Positions 1 through 64,000 of a DNA stretch of 64,000 bases are shown here, piece by piece; position 1 is the stretch's first letter; each line of letters begins with the position of its first letter. The notes under the pieces were generated by a model, which was not told the origin of the DNA, searched no databases, and worked only from the letters and a program-made list of their open reading frames with translations. This DNA is from Verrucomicrobiaceae bacterium (GTDB lineage Bacteria; Verrucomicrobiota; Verrucomicrobiia; Verrucomicrobiales; Akkermansiaceae). The translations under genes and the position numbers were made by a program. Where the stretch lies: the NCBI GenBank assembly GCA_027487435.1, contig JAIYDP010000106.1, positions 1 to 64,000 on the forward strand. The letters are read 5' to 3'.

Positions 1-3000
1 GTTCCAACCCCCCCCCTCCCTCAGATCTTCGCAAGCAACGTCCTCTCAGGCGTCGACCTCTCCGGCGCCGCTCTCTACGTCGAGGGAGGCGCCTCAAATT
101 TCCGCCGCTGCACATTTTTTAAAAATGCGGGCACGGCCAATGGCGCGGCCGTGCTCATCCTGTCGGGGCGGCACAACTTCACGTCGTGTCTGTTCCAGGC
201 GAATCAGCTCCCACTGAACGGCTTTTTCGGCGCGGCGTTGGGGACGAATGGGGGGACGGTGCTTTTGGACGGGTGCCGCTTCGAAGAAAATATTTGTCAG
301 GGGGGGGGGTCGGCGCTGCGGAACAACGGCGCGATTCTGACGATAAAGAACAACACCTTCTTGGAGAACTTTGCGCTTTCAAACAGCTACGGGGGGGGTG
401 CTTTGCTGACCAGCGCGGGGCTGACGTCGATTCAAGAGTGCACGTTTAAAAAGAACTTCGCGCTTTTAAGCGGCGCAGCCATCACAATCTCAGGCGGCGA
501 GGCAAGCAACCCCCCCCTCCCACCCCATCCCCCTCCTCCTCTAACCCCCCCCCCCAGGTCGACGTCGTCTCCTCCTCCTTCGCCTCCAACCTCATCGAGC
601 AGCCCGCGTATGGCGGCGGCGCCATCTACGTCTCCGGCACCTCCTCCCACCGCGTCCGCTTCTTCAAATGCGTATTTTCGGATAATACAGCCAAGACAGC
701 TGGGGGCGCCGTCGCCGTCATCGCGGGGCAGGTTGAGTTTGACACTTGCACTTTTGAGCGCAACGCCGCAACAGCGCCGCTGATCTCCTCCGGCGGCGCG
801 ATTTCCGTAACAGGTTCGACGCCGTCTGTTAGAATCCTCAACTGCAACTTCGAGCGCAACGTCGCGGGCACCGCCGCGGGAGCGATCGACTTTGCGGTTG
901 GGTCCGGTTTGGTTGAAAACTCTATTTTTAGCCTCAACGCCGTTTTGGACGTCGTCGGTGGCGGCGGCGGCGCCATCTCCCTCCTCACTGCCGACGTGAC
1001 CATAACAGACTCAAAGTTCTTTGAGAACACGTCCCCCCCCGGCGGCGGGGCGGTGGTCATGTACGGCGGCAACCTCACCGTCGCAACGTCCCAATTCGTC
1101 GGAAATTCCGCCGCCGCAAACGTTGGTGGCGCGGTGGGGTTCCAAACGTCGCGCGGCAAGCTTCGCTTCGCAAATTGTCTCTTCGCGCACAACTCCGCCA
1201 TCACCGGCGGCGCCATCGCCAGCCTCTCCGCGTCGCTGTATTCGGTCAACGCGCTTGACCTGCGCGGCTGTCTGTTTGTTAACAATTCCGCCGCCTCAGG
1301 CCTCGACATCTCCCTCAGGTCCACTTCTATTTTCGTCGCGGCAACGGCGTTCTGCTCCGACGGCGTGCGGCTGAGCTGCGACGCGGCGTCGGTTGTAGAG
1401 CTGACCCAGGTCATCACCCCCCCCTCTGCTTTTTCAAATTGCTCCATCAACATCCACCCCACGTACCGCGTTGACGCGCGCGCAACGTCATTCGGCTGCG
1501 TCTGCGCGGGGGGTGAGGCGCTTTCGTTTGAGACCCTCCCCATCGGAAACGGCACCTACTCAATCGTCTTCGCCCTCGCCCGCACGTTCGGCGACGGCAG
1601 CGCCGCGTCGCACGTGAGCGTCCTCGGCGACATCCCCGCGGACTTTGAAATTTCGACCGACAGCGACGCGTTCAAATTTGTCTCCCCCCTCCCCTCCCTC
1701 CTCCCCGCTGACACGACATTTAACGTCTCCACGCGCGCAAACGGCGGCCCGCTCTGCTTTGCCCTTAGCGCGCAGCTGCGCCCCCCCCTCCCCTGCCCCA
1801 TCCAGTCAAAAGTCATCCTCGTCGGCACGCCCTTCTGCTGGACCTCCCAGCACGCCCTTGCCCTCCTCATCCTCCGCACAAACATCGGCAACCCCGTCGC
1901 GGCGTACCCGCAGAACGTCTCCCTCACCCCCCTCCCCACCTCCGCAGCAGAGCTGTCCTGCAACCTCGCCTCAACCGACCTCTCCGAGCAGTTCTCCTGC
2001 CTCTTCGCCTCCAACACCGCCGGCGTCGTGCATTTCAACCTCTCCGTCCTCACCCCCTTCGGCGCAGCCGGCGGCGTCATGGCCTCAACCGTCGACGTCG
2101 TGTGGCTCGGCTGGCCCATCCTCGCCGGCAGCTTCTTCATTTTCCTCATCACCGTCCTCATCATTTTCAAAACGAAGCAGTACATCGCCAAGCGCAAGTC
2201 CCGCTTCGTCTCCTCCATCCTCAAGAACTACGTCGGCCTCCTGCAAAGCCCCGAGGACGCCGCCCAGTCCTCCCGCCTCATCCACGAGTCCGCCCTCGTC
2301 CCCATCTCCGAAATCGACATCCTGCGCGAGATCGCGGCCGGTGCGACGGGTCGGGTGTACCTTGGCATGTGGCGCGGCGCACCCGTCGCGGTGAAGAAGT
2401 ACTACGTCGACGCGTTCTACGGCGACTCGGCGGACTTTGAAAACGAGGCGCTGACCCACTACCGCCTGCGCCACCCCAACGTCGTGCAGCTGCTGGGGGT
2501 GTGCCTCTCGCCGCTTGCGACGGTGATGGAGTTCATGTCGCGCGGGACGCTGCATGCGCTCCTGCAGGACTCTGCGGTAGCGCTAACAGACACGCAAAAG
2601 ACGCAGTTTGCGCTTGACGTCGCGCACGGCATGGCGCACCTTCACAGCCTCGACATCCTCCATCGCGACTTGAAGTCCCTCAACGTCCTCGTCGACGACG
2701 GCTGGAACGCCAAAGTCGCTGACTTTGGCGTCGCCCGCGCACAAGCAGTAAGAGGGGGGGGGTAGGGTGTGGCCGATGATGATTCTTTTATTCTGTTTGA
2801 TGGCGCATTGGCTCTAACCCCCTAGTCGACTCTCACTGCGGGCGTCGGGACGGTCCTTTGGATGGCGCCGGAGGTGTTTGACCAGTCCGGCCATTACGAC
2901 AAGGCCGCTGACGTCTATTCCTTCGGCATCATCCTCTGGGAGATCGCAACTCGCGAAAAGCCATTCAGCGACGCACCCCCCGACGTCAAAGGCTCCCTCC

Positions 3001-3299
3001 GCATGATCGAGTTTATCCGCAGGGGTGGCAGGTCAGCCCTGCCCGACAACATGCCGACGTGGTTCTGCCAGCTCATTGCGCAGTGCTGGGCGCAGGACCC
3101 CTCCACGAGGCCGTCGTTTGACCACGTCGTGGCGGCGCTGGAGGAAAATGTCGTCGTTGCGCACGAAGAGGCGGCGGAGAAGTTGCGGACGCCTTCGGGG
3201 CGGCTGCTCCCGCTTTCGATCCGACGGCTGCTGTCGGGGACGGGAGCGTTTGGACAGCACGTGCCGCTGATGAGTGATGTGCAGCGCGTGACGTCGTGA
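1..3299 (+). CDS. Membrane TKL-type protein kinase with beta-helix ectodomain, 5' partial
   Basis: The gene enters the window inside an intron (1-24 is the tail, C-rich, ending CAG). Exons are 25-501, 558-2747 and 2826-3299; all junctions are phase 0. The ectodomain carries repeated GGAI/GGAV-F-x-N units typical of right-handed parallel beta-helix (Pmp/pectin-lyase-like) repeats. A single membrane segment follows near 2095-2160 (LAGSFFIFLITVLII). The cytosolic kinase domain shows GATGRVYLG (Gly loop), VAVKKY (lysine), HRDLKSLN (catalytic loop), DFG and WMAPE, which fit the tyrosine-kinase-like serine/threonine family. Receptor kinases of this layout are known in free-living protists; the ligand is unknown. 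The first intron uses a GC donor. The kinase assignment is firm; surface location and signalling role are inferred. The true start lies upstream of the window. Confidence 0.9.
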
Positions 3300-3894
3300 A
3301 GGGAGGGGGCGTGGTTGGAATGTGCACTTAATTTAATGATTATGTCCTGTAAAATCAACTCCTTTGCATTTGATGTGATGTGAGTGCCGTGATGTGATGT
3401 GATGGCTTTTTTCTTCCACCACGACGCAGAGACAGGTTGAGAGCTTGTCAAACTGTTCTGTCACCGAACGGCCACATCAAACCTTTTCAGCTGCGTGAAA
3501 CGTTTCGTAAGTTCGGCTTACCTTTGAGGCTTCTGAATTTTGCCATGGAATGCCTGCGACCTGTCAAACTGAATGACAACAAGTGGCGTCTTAGCCTCTC
3601 TTTGAGACTGATCACCGCCAACAGGCCGCAGAGATGACCGAGCCAGCGGAGTCAAATTTGATGGGCGAGCACAGAGGACGACGCAGAGGGAAGTGTTCGC
3701 CTGCGGTTGGGGCCCGAGCTGCGAGCTGTTGAGGAGCGCTCTTGGAAACTCATGACAGCAGTTTCGTCGCGTTTTGAAGTCGCGTCGCTGTGGGAGGCCA
3801 CAACACATCAAGCGGGGGGGACGAGTTTGAAAGCGCGTCGAACACAGTGTCTTATTTAATGAAGCTTAAAATACTTTTGACAAATGTACACACA
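3300..3894. other. Convergent intergenic region
   Basis: No supported gene lies between the kinase stop and the stop of the complement-strand Med12-like gene. Short open frames exist on both strands but none shows conserved motifs. It presumably holds both 3' UTRs. A short TGATG/TGTGATG repeat lies at 3371-3404. Confidence 0.5.
3371..3404. repeat. Short TGATGTGATG direct repeat
   Basis: TGATGTGATGTGA is followed six bases later by TGATGTGATGTGATGG. It is a small imperfect tandem repeat in the kinase 3' flank, with no evident function. Confidence 0.5.
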
Positions 3895-6800
3895 TCACGC
3901 GTCAGTCTCATAAGTCACCGGCAGCCGCGGCCGTTTCGCCTGCGGCAGCAGTTGCTGCGACATCGGCTGTGGCGTCAGTGCAACAACCCCCCCCCCCCAA
4001 CAGTTTGGTACTCCTCCAGCAACAGCCATGGGTCCAAATCCGCATCGCGGACGTCGTGGGGGCAGGCGATGGCGCCATTCGCCTGCTTGTGCAGCCTTTG
4101 GTGTGAGGACGCTTGCTGAGGGGGGGGAGGGGACTCACTTGGCGCCCGCTGCTGCGTCGAAGGAGGTGAAGCCGTCGGACGTGAGGAAGCGCTGCACGGC
4201 GACGCTGCGGCATGAGGGGAGGGGTGGATTCGGCCCTGACGGCATTTGCGTGATGAAGCGAAGGCGGAGGGAAGGTGGGAGGTTGAGGTCCATTAAAATA
4301 GCCTCCGAATGTCAGCGGCGAAGAGGCGACACACAATGGCAATCTAAACAACCCATCACACTCAAAAACCAATCACGCGAAAACCCTCACGGTGAGTGCG
4401 GTCAAAAGAAGGTCCTCCTCCCTCCGCCCATCAATCATCGCCGCAACGACATGCATCCCCCGCGTCGCAATCTCTGCAGCGGTGCAGCAGTCCGCATCCG
4501 CCGGTCGTAACGTCGCGAAGATGGACACTTTAAAAAGCGTCAAAATCGCCTCCGTCGCAAGTTTCGAATCGGCGCGGAGGGACTGTGCGCTGAGTAACGG
4601 CGCGATGAGGACAAGGCGCTCGAGGAGGGTGCGCGAGAGGGACGGGAGGGGGGCTGAGTCTGCGGCCTTGGCCAAAATGAGGGAGATGTCGCGCAGGGAC
4701 TCGCCGAGGAAGCGCGCGAGGCTGACGGGGGCGCTGCGGTCGCACAAAAATGCGGCTAGGAGTTTTGCAACGCCGCTGAGGGAGCGCTTTGGGTGGGCCT
4801 GCGCGAGTGCGTCGCTGCGGGGGGGGGGGGGTAAGTGATGGATGCGCGCAGGGCGAACGTGACGAGGAGGTCGAAAAGAGCTTCGAGAGGGTGGGAGAAG
4901 GAGGCGCCTCTCTGCGCGAGGAGAAGGGCGATTGCGACCTCGACGATGGACTTGTCAACGACGTCGCGGAAGCTGTCAAAATACATCTCAATCTGAAGCG
5001 GCTTCAAAAATGCAGCGCAGAGCAGCCCCTCGGCGGCGCGGCCGTTTCCGTGACTGCTGGCGTAAAGAAAACTGGGGGGGGGGGGGGGCAGACGCTTCGC
5101 GCGCGAGGGCGTAGGGCTCAAGAAAGGAGCGAAAGGGGTCCGGCAGCGAGGGGATGTTGGAGACGGGGTTAGGGGCCTCTGAGGACTCGGCGAGGATCTC
5201 GAGGGAGAGGCGGAGGGAGAGGGCGACGAAGGAGCCGTTGGCGACGCTCATGGCGAGGAGGGTTTGGAGGAGGGGGGGCATGGGGGAGGATGCGAACATG
5301 GGCCTGATGGAGGAGATGCCGCAGACGGACTTAAAGTACTTGACGCAGTCGTTGGCGAAGGAGCGGGGCCGGGACATGGCGATGTCGCGGAAGGAGGGGC
5401 TGGCGAGAAGGGGCTGGAGCTCCTCGAGGGCGATGTGGCTCTCCGACGCGAGGAGTGAGAGGTCGGGGATGACGAGGAATGCGGGGGAGATGAACGCCTT
5501 GCGGAGGACGACGAGGGCCTCCAAAGGGCCAAGGACGGGGGAGAGCCAAGGGGCCGCGCCGCTGAGGACGACGTTGGCGATGGCGATGCGAGGGATGATG
5601 TGGCTGTGGCTCGCGGGGGAGAGGGAGTGGGCGGTTTGAAAGAGGGGGCGAACGGAGATTGTGAGGAGATTCTGCCACGATGCGGCGCCGCGGACGATGA
5701 GGGCGAGAACGAAGGCGATGATGACCTCGTGGATGGCCATTCTTGACGGGGGCGGCATGGAGATGCCAAATATCTCCGCCTGCTCGACGCTCGAGTGCGA
5801 CAACACACGCTTCAAGAGCGAGAACAGCGCGACGTCAACGGCCATCTTCGTGCGGCTCACCGCCGACGCCATCGACGTGCTCATTGTCGAAATCAACCAC
5901 CCGGCGGCGTTGGCATTCGAATCCTCCCCGCAGATGCGCAGCACGACCGCAAACACGGCGAGGAGGATGGACTGTGCGGGGAGGTGCTTGTCGAGGAGGT
6001 GCTGCACCAGCCGCGTCGTCAGCGTGTTGACGAGGTCCTTCGCCCCCCACTCCCTCTGCTTCAAAATCACGACCAGGCTATCCGCAACGTTGCGCGCGAG
6101 GGCGAAGTCCTCCGCGCGGGTCAGCTCGCCGACAATCTCGTCAAGCTTGGCGGTGACGCTCATAAGCGCGCGCTCTTTGGTCGTCAGGATTGCGACGAAG
6201 TCTGCGAGTGCAGGCGAGATGTGCGTCTTGGTCTGGAGTTGCGGCGCGAGGAGATTGAGGCAATGCGCCATCGAGTCAGTGGCACGAAGAGTCGTCGCAA
6301 AGACTTTGCAAAGCTCCATCGCGACGTGCGCGGGGAAGTCGAACTCGCCGCCCTGCTCGCAGAACTTTGCGATGCATTCGGCGACGTAGCGGTGGCAGCC
6401 GAGCAGCTCAAAGATGTGGAGCATTTCGACCGCGCGTTGAAGCGAAGCGAAGTCATCCGTTTGGACGAACGAGTTGAACACGTTCATAACCACAACCTCG
6501 CGCATGGCCCCGCCCAAATGCCGCGAGAGGGAGACAATCGTTTGGGCTGCGTTCTGCCGCCGCAGCCAGTCCCGCTTAAACCCCGTCGTGCCCATCAAAT
6601 CAATCCAAGCGCACGTCGCCGTCTCCCGCCAAACCTCCCGCCGAACTGCCTCATCTTCAAGAGGCCATTGCTGCCTTGACCGGCGAGGTCCGGGCGGGAT
6701 GTCAATGTCCATGTACTGATGGATCGCCCGGACAATCTCCTGGACGATGAGGGGGCTTTGAGGTGGCTGCGCGTGGACGGCTGCGTTGAGCTCCGTCAGG

Positions 6801-8187
6801 ATGGAATTGAATGGCGAATGGGCGCCAGAGCTGCGGTCGAGGAGAGCGAGGGGGCCGGGGCCGAGGAGGGCGAGAGAGAAGGCCAGCTCGTCCTGGGCGA
6901 TGATGCCGCAATGGCCGAGGTCGTTGAGAAGCACCCGCAGCTTCGTTACGGACGTTTCGGTCGCTGAGGAGATGCACTGCATTGTCGCGGAGAGGATGTT
7001 GGCCATGAGGGGGTGCGCCTCTCCTGGCCTCCTCGCCATGGCATCAGCGTGGAGATGGCGGAGAATGCTAACGAGGAAGTAGAGGTCGAGGAAGTCGTTG
7101 GGGCGGCGATGGACTGCCCAAGAGAAGATGTGGCCCAGCCCCAAGGGGTTTGAGAGAATGCCCCTGCCCTTGGAGTAGTAGAGCTTGACGTCGGGTGCGC
7201 CGTACAGTTCCGTGTCGAGGTCTTCGCAATAGTGGACGCACGAGCGGAGGAGTGACTGCGACGACGGCGCGGCGAAGAGGGAGGAGACTGTTTTATTGGC
7301 GCTAAAAGATGAAACGGTTGCGTCAACTTCTTTCGTTGCCAGCGTGAGCGTTAGGGGGAGGGGGTTTTTGTCCACGCACAAGTCAATCACAACACGGAGG
7401 AAATCATCCACAGCTTCGCAATCCGGAGGCGCCTTCGTGCTGACCGCCAACTGCAGCGACACGGCCGAATCAAACAGCCGCCGCATCAGCGAGGGGCTGG
7501 CGGCGATGTCATCGAGGAGGGATGTCGCGATGGCGAGGGCGAAGTAGTGGCAGAGGACCTTCCCGGCGCGCTCACAATTGTGGCGTGAGAGCAAATCCAA
7601 AATCGAACTCGGGAGGTCGCCGCCCCTGAGGATGCCCTCGCCGCTTTGCCACGCGATGAGGGCGGTGAGGTAGGAGATGTTCTGGACGAACTTGGAGAAG
7701 TCGGCAAGGGATGTCGTCGGGGTCTGAGATTCGTCAAGCTGCTTTAAGACATTCTGGAAGAGGGAGGCAACGGTTTGCTTCCATTTGGCATTGCGGCGGA
7801 TCTCCATGTCGCGGCTTGGCTCAGGGCTGAGGTTTGGCTTGATGTCGTACAGCAGGATGAGCTTGAGAAGCCAGTTTGCGCGACACACGGACGTGCTGCG
7901 ACTCTGCGCATGCTCGACGAGAGAATTGACGCGGACTGTCTTTGGGATAAGGCGGGAGATGACCTTCAGAGACTTGATGGGGTCCAAGTGCTCGTGGAAC
8001 CACCCCTGCAAAAACGACGCGTCAATTTTTCGAATGGGCAGAATGCCTTCGCAGCTCTGATTGCGTCATTGACAACATCAAATTTCAAAGACGAGGATAC
8101 CTCATCGGACTGGTCACGCTCCCTCGGGATATCCAATGCATGCCGTACGGAATCTAAATTCTCGCTAAGATGCGGATCTGTTGTCAT
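3895..8187 (-). CDS. Mediator complex subunit 12 (Med12)-like protein
   Basis: Proposed exons (complement) are 8187-8077, 8056-5094, 5071-4859, 4814-4391, 4302-4139, 4095-4002 and 3966-3895, giving 1346 residues with the frame closing exactly. The N-terminal 150 residues resemble the Med12 domain: WFHEHLDPIKSL, then IPKTVRVNSLVEH, then CRANWLLKLIL and KWKQTVASLFQNVLKQL, in the order and spacing of WF-DLAG-KPL / kkVP / RA-WLIK / W-T-L in known Med12 proteins. The rest is alpha-helical and divergent. Med12 belongs to the CDK8 kinase module that regulates RNA polymerase II. The C-terminus has a basic KRPRLP stretch, possibly a nuclear signal. Introns are 20, 22, 44, 88, 43 and 35 nt. Least certain are the 88-nt intron and whether the last about 400 bases form a separate small gene; a TAA at 4293-4295 would end a shorter model. 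The family call is by motif recognition only. Confidence 0.6.
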
Positions 8188-8200
8188 AGAACCGAAAACA

Positions 8201-8614
8201 TGCTAAAAATGGATTTAGAGGAACGATGCGAGGTCAATACTGCGATTCCAGCGGGGCTGCTTTCAGCAAAGCCATCCTTAAGAGTTTCCATCGTTAAATT
8301 TTCGTTTTCCGCTATTTTCGAAGGAGACAAAGGAGAAAAATCAGCGCGACCATACGATTCGCAGATGATATGGGCTTCTTCAGGTATCGAAATCCGAAAA
8401 TAGAACGCGCCACGCCTTCGTGGTCAGCTCTTCTAACAAAGTACTTACGAAGGAGGAGATGGATCAGTGGCTGGGCTGCTTTGAAATCCTAGATGTCAGC
8501 ATGGAGCAAAAAAGAGAAAACCAGGGCTTGGGGCCGATATCTTGGGCTGCGTTAGACGCCCGCGCCGTGACATTTCGTTTGCATATCCCAAACAATCAAA
8601 GATATATTAGTTAA
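8201..8614 (+). CDS. Possible small gene, function unknown
   Basis: An ATG at 8201 opens a frame of about 65 codons (MLKMDLEERCEV...), and a second open stretch at 8420-8614 contains LTKEEMDQWLGCFEILD. They could be joined by an intron near 8382-8430. No domain is recognised. If real, its start would lie only 13 bp from the Med12-like start on the other strand. The protein-like composition of the second stretch is the only support. Confidence 0.25.
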
Positions 8615-8639
8615 TTTGTTCTGTTTGTTGGCATTTCGT

Positions 8640-9260
8640 TCCGCTGGCCTCTTCCTTGCCGCCCCCTGATGAGCTCGATGTGGACGCTCTCCTCAACCTT
8701 GCCCCCCCCCCCCGGTCATGGCTACCGTAGATTACGGCCTTGTATCTCCGTTTTCTTGGAAGGCACTGTGAGTTTGAATTTCAGCTCCGCCCCCGTACCT
8801 CCATTTGCTCCGTTCTTTCACCCCCCCCCGTCCCTACTCGCTTTCCTCCATTCCCCTCCTCCTCCCTTTCATTTCCTGCCCGAAGTTCTCTTTCGGTATT
8901 CCGTTACGTGCGTTCTGCCCCTCCGCTGAGCACCAGCCAACGAAGCCTTTTGGCTCGTTCCTCCCCCTCAGCCCTCACTCTGAGTTGCCCTGTGCTGCTT
9001 GAAGCCTTCGGCTTTTCCCCCCCCGCAGCTCTGCTGCTCTCCCACGCAGACCTGCTGCCATGATCCCCTTTTGCCATTGCCTTTGGGCCCCAGCCATTTC
9101 GCTGCTCATCTGTCGTGATCTTTCCTTAGTCACCTCCTCAACTTCCGCCTGGCTCTCCCGAGTTTATTCGATTTGTCGGCTTGCCAAAATTTTGGAGTCT
9201 GCCTGTGCCAGTGTTTCATCATCTTTATTTCGTCGCTGTTTCCTCCTGCCCCTTCTCATG
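8640..9260. other. Pyrimidine-rich stretch without a clear gene
   Basis: The plus strand is strikingly C+T rich, with runs such as C12 near 8701-8714 and many CCTCC/TTTCC blocks. Open frames here are low-complexity Pro/Ser/Leu translations that change frame without splice-like logic. I see no coding motif on either strand. It lies upstream of the tRNA gene's downstream flank. Confidence 0.4.
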
Positions 9261-9329
9261 TATGTTCATGTACCACTTGTCGGAATAAAATCGATTGACA
9301 CCCAACTTCGAAAACAATGAAAAAACATC

Positions 9330-9402
9330 TGGAGAAGCTGGGAGTCGAACCCAGTGCCTCTCGCATGCTAAGCGAGCGCTCTACCAAATGAGCTACATCC
9401 CC
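9330..9402 (-). tRNA. tRNA-Ala, anticodon AGC
   Basis: The complement reads as a full cloverleaf of 73 nt without an intron. It begins GGGGATGTAGCTCA, has anticodon arm CTCGCTTAGCATGCGAG, a T-arm with GGTTCGACTCC, and ends CTTCTCC plus discriminator A. The third base pair is G3:U70, the alanine identity element. Box A (TAGCTCATTTGG) and box B (GGTTCGACTCC) internal promoters are present. A run of six T follows within five bases of the 3' end, a normal RNA polymerase III terminator. Confidence 0.95.
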
Positions 9403-9465
9403 GAACCGTCAATAGTGGTAGTCTCTTCAGGTCTTGTTTGCTGTTAAGGCAATGACAGCAAGTGA

Positions 9466-11002
9466 ATGAGTCTGAATTTCTTTGTGCTTCTGTCTGCTAC
9501 GATTTGCCATTCTTATCCCATTTTATCTTTCCCAAGCCACAACATCACTGCGCTTGAGATGTCGCAGACTAGTGCCTCAGAGGAGCTCCCAACAAATTTC
9601 GATAGCAGGTTGAAATGGCCTTTTTGCATGGCTATGGACTACATTATGGATCAGGGTCAGTGCGGTTCATGCTATGCAATATCTCTGGTCGGTGTGTCTT
9701 ACTAATTTCACAATGCAGGCGATTTCGTTGTCAGCGCGAGCGTGTGTGGCTACAGCGGGTGCATTCAATAACATTCTATCAGGGCAGCGTTGCAAACTCG
9801 TTTCCCTATGTCTCACAGTGCAGGAATTGTATCCTGCTCGATTCCGGGAGGTTGCGACGGAGAATCACTGCAAGTTGCAGCCACGTTTTTGATTGCGAAT
9901 GGAACTACGCTGGAGAGCTGCACTCCGTATTCGTCGGGTTGGTTCACACGTCTCGTGCCCTCATTTTCAGCGTTATCGATGGATGGAGGGAAATGCAGAG
10001 ACGGATGCTCGTCTGGACAGCCAATGCTCACGTTTCAAAGCGCCGGCTTCTCCATTTGCCAATCGGACTCTGACATAAAGAAAGCAATATGTCTGCATTC
10101 CATGTCCTGAGGTTTGATATCTCAGTCAATGACGGACCAGTAACGGCTTACATGTACATTTACCGCACGTTCATGCACTACAAAGGGTCGGATATCTTTC
10201 GCTGCCCGTCGTTCCCAACCCCAGGAAACGAAATGATCGGGGCGTTTGCCTTCAGCATGCGTTCCTCATGACGAAGTCATGCAATCACTCTGATCGGGTG
10301 GGGCAACGACGAAACAGGCAACGAGTACTGGCTCGCACAGAATTCTTGGGGCTCTGGCTGGGGCGATGGGGGCTATGTTCGCCTGTCCATGCTTCCAACT
10401 GAGAATGTCTTCCCGCCGGCCGCATGATTTGACGCATCCAGTGTGGCGTTATGTACAACTTCTCCTCCACAGACCCTGTTGCTCAACATGTGTCCGTGCG
10501 CTCCCTCTCTGACTTTCGTACCGCTGGTGGTGCGTCGCGTGTCTCACTTTGCTTAGAGGATCAAGAGGCTCGCCTGAAGCTGTGCTGGACCATTGGTAAT
10601 CAACCTGAAGGACAGCCTGACGCCTCAGCCTCTGCAGTTGGCCTTGTCGTGGGCACCGTGGCCGTCGTGGTGTACATTAAGGTCCCCTACCTCCATCACG
10701 TCATCATCTCCGCGCTCATTCGCCACCTGTTGATTGGTGTTGTTCACTTTGACTTTGCCAGCGCGATTTGCTCATTGACGGGTCTGTTCCGGATTGTGTA
10801 CATCAATGTGCCCGATTTGCATCGAACCATGCAATTCATGACAGCCTTCGGCGTCATCATCCTCGTTTTTGTGAGGATTTGTCTCCAACAGTCTAACGCA
10901 CCACCAGCAAGCGTTGAGCATCACCACCCTCGTACAAATTGTTCTCGTCGCACGCCTGTCACCCCAAGCAAAGCTTCGCCTGACGCTGCAGTCGCACGAT
11001 GA
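9466..11002 (+). CDS. Cathepsin B-like cysteine protease with hydrophobic C-terminal extension
   Basis: Exons: 9466-9691, 9719-9758, 9783-9799, 9824-10090, 10126-10243, 10277-10406, 10442-11002 (452 residues; phases consistent). A signal peptide (NFFVLLSATICHS) is followed by almost no propeptide before ELPTNFDSR, the usual mature start. The catalytic triad is complete: QGQCGSCYA, GAHAITLIGWG and AQNSWGSGWGDGG. The CSIPGGCDGE and NDGPVTAYM stretches also match the C1A family. The protease core ends near ENCGVMYNFSS. The frame then continues about 170 codons with membrane-like stretches (GLVVGTVAVVVYI) and two related YI(K/N)VP-LH segments. Whether that tail belongs to the protease, is spliced differently, or marks another gene is unresolved. 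The introns of 24, 24 and 27 nt are among the shortest here. TGTTAAG at 9442-9448 lies 18 nt upstream of the ATG. Confidence 0.75.
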
Positions 11003-11677
11003 ACTCCAACTCATGCTTTGCAAAGGCTCCGATCGAACACTTGTTCGTGTTCGTGAAGTCAGTCCGCGCCATCATGTCTCACTCTAAAAGTCTCATTTGC
11101 CCTCCAAGTGCGATCATCGGAGCCTCAGCGACGCTCCCTTTTGTTGCTGGAGTTGAATCGCAAGGCTACTCAGTCCCTCTCTCATTATCCCAGCCCGATC
11201 GTCGACGCAATGCAAGTGCAAGGGTATCTTGTCAATGCTCTCCTCGCTAGCCTCAACTTCATCGGCATACTCATCGCTACAGCACTGCTCGTATTGCCGT
11301 TAGCAAGTTCGCCTTTTTTGCGCTCAAACCCGCAGACGAGGGCGCTACCTCGGCCGCCTTTGGCTTGCGAAAAGAATTGGATGCATTTCTCTCGTGTCTT
11401 TCGCCATTTTTGCTCTTGATGTGATTCGTCGCTGATTCCGTCGACCTCACGGCGGTAGGGGGGTGTACGCATGGCTGGGCTGTCTGGGACTTGGTCGTCG
11501 CCAACGGCCATGATGGCCGTGGCGGCGTTGGTAGGAAGCCAGCCCGTCCTGACCGTGCTCCTGGCCATCCCCGTCCTTGACGTTCGCATCGCCATTCGAA
11601 GCAGATCTCAGTTCTTCCAAGACTCGGACAGTTGCGTCTTTGAAGTCCTCATCTTATGCGACAAGGGCTGTCCATGA
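11003..11677 (+). CDS. Probable further coding exons, unresolved
   Basis: Protein-like stretches occur in different frames, separated by plausible short introns: LQSHDELQLMLCKGSDR (around 10985-11035), RRSLLLLELNRKATQSL (around 11120-11180) and FALKPADEGATSAAFG (around 11310-11370). They may continue the cathepsin-like gene or form a separate gene starting after 10430. No family is recognised. Exon borders cannot be fixed from sequence alone. Confidence 0.3.
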
Positions 11678-11896
11678 CGAAACGGGAGGTGGTCCAGCGC
11701 TCTTTTTGGGACGCATGGGGAGATGCAGGGTCGAGTAAGCAAGAGAGGAAGCCTATAAATGGCGCGTATTCATAAGAATATGAGGATATGTAAGCAACAA
11801 GAAGAGTGTGCTACAAACGAACTGTACGAGCCAGCAAATTACAAGGGAAAATATTCCTTTCACAACACTTACTCATCCACATGAAGAAAGGAAGAC

Positions 11897-12388
11897 TTAA
11901 GCACGAGACGAAGAGCCGGTCACGGCCAATTCCATAGCAGATAACACGTCAATGGCAATCTGAGCTTCTGCCTTCTCAACTTCAGACTTAGCTGACGTCT
12001 GCGCCTGACGAACGTCGTTCAAATTCTTGCGAACGGCCTCAATATCAATGTTGCCAATCTCGACGGCTTCACCGACGCAGATATCCGTTGTAGAGTCTTG
12101 GTGAACAGCAGCGAACCCAGCACTTACGAAATACCGTTGTACATCCTTCTCATTGTGCACAGCTACAACTCCGGCGCGGACACCAGCAATAGTTGGAATG
12201 TGGCCGGGGAGAACACCAAAATCGCCAGCAACTCCGGGCACGATGACCATGTCAACATTCGCTCCATTGCACACAGCTTCATGAGGAGCAAGGAGGTTGA
12301 GCTTCAGCTTCGATGGAATCTTGCCGGCGCTACCGGAAGCCTCAGCGAGACGAATGAGAGAGCGAGAAAAGGATCGCAGGGAGGCCAT
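11897..12388 (-). CDS. Mitochondrial F1-ATP synthase delta subunit (bacterial epsilon type)
   Basis: A single exon encodes 163 residues. The start is the ATG at 12388 (MASLRSFSRSLIRL), whose Arg/Ser-rich amphipathic N-terminus is a typical mitochondrial targeting sequence. The body matches the F1 delta/epsilon family: a beta-sandwich beginning LKLNLLAPHEAV, the VPGVAGDFGVLPGHIPTIAG core, and a C-terminal two-helix region. It sits in the central stalk of ATP synthase in the mitochondrial matrix. It is divergently paired with succinyl-CoA ligase alpha across 129 bp. It is one of the few intron-free small genes here. Confidence 0.92.
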   Translation of the reverse strand: MASLRSFSRSLIRLAEASGSAGKIPSKLKLNLLAPHEAVCNGANVDMVIVPGVAGDFGVLPGHIPTIAGVRAGVVAVHNEKDVQRYFVSAGFAAVHQDSTTDICVGEAVEIGNIDIEAVRKNLNDVRQAQTSAKSEVEKAEAQIAIDVLSAMELAVTGSSSRA

Positions 12389-12517
12389 GGCAGCAATGAG
12401 TCTACACCACAAACTTCAATTTGACTCGAACAGGCAGGATCTGACAAACAAATGAATCCGTTCTGTTATTTGCTAACAGGGTTTGTTACATCTTCATAAA
12501 TCCGGGTTACCGTCATC
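12389..12517. promoter_or_regulatory. Shared divergent promoter, ATP synthase delta / succinyl-CoA ligase alpha
   Basis: Only 129 bp separate the two start codons, so both promoters must lie here. The stretch TGTTATTTGCTAACAG near 12463-12478 resembles the TGTTAAC element seen at other gene starts, in both orientations. The transcription start is not known. Confidence 0.5.
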
Positions 12518-13659
12518 ATGGCAATGCGGGTTTTTGTCAGGAATCTGTCTGCGAAAGTTCCTCCTCCTTTTGTGAATAAGGACACTCGCGTCATCTGTCA
12601 GGGCATAACCGGAAAAAATGTGATTTTCATTGTGGAAAGGTTCACCAACTCCTGCAGGGCACTTTCCACACCGAGCAAGCCATTGCCTACGGAACGAAGA
12701 TGGTTGGCGGTGTGACACCCGGCAAGGGGGGCTCTAAGCATCTTGGGTTGCCAATATTTAACTCTGTTGCTGAGGTCATGACGCCTAGGCGACACGTCTA
12801 ACAGTCAACAGGCCAAGAAAGAGACGGGTGCAACTGCTAGTGTCATCTATGTTCCTCCGCCGTATGCTGGTGCTGCTATTTTGGAAGCCGTCCATGCAGA
12901 AGTTCCCCTTGTTGTTTGTATCACCGAAGGAATTCCGCAGCAGGACATGGTGAAGGTACATTGCGTGTTGACGTGCCACCAATAGTTTAGGTCAAATATG
13001 AACTCACCAGGCAGTCCAAGACTCGCTTGATTGGCCCGAATTGCCCTGGTGTGATCAAGCCTGGCGAGTGCAAAATTGGAATCATGCCTGGGTACATCCA
13101 TACCAAGGGCAAGATAGGAATCGTCTCGCGTTCAGGTACTTTGACTTACGAGGCCGTTCATCAGACTACTGGTGTTGGTCTTGGGCAGAGCTTGTGCGTC
13201 GGCATTGGAGGCGATCCTTTCAACGGGACCAATTTCATTGATTGCTTGGAGTTCTTTGTCAATGACCCTGAAACTGAGGGTCCGGCGGATCTTGTATCTT
13301 CTAACATTGCAGGCATCGTGATGATTGGAGAAATTGGAGGTTCTGCTGAAGAAGAGGCGTGCGAGTGGCTGCAGAAATCAGGGTCAAAGAAGCCTGTTGT
13401 CGGGTTCATTGCAGGCGTTTCGGCACCTCCTGGTCGTCGTATGGGTCGGCTTTCGTTTTCTGTAGGCTTATTCATCAGGCCATGCTGGAGCGATCGTTGC
13501 GGGGGGCAAGGGCAAGGCCACTGACAAGATTCAGGCAATGAAGACCGCCGTACGAATGTTTATTCATTTTTAATGCCGAAGGGAGTGCATTATGTAGAGT
13601 CTCCTGCACAGATCGGCAAGGCCATGCTAGCGGCAATGAAGGCTGCTGGCCTCGCTTAA
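12518..13659 (+). CDS. Succinyl-CoA ligase alpha subunit, mitochondrial
   Basis: Seven exons, 12518-12619, 12658-12774, 12812-12955, 12991-13279, 13313-13444, 13479-13549 and 13582-13659, give 310 residues with exact frame closure. The N-terminus [13 protein letters not shown] looks like a mitochondrial presequence. The CoA-binding fold starts at [19 protein letters not shown]. Further family motifs are [25 protein letters not shown] and [13 protein letters not shown]. The phosphohistidine loop is [17 protein letters not shown], and the end is [10 protein letters not shown] and [10 protein letters not shown]. It catalyses the GTP- or ADP-forming step of the TCA cycle with a beta subunit not in this window. 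Six introns of 32-38 nt interrupt it. Confidence 0.96.
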
Positions 13660-13726
13660 ATAGATTTGTTTGTACACACGGAATTAAAGTATTGGTTAGA
13701 TTTGTACAAGGGTTACGTTACAAACA

Positions 13727-14323
13727 TTATCGGTCCAACTTAATATCTCTCAGATCACGCAGGAAGTAGCAAGCTAGCTCCGAGGCAACTATCACAACTA
13801 TTGTTCCAACCAAAAGGGTCACCCACCAAACCCAATTTGTTGGAAAGGAGACGGTCACTGTAGCGTCAGGAGGAGGAAGGAGTAACTAACCAGCGCAAGT
13901 AATTGCCCAATGGATAAAAGACACGGTGATTGCGTAATCCCATGCATTTTTCGTACTCTGAACAATGAAGTAGATCAACCAAATGTTGATAAAAAGAATT
14001 ATCACTAAAGCAAGCCATGACGCTAGAATGTGAGGGGTGCAGGCAGAGGCTGAACCTAGAGCGATATCTCCAACACCGACTCCATGAAAGACATGTTGAA
14101 AGGGTAACGTTTTCAGGAAGTCCCATTGGGACTTTCCAAGGGTGCCCACAAGCAAAACGGAAAGCAGATAGTACAGCGAATACCAGCAAAATAGAAGAAT
14201 CAGGAGATTCTTTAAGATTGTTTTCGTGTCATCATCTGTCTTCTTCGACATGCGTTGCAATTGCTTTTTTAAATGGAATTTGAGATTATTTGTTAGCTCA
14301 GCCCTCAAAGATGACTTGACCAT
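13727..14323 (-). CDS. Sys1/TMEM244-like multi-pass membrane protein
   Basis: Exons 14323-13891 and 13857-13727 (33-nt intron) give 187 residues. Four hydrophobic segments are visible: LILLFCWYSLYYLLSVLLVG, LASWLALVIILFINIWLIYF, the stretch around DYAITVSFIHWAITCAV, and WVWWVTLLVGTIVVIVASEL. The KNAWDYAITVSFIH and FPTNWVWWV motifs and the C-terminal Arg/Asp tail match the Sys1/TMEM244 family. Sys1 is a Golgi protein that recruits the Arf-like GTPase ARFRP1/Arl3p. The start codon is 26 bp from that of the next gene on the other strand. An alternative inner Met lies at 14254. Confidence 0.7.
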
Positions 14324-14349
14324 GATTGACAAGATCACTTTCGGTTATC

Positions 14350-16849
14350 ATGCCAGACGGAGAGATTACCCGTGGTCGTTCTAGGAGCGGAGCAATATCT
14401 GCTCTTCAAACACATCGAGAGTCTCGAGAGCCTTCTCGCCCAACTGAAATTCTAACTCTGCCCACCATTCACTCAGCGTCTGCGCCATGACGTGCTTCAA
14501 CTGAAACATGCAGAGCTGAGAGTCTTCAAGGAAGTCCCTCTAAGCCCCTTGGATTTCTCTTCTCCGATGATGCTAAGAGCGCCGCGTCGAGCATTCAAAA
14601 GTTTTTCTCGTCGAAAGCGGAGCCACGTCTGGTCAGGTCAGCTGACGGAGTGAAGGATGGGGAGATGTATGGAGAATTGCCGAGCGTGAGCAAAGGACAC
14701 TTGTCAATGAAAAGAGCGGAATCCAAGCGGCGGACTGAAGACGAAGAAGAGGCTTTACAAGAGGCTCTGAATCGATTCAAATTGTTTACACGGGATCTCG
14801 GGATATCCGTCAACGTGCGTTCTGCATGACCTTCCCTAACTCGTCACAGGTCGCCCCCCCCTCCGTTGATCAAGCTCGTGTTGGCGGAATGACCCGGTCC
14901 GAATTCGAACGATGGAAGAAAGGCGTCGCTGCAACGGAGGCAACGACTTCGCGCACTCCTCCCAAGTCGAGCGAGCGGAAGGAGTCGATCGACCAAACCC
15001 GCTTGGACCGCATGCTCGAGAAAGTGCTTTCGCTTGGTCAACGTCGGTCATCTAGCTCTGACAGCGCAGAGGCGTCGAAGAATGACCTCATCATGCTGCG
15101 CCAAAAGAGGGAAAGGGAGCTGGCGAGCCTGCAGCGGCAGCTGAAGGAGGAGGCAATGTCAGCGGATCAGCGCGCGGTTGTGCGGGTGCCGCGCCATTCT
15201 GACGGGTGCAGCATGAGGAAAGTCTCAAGCGGGCGGAGCTCGATCTTTTGCAAAAGCAGTTTGATGACCTCGTTGAGAACATCCGACGGGAGTGCGACAT
15301 GACCAAGGTGTACGGCCACATGAAGGAGAGGACGGAGGTGGCTCACTGCTTTCGAGGGGGGTCTCACTGCGCAGAGGACGTTGGACGAAGAGAACGTTGA
15401 CCTGGAGAAGCTGCGGGCGGTGGTCAAAAAGTACGACGCGGACTTGCAGAAGCTGCGCCTGCTGCTGCGGAGCCAAATTCCTGCCATCCAGAACTCGCTT
15501 GGTCAGCTTGAGCTTGTGCAGTTTAAGTCGTCTATTTCGATGCTGCGAGACGAATTTGGAAAGGAGTTGGAGGGGAAGAGGAACGTCGTGAGGGAGCAGT
15601 CGAAGCTGAAGGAGGAGGAGGAGCTGTTTCGGGAGAAGTACAACCGCATTGAGGCGATGCTGAAGAGGATGTACGACCCGTCCATCGATTCTCCTCGCCG
15701 GAATGAAATGCGGCGGAAGTTGGAGTACTTTGAGATGGGGTTTGACAAGATGATGAAGCGGCTCGGGGAAAGTTCGATTGAGCGCATCGTCGAGCTGTTT
15801 CAAAAGCAAATGCACGCGTTGCAGACTTGGAAGGAGGCTGTACGCGAGACGGAGCAGAAGGTGCACGCTCTGCGTACAGAGAGGGTGGGGGACAGGGGTC
15901 GCTGTCTTGACGCCGCAGACGGAGCTGCAGGTGACGCTGCACAGCATCAGGTTCAGCGAGATGACGATGCCGGACGAGGAGGTGTCGCGGGAAGAGAAGA
16001 ATATTCTCGTGGAGTTGAAGCAAGTGGAGCAGAAGGAGGTTTCGATCGTTTCGAGGTGGAAGGAGACCCTCAAGCTGCTCGCGCACATGAAGGAGGTTAT
16101 CGTTGCTGCAGTCAATCGCCTCAAGGCTGGCAACGTGAGCTTCGGTCGCTGCAGGGAGCTGATCCCGTCAGATTGATGTTACGGTACCTGAGGGTGCCAT
16201 CAGCGACGACGACCTTCTTGCTTTGTTGGCTAAATTCGAAGAAAAGCTCATGCATGCCCTCGACAGCGTCAGCGAGGCGTCAGCAGCGAAACAAGCGTCG
16301 GAGCTGCAAGCGGGCCTCGCGACGCTCGCGCAGATCGGCCGCAACACGTCCTTCCGCGTGAGCTCGACCCTCTCGCCGAAGAAAAAGACCGGCAGCCTAA
16401 GCCCCGTCGCGGCTGATGGGCGAGCGGGTGAGCGGTCTGCAGCATTTGCTCACCTCGCAGCCAGCCCGACAATTCAGCTGGGGGTGGACGCCGAGGCCGT
16501 CGTCAAGTCGGAGGCTGGAATGCCCGCGTTTTCGGAAGAAACGATGCTTGCGGCCATCACGGGCGTGATGAACCGCGACAACAACGTCAGAGTCAAGTTT
16601 GGGCGCCCGGACGTGGACATTCCCGAAGACAAGGGTGTCCTGTCGCGGTGCCTCCACTGACCCTCGCCAGAGTACGACATCTCTGCGGAGAGGATGTTCG
16701 ACGTGACGGAACGAGAGGAGCTGAAGAAGAAGGCAGCCAAGTTTGTTAAGATCCACAAGAAGAAGGCCGGGGATGAGCCGGTGGCAGCGCCGACGTCGTC
16801 TAAGAAGGCGCCGCCTGCTGGCAGCGGGGGCAAGGCGAAGACAAAGTAG
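14350..16849 (+). CDS. Long coiled-coil protein, possibly axonemal docking-type
   Basis: Eight exons, 14350-14477, 14514-14814, 14850-15176, 15212-15337, 15375-15884, 15919-16134, 16172-16634 and 16671-16849, give 749 residues, with all seven introns 34-37 nt. The N-terminal 200 residues are polar and Ser/Arg-rich. Residues about 200-560 are heptad-rich coiled coil (RQKRERELASLQRQLKEE, RKLEYFEMGFDKMMKRLG). Next come a short helical segment ISDDDLLALLAKFEEKLM and a Lys/Ala-rich tail ending KAKTK. The order of long coiled coil then acidic helical hairpin recalls outer-dynein-arm docking-complex proteins, but I cannot assign it firmly. Golgin or cytoskeletal alternatives remain open. The gene model itself is well supported. 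Confidence 0.8.
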
Positions 16850-16910
16850 ATTGTGCCATTAGTTTGTACAGTAACAATCAAAAATGAATTACAAATGTGG
16901 AAAATGCACA

Positions 16911-17590
16911 TTACTCTGGATCCTGGAGATATTCGGCAATGCGCTCCTCACGCGACTGCTGCGGCGCTGCGGCGGCGCGGTTGAAGCCGGGGATGCGGGA
17001 GAGGAACGCTGGGACTTGCGGCTGCTCATTTTGGCCCAGCGATTGCGCTTGCAACTGCGCCTCTTGTTGCTGAGATAAATTTGCTTGCCAGCGAGTCAAG
17101 GCGATGCCAAGGCCCTCAATGGCTGCGAGCAAAACGCCCCCAAACATTCCCGAACGAAACGACGCCTTCCACCCCCCTAAACAAATTAGCTGAGATCCCT
17201 ATTGCATAACCTCTTGCCGCAAGTACAGCGCCGGTCAAGAATCCCGACCCAATGGCGTTCAGGGGATCCTCCTTCTTCCGAACGTACGCCAGCGTACAAT
17301 CAAAGCTGGAGAACAACATTCCCCAGACAGCAAAGTTTCCTTCGATTTTACAAAACTTTAGACTTTCTAACCGCCAAGCCTCCTCGCATTCGTTTTCACA
17401 GCAAGAACAGATCCTTGCATTCGTTCGCCTTTCGGCGAATTTCTCGCTCCCTTAACAAAATGCCACACCGCGCCGCCGACAGCACCCATGCAAAATGCAC
17501 CACCTAGAAGTAAGATGTACCAGAAACCCTCAGACCAAGGTCATCCACAACCCTGTACGGGCAAGGTTCTCTTTCGTGGACATCGGCCAT
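16911..17590 (-). CDS. Mitochondrial inner-membrane translocase subunit Tim17
   Basis: Exons 17590-17536, 17503-17372, 17339-17211 and 17176-16911 give 193 residues. The N-terminus [20 protein letters not shown] matches the diagnostic Tim17 start. [51 protein letters not shown] and [17 protein letters not shown] cover the four membrane helices. Tim17 is the core of the TIM23 complex that imports presequence proteins. A Gln/Ala-rich C-terminal tail of about 50 residues is additional. Introns are 32, 32 and 34 nt. Confidence 0.95.
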
Positions 17591-17642
17591 CCCTCTGTAA
17601 ATTTACGGGATGGATCTAAAAACAAAGACCAGAATTTTGAGT

Positions 17643-17649
17643 TGTTAAC
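17643..17649. promoter_or_regulatory. TGTTAAC element at the RING-H2 gene start
   Basis: TGTTAAC ends one base before the ATG at 17651 and 53 bp from the Tim17 ATG on the other strand. The same heptamer recurs at other starts, so it may serve both divergent genes. Confidence 0.45.
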
Positions 17650-17650
17650 G

Positions 17651-18204
17651 ATGATCGAGCTGGACTTGTTCACTGCCACTGAACACGAGACTGGTGACGT
17701 ATTTTCTGAGGATTTGTTTCAAGAACGCCAAACGGATAATGGGTTTCGAGTACGGATAGAGGTGTCAAGTGCTGACGAACCGAATGAGGGCAAGTTGTAC
17801 AACTCGTCGGATTGTGGTACAAGTTTACTGCAGCTTCTCGTGACGTGACAGCTATCTGTTGGGATCCTCTAGTTGATGGAAATGAATATCAATCCCGGTG
17901 CCTTCGTCAAGTGCCCTTGAATCCTTCTTAACCTCGTAGACAAGTACCACGTCGAGTGCATTTACAAGATTTCAAGTCAGTCAGCTGGGAATGCTTTGAT
18001 TGACTTTTGAGTGTCCCGTCAGACATCCAAGATATGCCCGAGTTGCGGTGTAGAATTCTCCGAGGAGGAGCTTGTTGAAAGCGTCTTGCCGAGCTCATGT
18101 GTCAGGAATTCATCGAGGAGGTAGTCAAAGGCATCAAAAGGGCAGAGCTTAGACGGCAACTCAAAGTTTACACAATTCATGCATCCTTTCACATTTCAAG
18201 ATAG
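17651..18204 (+). CDS. RING-H2 finger protein, probable E3 ubiquitin ligase
   Basis: Exons 17651-17816, 17852-17905, 17940-17975, 18012-18082 and 18106-18204 give 141 residues with exact frame closure. The splice sites were chosen because together they build a perfect RING-H2: CAIC, then CLHKYHVEC, then CPSC. An acidic N-terminal region precedes it and a basic helix (IEEVVKGIKRAELRRQL) follows. RING-H2 domains recruit E2 ubiquitin-conjugating enzymes; the substrate is unknown. Introns are 35, 34, 36 and 23 nt. An in-frame TGA at 18008-18010 is inside an intron. No membrane segment is seen. Confidence 0.75.
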
Positions 18205-18268
18205 CGCAGCTGTTGAAGGGCACGGAACCCATACATTGAAAGTTGAGACCTATCGTACATACAAAATG

Positions 18269-19994
18269 CTACAACAGTTCAACATGAGACGCCTCCGATA
18301 CAACCGGAGCAGTCCCAGCCTTCTTCTGCCATAGCAACCAGTAAGAAGCGGACGCGTGATTGTGCAAATTTGACGACACACAATGGCTGACATAGTCCTT
18401 CTTGAAACCCAGCACGCCCACCTCGTCGACGATGGTGTCGTTGACGGGGCCTTTCTCAGCTGCTGCAACGTCCGAGTCCTCCTCCTCGTCGTCAATAAGG
18501 ATTCGTCGAGGCTTGGCAGGAATGAGAAACGGAGAGAAATGTCGTTTTAGCCAGGAGTGATCGCGAACCATCTGCAGCGTCGCTCGCTGCGCTGGATCGA
18601 CAATCAACATGCGGCGGATGAGGTCTCGGCACTCTAGGCCGTCAGAACATAAGAAATCAAGTCTAGAAACCTTCTGAAATCCACGGGGGCGTTTCGAATC
18701 GTCCTCTGATGATTCGGCGGCACAGCTCCGAGTTGTTGCTGCCTTGAAAAGGGAAATACCCCGCGACCATTGCAAACAATACGACGCCGAGCGACCAGAT
18801 GTCGATGCACGTCGGAGAGTACGCCTTCCGCGCGACAATCTCCGGGGCGGCATAAGAAGGGGACCCGCACGCTTTTTTCAGTTTCTGACCGTCCTTAAAT
18901 GTAACAGAAAAACCAAAATCGACGATTTTGATGGTGCCGTCGTGTCTCATGAGAATGTTGTCAAGTTTGATGTCACGATGAACGACACCAGCCTCGTGAC
19001 AATATTGCAACCCGTCGACAACCTGAGAGAAGAGCTTCGACGCCTCCGTCTCCCCGAGCTTCCGATGCTCCCGCACGTACTTGCACAAGTCCCCTCCGTC
19101 CGCATACTCCATGATGATGTATTTCCGAAATGGCAGATCAATCACCTCAAAAAGCTTGACAATGTTGTCATGGCTCAGGGCCTTGAGGATCTTTATCTCC
19201 CGCGTCACCCTCTTGCGGGCCTGCGGGTCCGCAAGCTTCGCCTTTTCAAAAGTCTTCACGGCGACTTTTTCTCCCGTCAGGACGTGCGTGCCCATCTTCA
19301 CTTTGCCGTACGCCCCTTCCCCGAGGACTTTTCCAAACGTGTAGAAGTCGTACGAGCTGAATGGTTGGTTAGCCATGTTGACGTGGAGCGTCGCAATGAG
19401 GCGCTTGAGCGTCGCTGCGTCGGGAGGCGAAGAAGAGCCCTGCAGAGTCAAGCGCGTGATGGCGGGCATAACCGCATGGGGGGACGTGGATCCAACCGTA
19501 GAGGGCCTCAGAGGAAGGCTTGCTCTGGCTGATGAAGGGAGTCTAAAGTTTGCAATCGCAGGAGGCGGCTTCCGCGGGCCGACGCTTGTAGCGGGGCGGG
19601 CGATGTTCTTGCGCGTCGAATCGTTTTCTTTTTCGTCTTGATTTAGATTGACACTGATGACAGGAGCGCCCCCATGCTTTGAGATCGTTTCAAGATCGAA
19701 TGGGGCTATCTCCTGCTGGGGCCTTTTTGAACTTACAATCTCGGATGCCCGTCTTGCAGACAGAGCCGCCTCTTGCCGACGCGCAGATAACTTTTCTGCT
19801 GCTGCTCGGGCAATAGAAGCAGGATTTGTTACAGGCGGTGCAGGCTTCTTTGGAGGAATAAAGCGGAAAGTGACTGGGACGGTGGATTCCCTCTTGTGAG
19901 AGTTTCTGTACTTTTGCAGCCTTGCTTCTTCGAGCGCATGAAGTCGAGCGAAATCTGGGATCCGACGAGGCTGAGCGAATACTTCGGCAGCCAT
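18269..19994 (-). CDS. CAMK/SNF1-MARK type serine/threonine kinase
   Basis: Exons 19994-18671 and 18633-18269 give 562 residues. About 200 residues of basic, Ser/Pro/Ala-rich N-terminus precede a full kinase domain: GEGAYGKVKMG, VAVKTFEKAK, HRDIKLDNIL, DFGFS, KACGSPSYAAPE and DIWSLGVVLFAMVAGYFPF. The APE-region sequence and GYFPF are typical of the AMPK/SNF1-MARK branch. After it, VGVLGFKKDYVSHCVSSN resembles a UBA-like autoinhibitory segment of that branch. Activation is probably by T-loop phosphorylation within the segment before GSPSY. Upstream partners cannot be read. The gene converges on the RING-H2 gene with a 64-bp gap. Confidence 0.9.
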
Positions 19995-20117
19995 TGAATG
20001 CGACGACTACGAGCTCAGCAAGCGACTTGAACGTGCCCCAATCGGTTGGGACTGTTTTGAAGATAACAGAGTGATTATTTGTTAAGTTATTGTTAACAAG
20101 TGTGGGTCGGCGCTGCT
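19995..20117. promoter_or_regulatory. Divergent promoter with two TGTTAA elements
   Basis: The 123-bp gap between the SNF1-type kinase and folylpolyglutamate synthase contains TGTTAAG at 20080-20086 and TGTTAAC at 20091-20097. The latter is 20 bp before the ATG at 20118. No TATA box is obvious. Confidence 0.5.
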
Positions 20118-21931
20118 ATGTCGTTGCTGGCTAGAGCTACTGCTCGTGACTTCACAGTGACAGCAATTGCATCGTTCTCAAAGCTAGCAGAGCGCCGTTC
20201 AGATGCTGGAGCGGCTTCGCTCAAACCGAGTTCTTATTGACTTACAGGGGAAAGACAGTCGGACGCCGTTGAGCAACATCGACGCAACGAGGTCCCTGTT
20301 GACCCAAGTTGGGCTGGATGTTCGTATCTCTTTATTCTTTGATATGCTAGGTTAATCAACTGAGAGTCATTCATGTCGCTGGAACAAAGGGCAAGGGTTC
20401 TACTTGTGCTTTCACTGTCCGTCTCCCATGTCATATAACCCTCCAGGAACGATTGCTGCGGAGCAGAGGCCTTCGTACAGGCCATCCGATTTGGTGTTAA
20501 TCTAATTCCTTGCAGGCATGTTCAGCTCTCCCCACATTCGAACAATCCGCGAGCGCATCCGAATTGACGGCCGGATGCTGTCGGAGGACGTTCGGCGCCA
20601 CTTTTGAGCTCTCTCAGCCCTGAAGCAATTCTCGGAGCACTTCTGGCCCATATGGGAACAACTAGATGCTTCGCAGCAAGCTGACCGGATTGGCTTCTTC
20701 CAGTTTCTCTTTGTCTTGTCAATGGCCGTGTTTGCAAAAGAGAGAGTGCGCAGCCCCCCCCCCTGGAGTCGCACCCCATTGCTCTCACGTTGCGCTGCAG
20801 TCGTTGACGTTGTAAGGTGGATGCTGCGATTGTGGAAGTCGGCATCGGAGGAAGGCTTGATCCCACGAACGTCTTCAGCTCCCCCGTCAAGACCCGTCTC
20901 TGTTCTCTGAGCCAGAAGGTCGTTTGTGGTGTGTCGTCCCTCGGCATGGACCACATGAACTTGCTCGGCAACACTCTCGCAAGCATCGCGGGCGAAAAAG
21001 CTGGAATATTTAAGAGCGGAAGGCCGGCGGTTTCAGCGCCCCAGTGGGTGCATTCGTGGCGGGTGCTGACGCATGGAGGCGCCGAGATGCGGAGGAGGTT
21101 CTCGTTCGGGCTGCTGCTGACGTTGGGGTGTGAAACGCAGCCCTTCTACCTTATCCGTGACAGGCAGACCTGACCTTCGCTTCGACGAAGTTATCGCGTG
21201 GGGTTGGGATGTAGCCTGTCCTCATTTTGAAGTCTTTGACGCCGCGTTCCTCAACGAGAACGCATCGTTGGCGATGGAGCTGTCGAACGCGTTCCTCTCG
21301 GGTGCGTGCCTGCCACCGTTGTCTTTGAGCGACGCGGCTGTGCTGAAAGATGTCATCGTCATGGGACGAGCGCAGGTCGTGAAGCGAGGTGCCTCGGCCC
21401 TGCCTCAGCTTGACCGTTCAGGCCATTGCAACTACTTCATCGATGGTGCTCACACAGTCGAGAGCGTACGCGCAGCGTGTGAGTGGCTTCGAGCCGCAGC
21501 GCCGAAGCAAGCTCCACGAGCTCTGATCTTCAATTGCACCCCTGACAGGTTTGATTCGTCCCGTACACCAATTGATAGCAAGGGATGCTGCGGCACTTCT
21601 GCAGCAGCTAACAAGCGTGCCATTCGATCTGATTTTCATCCCGAAGTACCGCCAAGCAGTTCTCTTGCAGTTATTCAGCTCCCAACTCGTCCAGGCCTCC
21701 GATCCCGCTTGGGACTCAACCGTCGCTAGCCATGCGTCCCAGCTGTTCCCCTCTGCGATTGTCTCCGTCGCCCCATCCGTTGCGGAGGCGGTGATTTTGT
21801 CTTCTTCGGCGCCATTGTGTTTTGTCACGGGGTTGCCGTTCGCCCCCCTCACTCTCAATGCCGCAGGTCTCTTTACTTGGCCGGACACGTTCTGGACGCA
21901 ATCGACCATCGGCTTGATTGACTTTATTTAA
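20118..21931 (+). CDS. Folylpolyglutamate synthase
   Basis: Ten exons (20118-20156, 20188-20319, 20351-20416, 20447-20480, 20516-20589, 20626-20745, 20817-20885, 20916-21097, 21141-21548, 21583-21931) give 490 residues with exact frame closure. Family motifs are the P-loop [14 protein letters not shown], then RTGMFSSPH with RERIRIDGR, the [18 protein letters not shown] loop, [11 protein letters not shown], and [12 protein letters not shown] in the C-terminal domain. The enzyme adds glutamates to folates in cytosol and mitochondria. The GC donor at 20481 is required to keep the conserved RTG. The intron at 20590-20625 removes an in-frame TGA and restores normal FPGS spacing. The 71-nt intron at 20746-20816 is C-rich. 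Confidence 0.93.
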
Positions 21932-21959
21932 CTTAGGTTTACACTAGCCGTACAACGCC

Positions 21960-23229
21960 TCAAGGCTCAACATTCGTGTGCGCAGCGAACTGGCCATAGA
22001 AGAAGGTGAACAAAGAGATCAGGACCTCGAGGATGATGAGCCAAATGACAATCCATTCAAGCTTTGCAGCGTGACGGTTGTCAAGCTCGGTTTGGCAGAC
22101 ATCAAACACCTCCTTCAGGACATCAAGCCGACGATTGATAATCTCCGCCCTCTTCCCAATATCAAGATACTTGCGCACCATCAAAAACACCGGCTCAAGG
22201 CCCTCATGCTCCCCGTGCCAAAAGAAGTCTGGTGTGTCCGCATCAAACAGCTCGTTCTGCAGATTGACGCGATTCCGCTCCAACATGATTTGCCCTGTCA
22301 TGTCAGATGATGTCACGTCAAGCATCAGTGAACCAATTTTCTGCGTCAAGTCCTTTCTGTCCGATTGAATCCGGCCGTACTTTGCCATCGTTTCAGGAAT
22401 GTAACGCGTCCTCTCAATCGTTTCGAAAATTGACTCTTCGAAAAATTCCTGCAGCCATCAGCGGCGTTTCGAATTGATGGCGTCACGAGCTTCACTGACT
22501 GGGCAAGACCAAAGCTGACGGCAAGCTTCATGAGACTCTTCAGCTCCGGGTCCTCGATTTGCGGCAGGACGATTGTGTCGCATTGCATTTTTGCGATTTG
22601 GCCGTAGTGGTAGCTGAACGTGTCCTGCAGCGGCTCCACAGCCTCGTTGAGAATGTTCAATGATGCCAAAAGGGCATTTTCAGCCCTCTCTTCCTCCGAC
22701 GTAAGTCCCCAGAACACAACGCAGCCGTAGGAGAAGTAGAACGCGTCCGCATCTCGATCTTTCGCCCCCAGCTTGATGTGAACAACATCATCGCGCAAAA
22801 TTGGCCTCCTGCACTGCTCAGGCAAAGATCATGTTGACTTACCCTCGTGGAACGGAATTTCCTTCTTTACGGGACTCAAGAGCACTGATCAGTTCGGTCA
22901 CATCGATGCTGTGTGCAAGACAAAACGACACAACGCGGCCTCCAAGTTGCGGAGAGCCTACTGGATCTGTACCCTGTCGCGTCAAAACAGAATCATGGAG
23001 AGGGTGGCACACTTTCTTTATCAGCTGCCTCTTAACGCGTCTGCCCCTTTCCGACGTCTTGTCCGTGGTTCGAAATTGCAAATGGTCCTCTTGATGCCTT
23101 CTCTGTCAGCGACACGGCGGTAGCCCAAAAAGAAATTATTTCGTGTTGCATGTCTTACCGCAAGGACATTATGGGAGCTGTTTCGTTCTCGTTCTCCGTG
23201 TCTGAGTGAATGACAGCAAACGTAGCCAT
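21960..23229 (-). CDS. RMND1/SIF2 (DUF155) family membrane protein
   Basis: Exons 23229-23159, 23100-22843, 22808-22487 and 22448-21960 give 379 residues with frame closure. Conserved blocks of the family are VVSFCLAHSID, FYFSYGCVVFWGL, KLAVSFGLAQSVKL, the TPDFFWHGEHEGLEPVF region, RLDVLKEVFDVCQTELDNRH and a C-terminal membrane segment WIVIWLIILEVLISLFTFFY. Relatives include mitochondrial RMND1, needed for mitochondrial translation, and yeast Rmd1/Rmd8 at vacuole/ER. No clear mitochondrial presequence is visible, so location is open. It ends 28 bp from the FPGS stop. TGTTAAG (as CTTAACA, 23241-23247) lies 12 bp upstream of its ATG. Confidence 0.9.
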
Positions 23230-23292
23230 TGTGTCATGAGCTTAACAGATTAACTCTAAATCGTCAATTTACAAATCAGTGTTGGTACATCA

Positions 23293-26200
23293 TTACAAAG
23301 AAATGTAAGCGTTTCGTTCCACCAGCTTCTGGGGGGTCTCATCCTGTGCACTCAGGGAAACCGCAACAAGCAATACGGTAGAAACAAACACCGAGAACAA
23401 GTGGTCGTCTCTGCCGTCTTCCTTCCAGAGGATACATGGCACTTCCACCAGATTTTCAGGTTGCTTATACAACCTTTTCGGGTCAGCTGAAACATGAAGC
23501 TAAGCTCCTACGTAGCCAATTCGGGAACAAGATGTAAGACAGGAACCAGTGACCTCGCTGTTGCAGGCCTTGTCGGGTCGAACGACAGCTTCGCATCCGC
23601 AGTGCTCCACGTGTATCCACCCGTCACAAACGACCCAGTGATGAAGATACCGGACTCAGGCGCAGTCTTCACCTTTCAATTCAGAAGAATCGCCCTCTGT
23701 CTACATCCTCCGCGTTGATCGCTGTCAACGACACGACCGGCACCACCTCGTCTACGCCGTGCGTCCTCGACGCCTTGCAAAAGTCCTCAAGAACAGCCGC
23801 TATGGCAGCTCGAGGGTCCGCGAGCCCTCCGAGCCAGAGCGCCGCCTGGGAGTGGGAAGTCAGCGAGGCGACTGCTTTGACGCGTCGCGCAACAGCCGCG
23901 GGCACGTCGGCGATTTTGGACACCTCCCATCGCATTGGGAGCCAACTCGCTGGCACGCAGCCCTGCGCGAGTGCGCTGTATGCGCTTTGCTGAGCCGCAA
24001 CCAGCGGCCCTCCCTTAGCAACTTGCATTCTCAACTCCTTTGGGCGTGTCATGGGGGTGGGGGGGGTATGGAGTACCAGCAGTAACTGGCGCGCCTTGTC
24101 AATAATGTCCAACAACGCAATCGCCTCTCGCCTGCGCGCGCGCTCAACCGCGCGCTCAGACTCTGCGGGCTCTGCAAAGACCCTCTTGGGCTGTGAGAGA
24201 GGACAAACAAAAGCAAACAAGTTCTGTTAACTCCGCAAACGCTTTGAGCGCTTCCTGCACTGGCCCGAGCTGCACACCAGGCTCATCGTCGACATGAGGG
24301 GGGGTCGCAGAGGGGTCGTCAAGGATGAGGCTGAGCTTGAACAAGTCGCTAACGAGAGTCAAATTCAAATCCGAACGCCGCTCCGCGTCGCAATTTGCGT
24401 TCAGCCCCAGCCGCTCGTGGCGCTCCGCATGCGGGAGAGAGTTGACGACGTCTCGCAGCGCTGCAAGCGACGACAGGCCCGCAGACGCCTTCGCACCGGC
24501 GAGAAGCTCCGCTGCGGTGGCGGAGGGGACGGCGTAGCGCGACGCGAGCAGCGGCACGATCTTTTGGTCGAATCTGTTAGTGAAACGCGGCCAGTACACG
24601 AAGCTGCCAAGCGCAGAGTGGAAGGACTTGACGTCGAGGTCTTTAACCTTTTTCGTGCCTGTGCGGTCGGCGCTCCGCTGAATGACCCGCACGGCCATCG
24701 TCGCATCCTGCGCTTCCACGCCCGACGCGCCGATGGAGCCAAACCTTCCAAAGCGCGCGCGCCCTGTCAGCACGGCATTCATTACGACCGCGCTGAGCGC
24801 CAAAGTGCGCCACTCTTTGTTCGGCAGCTCGTCGATGGCGTCGACGGACACGCACGCAGCGGACGCGAGGACGTCTGCGGCGAACGTGTAGCTGTCGGGG
24901 TCGTCGAAGATGACGCAGGACGTGTCGAGCATGTCGCTGCTGACGCAGCCTCCTTTAGAGCAGATAATGAGCCGATGCGCGGGGTCAATCCGTTCGGGGA
25001 ACGCGACGTTGAGCAACCGGCGGAGGAGGGAGGGGTTGGCGTCGGCGTCGAGGGCGATGACCCAAGAGCCATTGACCTGCGCCGTCGAGATGGTCGCCAA
25101 CGCTAGGTCTGCCGCAGCAGGGAGGAGGGACACGACATCGACTGCCGGCTTGCGGCCGCTGAAGGCGTTGGTGATGCGGTCGCGCAGGTCCGCGCTGCTG
25201 CGTTGGGTGACATAAACAACTGGCACGAGCGCGGGAACAACAGCCGCCACTTGAGAGAAATCTATTGGCGCGCGTAGCGCTGACACAAGGTCGGGTGAGA
25301 GGATGTCAGAGACGAAGAGTTGGACGGAGGGGTACATGCGGTCCTCCCGCAGCAGCCGCATGACGAGTAGCTTCTCAAAACGCGAAACTGACGACTCAAC
25401 GTCCGGCAGCGGCAAGCGCTCAGGCGCTTCTGCGTCCAGCAACCTCCGCCACGCGGTCTCGTTGCCCGCAAGGGAGTCGAAGAGCTTCTCGAGGCCCTTG
25501 TGGGACTTTGACAGCGCCAAAGCAGCAATTTGGACGGGCTGCGGCAGCCACTTGTTGATAGGCTTCTTGGGGAGGTCTTGGGCAGCGAAGGCGGTGGTGG
25601 TATTGGCGTTGACAAAGTAGCTCAGGGCTTCATTTTCTGTTAGCGCTGGGGCGCAGGCCACGCGCAGAGCCGCCAAGAAGGCGGCGAGGAAGCGTAAGTG
25701 GGTGGGGAGGTGGAGCGCAAACAGATGCCCCGTACCGACCAACAGCGCGCGCTTGATGACCTCCCCCCTCTTTGACAACGCTGCCGACGACGGGGGACCC
25801 GCCGCAAGCCACGCGTTTGCGACCGTGGCGGTAAACTCCGACAGCGACGGGCGCGGGATGACCCACCCCGCCCCAACTCCGCGAGCGGCTGCAGCGTGGA
25901 GGGCCTTAAAGAACTCAAAACTACGAGACGCATTTGCAATCAGCGGGCGCAGGTCGTCGTACGCCGCCAACTCAAGCCGCGCGACGCGCGCATGTGCGCC
26001 CACGAGTTGCCGCTTCGCTTCCTCCTCGCGCTTTTTAGTCACAGCGAGATCTTCCACGCGCGCCATGTCTTCGAGGAAATTGGGGGCGGACATTGAGAGT
26101 ACCCGCAACAAAGCGTCCCCAAACTCTTTAACCCGCCGCGACAGCGCGCAGACGTCACGCCGTGCGTCCGAGAGGTCTTTGAGCAACTCGCGCCGCTCAA

Positions 26201-29200
26201 TGTCAGCAGCGACGTGGAGAAACGCAAAGTCGACGCCGTCGGGGGTGAGCGCCATGTCGATGCGGTTGACGCATCGCGCGAATGCAGCGTCGTCGAGGAC
26301 AGACGGGGACGCTGCGGTGAGGATGAGGCTCACGCGTGGCGGGAGGTTGACCTTGCGGCGCCCCACGTCGACGACTGTCGCAGAGTCGCTGCGGCGCTCA
26401 ATGCGGAGCAACTGGAGGTCCACGACTGCGCGCAAAATCGACGGTGCGGGGTCCTCAACGACGATGGTGCGGCCGTTAGAAATCGCCTCATCGAGCGCGA
26501 GCTTGAGGGCCTCCTCATCCCTCATTTTGGCGGAGTCAAACAAGAAAGCAATATCGGGGTTGCGGCGCACCCAAGACACAAACACGCGCGCAGGGTCGAC
26601 GACGAAGGGCACCATGGCTGAGCGGAACGCAATGCCGACTGTCTCCAACGCCGCACGGTCTCTGAGCGTGCCGTCGATTTGCCAGCCCTGCAGCTCTGCC
26701 TCCTCCACAAGGAAGCTGAGCGCATCCAACTCTTGCGACGATCGAAGCGACGCAACTGAGGCGTCGCGCTGCACCCCGCCCACGAGGCGGTTGCGCTGAG
26801 GGAGCGGCAGCGACCCCCCAAAGCAAAGAAATGCAGCGACGGAGGCGGAGTCGGCGAGGACGGCTGCCAAGTGCTCGTCGCAGACTTCAGCAACCCTCTG
26901 CCAGTTTGTCTTCTCCATGGGCAGTGACGCAACAAGGGCATGTGACGCGTTGAGGCGGCGCTGGAGGTTGTCGCTCTCATGGGCGAGGGACTTTTTCAGG
27001 GCGGTGAGGCGCTCGTAGGACGTGCTGAGGCGGTCAAGCTCCGACTGGGCCTTTGTGTAGTCGACCGTGACAACACCAAGCTTTGTGTTCATTCTGCGGC
27101 AATTAGATGAAGGGAGGGTCAAGACACACTTGAAGAGGTTCTTTTGGATGTTCTTTAGCTCCGCTAGCCGAGGCTGGATGCCTTTGGCGACGTCGTGGTA
27201 CGCAAGGACGTTGCGCGACCAAATGAACAGGCTGCCGGCAATGCGGGACGCGCGTACGGCGTTCTCGAGGGTGAAGTCCTTCGAGTCCGTGTACGGAGCA
27301 AGGAGCTCAATCGTCTCCGCGTTGACGCCGTCCTTGTTGAAGTCCATCAACGTGCGGAGGAACGTGTTTTCCATCATCATCGACATGGCAAACACGTACG
27401 AGTCTTTGAACGTTTTGCGGCCGCCGTCAAACGACATCTCAAACCGCACGACAGGGCGCTGCAGCAGCAGCAACATGGCGTCGAAAACAAACTTGATAAC
27501 GAGGGGAGGCTTCTTCATCGACCTCAGCGTCGACAAGTCCTTCCCGCTCAATGACTTGACGGAGTTTTCTGCTTCCTCTATCCAAGGGACAGTCCCAGCC
27601 AACGCCTCGTCGATGTCCTTCTTCTTCGTGTCCAGCTCAGTCTGCAAGTCCCCCATCAGCTTGCGCTGCTCCGTCACTTCATGCCGCTTCCTCTCCGCCA
27701 CGATCGTACACCGCAATATCTCCCGCAGCATGTCCGCTGATTCCTTCGACGTTTTGGACAGCGCAACGGTCCCATTTTCAACCAGCTGAGAGGCGGAGTT
27801 AATCGCGTCCTCCGCACCCTCAAGCCGCTGCTGTGCCTTTCCGACCCGTTCCAGCAGCGCCGACAGCTTGTCTGCGCGGACTTTGTACAGAAGCACAAAC
27901 TGTGAGACGAAGTTGACGAAGTGGGCGACGCTGAGGAGGCGCCCTTGCTTGTCCATTACCGATCGCGAAGTGACGGCGACGGACGCCAACAGTGCAGCGA
28001 CTTGTTGCTTCGAAACGCCGTCGGACTCGAGTTTTGCGCCGAGCGCGCTGAGCGTGTGGCTTGCCACCTCTTCATACGCCTCGACCCCCCAAGAGTCGAC
28101 GATGCGGATAGTCGCACGATGAAAGAGCGGAAATCTGAGAGCGATGGATGCAAAGTCAACGTCTGAGCGCATGACGATCACGGCATGCACGTTGCCGCGC
28201 AGCCGCTTTGACAACATTGCCTTCGCTTCACTCTTTGTGACGCCAATGCCTCGCCGTGTTGTCGCAGCCACCGCTTGAATGTCCGCCAGCATCGCTTCAA
28301 TGTCTTCGGGTGCCACGAGGCCGCCCAACTCTCCCGAGGTCGACAACGTTGAGAGCACCCGGAGGTTGTGGTCGGAGATGGCGTGCCCGAAGAGAATGAC
28401 AGCGCAGGGGGAGGACGACACGCCGGCTCGAATGGCGACGGACACAACATCGATAGGGTCAGCATTGGCGAAGATGAACGGCTTGAGGCCAGCCGCGTAG
28501 GCTGTGGCGTATGCGACAGTCTCTACAGGGTCGTGAGCTGGGGCGAGGTACACGATAGGGGACGCGCTTGGGTCAGCCAGCGCAATTGAGGCATGGGCTG
28601 ATAGGATCAAGGACGAAGTCGAAACAGAGAAGGGAGCTAGCAGAAGCGGGACATGGCGGTTGTACTTCCGGATCGTCTCCATGGCGTCACACAGCTTGCC
28701 GCGGAGGTCCTCCAAGCTTCGAACGGCTTCGAAGGAATGGCCGTTCGGATAAACAAGTGCCCCATCTTGAGTTCCGTCAGGTTGCGACTTTTGGGCGATT
28801 GTGATCTTTGAATTGACAAACCACAGCGAGGGGGGCTGACTGGGGAAGCTCAGCACCGAGACGACCACGCGGGACACTGCGTCATCAATAAAGAGCCTGT
28901 CCCGATCCTGTTGAAGCTCGTCAGAATAGCAGCGGCGAGCAGCTTCAGCCCACATGGAGACAGAGGAGTCCGAGAGAGGGCGAGTGAGTGCGTGGTCACC
29001 AAGAAGAAGAGTGTGAGTGAGGATCCAGATGGAGTGGAGAGTTGTGGGGCGAAGGCGGAAGGGGGAGAGTGTTGTGGAGTCACGGATCATGGCGTGGAGA
29101 GAGACGGAGGCAAGAACGAGGGCAGAGATGGTGTTCGACGCTGGAGGAAGCTCTTTGGAGGCAATGACAGTGTGGACGAACTTTGAGAGGATTGTTGTGA

Positions 29201-32200
29201 GAGAAGGATCGGAGGGGTTGCCGCAAACAATAGGCGCGAGCAGCGACTGCAGCCTCGGCGCTAGAGTCGTTTTGCGCGACGTTGTGATGGCGGCGACAAA
29301 GTTGATGTCCACAAGCTGCTTCAATTCGCCGACTCGCTCCAGATGGTACAAGGACTTCTCGCCGACAGCCTGTCGCAGTAGCTCCACGGGGCAGTTGTTG
29401 GCCGACCCGGCGGGCAACGCATTCAAGTCTTCGACAAAAATAAGGGCTCGGCGATTTCCAAGAGGACCATAAACGCTTGAAGAGCGTCGCTCCAGAATGG
29501 AGTCCATGACCGCTTGAAGAGTCGCCGCTGTGTGGGACGCATCCGAAGGAAGCGTCAAGCTAATGCGATCCCGTTGGAGAATCGAATAAGCAGTGAAAGC
29601 AGCAGACTTTCCAACACCTGGAGGCCCAGACAACAGCGGCGGAATGTTGGCGGCGAGGAAGGCGTCGAGTAGGCCATGTGCTCGAGTAAGCTCCGCCGAG
29701 CGCACGATGAAGTGATTCGTCGACGTTGCGAACGACGAGGGGTGCACGACATTGTCCCATCGCTCCCACTCCCTCGTCTCATCACCGAGGAAGAAGTCGT
29801 GAAGACTATCAGATGGCCCAATGTCGGGCAAGGCGTCTGCATTATTGTTTGTCATGATCAGCTTGCAGAACCGCTTCCTATCCTCATCGCCCAGAGCTCC
29901 TGCAATCGTCCAGCAAGCTACAAACACGACGAGTCGCTGGAGCAGTGACTCCGTCAGCCCAGACTCAACCTCCGCAGACGCGGCGATGGAAGCTTCCAAA
30001 AGTGCTAGAAAGTAGCGAGCAAGGGCGCCAGTGCTGACTGAGAGGATGGGCGTGGCTTCGACAGATACGAAGTGCATGGCGTCATCGACAACCTTGACGA
30101 TGAAGGCGCGCACGAAATCGATGTCGGTGTTGCGGGAAAGCCACGCGTCGATAATGCCGCGCCACCCAACGGTTCGCTCAGATAGTGCGACAACATGCAA
30201 GCGGGCTGTCGCAGCTGGCGACAAGTCGGCGAGAGTGTTTGACTCAAACAATATCCGAAGCGGCGACCTGCCTCTTTCCCCAAGCGGCGACGTGAGTGCG
30301 TCTGAAGAGAGCAGAGGCAGGAAGAAATCAACAAGGGCTCCAGGGAAGGGTCCATCAAAAATTACAAAATTAGAGAGCGGAGACTTGCTTGACGCCGCAT
30401 CTCCTCGCCTCAGTAAAGCACCCACTAATCCGTCGGCCCATTCGCCAGAGGCAGATGCCTTGCCAAAGATTTGCTCTTGTGTCAAAGTCGAGGGGAAGAA
30501 TCGTGTGAGCAACATGCGGGGGGCTTTGACAGACTCGCTCACGCCAGCTTGCGTCCGCGGGCGCTTCGGCGACGTCGCCACACCAGATTTTGATCCCGCG
30601 AAGATGGTCGTGACCAAATCGATAGCGGTTGACTTCCCTGAGCAAGGGGGGCCGACAACTGCAACGACGTGGGAGGTGGTAAGGGCGTCATGCAGATGCG
30701 CGAACTTGATGACGGTGCTGCGGCTGGCGCAGAGATCGGTGCGGCGCAACTCGTCGGCAATGAGTTCCTCCGAGGGAGGCGTAAATGAAGGGCTTAAACG
30801 GATTCGGAATGTCTCCTCCAGAAGCGAAGAGAAGCGAGAGGCATCGTCGGGGGCCATGGCAGGAAGCATCAACTCACGGAGACGTAACATGACGAACTCC
30901 TCTTCGCCTCCAGCAAGAGAAGCGACCTCGCTGTCGCGATCAGCGCATTTTCGAACGACAGCCATTGGAACCGCCATGGACGAGCAGAACTGACGAAGCG
31001 AAGGCGTTTGATCTCCGAAGCAGTTGAGGATGGCGTCGATCTTGCGAGCAATGAGTCTCCCGCGTCTGAACCCAACAGCTGTGAGGATGATCTCAATCAC
31101 AACAGCTCGCTCCACAGGCTGCGCGAAGCACGTCCGCGTCACGATCCGCAAAGCATCTGGCAGCCGCACGATCTGCGACGCGTTGCATACATGGAGCGTG
31201 CCCAACAAGGCCGTATGTCGATCGACAGGAATGGAGAGTGTGTCCAATGTGAGCGATCGTTTTCCCTCTCGGAGAGCATAAAGGACGGCAGACACAGTAC
31301 TGGCCATAACAGAGAGAACGCCAGCGTCAGCAGCCGAGAGGCCCCCGAAAATGAGCCAAGCGCCCGTGGCCACAGCACTCTTGATCATTCGCTGGAATCC
31401 AAAAGCTGTGAGACCAACATAACAGTCTATTGAAACAACAATACGTGCAAGGGCACTCGCAGCTTCGCGTAGTACCGTTGCCTTTCCGCTTGAAGCAGCG
31501 CCTGAGATGGTGGCCATAGAAAGCCCATGCACAGCATCCAGCGCAAAGAGAACGGATCTGGAAGAATTTGGGGTGATAAGAGGGCTGGCGCGGGGGCTGA
31601 TGTACTCGTCCGCGTATTCGAAGGTCCCATCACCCCATCCGCACGAACAATCGTCGGTGTTAGCTGCGTAGTAGAATCGAGGCTGTCGAGCCCAATCGAA
31701 ATCTGACTTGTCGCGCACCTTTCGCTCGACAAGCTCTTGAACTCCATCCCTGACCAGGTGAGTGGTACCTCAAGACACAAACTAGACCTCTGCTCAATGA
31801 GAACAACAACAAAGGTCTCCGTCTTGATTCGCTCAAGCTTGTCGAGAGACTCAAAGGCTGCAGCTTTGTCGACCGCCATCTGCAGATTTGATGTCGTCTT
31901 CTTCAACAAGTTTGACATCGCATTCTTGTCCGTCCGAAACTGCACGAGAGCCCGCTCGCAGTCCTCCGTCCAACGGAGGCGCACCCCAAGCAGCGACACC
32001 TTTGCGCATGAGAACAAATAGACACAAATCATGTGCACCTGCATCGGGTATTTTCGATTTGTAGAGTCGAACAAGGAAGAGTTGAAATCCATCGATGCGA
32101 GGCGAATAAGAGACTTGATGGTATTCTTGATGGAAGCTTGCAATTCGCCAAGCCACGCCCCACCACTCTTCGCTTCGGGGAAAAACAAAAGATCTACAGT

Positions 32201-35200
32201 CTCACCATCAAGGCTGACGATTTGCCGCACACGACTTGAGTCGACGCGATCAAACGCGAGGGCATGGACACCAGGGAAGAGCATTGAGAGGTAAGGTTTG
32301 ACTGCTGATGGTGAAGCTGATTGCGAGACGACATTGAGGAGGTCACCATTGCTGAGGAAAAAGTATCTTGGAAACGTCAGACGCTTCGTGTCCAAGTACG
32401 TGGACAGCGACTTGTCGATATTTTCAAATTGCTCCCTCAGCGAAGGTAACACAACGTAGAGCCCGTCGGACCCACAACAAATGTCCAAGATCTTACGCGT
32501 TTGATACGCCTTCCGGACATTCTTGAGGTAATTCTTTTCAACCTTTGCAAATCGTTTCCCCTCAAGCGCTAATTGCCTGGAGCCGTCGATATCATCGAAG
32601 AGGCCCTTCAGCCGGACATACACAGTTTGAACTGCAAACCAGAGTTCAAGAGAAGCTTCAACTTCAGCAAGCCGTCCCACCCATTGCGCCAACTCCGCGA
32701 AAAAGGGTTGGGACTTCGTCACTTCCGCAAGCAACTGGCCCAGAGTGACTTGGGTGGACGCAAGCCGCTCGAGGATGTTGCTCACGTCACTGCCGCTGAG
32801 CAAAATGTTACCCCTGTTCTTGAAGTCGTGAAAGTTAAGAGTCTCTTCGCTCCACTCGGCTGCGATGCGAGCCAACTTGCGCTCGATAATCGCTTCCTTG
32901 GATGCAACGCTCGCAACGTCGTCAATCACAGAGGCAAACGCAGGGAGATCAAGATCCAGTAGATGTCCAAGCGTGAGCGACGAAATATCCTTTCCCTCTC
33001 CAACAGCTTGCATGCCGAGCACCATCAAATAGTGCCGCGATCGCATTGCCTTGTTGCCAAGCTTGCGGAGACATGGCACGGTCTCCGAGAGCGAACTCAC
33101 GAGCTCTGACAAGCTGCTGTACACCGAATGGTCAGATGCACTCTAGAGGAAGGTTAGTTAAGTGAAGGGAGCATCTCACTACCTTGGGAAGAGAGGCGAG
33201 GGCGAGCTCAGTGTCCAGAATAGCTTGGCATATCGCGTCAGCCCTTGACTGAAGAGCCGACATCGGGATGGTGCGAATACTCTGCGACATGTCGTATGTC
33301 TTCACATACAGCGTGAAAAGAGGTTCCAACACGCCAATCAACTTGGCGACACGAGCGAGATCAGGACTGCGGGTGTGGCCGAGGTTGACTAATTCTTCCC
33401 GATCGTTTAAAGTTCGCAGGCGGCCGGCTAGACCATCACACACAGTCTTGTGTCGTGACGCACGAGAAGCTGCTTCATTGATAGAAATCTCAGGTTCCAG
33501 AGGCCCAGACTGATCAAACTCGCGGACGAATCGTTTGATCTCAATCAGGAGAGAAGTTGAGTCGTTGCCAAGAATACGCTGCAGCTCCGGCTTGCGCTTC
33601 GCAATCGCTTCGTTTGTAGGCGGCACCGCGTTGAGCAACTTTGACCACATCGCCTGCATGTCCTCGACTGTTTCTTCCTCTTCTTTGGTCAAGCGCACTT
33701 GATATCGTGACAGCAAGTTCATGATATCTCTTACGGGCCAAAGCTTGGCTTCAAACTCGGCATCTATCCGCTTGATGTCGGCAAGCAGTCTGACCACTTC
33801 GTCAAGGTCGTTAAAGTCTATAATCGACTTGCTCAGTCGCTGAGTTGCAAATAAAACGAACTGCTGCAAAGTGGATAATTCCATCCTTGCTCGAGAAAGC
33901 AAAGCCCGCGAGAACAGGCTCTTCCATGCCGCCGCCTCAGCTCTGAGGGAGTTTTTGATTGGAAGCGTCTTGAGAGATATGCAACCAATGTTGTGCACCG
34001 GCGCTATGCCGAGAATCTCCTTCTCAACGTCAGTGTAATGTCTCAGAACCTCTGAGAAGTCATCCATGGATGGGTTGCGAGCAAGAAACAGGTCATACGC
34101 TCGGCTCTTGTCTGTCGCCCAGATGTGATCAAATCGGCGGAAGAGCTGCAAATGCTCTGTGACATTCTTCTTGACCTGCTCAATGCTGCCGGTGAGGAAG
34201 AGGACAACCTTCACGATTTCCTTGTCACCTGCCAGCCAAGTGAAGAAAGAAAAGTCTGAAGCCTCCCCGAGAGCGTCCACTCCGCCATGAGTTGGGTCTG
34301 CCCCTTTTGCCCACCAGTTGATGTCCTTTGTAGACTTGAGTACAAGCGACGCCACTTGATTCACTGCCTCCTGTATCTCCTCCAAACTCGGTGTCAGCGA
34401 CACGTTAGGAACAGAGAGCTCGACGTCGACTTCAAAGAAGGGATGCTCGACGAAGAGGAAGCCACCGCTCATGCGGGAACCAAGCCTCCGCTTCATAAGA
34501 AACAGAGTGTTCTTGACCGCCGTTCGCACCGCCACGTACGTGAGCTTGCCGTAATGCTCCCTCAGATGGAACAGTTCATTCTCGTCGACGGTGTTGTGTG
34601 GTGGAGGAAGACCGTCTCGGAACGTGACAAGAACAGCAACCAAGTCTGATAGTGCCCTTTCGATCTCAAGCGAGCGCTGCTCAATAATTCTTGTCCGATC
34701 CGACACGAACTCGACCTGCTTCGAGATGAATTGCTGCAGTGTCCACGTTTGATGGGCAGGGAACTGAATCAGAGCAACCTTTGCTATTTCTGTGAGGTTG
34801 CGCTGCACGCGATGCTCAATGATGTTGTACAGCGCATGGAAAAGGTCCGATAGTCGAGCAACTCCGGCGCGGATAGAAGACACATAGGCATCGATGTTCA
34901 TGGACTGCCAAGTGAGGGATTGAAGGCCCGGCTTGATGCGCTTCTCAACATCGACAATGTGAGCCTTGACAAGAGTCGCAAGGGACGGGTCCACCCGCTG
35001 CATGATTGTGTCAAATTCTCGCAGGGCGTGCTGAAGAATGCTGAAGTGGTGCTTGAACTTCTCCTCCTGCACGGCAATCGAAAGAGCATGCGGCGGCACC
35101 TCAAACCCCATGCGCTGAAGGCACCGGGTCTCCCTGATGAGCCTCATCACCTCAGGATCGAAATTTACAAACAGCCGGCCACCCTGCTCATTTAGTGCTC

Positions 35201-37467
35201 GCACGCGACGCGGTGTGCGTACCTGTGGATGGCGCACCAACAGCGTTGCCTGCAAGCCCGTACGCGCAACGTCAACGGTTCTTGTCCACGCAGCCAGCCA
35301 CATGTTTTCGAATTCGACCAAGGCACGGTTGATTCGATTGTACAGGCGAATGCTCTTGATGTACTCCTGCCATGTCAGCGTGCGTACAGGCGGACGAAGA
35401 CCTTGCTCTCGGCAAACGCGCTCTTCAAAGATTTGCACTTGCGCATGGGAATTTCGATTCGACGCATGAGCGTGCGAGCCCAGGCGATGTTAGACGCGAC
35501 GGGAGGGACGTTTCGGACGACTGGGGGGTTCTTCTTTTGTCGCTCGTAGAGGTCTTGGACGTCCTTCAGCTCGGAATGGAGGCGGTGGAAGAGGTTGTTG
35601 TAAATGTTGTGCACGTCCGACCGCATGACACTCTTCCGCACCACCTCTTCAAAGTTCTCAAACAATTCAAAAGCCTCCACGGCGGACGCGACCATCTTGA
35701 TGCTCTCTGAAAGTGACGTCACTACCACCGTCTCAAGCTCCGACACGTTGCTTTGAAATTCGACGAAGGACCGCTCAAACTCCCCTGTGGTCAAGTCAAG
35801 GGGGTCTGGACAATCTCCAATCAACCTCGCACTCGCGACTTTGAAGGCATGAGCGTACGTCTCAATGCTTTCAATCGAGAGCTTCACAAGACTTTCGAAC
35901 TGTTGAGTCGCTGTGAAATAGTCTCGAAGCTTCAACAATCTCCGCTCGAAAATGTCAAATCTCTGAACACTTGCAGCCTCAGCAACCTCCGACTGCGGCC
36001 GCGACTTGAACGCCGCCCGAAGTTTGTCCTACCCAAGTGTCAGTCACTTGTCAACTTGAGGACGAACTCTCAGCATGTAAAGCTGGCCAATAAACACGCT
36101 TTTGACCTTGCCAATCGTCTTGATGCGCTCGAGAGTCTCCGCAACGTCCTGGTGCCACACACCAACATCGCCATTCAGATCTCGCTTGCAATTCAAAATG
36201 GTCATGTTGGCAATCTTGAGGAACAACGCAGATATCCGGTCGGGGGCACTGTATAATTTTGCTACAGTGCAGAGCGTGAAGACCATTGACATCAAAGACG
36301 GGAGGGTGTCAATAATGGAGGACGGCGACCCTGAAAGAAGTGGCTGCATGCATTTCTCGAGAGCGGTCAGATACTTGAGATTGTCCTTCGCCTCGTTGAG
36401 CGCCTCCGTCAGCATTGTGTCCACCTGCTTCCAGCGCTTCAGATGCTTCGATTTGATGTTGTTCAACACTCCCAGAGCTGCCTTGCTCTCTTTCAGCTTC
36501 AGCTCTTCTACGATGCAATTCAGCTGAACGACTCGCTGCCTCCAAGCAGCCAACTCATCTGCGACAGACAAGTCGTCTACCGCACCGCCGTCTCGGACAG
36601 CTTCGCTCAGAGCGGACTCAATCACGGACATCCATTCAACGATCAACTCTGGACATATTAACCCAGTCAACGCGAAAGTGACATCAGCGCCCCCACAACC
36701 ACTTACCTTCGCAATGATCAGCAACCGCATGGTCTCCGCGACCCCCTCCCTTAAAATTGAGCCTCGGATCGGGTCGGCGCAAGATAACGCTGTTGCTTGG
36801 GGCTTCCGACGCATGCGTCAAAGACGTAGTCAATGCGCTTGCACAGGAGAGGAAGTCCCTAAAGCTGGCTCATCAATGACTCTTCACAGCGGAACAAACC
36901 TCTCCTCGAACTCGGAATCAGCGGGGGGGACAATTCGCTGCGAAAGAGAAGGAATGATCATGCCAAGGACATCGTTCATCGAATCTAATGCAGGAAAAGC
37001 AAGTTCGCCCCAGCTAATGAGCTCGTGGAAATTTAAGCTGTCGACTTCTCCGGCTGCAACGCGGATGAAATAAATGGCTGCGCCACGCACTTGAACAGAG
37101 TCTGCGTCTGCAGTGACTATCAACTTGACTGGCTCTGTCGATAATGATGATGGAGACTGAGATCTGTCGATGTCGAATTGATTACTCGACATTTCAAGAG
37201 ACATCGTCGGACTCTTCACGTCGTAGACCTATGAAAGTCAAAAAATGCAAGAGAGGCCATTACGGGCACATAGATGATTATCTTCGCAACGTTTCCGAGG
37301 AGAAAATCTTTAACTTTTTGTGCAGTTGATGTCGAGACCAGATGATCAAGGACGTCAGGAACCGGAACGTCCAAAACGGCTGCAGTAATTCCTGCTAAGG
37401 CCTTTACGGCAGAATCTGATGATAGTGACAGTGAGAGCTTCAGATCTCGAGTCGCATCAGCTTCCAT
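23293..37467 (-). CDS. Divergent dynein heavy chain with degenerate AAA1 site
   Basis: Twelve proposed exons give about 4590 residues: 37467-37270, 37228-36888, 36858-36845, 36789-36056, 36028-35402, 35366-33183, 33142-31788, 31749-24219, 24190-24077, 24037-23705, 23672-23512 and 23473-23293; frames close. The N-terminal tail and linker are recognisable (LELWFAVQTVYVRLKGLFDD; YLDTKRLTFPRYFFLSNGDL). AAA1 reads SGAASSGKAT with IFGGLSAAD in place of the Walker B FDEFNR. AAA2 has GPPCSGKST. AAA3 has GPPGVGKSA and IFVEDLN. AAA4 lacks a P-loop. The antiparallel stalk with its PPLVIKFVFDAML microtubule-binding entry is intact, and AAA5, AAA6 and the C-terminal domain follow. Dyneins are microtubule minus-end motors. 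This one is too divergent to place as axonemal, IFT or DNHD1-like. One 39-nt intron (24038-24076) is in frame and stop-free, so it is only probable. The exon-3 region (36790-36887) is the least certain. Confidence 0.88.
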
Positions 37468-37704
37468 TACCTTTGAAGGACCTGTTAACGGATGATGTGA
37501 AATGGCTTTGGTAGTTTAAATAAACTAGCTGTTAACAAAATTTGATTGCAGAAAAAATCTGAACGATAAATTCTCTAGATTGCAGGCTGAGCTAGACAGA
37601 AAAGGTCTTTACTCGAAAATTGACTAGATTGAATCGCCGAAGCCAGGGCACCCACCACATTCTTAACAAAATTGTTTAATTTTATTTGTCATCGGAGCAG
37701 AAAT
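37468..37704. promoter_or_regulatory. Divergent promoter, dynein heavy chain / SH3-BAR-PH gene
   Basis: The gap contains TGTTAAC at 37483-37489 (15 bp upstream of the dynein ATG), TGTTAAC at 37530-37536, and CTTAACA at 37672-37678 (26 bp upstream of the ATG at 37705). The sequence is AT-rich compared with the flanking genes. Confidence 0.5.
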
Positions 37705-39753
37705 ATGACCTCTTCGATTGTGCAATATGACTACAACCCAACTGATGACACACAAATAAAGGCAATCAAGGTCAATTACGTCTCATGTTCCTGACATCGA
37801 AGGGCGACGTTGTTGTTATCCTGAAAGAAATTGACGGCGGCTGGACTCTTGTCAAGAATCCGTCGGGAGCGGAAGGATATATACCAACATCATACCTCGG
37901 GGCTCTAGAGGACTCAAAACCTGCTGAACCGCCTCCTGTGCAAATCGATCGTATCTCTTGCTCAATGGCGTAATGTTGCCAGGCACTTCTGGCGCTCAAC
38001 GAAGATCTGGCCGTTCCTCTACGAAGGTGGCATACTCTGACTTGCAAAATCCAAGCGATACGACTGAAAAGCCTCCAGTTGCCGAGCCAATTGACGAGGT
38101 TCAGAAATTTGGTTATTTCTAAGGATGCAGAATCCCGTCAGTGATATTGCCGACAGGCTTCGGACCCCGTATTTTTCTGAGATGGCAAAGAAGTATGGCG
38201 AAGGGCTGCAATTGTTCGAAAGGTTCCTCTGGTGGGCGGACAAGCAGGGAGACTTCTTCATGGCGTTTTCCTTGTCGATCAAGGAGTCGCTGCCCAAACT
38301 CAAAGGGCTTGGAGAACAGTCAGCGCATTTTTGCTCACTTTGTAACGTCACAAGTGGTGTCGGTGCTTGCGTTGAGATCGTCGCCGCGCAGATGCAGGAG
38401 GTTGCTGACGACTATGAAACTGGGCAGCAGGACACAAGTGCCCTCTGTGAACCTATGTTTGCATACCTGAAGAGCTCCCGAGAGGAGCTTGCGAAAGTAA
38501 TTGTCGGGGTTGCTCCGTCTGATTGAGTAGATGGCTTCAGAGGCGACTGTGTTAACGAATGAACTCGTGGCTGCAAGGCAGCAGCACGACCACGCCAAGG
38601 CGAGCTTTGAAAAACATTGCAAAGAGCTCGTATCAATGATTGAGTCTCTGGAAGCGGCGGAAAGAGATGCGGCAACAGCGCCACAGAATGCCAATCTGGC
38701 CAAGGCGATGTAGCGCTCTGTCCGTCTGATGGAGCAGAGTGCGCAGCGAATGATTGAAATCTACAAGGCATCGTCGCAATGGAACCAGTCCTGGCTCTAT
38801 GTTTTTGTTCTTATTCCAGCAGCAACTACAGAACGGCCGTGGACACTATCAACCAACTTGAATTGAAGGTTGACCGGGAAATGAAGATGAAGTTCGCCGT
38901 GATTGATGTGCTTGTTGCCTTGCTCATCGCGCAGCGTCTGCGAGAGATGGAAGCTGAGAGAATTCACATGTTTCAGAACACGACTCTTCATTTCATGATG
39001 ATCCAACACAAGGTCCTCTCCCAAGCGGCGGAGGCAACGAAGAAGCATTTTGAATCGCACCCGACCATTGATTGCAGTAACGATATGTTCGCAAGCCATT
39101 CAGCACAGCATGACACAAGATAGCGTCAAATTCATAGGGTCTTTCGACATCGAGCGGCCGATGCCCACGAGCACTCGGTATAGACCTTTTCTTGTGAAGG
39201 ACAAGGATTTCAACCATTTTACCCCCTTGGACTATGAGACGATGAGGGGATTTGTCAGCAAACAAGTGCCCAAGTGTGTCCATGTTTTCTCATCAATGCA
39301 GGGTTCTCGGATCAAAAACTGGAAAAAGAGGTACATGGTCTTGCACGGAAAGTTCATTTTCTATTTCAAGACTCCATTGGTTTGCCCAAACTCTCTTGCC
39401 TGAGTCAGGAAGAACGTGAATTTCAACTCTTCGAGAGAGGTCTTGCATTCACCCCAAGCAGAGCTCGCGGTTTCCTCCTTTGTGGTGTCTCTGATCAGGG
39501 CAGGGTGTTGTGCCTCTGTTTCGTTGCCAGGTGAAGGTCGAAAAGAGTCTTCTTGGAACTGTTGTACGAGTGCTGGGGACTGAAAAGGGAGGACTCGGCC
39601 GTCACGAGAGCTTCAATTTGAAATTCGACAAAGACTCAGAAAAAGCGGAGTGGATCGAGCGAATGCAGGTGTGATGTCTTGAATGCGTGCAATTTGGTGA
39701 TCCAATAGGAAACCATCGGGAAGGTTGCTTCCGCTGAGGAGGAGGATGATTGA
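37705..39753 (+). CDS. SH3 - BAR/F-BAR-like - PH domain adaptor protein
   Basis: The start ATG is at 37705, with introns at 37771-37802, 37951-37982, 38099-38130, 38497-38530 and 38710-38739 and several more downstream. The SH3 domain covers residues about 5-55: YDYNPTDDTQIKAIKGDVVV, GGWTLVKN and GAEGYIPTSYLG. A long helical region then reads like a BAR or F-BAR bundle (YFSEMAKKYGEGLQLFERF, EKHCKELVSMIESLEAAERD, REMEAERIHMFQNTTLHF). A PH domain is clear near the C-terminus (SRIKNWKKRYMVLHGKFIFY ... DSEKAEWIERMQ). Such proteins couple curved, phosphoinositide-rich membranes to actin or endocytic partners. The exon joins at 38801-38830 and 39080-39110 are unresolved, so the middle is approximate. 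Confidence 0.78.
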
Positions 39754-39808
39754 CGTGGTTGACACTCGTGCACTAAAGTTTAATTTATTATTGTTTAGCG
39801 CAAAGAAA

Positions 39809-40789
39809 ATGAAAGCGCTGTTTTATGACTCATACGACCTCAATGCGATCAAGTTGAGAGATGATTTGCCCAAGCCGTCGCCAACTGCAAATGAAGTGTT
39901 AATCCGAGTTTTCAACGCTGCCCTCAATCCTGTCGATGTGAAGATGGCCAAGGGCTACCTGAGCTTGGTGTCCTCTATCAAAGTTCCTGGTTTCGACGTC
40001 TCTGGTGTGGTTGATGCAGTCGGTACCTCAGTTTCTAGATTTTCCGTCGGTAACAGAGTTCATGCCATGGCCCATTTCCGCAAGTGTGGAACTTGTGCCG
40101 AATATGTTGTCGTCGATCAAGATTATGTCGCGCAAATGCCAGAAAACATGCCATTCCCTGATGCAGCAGCTATTCCCCTTGTATTCGAGACTTCCCTTCA
40201 GGCTCTTCGTGAAGTGGATTTGAAATCTGGTGAGTCCATTCTCGTTTTGGGCGGCTCCGGCGGCACTGGCACTGCTGCGATCCAGCTTGCAAAAGCTATG
40301 GGGGCTACTGTGACCGTCACTTGCAGTGAACGCAACAGCGAGCTTTGCAAGACCCTTGGGGCTGTGGAGACGATTGACTACACCAAAGACGACTTCGGGA
40401 CCCGCCACGGCCAGTTTGATGTTGTGTACGACTGCGTGGGTACCCGCGACAACTTTGACAAGGCCAAAAATGTGTACAAGAGAGGAGGCCGCTTCGTCAC
40501 TATTGCCAATGACAACGAAGGACCTATCAACCTCGGACGCATCCTGAAAGTCGGCGGGTCCATGCTTTCAAGAAAAGTCGGCTCTCTCTTCGGCGGCCCC
40601 AACTTCACCACGGTGACTTGCTGGACGAGCGGACGAAATCTGGAGATCATTGACAAGTATTTTGCTGAAGGCAAGGTCCGTGCTATCATTGACTCGACCC
40701 ACAAGCTGGAGAACTTCAAGGAGGCATTTGAGCGACAAGCCAGCAACCGTGCGCGGGGTAAAGTTGTGATTTGCGTTGCAACTGAATAA
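39809..40789 (+). CDS. MDR-family NAD(P)H:quinone oxidoreductase-like enzyme
   Basis: One exon, 326 residues, starting at MKALFYDSY. It has the zinc-independent medium-chain dehydrogenase/reductase pattern: NAALNPVDVKMAKG, PGFDVSGVV, DAAAIPLVFETSLQAL, and a Rossmann motif VLGGSGGTGTAAIQLAKAMG. The C-terminal part has the GRFVTIAND segment and ends RARGKVVICV. Catalytic and structural zinc ligands are absent. The closest relatives are RTN4IP1-like and zeta-crystallin-like reductases. The substrate is unknown. It has no introns, and only 55 bp separate it from the preceding gene's stop. Confidence 0.92.
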   Translation: MKALFYDSYDLNAIKLRDDLPKPSPTANEVLIRVFNAALNPVDVKMAKGYLSLVSSIKVPGFDVSGVVDAVGTSVSRFSVGNRVHAMAHFRKCGTCAEYVVVDQDYVAQMPENMPFPDAAAIPLVFETSLQALREVDLKSGESILVLGGSGGTGTAAIQLAKAMGATVTVTCSERNSELCKTLGAVETIDYTKDDFGTRHGQFDVVYDCVGTRDNFDKAKNVYKRGGRFVTIANDNEGPINLGRILKVGGSMLSRKVGSLFGGPNFTTVTCWTSGRNLEIIDKYFAEGKVRAIIDSTHKLENFKEAFERQASNRARGKVVICVATE

Positions 40790-40930
40790 ATCTGTCGAAT
40801 CGTGTTCGCTCACCTTCGTTTTGGGTAACTTGTCAACTACATATCTGTGACAGCTGTAGACGATGAACATATTCAATATTTTGTCATATTACATGAACAC
40901 TTCGAGAAATGAAATAAATACATCAACAAA

Positions 40931-41743
40931 ATGGCGCTACGAAGCCTTCGACAAAAGAAAGAACTCCGATTCAGACTTCAAGGTCAGCTCAACCAGACAA
41001 GGCTCTACGGAGGACGTGAGGAGGATCTTGTACCGTCCCATCAGACATTGCACCGACAAGAGCGGCACGCTGGCGTCGCTCTCCGAGTCCGACGACGGTC
41101 TGATCCCTCGGATGACACGCCGTCCTGAAAGAAGGCTGAAGACGGAGACTCGATCGTCGAGAAGGAGGTAGAGGTAGCGGTTATTGCATTCAAGACTGAT
41201 CTGCAGTCGTCAGGATGACAAGAACACAGAGACGTCAAATGAAATTCTTGACAGCGCCTCATCGGGAACCGACGTTGGGAAGTCTATGGTTATTCTGGGA
41301 GGACGCAATTCGAAGGGGTCTGAGAGCTTCAAAATCGATACAGACAGTGAGCGGCCTGCATGTTACTCAACAACTTGCGACATTCAACCTTTCCCAGGGA
41401 CATCCGGCTCGCGGACGACTATGACAACCTCGTTGCTGCCTTCGACAAATTTCGCCCCGACAATTGTTCCCTGTCGTCAGCCTGAGGATGTGCAGGGCGT
41501 CACCTTGACTGTCTTGTACGAGTAAGTTGTCGATGTGTGTCCTATCAGGACGCCCTTCGCATCAAACAAGAGTGTGTGAAACGTTGCGCCCCTCAAAGGG
41601 ATGTACGAGTCCGGCCGATACACGGCGAACTGAAGGAATTACTTGGAATCAGGGCAGCAGACTCTGCGGCCGAGGGCATCGACTCCCGTCGAAAACGGCA
41701 CTTTGCGCAACTTGAGCGTGGAGAACTGCGACTTGAACTTTAA
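40931..41743 (+). CDS. Multi-exon orphan protein
   Basis: Probable start MALRSLRQKKELRFRL at 40931. C-terminal exons are clearer: LADDYDNLVAAFDKFRPDN (about 41400-41460), then introns at about 41462-41491 and 41524-41550, then DALRIKQECVKRCAPQRD through LERGELRLEL to the TAA at 41741-41743. The exons between 41130 and 41400 are not resolved. The product is charged and helical, with no domain I recognise. It converges on the giant gene with a 13-bp gap. Confidence 0.45.
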
Positions 41744-41756
41744 CAACTCTGCAGGG

Positions 41757-44700
41757 TTAACAGAAAAAATGTCGAAACGGACCATCTTCGGCAATCTTGA
41801 CGAAGTCTTTGTCTTCGGATGCATTCTTTGGTGCGCGGGTTCCGTGAGGGGGAAAGTAGGTTTTGACAGGTGCATTTGACTTCGCCTCAAACGTAATCTC
41901 TGCAATGTCGATCCTTGCACTCGTCAGGACGTGGAGAAAGAGAGATTGCTACTGGCACATCCTCGCCGGCACGAAGTAGCCGTCGGCGTCAAAAGAGTCG
42001 CAGTCATATTTCCACAGCGCCAACGACCCGCCTGAATCAAGAGACACCAGGTCACTTGAATTTGGGATTCTGCACATAAATATGACAGGGTCCCTGCGTA
42101 AGTCAGAGGAAATGAGCAACAACCCACTTGTGGCCGATCATGTACTCAAGCTCGGGTACCTTACCCTTGCGCTCCACTTGCGGAGGGAGTCCAAAGATAC
42201 AAAGCTTCGTATCTTGAGTGTTCTGCTTAACGATTGCACCGCCACCCATTCCGAGAAGAAACGAGGGTTGCTTTCCACTGACGGTGAATGACGAGTGAAA
42301 CTCAAGCGAATATATCCTCGAGTCAGCTGCATTCGACACGTTGAGGACTGACACGGGCTCGGTCGTGGACACTGCCTTCTTGACGAAATAGCGGAGGGAC
42401 TTCGATGACGACTCAGCATCCAGGGGCTTCATCTTTGGGGGCGGGTTCCTCTCTACCACTCGCAGGATGGAAGGGTACGTGATTAACATCAAAACCTCGG
42501 GAGGAACAAAGTCGCCCTCTTTTGACATTACCTCAGCGCCGCGAGGATGGCAGAGAGTCCACATGCGGATGCATCCGGTCTCATCGAGAGTGATCAGATT
42601 GCTGCAATCCATAGCCCATCGAATGATAACGATTGAGGGGTCCTCAAGAAGGCCCTGCCGCAGAATCACAGGGGGCATGAAGCTAAGGTCAAGAACCCAC
42701 AGAGACCCATTGTGGGGAGCAACGGCGAGAAATCGTCCGTTCGGCGAAACAACAACTGACCGAAGGGCCATGCCACTCTTTGCGATCCGGACGCGAGTTG
42801 GAGTGAGAACAAACGATCTGAAATAAGCCTCTTCTTCTGACAAGGCCTCTGGGGCAACGGAGACAGACTTCGTGTCAACAACGCGAAGCACCGGGATTCC
42901 CCCAAAAGACTTCTCCGACGAACCCTCTTGTGTGCGGCTGTGCCAGGACACAAGGGTCTTCTCGACAAGCTCTTTCATGGGAGCAATACTACTGGACGAC
43001 GAGTCCGAGGCAGGAAGCGCTTCGAGAAGCTGCTCCATCACAGTTTCAGTCAATTTGGCCGTGTCGTCTCCATCCATGGCAAGCTTCTTCATTTCTGGGT
43101 CATTCAGAACTGTCTGAACAACCTCATTGGCCATGCCAACAACCATGTCCGCTGACCCTCCAGCGACATATGACTGCATCGCATCGCTCTCAACGATCTT
43201 TGTGACAACTTTCTGGACAAGTCCATCCGTTGGAACGACACTGTCCAACGAAGCAAGGGTCTTCAAAGTCTCATCCTGAATCAATTTTTCTGCGACAAGC
43301 TTTGCAAGACCCGAAGCAACTTGTGTGGCTCCAGTATTCATCAAGTTTTCGACTTTAGAGTCCTTCAGAGCTGCATCAACTGCTTTTCTGATGACGGTCT
43401 CTGCCATGGCTGCACTTAACGCCTGAGTAATGCCCTCAATCTCTGTGTCATTCTGAACAGCTGCCAAAACTGTCTCGACAGACTCAAGCGAATCTTCTGG
43501 CAGCGACTTGAACTTGTCGTTGATCAGCTTCGCAAGTGTGACGATTTGATCTTTTGGCAAATTTTCGAGACTCTGCTTCGTATCAGCTGGAGCTACTGAG
43601 TTGATCAGAGCCACTGCAGATGCCTCGCTCAATCGATCTCTCATCGAAGGGTCGGCGTGACAAACTCGAACAACCTTTCCAACCAGCTGCTCCAGAACTC
43701 GAGCGCTTCCCCCTCGAGCATGCTCTCGCAGGCCGGGGTTAGCGGGAATCATCTCAGAGAGCTGCTTTTTCACCGACTCTTGCACGTCCTTTTTGACAGC
43801 ATCCATGGCGCCTGTAAGTGCCCCATGTCCTGGGTTCGTCGGAGCAGTCGCATCTCGAAATGCCTGCTCGATGAAGTCGTGGTCTTCTTCCTCATGGCCC
43901 CGCTGCTCCTGAGGGTTTGACGCCACTGGCCTCCGCAGTATCTTAAATATTGCCTCCTGCTTGAGGACGTCTTTAGCGAAAACCATTGCAAGCTTGTCCA
44001 AATTATTGGCCGGCTCAAAGGCCGTCAGCTTGATGTCGTCGCGCTTTAGAATCAACTCCACTATTTTGTTTGCGAGTTCAACGATGATGGGATCATCGGC
44101 AGAGGGCTCACACGACGGGGAATTGTCCAGCACAATAGCAGCAGCATTGTCGAGCGAAGTCGGGGCTTTTTGCGATGCAACTCTTTTCCACAAATTGAAA
44201 GTTCCGATGCAATTGGAGAGAACTTCCCGCACGACTTTGCGACTCAATTCCCTCAACCCCGTCCTCAGCAAAACAACTGCCCCGTCTGTTGCAATGACAC
44301 CGTCCACGCAATTGAGAGACAGCTCGGCTGCAACAAGAGGTGCGCATTCCAAGACATTCTTCTTGATCTCTTGAGATTGCAATATCCGCTGAGTCGCTTG
44401 CTGCTTCAAAAGCGTCTGAATGGCTGCCATCGCTCGAACATGCAAATTAGACATGATTTGCTGGTTCTGAACCATCCAGCGCACGATTGCTGACAACAGA
44501 CTGCGCCGAGAAGATTCGGAATCGGACCCCTTGTATTTTGCTGAGAAAAACTTCTCGACAAGCTCGAACACGAAGCCCTCAGACACAACGTCGCGACCGC
44601 CCTGCTGCTGGATTGCAAACACGGAAGTCTCGTCTGAGAGAATTGCGTGGGTCATCTCTTTCAAGAAATCGGCAACTTTGAGGTTTGCCGCAACTTTTAG

Positions 44701-47700
44701 CTCAACTTCCAGTCGAGTGTCACGCGAACACTTTTCCCGCACACTATTCGCTATCCACATGGACTTCCGGTCAGCAAAGAGATTCATCTTTCGCCTCATT
44801 GCAAAATCTTTGGAGAGCGCTGCGAAAGCAATGTCGGTTGAAGGAAGAAGCGATGCATCCTCATTGTCTTCGATGTCGACAGCAACGTGACTCACGCATA
44901 TGCGAGTAATCGCGTGAAATATGCTCACTCGCCTATGCAAACGTGATTCTACCTCAGGCGCGTACAAAACGACGAGTTTGTCGAGAGAAGCATCAACAGA
45001 GGCCTGGCTGTGAAGTGAGTCTACAAAGGACATGACGTCGAGCTTCTCATGAACATATACGGAGCAGCAAGTGAGCAGTTCGCGTAGAATCAATACTGGT
45101 ACACAAGGAATCATATCCGAGGGCTTCAAAGTCGTTGACATCAGCTTCAGCAGGGACTGCTCCACAGCCTCAGAAGAATCCTGTCGTGTGACCAACCGAA
45201 GTGCGTTGTGCTTCAGGAAAAGTGAAGAAGAGACGCTCACAAAATGACTCAACGATCGGGAGAGCACCTCAGAGGATTCCTCGGGCCATGAGGACCTCAA
45301 AAGCTCTTGCTCAGCTTTGCTCGAGATGACCAGGGAGAGCGCAGACTCTCCCTCGATGGGATGAGGCCCGCTTGAGAGTAAGCTGGTTTTAATGTCATCT
45401 GGCGCCGCGTGTTGAATAAATCCTCCGAAATCAACAATCAAGGTGCAGAGGGAGTGCTCGGTGTCCAAATCAACAAACTGTTCCAGACTCGGAGCCAACT
45501 TCATGCAGACTCTCTGAACGAGCTCCATCCTCAGCCAACCCATGAAGTCGACCTGTCTCAAGAACGTAGCGCTGGGATTGTCAACGGTGCGTTTTAATCT
45601 AGAGTGAGGCATCATTTCTAACTTTGCAACCTCGAGCACATTCGACACAACATCGGCAACGTTCTTTTCAAAAATATTATCAGAATTCGCCTTTCCTCCG
45701 AATTCGGACTTTGCAAGCATGAACTTCTTTCTTGGATCAACCTCTGTATTCAGCTTCTTTGCAAGTGCAAGCATCGTTTCTGCTCGAGAGCGCGCCACTG
45801 TCGCACCACATTTGATGGATTCAGTTGCCAGGCATGAAGAAACGGGACTGATAGTCAATGCAGACAAGCGGTCCATCCTCTCGAGGAAATCGAACAAAGC
45901 TGCGATGTCCTCAACGCAATCTGGTGGTGACAATGAAGCAGCAATGACATCATTGAGCAGAAACAAGTTGCCAGTGGTGAGGGAATCCAGAGAATTGACG
46001 GACTTGATAATTCTCTTGTTCAGAATCCTATCTAGAAGGGCAGAGAGGGCACCCTTATTGATTCTGTCGAATGTATTCAACTGCTCAACACCAAAACAAT
46101 ACTCTGCGAACTTTAAAAACTTCTCCGTCGTCAGCATCGCTCTCAGCTTCTTGTTTAGAACGGAGTCCTTAAACGCAACAAAACCAAGGCCATGGTCGAC
46201 AACAAACACCAAAAAACTTGTCATTGCAGCGCCAACAAACTCCACTTGGCTTCTCCGAGGGAGCGCAAGGGACGTCGGGTCCAACAGCTTTCGTTTGAGC
46301 TTTTCAGAAGCATCCACCTGGATCCTCTCCCGAATATCAGCGGCGACTAGCTGAATGAAAGGATGAAGTAGCCAGGAGTCCATCGAGATGGGGGTCCTTG
46401 GGCTGCAAAGGGATAGCACAAGCCGCAACAACGATGTCTGGGCGGTGCTTTCACTTGCTTGACCCGAAATAAATGTGCTCAGTTGTGTTCCGACATGTTT
46501 CAAACTCGAATGTGACGCCCATTCATCAGCAATGGAGGTAGCGATTTCTAGATCCGCAATAGAGTTGGCCACCTCATCGCCCATCAGTGCGGCGAAGCGG
46601 GGCAACGAAAAGTTGGCAATGTCGTGAGGGAGTCTTGCAATGCCATTGTTTCGGATGTCGGCAATTTCTTGGAGATCCCACATTGACTGATACCAAACAA
46701 GACCCAATGATCTCTTCAAAGAAGCACCCACAGAGAAAACAATGGACTCACTGTCAGGAACGGGCCCTGTTGACGGCTCAAACGTAGGATGAGCTACAGC
46801 AAATGACCCCGCAACTGAAGCCAACACGTCGAACAACTTCGATGTAGTTGGATCCTTCTGAAGTGCACTCAAGGCAACAAGGGAAGGAATGCCGTGATTC
46901 GCATGCGGTTTTAGCGCACACTGGACTTGGGCCAAAAACGCGCAAGACCCGAGGAGTCGCTCGGACGCTACAAATTCAACGCTTCTCTCTGGAGATGCTT
47001 GCATCAACGTGGTGAGGCAAGATTCAAAGAGGGAGCAGCTGACATCTTGCAACAAATTATGTGACGCCTCCACAACGTTCCACCGCTCAAGAACATCATC
47101 GATGGTTGTGCTGGAATCAGGGACAAAGTAGCCTGACTCACAGGCGCTCTCCAAAACAGCAAGGACGAACTTCTGGTGCCCAGTAGATCCCGTCCCAGAT
47201 CGATGCAGCACGTCCGCAGCCAATTTCTTTGACGAATCGACCTCAAGTCGATTCTTGAGTTCGACAATGCTGCTGGTGCTGCTTGTAGAGGACAAAGATT
47301 TCTGAAGTTCAGAGGCAATCGAAACAGCTTCTTCCTGAAGAAGCCGCTGAAACTTTCCGGCACACACAATCCTCATTACTCTAACTGCAGTTCTGACCTT
47401 TCGAGCAGCTTTGCCGATGCATTCCTTCGCATCCTTGCCAAGTTTCTGAAATGCATGCTTGACTGTATCGACGACAGAGCGAGTCACAGCTGATTTTGGA
47501 TAGGCATCCCCAAACTTTTGAGCCAGTAGACGGGCGGTTGACAGCACGCACTGCGCGGAAAAGTCAACCAATTCTTCCAGAGGTTGGCACAACTCCCACC
47601 AATCTGCCTGAAGAGCTTTCTGGCAGCTTGCAAGTGTTGTGTTTGAGAGCGCAGCGACCTCCTTCAGGTGAAGCGCATGGAATGCGTCGACATCTTCAAT

Positions 47701-50700
47701 AGAAAATGCCAGGACAAACCAAACTACATCAATGACATCAAATTCACGGATTCGCCGCAGCGATGCTGCGCATGACGTCTGAACGTTTGCTTCGAGTGCA
47801 AGAGCGCATTCAATTGACAGGAAGTAGGATGCAGACGCCTTGAGAGAGTCCGCAGCGGGGGTCGACAAGTCCTTCAAAGAAGTCAGGGTCGCAACAGCGT
47901 CTGGTGGCATTGTCACGGAGCTCACAATTCTTTCTGAGTATTGCTTCAGAACAGCAGGTGACACATTAAGACCAGCTTGCATCTGCTCAGTAAGATGATG
48001 AACGTCGGCAAGTTGACGAATATGAAGCTTCTCGACAAATGCGCATCGAGCCAAGTTTCCAAGTATTTGATGGACAAAAGGCTGACTTCCAGAACCCTCG
48101 GATGAACTGGTTCGCGCTTCTTTTCTTAGCAGGTACGTTAAGTAGCCCCATACCAGAGAGCTTCCCAACGCTTTCTCCAGGGAAAGCTTCCTCACTGTTG
48201 ACAGAACTTCACGCTCTGTCAACGGTTTGGTTGAAAATCGCTGTTTGGAAATGCAATCCAACACCAGGGACGACAATTTTGCTGCATTTTCGTCTTCCAT
48301 TGGAAGAACCTGTCCAAACAATGTCTCTGCCACAGATCTCATATCTATAATACTCTTTTGTGGCTGCTTTGCTCTACGAGCCTCAAGTAACAGGCCTCCA
48401 AACAATATCTTCGATAAGAAAGGTGGCGCTAACGTCGACATCGTCTTCAGCTGCGCATCACACTGGGAAGCTGATTGTTTGTCGAAGCTACGTGTTGCAA
48501 GGTCTTCAAGCACACCAACAAAGCAGCACGACGCATATTGAGAACTCGTATCTGCTGATTTCTGAGCGGAAACCCAGGCAACGCAAACTGCAACCAAATC
48601 CAAGTGGCTCCAAGAATGGAAACTGAGTGCTCTTACATGTTGGTCAACAAGGCTAATGAGGGAAGAGCACTCCGGTACAGCATGACATCGACCCACTAAA
48701 TCGATGGGAGAGCGAACTTGAACGGTGTTCAAGTCGACCACGTATTCTTGAAGAGCGTTTTCGATTTCCTTCTTAAGATCGTCGAGGAAGTTCCTTGCGC
48801 CGACGTCAACTTTGCAGCCTTCGATAAGGAAGGACTGGAGGAGAGAAACTACGAATTGATCCCCCAGCAAACACAGGTCGTTTTCAAGGTGAGATAGCCT
48901 CTGCATCAGATGGACGCTCGCTGGCACAGGAGACATGTCGGTGAACGACATAGAGGAATCGATGTCGGCTATCCTCAAGGTAATTTCCCGTAAACAAGGG
49001 TCCCCAGCTCCGTTCAGCAATCCTGATGACTCGAGAACTCGATCTGCCAGGTAGTTATATACACCAGCCCCCAGTCCGATCCAGGACCTAGCTTTCAAAG
49101 GAATTTTCATTTGCAGTATGTCCTTCGTGGTACTTGCACGACAATAATCGCTCAATCGATGGGGGAGCCTCTTCATCACGACATCAGCAAGTAAACAATT
49201 TGCGCGACTTCGACGCCAACCCAACTTGAAATTCAAATAAGTAAACATATCCATGGCAATCGCGTCAGACGGAGTTGAACTGGAGATCAAGTTTTCCAAA
49301 GATGCACAATACTTACTCTTGGCATCAGCTACTTGAAGCAAGAACTGTTGCTGAAACGCTGAGCATATCTTGAAAGAACAAGTCTGCCGAAATGCAGAGA
49401 CCACAAGGTTCCGCAAACCGGCTTGGCCAACAGGCGATTCAATCAAATCGCGAAGCCTAGAGCATCTCCAAAGGTATGTCACGTCAGAGAGCATAGATGA
49501 AGTGAATGTCTCTGCAAAACTGCTACAAACCTCGATGACCTCAATAGGAAATGGATCATTGCCAGAGATCTTATTGATAACTTTGCCCAGAGGTACAATA
49601 AAATCAATGCTGACGAGTGACTGCTTCAGCAAATTGTTTTCAATCACAATGGACCTAATCTCCTTTCGAATTCGGTCGGTCAAGTTCTCAAACGACACAG
49701 AGCCATTCAGCCGATCAAGAATAGCAAAGGATATGTAGCAAACGACAGCAGAAGGAGAAAGACCCACATTCAATACTGGCAACGATTTGGATAGTAATGA
49801 CATCATCTCCACTGACAACAGAGCAACCGTAACTTCAACAACTTTTTCAAACAAGTAAACCATCCTCCAGTCATCTTCCAGCTGCCATGGAGTACGCTGA
49901 TTGTAGTACATTGCGCAAACAACGTCAAATGCGTTCTCGGAGAGAAGCTTCGTTAAGCAAGACCGATGAACATGGCGCAGCAACTTGGAACAAGCTCTGG
50001 CTTTTTGCTCACCCAAGTCGCTGCGACGAGATATGAACGCCCGTAACGGCTCTACACTCTCCTTGAACAGACGAGAAAACACCTTACTATCCCACGCCAA
50101 GCGTCCAGCCGAAGCTGCTTGAACAACGGAAGAAAATTGCGGTGCGGAATGAACAAAGTCATGGACAAATTTGACATAGTCAGAGCAAATCTGATCGCAT
50201 TCGGCGGCAGCCGCAGCTCTGAATTCAGGAGTATCAACGGCATGAGACGAAGCCTCGATGAGAGCATGGATAGAGAGGAAGTCATTCCCGAGTTTGGAAG
50301 AATCAAAGTTCAACCGGAGAAGGTCGCCCAAGGTAGCAGAATCTGGTAGTCCACGCAAGAGAAAGCTCAGCGACTCCTTCAGTTGAGAGAGCGACTCATG
50401 GCTCTGCAACCTATCGAAGGATGCGTCTCTGACAAACAATCGCTCGCAACATGCAGCGATTTGGTCCTCTGAACTTCCTTCGTGGACATACCATTGGGCA
50501 CTACCTAGAGCGACAATCCTTCCAAACAACGCCGCTGTCTCCAGAGGAATAATCGAATTGTTCTCCTCTACATCGGCAGAACCTCCAATGGCCTGAACAT
50601 CAGAGAGCACTGAGTCCAAGATGTGAGATCGGAAGGACATTAGCGGTGGCAACAATACCCAGGGGAGCTCGAAGTAATTGACATAGCGCTCGACCGACGG

Positions 50701-53700
50701 CACTGCAGCCATGGTATGCCGAAGCAAAAAACTGTCGAAATCAGCGTCGGCCCCAATCATGGAGGTCAACTCAGCGGCAACATCTTGCACGTACTCGCTG
50801 TCGGATATGTCAAGAGTTTTTCTCAAACTGCTATCATCTGCGAGCGCCTCTGAGACTTCATGAGCAACAGCCTGGATTTCAGATTGCGACGGGTTCCGCT
50901 TGCTTGCTTCAGACAATAGTGCCCGCGATTTCGACATAGGGTCCAGGCAGAGCCCAGTCGCCTTGATCACAATCTCTCGAACAAATGCAGAGGAGCAAGA
51001 CTGTGTTCGAGTCAAGAAAGCTGGGAGAACAAGACAGTCCTCCAGCTGCTGAGCGACCTCCAAATCATGCAAAAGCGCGCCGATCTTCATCAGTTCTTCT
51101 TCAATGCTCGGAGACTGCTCAGTTTTTAGTCGCTGCAAGTGGAGGATGGGATCAGATTCTCTGAAGAACCGACGTCGTGCAAGTACCTTTCCCAATGCAG
51201 TTGACGCTTCCTGAATCATTGCCGCAACTAAATTGCTTACTTTTGAGCCCCTACGGTCGATCATGTGCCCAAAGATGAAATCCACATCGCACTCAACCTG
51301 TTGGGAGCTGCTCGTCTGAAGAATGTCTAGAATGCAGCATTCGGCACGAAGTCTGACAATCGAGGGGTTTGCATGACGACCTGCTGACAGCAATGGGGAC
51401 CGCACAGCCTCATTGAGAGCAGCAACAGACAGATTTTCAGCGACGCGAGTTGTAACGTCCCTCAAAACTGCCTTTGATGTCCATTCAGAGACCATGCGAT
51501 CGTACACCTTCTCGGCAGGAAATTGCAGCATATCATCCTGAGAGGAGAGGGACAAAGTAACAGCTTCGTCCGTGAGAATCACACAGCAGATTTCGCGCAC
51601 TAATGCCTGCACTAACGTGGCTCGGCGCAGCGTCCTCAGCACCAAATCCTCTGCCAAGGACTGCATATCCGCGTCAATTGAGGCGGCTGTGAGCCGTTGA
51701 AGGGCAGAGGACAAGCTCGCTCTGAGCGCGAAGTCATAGTACATGGACGGCGTCGGACTTGAGGCTCCTTGGAGAAGTAGCAACAGCGAATCGCTTTGAA
51801 GCTCATTCACAGCGGCATCTACGTCCTTTCTGACAGCGTCCTTCAGGTGGTCCAAACTTTCGAGAGCCATCTCACGAATAGATGCTCCAAATTGCGAAGA
51901 GAAGAGCAGTGACGATACTCTCTTTTCAATGAGGCAGGATTTGACAATTTTGAGAGTTGCGAAAACTGACGGCAGAGATGATTTCTGGGTGACAGCCAAC
52001 TCCAGCCTCCGCATTAGGGGCATCAGCGCTGCGTCTGCGGGGAGGTCTGGTCGCAGTAGCTGGCTTGCAGTTTTCTCTTCCACAATCAGCTCTTCGATGA
52101 AGACAGCCGTTTGGTCAATGATCGCCTTGCTGTCGTTGCTGACATCAAAAGTATCAACAGCTTCCTTGAATGTCGCAGCTAGAGCTTCTTGAATCGCTCT
52201 CTTGTTCTTTCTCAATTCAGCTAGCCTCAACGAAGATCCCCGAAGCTTTAAAAACACTCGAATCACAGTCTTTGCAAGGGCCTCTTGCGCTTCAATACTT
52301 GATATGGGGCCATCATCTGCAAAAAGCCGCGAATCCTGGAGTGCTCGCAAACGCGTTCCCTCCCTCAACGAAACGGCCAACTCAGCGAGCACAAAACTTC
52401 TCCACGGCTCACCCTGGAGCGCGTCGAGAGGGAGGCCATAATTGAGAAGCCCACATCTCATGATGTAAACGAGCTTGTGGGAAGAGAATACCTCCTGCAA
52501 ACTCGCCTTTGCGTCCAAGACGATTGAGCGCGCGAACTCCTCTGCGGGTAGGGACAACATAGTCGTAAGCACCTTGTCTGCCCGAATTTCCCTGAGACAA
52601 TCTGGGACGGTGGAGCCCTTCCATCGCTCCCTTATGTACGAAAACGATGCCAATATAGCACCGCTTGCTTTCTGAAGGACGCGCCGATGTTTTCTTGGAC
52701 TGGAGCAAATGGTTATCAACAGGAACGTGAAGACATTTCTAATACAAAGGCGGCCAACCTCGGCAGCCGCGTCGCGAAGTGCAGGCTCAAGATTTGTCCT
52801 TTCGGCGAGGGCGGACACCGTGGCTTGAGGGGAGAGACCGGTGCGACAATTGCGCAACAACAGCTGGATATGAAGATACGCCAGCGCTGACAAGGGTCCG
52901 AACTCTGACTTCACGAATGCATTGAGGAGATCTTGTGACGAACATGACGCCCTGATGCCCTTCGATAAGGCAAATCCAACAACTTCCAGGCCGACACAAG
53001 TGAGAGATGTGTCGTCGAAGTTGATTGTTAGAGAGACAGCGCCCTCCTGAAGAACGCGCGACACGGAGTTATTCAACTTCGACGCCAATTTGTGGATGAT
53101 AGGGAAAGCAAGGGAGCTGAGGATGGGGCTGTCGAAGGGACGCGCGGTCGATGCAGTCCAGTCACTATCAAAAGACAAGCAGCTGAGGAAAAAGCGCTCA
53201 AGTTCATCATCTTTCGCAGAGCAGCTCTTCGTGATCAAAGCAATGATGGGATTCAAAAGATCGCTGTGAGCCAGGATTGACGAATTTAATTGCACCCCGT
53301 CCACCGACACGGCGTCATCGACGATGCTGTCTAAAATGTTAGAAACCTCCATGCTCCTCATCTGCAAGCCCTTCGCCCTATCTCTGTCGATGCGCTGGCC
53401 CAAGTTGCGAAGCCTCATTTCATCAGATGCAATAGGCTTCAGTGCCTCAGACAGAACAGAACAAATCAATGTTTCAATTGCCTTATCCAAAACTCCATCG
53501 ACTTCAGGATCCGTAAACGACCTTTCCATGCGGCTGAGAAGCTGGCCTTTCTTCAAAAAGGTACCAAGAGCACGAGCTTCTTGGCAAAATGCCTCAGCTG
53601 CAAGCAGGAGCTGCAAGGATTGAAAATTCTTGAGAAAGACGAAGGAGACGTCTATTCTCTTCGTCGAAGCCAGCTCCACCCTCTCAACATCAGAGACTGT

Positions 53701-56700
53701 TTTTTCAAACAAGTCTTTGAAACCAGGAAGCGCAACGAGTCGAGACAGAGAGGATAGGACAAACGAGAAGTCATCGTCAGTTTGAAAAACCGAAGGGCAC
53801 TGCATGGAGGCCGCCACAGAGCGGAGTACATCGGAAGTTACTGCATGAACCAAGCCGCTTGGCTCGGTGACAGAGAATTTGACTTTCAATGAGTGCATAA
53901 GGCAGAACAGAAGGGTGGACGCGGCTACAATACAGTCATGATCAGAGAAATGGAAAAGCTCGCCACCTTCCAATCCAAGTCGATCAAGGCACTCACAGAT
54001 GATGTCCGCCCTCAGAGCGTCTTTGGCAACAAACAAAGCAGCCGTAGCCTGAATCCTCCTGTACATGGACTTGACAGTCACTTGAATGACTGATGCAGTC
54101 CTGCTCCTCCCTGATGAGATGATCTGTTGAAGAACCGACGAATCGGCGACTGACCGAAAAATGCAATCTCGTAAAATCGGAGAGAGCCACGACGCGGCTC
54201 CCATGATTGCTTGACGCTGCCGCCGCCTCACCTCGATGACTTCTAACAGGCGCTGGACAACTAGCTCGCTTAAAGTTGAGATCCTATCAGTCACGAGAAC
54301 GGACACACGTTGCTGCAACGACTTGTCTGAAATAACATGCCCCCTTCGAATGTCAACAGCCCTGTAACCGTGCTTGGCGATTAATTTCTTCAGGACGTCA
54401 CTCCCTGGACATGCCAACCGAGACAAACAAAACGAATCGATCTCGTCTTGTGATGAACCATGCTTTACAACAAAACAAGCCAGAAGCAGGAAAAACATGG
54501 TTCGATCAGCACTTGTAGAAAACCAGCCAAAGTGAATTGAGCCATCGGACTGATCAAACAAGTTCCGTACTTTGTCCAAACATTTTGACATCATCGCGTC
54601 ATCAGATACGCTCCCATCGTTCAGCAGCTCCCCATGTATCGCCAATAACACCCTCAGGTGCTGCCTTGCAAAAAATGAGACCTTCTCGAGCCCTTCAAAC
54701 ACATCTCGAGCAGCAGCTTGCAACACATCAGATTGTACTTGAGCTATCACCCCATCACTAAGGAGCGCTCCCAGGGCGACGTCATTGAGAAGCCCTTGTC
54801 GAATAGTGTCTGACGCATTGTTAGCATTCCATCTGAACTTAGCCTCCCTCAAGACTCGCTTGGCTGCTCGATCCGCCAACTTAGGGTTGTTTCTGTACGT
54901 GATGTCGACATCCAATCCTCGCTTTTCGGCGTCTTCGTGAACAATCTTGTCAACAACGCCATCCACAACATCCATAACAGCGGAGGTGAAAAACCCATCC
55001 TTCTGCTTCTTCGAGGCAGTCGAGAGGATCTCTTTGGAGGCTTCTTTTAAAGCAGCAATCGTCGATGAAGGCAGAGATTTCGATGCCGTGGATGAAATAT
55101 ACTTTTCCCGCTGTTTCATGATCCAACAGTACGTATTCAAATAGAGCGCAATCGCAGTCGAGGAACCGCTCGAGATCGTGCGGGCTTTCGCAGCTTTGGC
55201 ACTGGCAATTATCTCGGGCGTCTTGACGACGTTGAACTCTTGTAAACCCTTGACTTGTCGCTCTTGGGGCAACAGTGCAAAGGAGCTTTTGAGAATAATG
55301 GAGAAGATTTCTTCCACAAACTGGACAAATAGAGATTCCGCGAACGACGACAAGTACGACCGAACAGACAAATTGGAACTGAGCTTTCTGGCCCCGATCT
55401 GGAGAATATCTTGCTGCAGCGACTCAACAAATGCATTGAAGAACTTGCCAAGGGCGGAGCTGGGGCCATCAAGTACAGTTTCAACAAGCCGCACGATGGT
55501 AGATTCCCTCGATGAGTTTTCATTCGCAACGTCTGGGGAGAAGAGAGTTTGAAACGAAGTTTGAGAAACCAACACATTCACTACTTCAACGGCCGAGCTA
55601 ACTAAGAGGGTACGAGTGGAGCTTGATGCCACAAACCAGTCTCGCTCGATCGGGATAAAGGAGTCCACGTTGTGCGAAAAGAAGGTGGCCAATGGAGGCG
55701 ATACCCCCTCGATAAAACATTCACAATGCTCCAACACACTTGATGCTTGAATCACTGACTCGATCATGACGCGCCTGCCCAACCCGTACGAGAAGTGCTT
55801 TGTTGCAGCAACAGCAGAGGGGTCTATCTTGAAAGCAGCTCCTGACTCTGAAGCCCATCTGTCCAACGACTCTTCAACAAACTCAACTACAGATGATTCG
55901 CCTGCATCGCCACACGCAATATCGACAAGATTGGAGAACAGGAGGATTGAGTCCTGGCCGCTGGAAAGTGAAATCAGGATGGAACGAACAAGAGGGAAAT
56001 TCGTGTGCAGGATACCGTAGAGAAACTGCATCAATTGACCGTTGGGATCAATCTTGATGGAATCCAATCGATGCAGTTGCGGAGATTCCAAGTCACGCGC
56101 GGTGTCATGGGGCTCATCCTCAAGAGCCAAAATGGAAGTGCCCAAATCAGACACAAGACGCACAGGCTGCCCGAGGGAGTTGAACTTCTGTCCGTCATCT
56201 GACTCATACTGTACGTCAACAAACATGATCGCAATAACGTCGACTGCAAACCTTGAAGCTATGGCGAACAGCTTGCTCTCGCCAGTGCCTTGCGTTGGCA
56301 AATGCTTCCCTATGACAGCGTAGAGGTAAGCTACGAGGTACGGTGACACTTGATCAGTCGAAGAAGTGTTGAAAGCAATTCTTGACGAGGTTGCATTCAG
56401 AACTTCTCGGGAGAGGATGATGTTGTCGAAGGCTCGCAGAGAGTTGTGGACTGACTCGAGGGGAAATTTGGAGGTGGATGAGAACTTCGTGAGGATGTCG
56501 TCAATGCGAACACTCATCGAGGCCCAGAGGGCGTCTGCAGCAACTTCAATATCTCCGCAGAGGTCATAGCACACTTCAGACCTTGGCTCCAGACCTGCAA
56601 AAGCATTTGGACTGATATCCCGCTCGAAAGAAATCAACAGAGAGGATATCGCACTACTCGAGTCCTCCAACGCCGCGCTCACGGACCGAACATAGAGCAG

Positions 56701-58140
56701 CAACGAACGGCAAAAATCTGAGTTCGGATCAACGGAGGGGACAGACTGGAAGTCAGAGCTGGCAACGACGCGGATGAAGAAAAGCCCACCGAACCATTGC
56801 GTCGCACTCTGGAGGAGATTTGTTGCTGAATCGCTCTTCATCAAAGCGTCAAGAAAAGCTTCCATCAAACTTCGTTGCCCTTTCCGCTTATGGACCAGGC
56901 GAACCTGCCGGAAAAGCTCAAAGCTAACTGAACACAGAGACTTGAGAATCGCCGTCATAGCCGTGAAGTCGATAGTAAGGCCCACGTGCTGTAGATGTGC
57001 TTGCAGCTGAGAGGAGACCCGCATTGCGAAGATGGCGTGGATGGAATAAAGCAGAGGGGCCTCTTGGTCAGATGCGACCTCAATGAGCTTGCACAAGCAT
57101 CCGAGGACATACTTGACACAGGCCATGGCAAAGCGCACGGACGTCTCTTGAACAATGTGGTGCCTTGAGATGCGCTTGACGGAGAGGGCGATGAAGAAAA
57201 GGCAGCGCGCGATGCCAAAAAGATCCTCCAAGTCGCTGGAGGCGGGTTCGTCGTCGATGAGCAGCTCTCCAGATACTTTTTTGCGAGAGGGTCTCCCAGA
57301 CTGAATTTGATAGCCTCCTTGCGAAGAGCCTGAGAGGAGTAATCGAGAACGAGGCGACAGGCAGAAGCGACAGAAGCGGAGTGAAGGAAGCATCCGAACA
57401 GCGTGCGCATGGCGGCTTCTGTGCGAGGTAGACCGCAAAAGAGATCCCGCCATATTGGACGCAACTTGCTTCACAAAAGCAACGGAGATTCCCAACTTCT
57501 GGAGCCACTCCGCCCTCACAGCCTCGTCATCAACAAGACGCCGACGGAACGGTAGGGCCTCAGCAACTGCTCGTAGATTGGGTTTCCGAGGAATAGGCTG
57601 GCCGTAGGGACTCTTTGCGATATTGCTCTTCAGGCGCAGAGAAGACTGCGACTTTTTGAATCCATTGTCCCGCTCCACTTCCGTCGGTCGGTCGGTCTGG
57701 AAACCGCTTCCTGCTTCAACCGCCTCTGGAAGTCGCCGTGAAATTCTTGCAGACAATACCTCGATATTCTCAGGAGGAGACATGTCCGACATGTTTTGAA
57801 GACGAGGCACTCGCGGAGCAGCGACAACTTTCCGACTGCGAGACGTCTCGTCGGAGCCCGCTGGAGGACCCATGGACCCCTGAGTTACTGACACATCTTT
57901 TTCGTCAGCATCCCCAGTCTCCCATGCATTTCTGAGCTTGCTACGAGAATCTCCACGGCTTCGAATCGTTCTTGTGACATGCGGGCCGTGCTGAGCCGAT
58001 ATCTCCGTTGGATCAGCAGAGAACTGAAACTCGATCATATCCCCTTCACTCTGAGCACTAGACTTGACCTTTAGAAAGGATGGACGCCTCTTGCGTACTT
58101 CCTTTTTCGCGGGATGCATTGAGAAACTGCTGCTGGTCAA
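41757..58140 (-). CDS. Giant helical protein with C-terminal WD repeats (5436 residues), orphan
   Basis: Exon 1 (58140-42128) is one uninterrupted open frame of 16013 nt. Two small exons, 42093-41959 and 41919-41757, follow introns of 34 and 39 nt and complete the frame. The first 220 residues are basic and Ser/Arg-rich. Residues about 220-5060 are almost entirely alpha-helical, lacking enzymatic motifs and giving the impression of a long solenoid. Short related helical units are clearest at about residues 4905-5040. From about residue 5085, WD/beta-propeller sequence appears: VVVSPNGRFLAVAPHNGSLW, NLITLDETGCIRMWTL, SSDLVSLDSGGSLALWKYD. The architecture suggests a scaffold, for example at cilium, centrosome or membranes, but the role is unknown. 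Being nearly intron-free contrasts with its neighbours. Confidence 0.9.
42990..43430 (-). repeat. Tandem 26-32-residue helical units in the giant protein
   Basis: Successive translated units share the pattern h-x-x-h-V-x-x-h-L-x-D-x-x-h-x-x-L: AETVIRKAVDAALKDSKVEN, GLAKLVAEKLIQDETLKTL, GLVQKVVTKIVESDAMQSYV, MVVGMANEVVQTVLNDPEMK, KLTETVMEQLLEAL. DNA-level identity is low, so this is an old or structurally constrained repeat. Confidence 0.5.
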
Positions 58141-58360
58141 TCAACATCACTCATCACAAAGACTCATTGTCAAGAACAGAATTAAACACGTCAAGGAGGA
58201 GAAAGAAAGAAAGGTAACAAAGTGCATCGGGAATGACAGAGAAACAAAATCTATTAGAAAGAGCACAAAGGAATGGAATGAGTTTGAAGTACCTATTTGT
58301 TAATTTTTAAATCTGCTCATTCGCTTCTGCACTGCTTCCAGAAGAATTCTAGAAATTGCA
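58141..58360. promoter_or_regulatory. Divergent promoter, giant gene / DnaJ gene
   Basis: This 220-bp, A-rich gap has TGTTAAT at 58299-58305, 56 bp before the DnaJ ATG. No element is obvious near the giant gene's ATG. Confidence 0.35.
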
Positions 58361-60061
58361 ATGTCGAGCAGACTGTTAGTGTTCATAGTCGTTCTGCTGG
58401 CAGGATGTTATTGTGCGTCCAGGTCCTTCTATGATGTCCTTGGCGTTGGAAAGACTGCTTCACAAGAAGAGATCAAGAAGGCATATCGAAAGCTTGCACT
58501 TAAGTGGCATCCTGTAGCTCGCTCCCCCTCCCCCCCTCCCTCCCCCCCCCTCCCCCCGCCTCGCCCTCATCCTCTCTTTCTCTCTTCTTCTCTCTGTGTA
58601 GTAATGAATGAGGACAAAAACCCGCAGAAGAAAGAAGAGGCGCAGAAAAAGTTCACGGAGATCAGCGAAGCATACCAAGTATTTCCATTGGTTTCCATCT
58701 TTTGACATTGGAGGTCCTCTCAGACGAAGAAAAGCGGAAAGAGTACGATTCTGGTGGCCCCAGTAAAGACAGCTTCGGTGGAGGAGAGTCGTCGACTTCG
58801 TTTAAGTTCACCCAAGCCGATTTCAGGTTCCAGGACCCTTTTGAAGTTCGCTTCGATTTCAATTCGTCTCATTTGTTGAGTTCTTCAACTCCTTCTTTGG
58901 AGACAATGCTCATCATTTTGGTCAAGATCATTCGGCAGAGCACGGATTTGACAACCATGGCGGCTTTGCTCACAGTTACGCAAGCGCGTCCTCGGGAGGA
59001 ATGCACTTTGGCCAGGGGCCTCGAGGGCCTAGATCACCAAAGAGGAGAATCAAATTGTCGCCGAATGTGGACATGATCAAGGAAGTGTCCGAGCTGAAGA
59101 GATTGACAGTCACGAGTAAGTGGATTGTCCTTGGGGCTGTCGACAACGCTCTCATCAACAACGTCTCGCGGGACCTTCGCGACGTGTTCCGTGTTGCCGT
59201 CTTGGATTGTGAGAAGGATCCTCAACTTTGCAGAGTTTCTAACAAGCGTTTTCATTTTGACTCCATAGGAAGGCCCGTCCGTGAGCGTTTTCATCGACGG
59301 GGACGGTCCAACGAGAGTTGAGCGTACATTTTTGCTGCCAATGACGTTTGACATCGTAGCGTCTGCCAACTGGAAGCAAATAGTCCGCTCTGCGATTGAT
59401 TTGCTTCCTCTCCGTGTGAAACTCCTGAGCTCCAACAATTTCATCGACTTTGCGTCAGCTCGAACTCACAAGGTCATATCAGTCTCGAAGGTTCCATCTC
59501 TGGCTATCAAGATTTTAGCGAATCGATTCCCAAACATCGTCGCCTCAGGAATTTCCTGTCCTAATTGTGTAGAGCTTCGCCGCGATATCCCAGGAGATCT
59601 GGAGAGACGTCGGCCCTCAGTATGGCTTCGACAAGCCCCCTGATGCCAATTCTGTCCTGGTGACTTCGGGTGACGACGTGGACCAATTTACCTTGTTGTC
59701 AGGAGCTTCGCTTGCGGCCTTGGAGACTCATGTTACAACCAAGGCAATCCGATGGGTTGATGGGTCGCTTGGGAAAGTTGACTCCGCTGTGATGCTGAAG
59801 CAGCGCTGCTCCGCACCACATCTCAAGTTTTGTTTGCTTGCGTTTTTCAAACCCAGCGTCTCCGGCGCCGTGAGAAAGGCGCGGCTACGGGTTCTATCAG
59901 CGCTGAGTTCTGAGAGTAGATTCACAAGAATTCGTTTCTTGGAGGCCTCCTTCCGAGCGCCGACATGTTTGAATATTAGCAACTCGGCGGAGGGAGCTGT
60001 CGTCGCTTACTTTGCCAAGAAGAATCGGTGCTGTGCCAACGAAAGCGTTCCTGACAAATGA
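58361..60061 (+). CDS. Secreted/ER DnaJ protein with thioredoxin-like region
   Basis: Exons 58361-58513, 58613-58678, 58714-58845, 58881-59234, 59269-59538 and 59573-60061 give 487 residues. A signal peptide ([16 protein letters not shown]) precedes a full J domain: [20 protein letters not shown], the HPD motif rebuilt across the first intron (WHP|DKNP), and [18 protein letters not shown] Gly/Phe/His-rich linker follows, then two stretches with thioredoxin-fold character ([29 protein letters not shown]). The layout recalls ER J-proteins such as ERdj5 or DNAJC16, which stimulate BiP/Hsp70 ATPase. The thioredoxin CxxC sites are not evident. The C-terminus is uncertain, since two 33-nt introns could extend it past the TGA at 60059 to about 60200. 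Intron 1 (99 nt) has long C runs. Confidence 0.85.
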
Positions 60062-61327
60062 GGTTCTCGATTCTACAAGGGATTGTTTCCAAAGAGGCAG
60101 TCTCGACATTTTTGGCAAGTCGATTTCCTTGACTCTCTCTCAAGCGTTCAGGATGAATCCATGCAGGGAAGTCGGCTATTGAAGTCTTGGAGTGTGTAGT
60201 TGCTGTTCGATCCCAATCGAATGTGGCGACTGACGTGATCTACGTTGGGCTCAAGGAGTCCTGACCCCGCAGCGGACTGTGCCTCTTGTATTCGCATCGT
60301 AAAGAACCCCACCAACCGCTTTGTCTTTTGAAAGTAGCACTTCATCAGAGGGTCGGAGAAGGAAGGGAGTCCGAGCCAGCATGCTCATCCACACGGGGGG
60401 TGGGATGGGAGGTGTGGCAGCGACAACAACAAGTAGACAGGGAAGGCAGGAGGGAGGGGCCATGGGGGTTTCGGCGGAGTAGTGGGTGGGGAAGGATCCG
60501 CACAGTGATGCCTTTGGTCGAAGACGAGGAGCGGTAGTGTGTGAATGGTTGTGTGGGTTTTGGGCTACTGGGGAAGCTTAGATCTGCTTGGATACAACTT
60601 CAGGGCTACAGGGGCACGGGATCTACGACAGGGAGTTTGAACATTGAGGACAACGCGTGTCCGAACGTCCAGGAGGGGGCCTACGTGCTCGCCGTTTGAG
60701 TCGGGGGACGACGAAGACGGGTGAGGCGCTGAGTCACATGCGCACACGCGAGGTCGAGGGGCCAGGCTGCCGGCTCGGCTCCGCTCTCAGTACACGAGAC
60801 TATCGCACACGTCGTCCTTGGACAAGCGAGGGGGTTGCGGGGAATCATGGGAGGCGCTTCAGCGAGCGCTTCAGCTGCCACGAGTGTTTATTGCACGCGG
60901 AGACGGCATGGCGACGTCAATGCGGATGGGCTGCGGGAGCGTTTAGCCTTTGGAGATATGCTTGTTGATGAGAGCCCTCCCCAAGCAGCAAATGAGGTTC
61001 CATTGAAGTGGGGGGTTTGCCAAAAGGAAGAGCATGTCGACCAGCACCGCTGCACCCAAAGGATTTCCCGCAGCTGGGTGAGGGAGCAGAAGATCGTCAC
61101 GCCGAGGGCATCGAACGCGTGGGCGGCGATTCAGCAGAGAGGGATCGGCGCAGCGAGGGTGCTCAGCGGAGCAACACTTTGACTTTCCGGATCACGCTCC
61201 AACTTCAAACATTTGCAAGAGGAGTTGGTGGTGCAGCGATTCGCCTCGATGGCTGCGCTGACTCTACTGTCGACACTATTGTTTAATAGCAGCTCTTCCG
61301 TAGTGAAACAAATGTACAGATGGAAAC
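60062..61327. other. GC-rich stretch without a firm gene
   Basis: Several open frames exist on both strands, for example GAAVLVDMLFLLANPP on the complement near 61020 and LLVVVAATPPIPPPVW near 60430. None shows a recognised motif or a convincing chain of short introns. It may hold the 3' end of the DnaJ gene and the 3' UTR of the protease gene, or a small undetected gene. Confidence 0.35.
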
Positions 61328-63115
61328 TCAAAACGTCCCGTAGCCTGTGGGCGCGCTTGGTGATGTCGGATTCGACCCCGTTTTGCTGTGCGCATTCTTC
61401 ACCTTGTATGCAATGAACATGACCAGCGCTACGACGGCCATCAAAGTGACAAACATCTCAATCGTCAGCGCGCAACTCCAAGCAAGTCACCATGAAATGC
61501 ACCCAGTGTTCTCTCCAAAAGCTGTAGGCTGCGTGAGCAGTTTGGGAATTCTCCTTCTCAGCAGTCGCCGCTGCAGCAGCAGCAAGTTCTTCCATCTCGC
61601 CCTCCTCAGCATCCTCCTCATCATCGGCGTCATGAACAGACAGCAGCATCTCTCGACGAAAGTCTGCGTAAACGGGACCCTCGTCTTCTTGCTCATGTGA
61701 AGAATACCTATCAGATTAGAGGGTATGGTGGTGTGGGGGGGGAGCACAGCTTCTGGACGACTCGGTCTGCTTTATCCGCAAAGATCCCAAACACAGAGGA
61801 GCCGGTGTCGAAAATGACTGTGAACTTCTGCTTCGGAGAGCCGACGAACAGGTCGATGAAGTACCTGACGGCGTCAGCACAAGCTTCATTCACGCAGACT
61901 GAGTGCCCTTCTTGTTTCGAACTGGGACTCGTTCGACCTCGGCATTACTCATTTGCTCGAGGGATTGCATGCGCCGAACAGGCAGACGGTGAACGGGAGG
62001 AGCGACCAACGCGTCGTGAGCGAATTGAGCCTCCACGACGGGTGAGTAATTCTTCTTCAACTTTGCAATGCCCAAGTGCACATTACTCAAGTCTGTCACG
62101 TCGAAGCTGATGAGTGAGCGGATGCCAGCAAAAGAGCCCATACAGTACAAGGAACTGACGGAAGAACACATCTCCGATCAAAATCGCATCCATCATTCCT
62201 GGCAACCGCTGCACACAGCTTTGCTTCGATCGCGACAAATACCATGACGATGACGGGATCTCGTAGTAGTGATCGCCTATTTGAACAAAGAATGAGTTTT
62301 CCAGGTCGTAGTGATCATGAAAAAGGGCGTAGGCGGAGTCTGTGAAGCGACCGTTCATGTCTCCATCAGGAATGACAAGACATGATGTGCCGCTGTCAAG
62401 GATGCCAGGCACAGACTTTGACTGATACTCATTGCTCCAGCGAAGCAACTCGACGGAAGAGTCGGGCGATTTGCCAAACTTGATGGATGTGATGGAGATG
62501 GCGTAGTCAACAGTGGACACAATGGGAGAAAAGCGCATCTCTCCTTCAATTGCGTCCCGATCAAACCCTCCGATCTGCAACTCCGCTGCTTTGTGAGTAT
62601 GATGAAGCAGAATGCAAAATAGCACCAGCATCATCGGTGGAAAAGAAAGAGAACTGTCGCTTGATATCGTGATGGTTGTGGTAATCATCGTCCTTATTCG
62701 TCAACGCAAACAGCAGAGGCAGTGGAAGGCTTGGATTCGCTCGAGGTAAACCAAAGCCTTCTCGGATTAGGCGCAGATCAGACAGGGAGAGGTACCTAGA
62801 ATGCCGTCGACACCATTGAAGTCAGGAGAGTTGCAATCAACAATGCAGCCGAATGGAGCCTTCGATTCAAGACGTCCCAGCTGACTTGATAAGCTAAGAA
62901 AAGACAACGCTTACATTTACAACGTCAGTCCCAGTGAACCCCCCCAACCGTGTTGTGTCCGCGTAGTGCAACAGAAATTTCTTATTTGGGTGATCTTCAA
63001 ACGTATCAGATTCCGACGCCTTGTAGTGACGGGACTTTGACGGGTCATACGGATGACGAAATCCCTCTGCAAGAAGAAACGCTGTTACAAAGAGCAGCAG
63101 CACAGGTTGGGCCAT
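61328..63115 (-). CDS. Circularly permuted pepsin-type aspartic protease, membrane-anchored
   Basis: Eight exons, 63115-62915, 62880-62796, 62757-62626, 62585-62144, 62106-61949, 61910-61748, 61707-61491 and 61456-61328, give 508 residues. Every phase agrees and every intron is 34-40 nt. The signal peptide MAQPVLLLFVTAFLLAEG runs straight into FRHPYDPSKSRHYKA and the flap HYADTTRLGG, which in pepsins come after the first catalytic Asp. Then follow DGILGFGLP, ELQIGGFDRDAIEGE, the second active-site motif GILDSGTSCLVIPD (about residue 200), ILIGDVFFRQFLVLFD and LGIAKLKK, the normal pepsin C-terminus. A propeptide-like linker (RLPVRRMQSLEQM) leads to YFIDLFVGSPKQKFTVIFDTGSS, the normal N-terminal strand with the first Asp (about residue 372). 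An acidic/Ala linker, a membrane helix (FVTLMAVVALVMFIA) and a short tail end it. The intron joining linker to DTGSS has two or three possible acceptors. Two adjacent broken genes is the main alternative. Confidence 0.75.
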
Positions 63116-63365
63116 GATGCCGTTCTTAAAATAGTCTAATGAAAGGTTTCATGGTACAAGTAACTTTGTTAAATTTGACAGCCTGTTAACTGTTTGTTTT
63201 CTCTTTTCTCTTTGTTCCTTGAGGACAAAGAGTCCATCGTTTGTTTTTGTGTTTTTACAAAGAAAATTTAAATGGAAGCAAGCCAATGACGTTCTATCCC
63301 ACTTGTCATGTCAGGATGACGTCCGTTAAAACTAACAAGTCTTTAGTTTTGCTTGGACTGTCGGA
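63116..63365. promoter_or_regulatory. Divergent promoter with TGTTAAC elements
   Basis: The gap contains TGTTAAA at 63167-63173 and TGTTAAC at 63184-63190, 69 bp upstream of the protease ATG, and a TTTTCTCTTTTCTC tract. The TPR gene starts at 63366. Confidence 0.4.
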
Positions 63366-64000
63366 ATGCCAGTCAGCAAACACGATTCATGGAGGGAAGA
63401 GGATGCCCAAGCGCGAGAGATCATGGAGCAGCCTGGAGATGACGAACTTGTTCAGAGTGTTCGGGGGGGCCTCTTCAAAAGAAAAGACTTCCTTGACAAG
63501 GAAGAAGCAGGTTTGAACGGCCTTACTGTCGTAACTTGGAAGCGAAGTCTCATCCTGAGCGACTCTACTACTTCCGCAAATTTGAAAATGTTGACAACTT
63601 GATCGAGATGTGCTCTCGGAAGGCAAAATTCTGCTTTCCTCACTCTGACCCTACAGTTAAACCACAATCCAGTCAACCTACAGTGTCTTGCAATCAGAGC
63701 CTCCTCATACATGAAACGCGGAGACTTTGAAGCTGCTGCAGTGGACTACTCGCAGCTAATTTTATCTCACCGAGATGACGTGTCATTTTTGTACAATAGA
63801 GGATGCGCTTACGAGAAGTTGGGCAAGTTCGACTTGGTGACTCATTTGCACCACTCCTCTTATCCTGTAGGCAATCGACGATTTCTCAAATGTTTTGAAG
63901 ATTGATCCGAATCACGTCCCCGCAGCGTACGCACGTGGTGCGTGCCAGAACCGCGTTGGCAACTTTGACAAGGCCATTGAGGACTACACTCTCGTCTCGT
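63366..64000 (+). CDS. TPR repeat protein, 3' partial
   Basis: Exons 63366-63510, 63543-63622, 63657-63836 and 63871 onward run past the window end. After an acidic N-terminus of about 65 residues, tandem tetratricopeptide repeats appear: LAIRASSYMKRGDFEAAAVD, YNRGCAYEKLGKFDLAIDDF, then a third (AAYARGACQNRVGNFDKAIE). TPRs are protein-binding scaffolds. The partner is unknown. The intron at 63623-63656 uses a GC donor, which is needed to keep the repeat register. Confidence 0.85.

Follow-up and report, generated by a model that had tools for sequence, protein, structure and literature searches.

According to a review (PMC4879348), AAA1 is catalytically complete in every dynein isoform: magnesium is contacted by the Walker A Thr together with the Walker B Asp, the Walker B Glu activates the water, and the sensor-I Asn places it. 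In three papers, an empty AAA1 corresponds to the microtubule-attached state with a straight linker, and microtubule release is largely due to ATP at AAA1 (PMC4879348; PMC7215579; PMC6249098). Arms still assemble with Chlamydomonas gamma or beta chains that have no motor domain, as one study reports for the laboratory truncations oda2-t and oda4-s7 (PMC12338079). The same study describes a third outer-arm heavy chain of Diaphoretickes (Chlamydomonas alpha), additional to beta and gamma, whose motor works and whose N-terminus carries a kelch beta-propeller and Ig in place of DHC_N1 (PMC12338079). DNHD1, a heavy-chain gene that is maintained without belonging to the active dyneins, is the nearest exception in kind to a complete AAA1 set; its description calls it an orphan and a ghost gene that is possibly turning into a pseudogene (PMC8754002). 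Searches of the open-licence literature turned up no outer-arm chain in which AAA1 is dead.

The heavy chain described here, ascribed to a single-celled eukaryote, is encoded on the minus strand of a 64,000-nucleotide stretch of DNA (the window), carried by contig C266 of a bin of 9.39 Mb and 506 contigs. It shares with the outer-arm gamma chains (Chlamydomonas gamma; DNAH5/DNAH8; Tetrahymena alpha) the tail, the DYH2-5-8 coiled-coil, the linker, six AAA modules, the stalk, and the microtubule-binding domain (MTBD). In contrast to them, it has lost the catalytic residues of AAA1 and the P-loop of AAA4, and its ring (AAA1 to AAA6) is 17 to 25% identical to that of a canonical gamma chain.

As modelled, the whole gene spans positions 23508 to 37467, with a candidate start Met at 37467 and tentative N-terminal exons above 36817. 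Between 36817 and the stop at about 23508, removal of six introns yields a joined reading of 4,369 residues, which is near the full length that a sequence-only reading of this DNA had claimed. The tail begins with two exons matched by DHC_N1, at 36056 to 36817 (profile positions 7 to 186, with an inferred exon end) and 35402 to 36028 (profile positions 205 to 410), followed by an exon at 33183 to 35366 that carries the end of DHC_N1 and the DYH2-5-8 coiled-coil found in gamma/DNAH2/5/8 tails. The DHC_N2/linker exon lies at 31788 to 33142. These exons would be separated from each other and from the motor by GT-AG introns at 36029 to 36055 (27 nt), 35367 to 35401 (35 nt), 33143 to 33182 (40 nt), and 31750 to 31787 (38 nt). 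Reading the C-terminal domain requires two further putative GT-AG introns, at 24191 to 24218 (28 nt) and 23673 to 23704 (32 nt), which flank an exon at 23705 to 24190; the last exon, GIFITGSFVTGGYTW..., closes at the stop (23508 to 23672). All splice sites were placed from the sequence alone. The six introns are very short (27 to 40 nt), and their 5' splice sites follow only a weak consensus, a trait that could assist in identifying the organism. The motor occupies a single open frame at 24156 to 31769, with 2,537 amino acids from AAA1 through the AAA6 lid. The open frame is not due to chance: from composition, a run of 2,537 codons free of stops is expected with a probability of about 10^-34, whereas each of the five alternative frames contains 35 to 122 stops.

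The chain is assigned by descent to the outer-arm gamma (DNAH5/DNAH8) class of axonemal dyneins, on which tail, linker, motor, and tree agree. DHC_N1 (PF08385) matches three exons with 132 to 138 bits each, and DYH2-5-8_CC (PF25007) matches the tail with 34.1 bits against a cut-off of 27. The best match of the tail exon is the Chlamydomonas outer-arm gamma chain (402 bits); further gamma-class chains come next, and DNAH10 reaches 152 bits at most; the motor frame likewise finds the Chlamydomonas gamma chain first (503 bits; DNAH5, 445 bits). A tree of the tail end and linker (IQ-TREE PMSF, 14 rows) was built from nine genes of the bin (the window chain, C214, C430, C355, C201, C269, C167a, C167b, and C332) and five PDB references, with the bin genes C207, C66, and C130 left out. 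It groups the window chain with CrGamma, DNAH5, 9fqr_I3, 9e5c_7a, 9y6s_5X, C214, and C430 at a support of 96/99, with an unsettled inner order and a long terminal branch of 1.68 for the window chain. The gamma-type DHC_N1 tail and dead AAA1 of this chain set it apart from the third chain of Diaphoretickes. A DNHD1-like form had been proposed from the sequence, and both heavy chains do stand outside the active set, DNHD1 being called an orphan (PMC8754002). That proposal was rejected because the best matches of tail and motor, the linker, and the tree all point to the gamma class in a comparison that held no DNHD1 sequence, and orthology with DNHD1 is very improbable.

The AAA1 module (30783 to 31607) was compared with the canonical gamma chains C214 and C430 and the canonical chains C269 and C167b of the same bin, in a motor alignment that omitted C332, C167a, C207, C66, and C130. 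Where canonical chains have GPAGTGKTE, the window chain has GAASSGKAT, part of a Walker A remnant (SGAASSGKAT, 31476 to 31505) in which Ala replaces the Thr after the Lys. FGGLSAAD stands in place of FDEFNRI, within a Walker B remnant (LIFGGLSAAD, 31326 to 31355) that lacks both Asp and Glu. On these two losses, the sequence-only reading had judged AAA1 to look dead, and its letters and positions proved correct; in addition, the sensor-I Asn of the canonical NPGYAGR is replaced by His. Walker A, Walker B, and sensor I, all complete in an active motor, are thus each defective here. Given the roles of these residues in binding magnesium and handling water, ATP hydrolysis at AAA1 of this chain is very unlikely. 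The Pfam family AAA_6 still matches the module over its full length (1 to 327), with 121 to 127 bits, against 463 to 529 bits for the six full-length canonical domains of the bin and 436 to 500 bits for every one of the nine full-length matches from eight further bins with eukaryote contamination. An AlphaFold model of AAA1-AAA2 reached a mean pLDDT of 44.8, too poor for use.

That an assembly error, a missed exon, or a frameshift conceals a canonical AAA1 is conceivable for a metagenome contig from a mixed bin. A missed exon or frameshift that would restore FDEFNR was looked for and none was found, since AAA1 lies within the single 2,537-codon frame. Further, AAA_6 matches from end to end, the window contig carries no second AAA_6, and the independent genes C355 and C201 display a similar loss, which leaves an artefact of this kind with a negligible probability.

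The other motor modules differ in what they retain. AAA2 (29748 to 30782) keeps its P-loop (GPPCSGKST), the FDGP motif, and the arginine-finger region SPAATAR, and AAA3 (28746 to 29747) keeps both its P-loop (GPPGVGKSA) and its Walker B (FVEDLN), so that the two P-loops described as intact from the sequence are so. In AAA4 (27891 to 28745), the P-loop is gone, with APAHDPVET in place of the canonical GVGGSGRQS, a loss that the sequence-only reading had missed. The stalk helix CC1 (27558 to 27890) has 111 residues, exactly the canonical length, and is followed by an MTBD of 118 residues (27204 to 27557). PF12777 matches the stalk and MTBD with 59 bits, and the preservation of this region, claimed before, holds. 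CC2 (26784 to 27203) has 140 residues by the boundaries chosen versus 128 in canonical chains; it is apparently 12 residues longer, and the stalk registry could change as a result. AAA5 (25938 to 26783) and AAA6 with AAA_lid_11 (24219 to 25937) were located by Pfam match and alignment. The C-terminal domain, which had also been described as preserved, is present but divergent, with 20 to 26% identity and, as aligned, about 35 residues fewer than in C430 and C214.

The divergence of the chain is uneven when it is set against that between the two canonical gamma chains. The distal DHC_N1 region is 41% identical to C214, versus 30% between C214 and C430; the corresponding values are 30% versus 30% for the tail coil and 36% versus 50% for the linker. 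Within the motor they are 22% versus 72% for AAA1, 25% versus 48% for AAA2, 20% versus 42% for AAA3, 17% versus 45% for AAA4, 22% versus 40% for CC1, 25% versus 47% for CC2, 24% versus 47% for AAA5, and 21% versus 43% for AAA6 with the C terminus, whereas the MTBD reaches 47% versus 54% and is the best-kept stretch of the motor. The module that is normally the most conserved, AAA1, is therefore among the most changed, and the MTBD is kept nearly as in working chains, which the sequence-only reading had not noticed. Among 1,225 sliding motor windows of 118 columns, the top ones lie on the MTBD (0.47), with the best elsewhere at 0.32 and a median of 0.22. Counted over the columns that C214 and C430 share, with only these two canonical chains as the yardstick and with columns taken as independent in the Fisher tests, the window chain retains 40 of 64 in the MTBD, compared with 51 of 196 in AAA1 (p = 3e-7) and 357 of 1,167 in the remaining aligned motor (p = 4e-7). 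The tail retains 50 of 90 and 60 of 111 such columns, and the linker 99 of 200. A pattern of this kind would be expected if selection had maintained assembly and contact with the microtubule but not the ATPase.

The same measurements bear on three other readings of the gene. The first is a gene in decay, a pseudogene in the making. The long tree branch fits such a course, as does the GC content at second codon positions, which is higher in AAA1-AAA3 (0.49 to 0.51) than in the MTBD (0.36) and suggests relaxed constraint in AAA1-AAA3; the description of DNHD1 offers a possible precedent (PMC8754002). Decay is nevertheless improbable in view of the 2,537 codons without a stop, the six readable GT-AG introns, the conserved MTBD, and a distal tail that is nearer to C214 than C430 is. 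The second holds that the N terminus is needed for building the arm while the head is inert ballast, as a natural counterpart of oda2-t. The tail is indeed the best-kept part overall, and the truncated Chlamydomonas chains build arms (PMC12338079). Such a role leaves unexplained the much better conservation of the MTBD compared with the remaining motor and the persistence of about 2,700 motor residues in frame; it is unlikely, if a little less so than decay. The third is a tether that can be switched, in which AAA1 is dead and AAA3 still binds, and perhaps splits, ATP, alone tuning the affinity for microtubules. It is in line with the P-loops kept in AAA2 and AAA3 and the Walker B of AAA3, where AAA1 and AAA4 lose theirs, and with the shared columns retained in AAA3 (46 of 129) against AAA4 (25 of 123; Fisher p = 0.008). 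On the other side, AAA3 as a whole is no closer to C214 than the 20% given above, and coupling to the stalk is described in the review as running via ring closure at AAA1 (PMC4879348). We regard this reading as rather doubtful, with somewhat better prospects than the tail-only role.

The reading that we favor, with modest confidence, is that this gamma-class chain, its AAA1 being dead, takes its place in arms and works as a clamp that grips microtubules but makes no power stroke. The gene would be spliced as modelled and expressed, and the tail would bring about incorporation of the chain into an arm on the A-tubule. Because motor-less Chlamydomonas chains assemble, an arm with an AAA1-dead chain can be built; these mutants resemble the window chain in having an assembly region and no working head, but in the truncations the head is missing (PMC12338079), whereas here it is full length with a conserved MTBD. 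Stalk and MTBD would then grip the neighbouring doublet. Since microtubule release and the power stroke require ATP at AAA1, the chain should remain strongly bound, with an empty AAA1 and a straight linker, unless nucleotide at AAA3 alone tunes its affinity. It may thus serve as a passive tether or brake alongside active dyneins, which makes the anchoring role suggested from the sequence plausible. The ring has decayed throughout, and a ring that is merely relaxing is a possible alternative. The LC1 light chain binds the MTBD of gamma chains, so that conservation of the MTBD might be owed to a light chain instead of tubulin.

Canonical dyneins, which the sequence-only reading had advised looking for in the same genome, are present in the same mixed bin. 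C430 and C214 are canonical chains of the gamma class, C167a belongs to the DNAH2 class and C332 to the DNAH10 class, and AAA1 is canonical in C269, C167b, and C207. Dead AAA1 sites in beta-class chains of the bin had escaped that reading. C355 has the Chlamydomonas beta chain as its best match (1,115 bits; outer-arm beta class), and its AAA1 has no Walker A and carries WIEMQLTV in place of the FDEFNR stretch. In this chain (L048:4079-15082, plus strand), the tail is readable, the MTBD can be recognised, and stretches resembling P-loops occur in AAA2, AAA3, and AAA4. C201 is of the beta class by its match to the Chlamydomonas beta chain (581 bits) and has a degraded AAA1 with GPGGGGKKE and LDGLSNAP; it is ended by the contig edge (L049:2-4873, minus strand). 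The two group at 100/100 in the tree, which contains no other beta chains, and are about 26 to 28% identical to each other. Searches of the partial bin with the tail and AAA1 of C355 found no canonical beta chain. A second outer arm that generates no force and acts as a tether or brake, with AAA1 lost and the tail kept in both the window gamma chain and the beta chain C355 (as well as C201), may be entertained tentatively as an unlikely possibility, for chains that share, with C214 and C430, a mixed bin that is not demonstrably one species. A gamma-class AAA1 fragment on contig C130 (L050, about 3180-3501, minus strand) is 76 to 78% identical to C430 and interrupted by stops; adjoining a kinase gene, it is probably a piece of a pseudogene.

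The dynein family AAA_6 was searched for in 38 genomes, namely the bin and the 37 prokaryotes most closely related to it, and occurs in the bin alone; the bin is therefore a prokaryote MAG into which eukaryote contigs have been mixed. It contains at least 10 dynein genes, and its completeness and contamination figures give no sign of its many eukaryote contigs. An attempt to assign the contigs to separate organisms from their GC or codon use fails because composition spreads about as widely within the window, where GC3 among genes runs from 0.54 to 0.82, as between contigs. Searches of the bin that were meant to count eukaryotes gave no match for an 18S pattern or for S3Ae, and a Prp8 search gave none either, with a positive control that was equally without signal. 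No relatives of the window chain were found in the viral contigs scanned. A scan of genome contigs with canonical AAA1 patterns, by which dead-AAA1 chains could not be picked up, returned 10 dynein loci in other bins. These dynein-encoding contigs (L053-L062) are filed under MAGs of bacteria, among them Planctomycetota, Bacillota, and Elusimicrobia, and several come from rumen samples. Elsewhere in the window, an unbroken frame of 5,345 codons at 42103 to 58140 (minus strand) has no Pfam match and would encode a giant orphan protein. A protein kinase domain fused with beta-helix/Chlamydia-PMP-like repeats is encoded at 450 to 2765 (plus strand) and again on contig C130 (L050:4308-7784, minus strand). 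The sole RNA-family match in the window is a tRNA-Ala (AGC) at 9330 to 9402 (minus strand).

An AAA1-dead outer-arm chain that keeps its tail and its grip on microtubules would separate the pulling of the dynein head from its holding. The role of unpowered cross-bridges between doublets has until now been approached via motor-less mutants. If the reading favored here is true, it would become testable whether such cross-bridges have a selected role in beating, in holding, or in stiffening the flagellum.

Follow-up and report, generated by a model that had tools for sequence, protein, structure and literature searches.

A giant, predominantly helical protein encoded almost entirely by one 16-kb exon on a probably eukaryotic contig in a bacterial genome bin

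Proteins in which a long helical region is followed by a WD-type end are known from several systems. In the BEACH-domain giants (LYST, neurobeachin) a long helical body precedes C-terminal WD repeats, and in Vps15/PIK3R4 and Raptor helical repeats are followed by a C-terminal WD propeller. The giant protein described here has a layout like that of the BEACH giants, but it shares no sequence similarity with them and a Pfam scan finds in it neither a BEACH nor a PH-BEACH domain. The same scan finds neither the N-terminal protein kinase domain of Vps15/PIK3R4 nor the conserved caspase-like N-terminal domain of Raptor, and the protein is about four times longer than either of the two. Because these marker domains are absent, we do not place it in the BEACH, Vps15 or Raptor families. 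By analogy, it may nevertheless work like these scaffolds, as a platform docked by its propeller end.

The gene lies in a 64,000-nt stretch of DNA that was analysed as a whole (the window) and that corresponds to bases 1-64000 of contig C266 (69,906 bases). The bin that holds this contig comprises 9.39 Mb in 506 contigs, compared with genomes of 2.9-4.4 Mb for its genus mates, and includes a bacterial 16S gene (on C486). Because the window encodes a dynein heavy chain, protein kinases and an aspartyl protease, carries a tRNA-Ala with anticodon AGC and contains introns of the spliceosomal type, we infer that C266 is eukaryotic DNA that was binned with a bacterium. The axonemal dynein suggests that the source eukaryote is a flagellate. 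A conserved 18S pattern had no match across the bin, no light-harvesting protein was found in it, and dynein used as bait brought up no further eukaryotic contigs. The case of C266 shows that eukaryotic genes may go unseen within bacterial genome bins. The contamination value of this bin, 0.61 as reported, gives no sign of eukaryotic contigs.

The giant open frame is a genuine gene. On the minus strand, 5,345 codons are open from 58140 to 42103, with the first ATG at 58119, and at the local base composition an open length of this size has a probability of approximately 10^-108 of arising by chance. A codon model learned from the nearby genes for dynein, alcohol dehydrogenase and kinases gives the long frame a positive coding score in 11/11 bins of 1.5 kb, whereas none of the other five frames scores in this way. 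Counted from the first codon of the frame, the stretch up to the first splice donor is exactly 16,013 nt, the very length given in the preliminary description, and it is coding throughout. Intron-like motifs are rarer than chance on the sense strand of the giant exon (6 observed vs 12.2 expected), which makes hidden in-frame introns unlikely; introns of this kind inside the 16-kb exon were considered as candidates and rejected. The features discussed below are:

40937-58119, minus strand: whole giant-protein gene, ATG to stop, with 8 predicted exons and 5,647 residues (hand-built splice model and coding score)
42128-58119, minus strand: exon 1, 15,992 nt from the ATG, with the basic N-terminus, the helical body and the first part of the WD-like tail (open frame, coding score, chance of the open frame, depleted intron-like motifs)
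42866-57219, minus strand: helical body, approximately residues 301-5085, no recognised domain (composition, periodicity, low-confidence AlphaFold helices)
40937-42865, minus strand: strand-rich, WD-propeller-like C-terminus, approximately 560 residues, exons 1-8 (weak WD40 matches, strand pattern)
41201-42127, minus strand: predicted cluster of seven introns, 33-39 nt each (GT-AG borders, branch-like motifs, restored frame)
42127-42094, minus strand: predicted intron 1
41958-41920, minus strand: predicted intron 2
41782-41749, minus strand: predicted intron 3
41662-41630, minus strand: predicted intron 4
41503-41471, minus strand: predicted intron 5
41388-41356, minus strand: predicted intron 6
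41233-41201, minus strand: predicted intron 7

The 3' end is a splice model built from the sequence, in which introns were positioned by hand using GT-AG borders, branch-like CTGAC/TTAAC motifs and restoration of the frame. It comprises seven introns, each 33-39 nt long, with seven short exons after exon 1 ending at a stop at 40937, and would yield a product of 5,647 residues. The preliminary description had allowed only two tiny introns at this end and a product of 5436 residues, but in our model the stop at 41757 falls inside intron 3 and five more exons follow it. Over the whole tail the spliced frame has a coding score of +0.127 bits per codon vs -0.302 and -0.312, and over the part past the earlier end at 41757 it scores +0.09 vs -0.39 and -0.235. 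Every unspliced frame through the tail contains several stops. Very short introns (approximately 33-39 nt) are seen both in 41201-42127 and in a DnaJ-like gene near 58360-60500, in many cases with CTGAC shortly ahead of the 3' AG, and many of the bin's contigs have more strict short-intron motifs than chance predicts.

The first 200-300 residues or so of the protein are basic, with more proline and glycine. From there to approximately residue 5085 the body has a composition typical of soluble helical proteins, with a hydropathy close to zero, a helical periodicity and little proline. Because of this periodicity and hydropathy, and because its hydrophobic stretches number only three, all marginal, we take the body to be soluble rather than a membrane protein or a long coiled coil. 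AlphaFold, run without an alignment on two pieces, models the body as helices and the tail as strands, at a mean pLDDT of 42 and 41. Of the earlier characterization of the product as nearly all helix, a mostly helical character holds, with limited confidence. Also borne out, for the helical body, is the statement that no recognised domain precedes the C-terminus: profiles of Pfam, NCBIfam and PHROGs gave nothing significant, nor did PDB sequences, a Walker A motif was absent from the body, and a Pfam scan that covered the long exon in full (E ≤ 1) found no enzyme domain. With regard to a HEAT/ARM-type alpha-solenoid, helical periodicity is seen, self-comparison by BLASTP or hhalign detected no significant internal or tandem repeats, and the models are of low confidence. 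Neither of the two models had a Foldseek match at E ≤ 0.001; the top matches (albumin, 14-3-3, chemoreceptor and BAR-domain proteins) were discarded as noise.

In the last 560 residues or so the helical signal is lost and strand periodicity is gained, starting inside the giant exon. WD40 profile matches here are weak (WDHD1 at 8.1e-4, IFT140 at 1.5e-3), all below the curated cut-offs, and extend over one or two blades; PDB WD proteins, CFAP52 among them, match at E 0.12 or worse. Regarding a closed WD40 propeller, these sub-threshold matches are joined by strands in a low-confidence model. Of the C-terminal WD repeats reported previously, a strand-rich and WD-like character therefore stands with limited confidence, but the similarity is weak and reaches no curated cut-off.

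No relative of the giant protein was found in the viral_contigs or genome_contigs collections, by tblastn in phages, among genus, family and order mates, or as a paralogue in its own genome. Across 384 genomes of the class there was one weak match, in the WD region (E 5.4e-4), which we dismissed as a generic WD match. The label of orphan thus survives in the sense of no relative among the collections searched, and because these are viral and prokaryotic with few eukaryotes, the absence says little about other eukaryotes. Nor did any known giant scaffold match it over its full length, a weak check given the few eukaryotes covered. A literature search on giant or intronless protist genes returned nothing on point.

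In size, the gene is indeed out of line with its surroundings, as first described. Its giant exon is the longest found, with open frames of other giants reaching at most 3,868 codons. The companion claim, that its intron density is also out of line with the window, largely fails. The adjoining dynein has an unbroken ORF of 2,520 codons in a 7.56-kb open exon, frames of 2,175-3,868 codons occur in the bin, and the giant gene itself has seven introns in our model. Among sixty sampled stretches of the bin, one dynein frame extends over at least 3,140 codons, a VPS13-like frame (on C70) over 2,640, one of the PA14/filamin type over 2,175 and one of TIG repeats over at least 1,623. A dynein-domain search of the bin gave open frames of 3,868, 3,668, 3,537, 3,140 and 2,537 codons, together with a dynein domain in three pieces on C214 and one broken by a stop on C130. 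Like the giant gene, the VPS13-like gene on C70, the dynein of the window and those on C430, C355, C167 and C269 have very long open exons, although many tiny introns interrupt other genes of the genome; unlike it, they belong to known families and have shorter open frames. Since dyneins and a VPS13-like gene have long frames while other dyneins are interrupted, long exons are a recurring, gene-by-gene property. Co-binning, which is suggestive rather than conclusive, points to one eukaryote as the source of the compared contigs. Intron loss through reverse transcripts does not usually leave introns at the 3' end, and the introns of the giant gene are confined to that end.

We consider the chances slightly better than even that this is one gene of an uncultured, flagellated eukaryote encoding a lineage-specific giant scaffold, with a helical-repeat body and a WD-type docking end. 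The product of approximately 5,650 residues would be soluble, with a short, basic and probably disordered N-terminus, approximately 4,800 residues of divergent helices that most likely form an alpha-solenoid, and a strand-rich C-terminus of the WD-propeller type. The solenoid would hold partners along its length, most likely as a long binding platform, and the propeller end would dock the protein onto some complex or structure. The great length of the exon would reflect a habit of this genome of keeping some very long genes nearly free of introns, with no special mechanism. It is distinctly doubtful that this lineage-specific protein, nearly all of it from one 16-kb exon, has an undescribed helical fold and represents a giant cellular scaffold of a new kind. 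If it does found a new scaffold family, it would rank among the larger single-protein platforms in protist cell biology and be a target for structure work.

The main rival to a lineage-specific scaffold places the protein in a known giant family, such as one of ciliary or vesicle-traffic scaffolds, from which it would have diverged beyond the reach of the tools used while still doing the job of that family; we regard this as possible but on the unlikely side. Distant relatives in eukaryotes escape searches with a single sequence, and the eukaryotic sequences searched were few. Ciliary scaffolds are also expected because the organism has axonemal dyneins, and the weak WD matches include the ciliary proteins IFT140 and CFAP52. 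However, many unrelated proteins match about equally weakly, so the ciliary matches carry no special weight, and nothing in Pfam, NCBIfam or PDB matches the body significantly.

Two further explanations concern the gene itself. A falsely long product, made of two or more genes or of an assembly join, is hard to reconcile with a body and a start of the WD-like tail that share one unbroken frame, with a coding score that is positive all along and with synonymous codon use that agrees between the two halves of the frame (r = 0.81); we consider it very improbable. We give just as little credence to a special origin of the giant exon, as an intron-free gene, taken up recently or derived from a virus, that was fused to an intron-bearing WD gene. 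Such a fusion would fit the finding of introns at the 3' end only, and codon use is only moderately correlated with that of the dynein exon (r = 0.51), which is higher in GC. Yet viral contigs and phages contain no match, the WD-like region begins within the giant exon rather than after it, GC and GC3 are similar to those of the neighbouring alcohol dehydrogenase gene, and the dyneins, which are clearly eukaryotic, have comparably long exons.

The uneven intron content of giant genes may matter more than any single scaffold. With some giant genes near intron-free and others from one and the same family interrupted, in a single genome whose tiny introns measure 33-39 nt, gene-by-gene loss or gain of introns becomes testable. 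Among the dynein genes on C430, C355, C167, C269, C214 and C130, intron content is strongly unequal, some frames running on for over 3,000 codons and others being broken up; the dynein match on C355 is weak (1.1e-17) and lies within the 3,668-codon frame. The dynein heavy chain of the window (24156-36814, minus strand) has a divergent motor, with AAA_6 at 7e-35 vs 5.5e-155 for the dynein of C269 (L057). On other contigs of the bin, long frames carry PA14/filamin repeats (L044, 9739-16263) and at least 14 TIG repeats (L050, 2-4870). At 909-2765 on the plus strand of the window, a beta-helix region and a protein kinase domain share one open frame.
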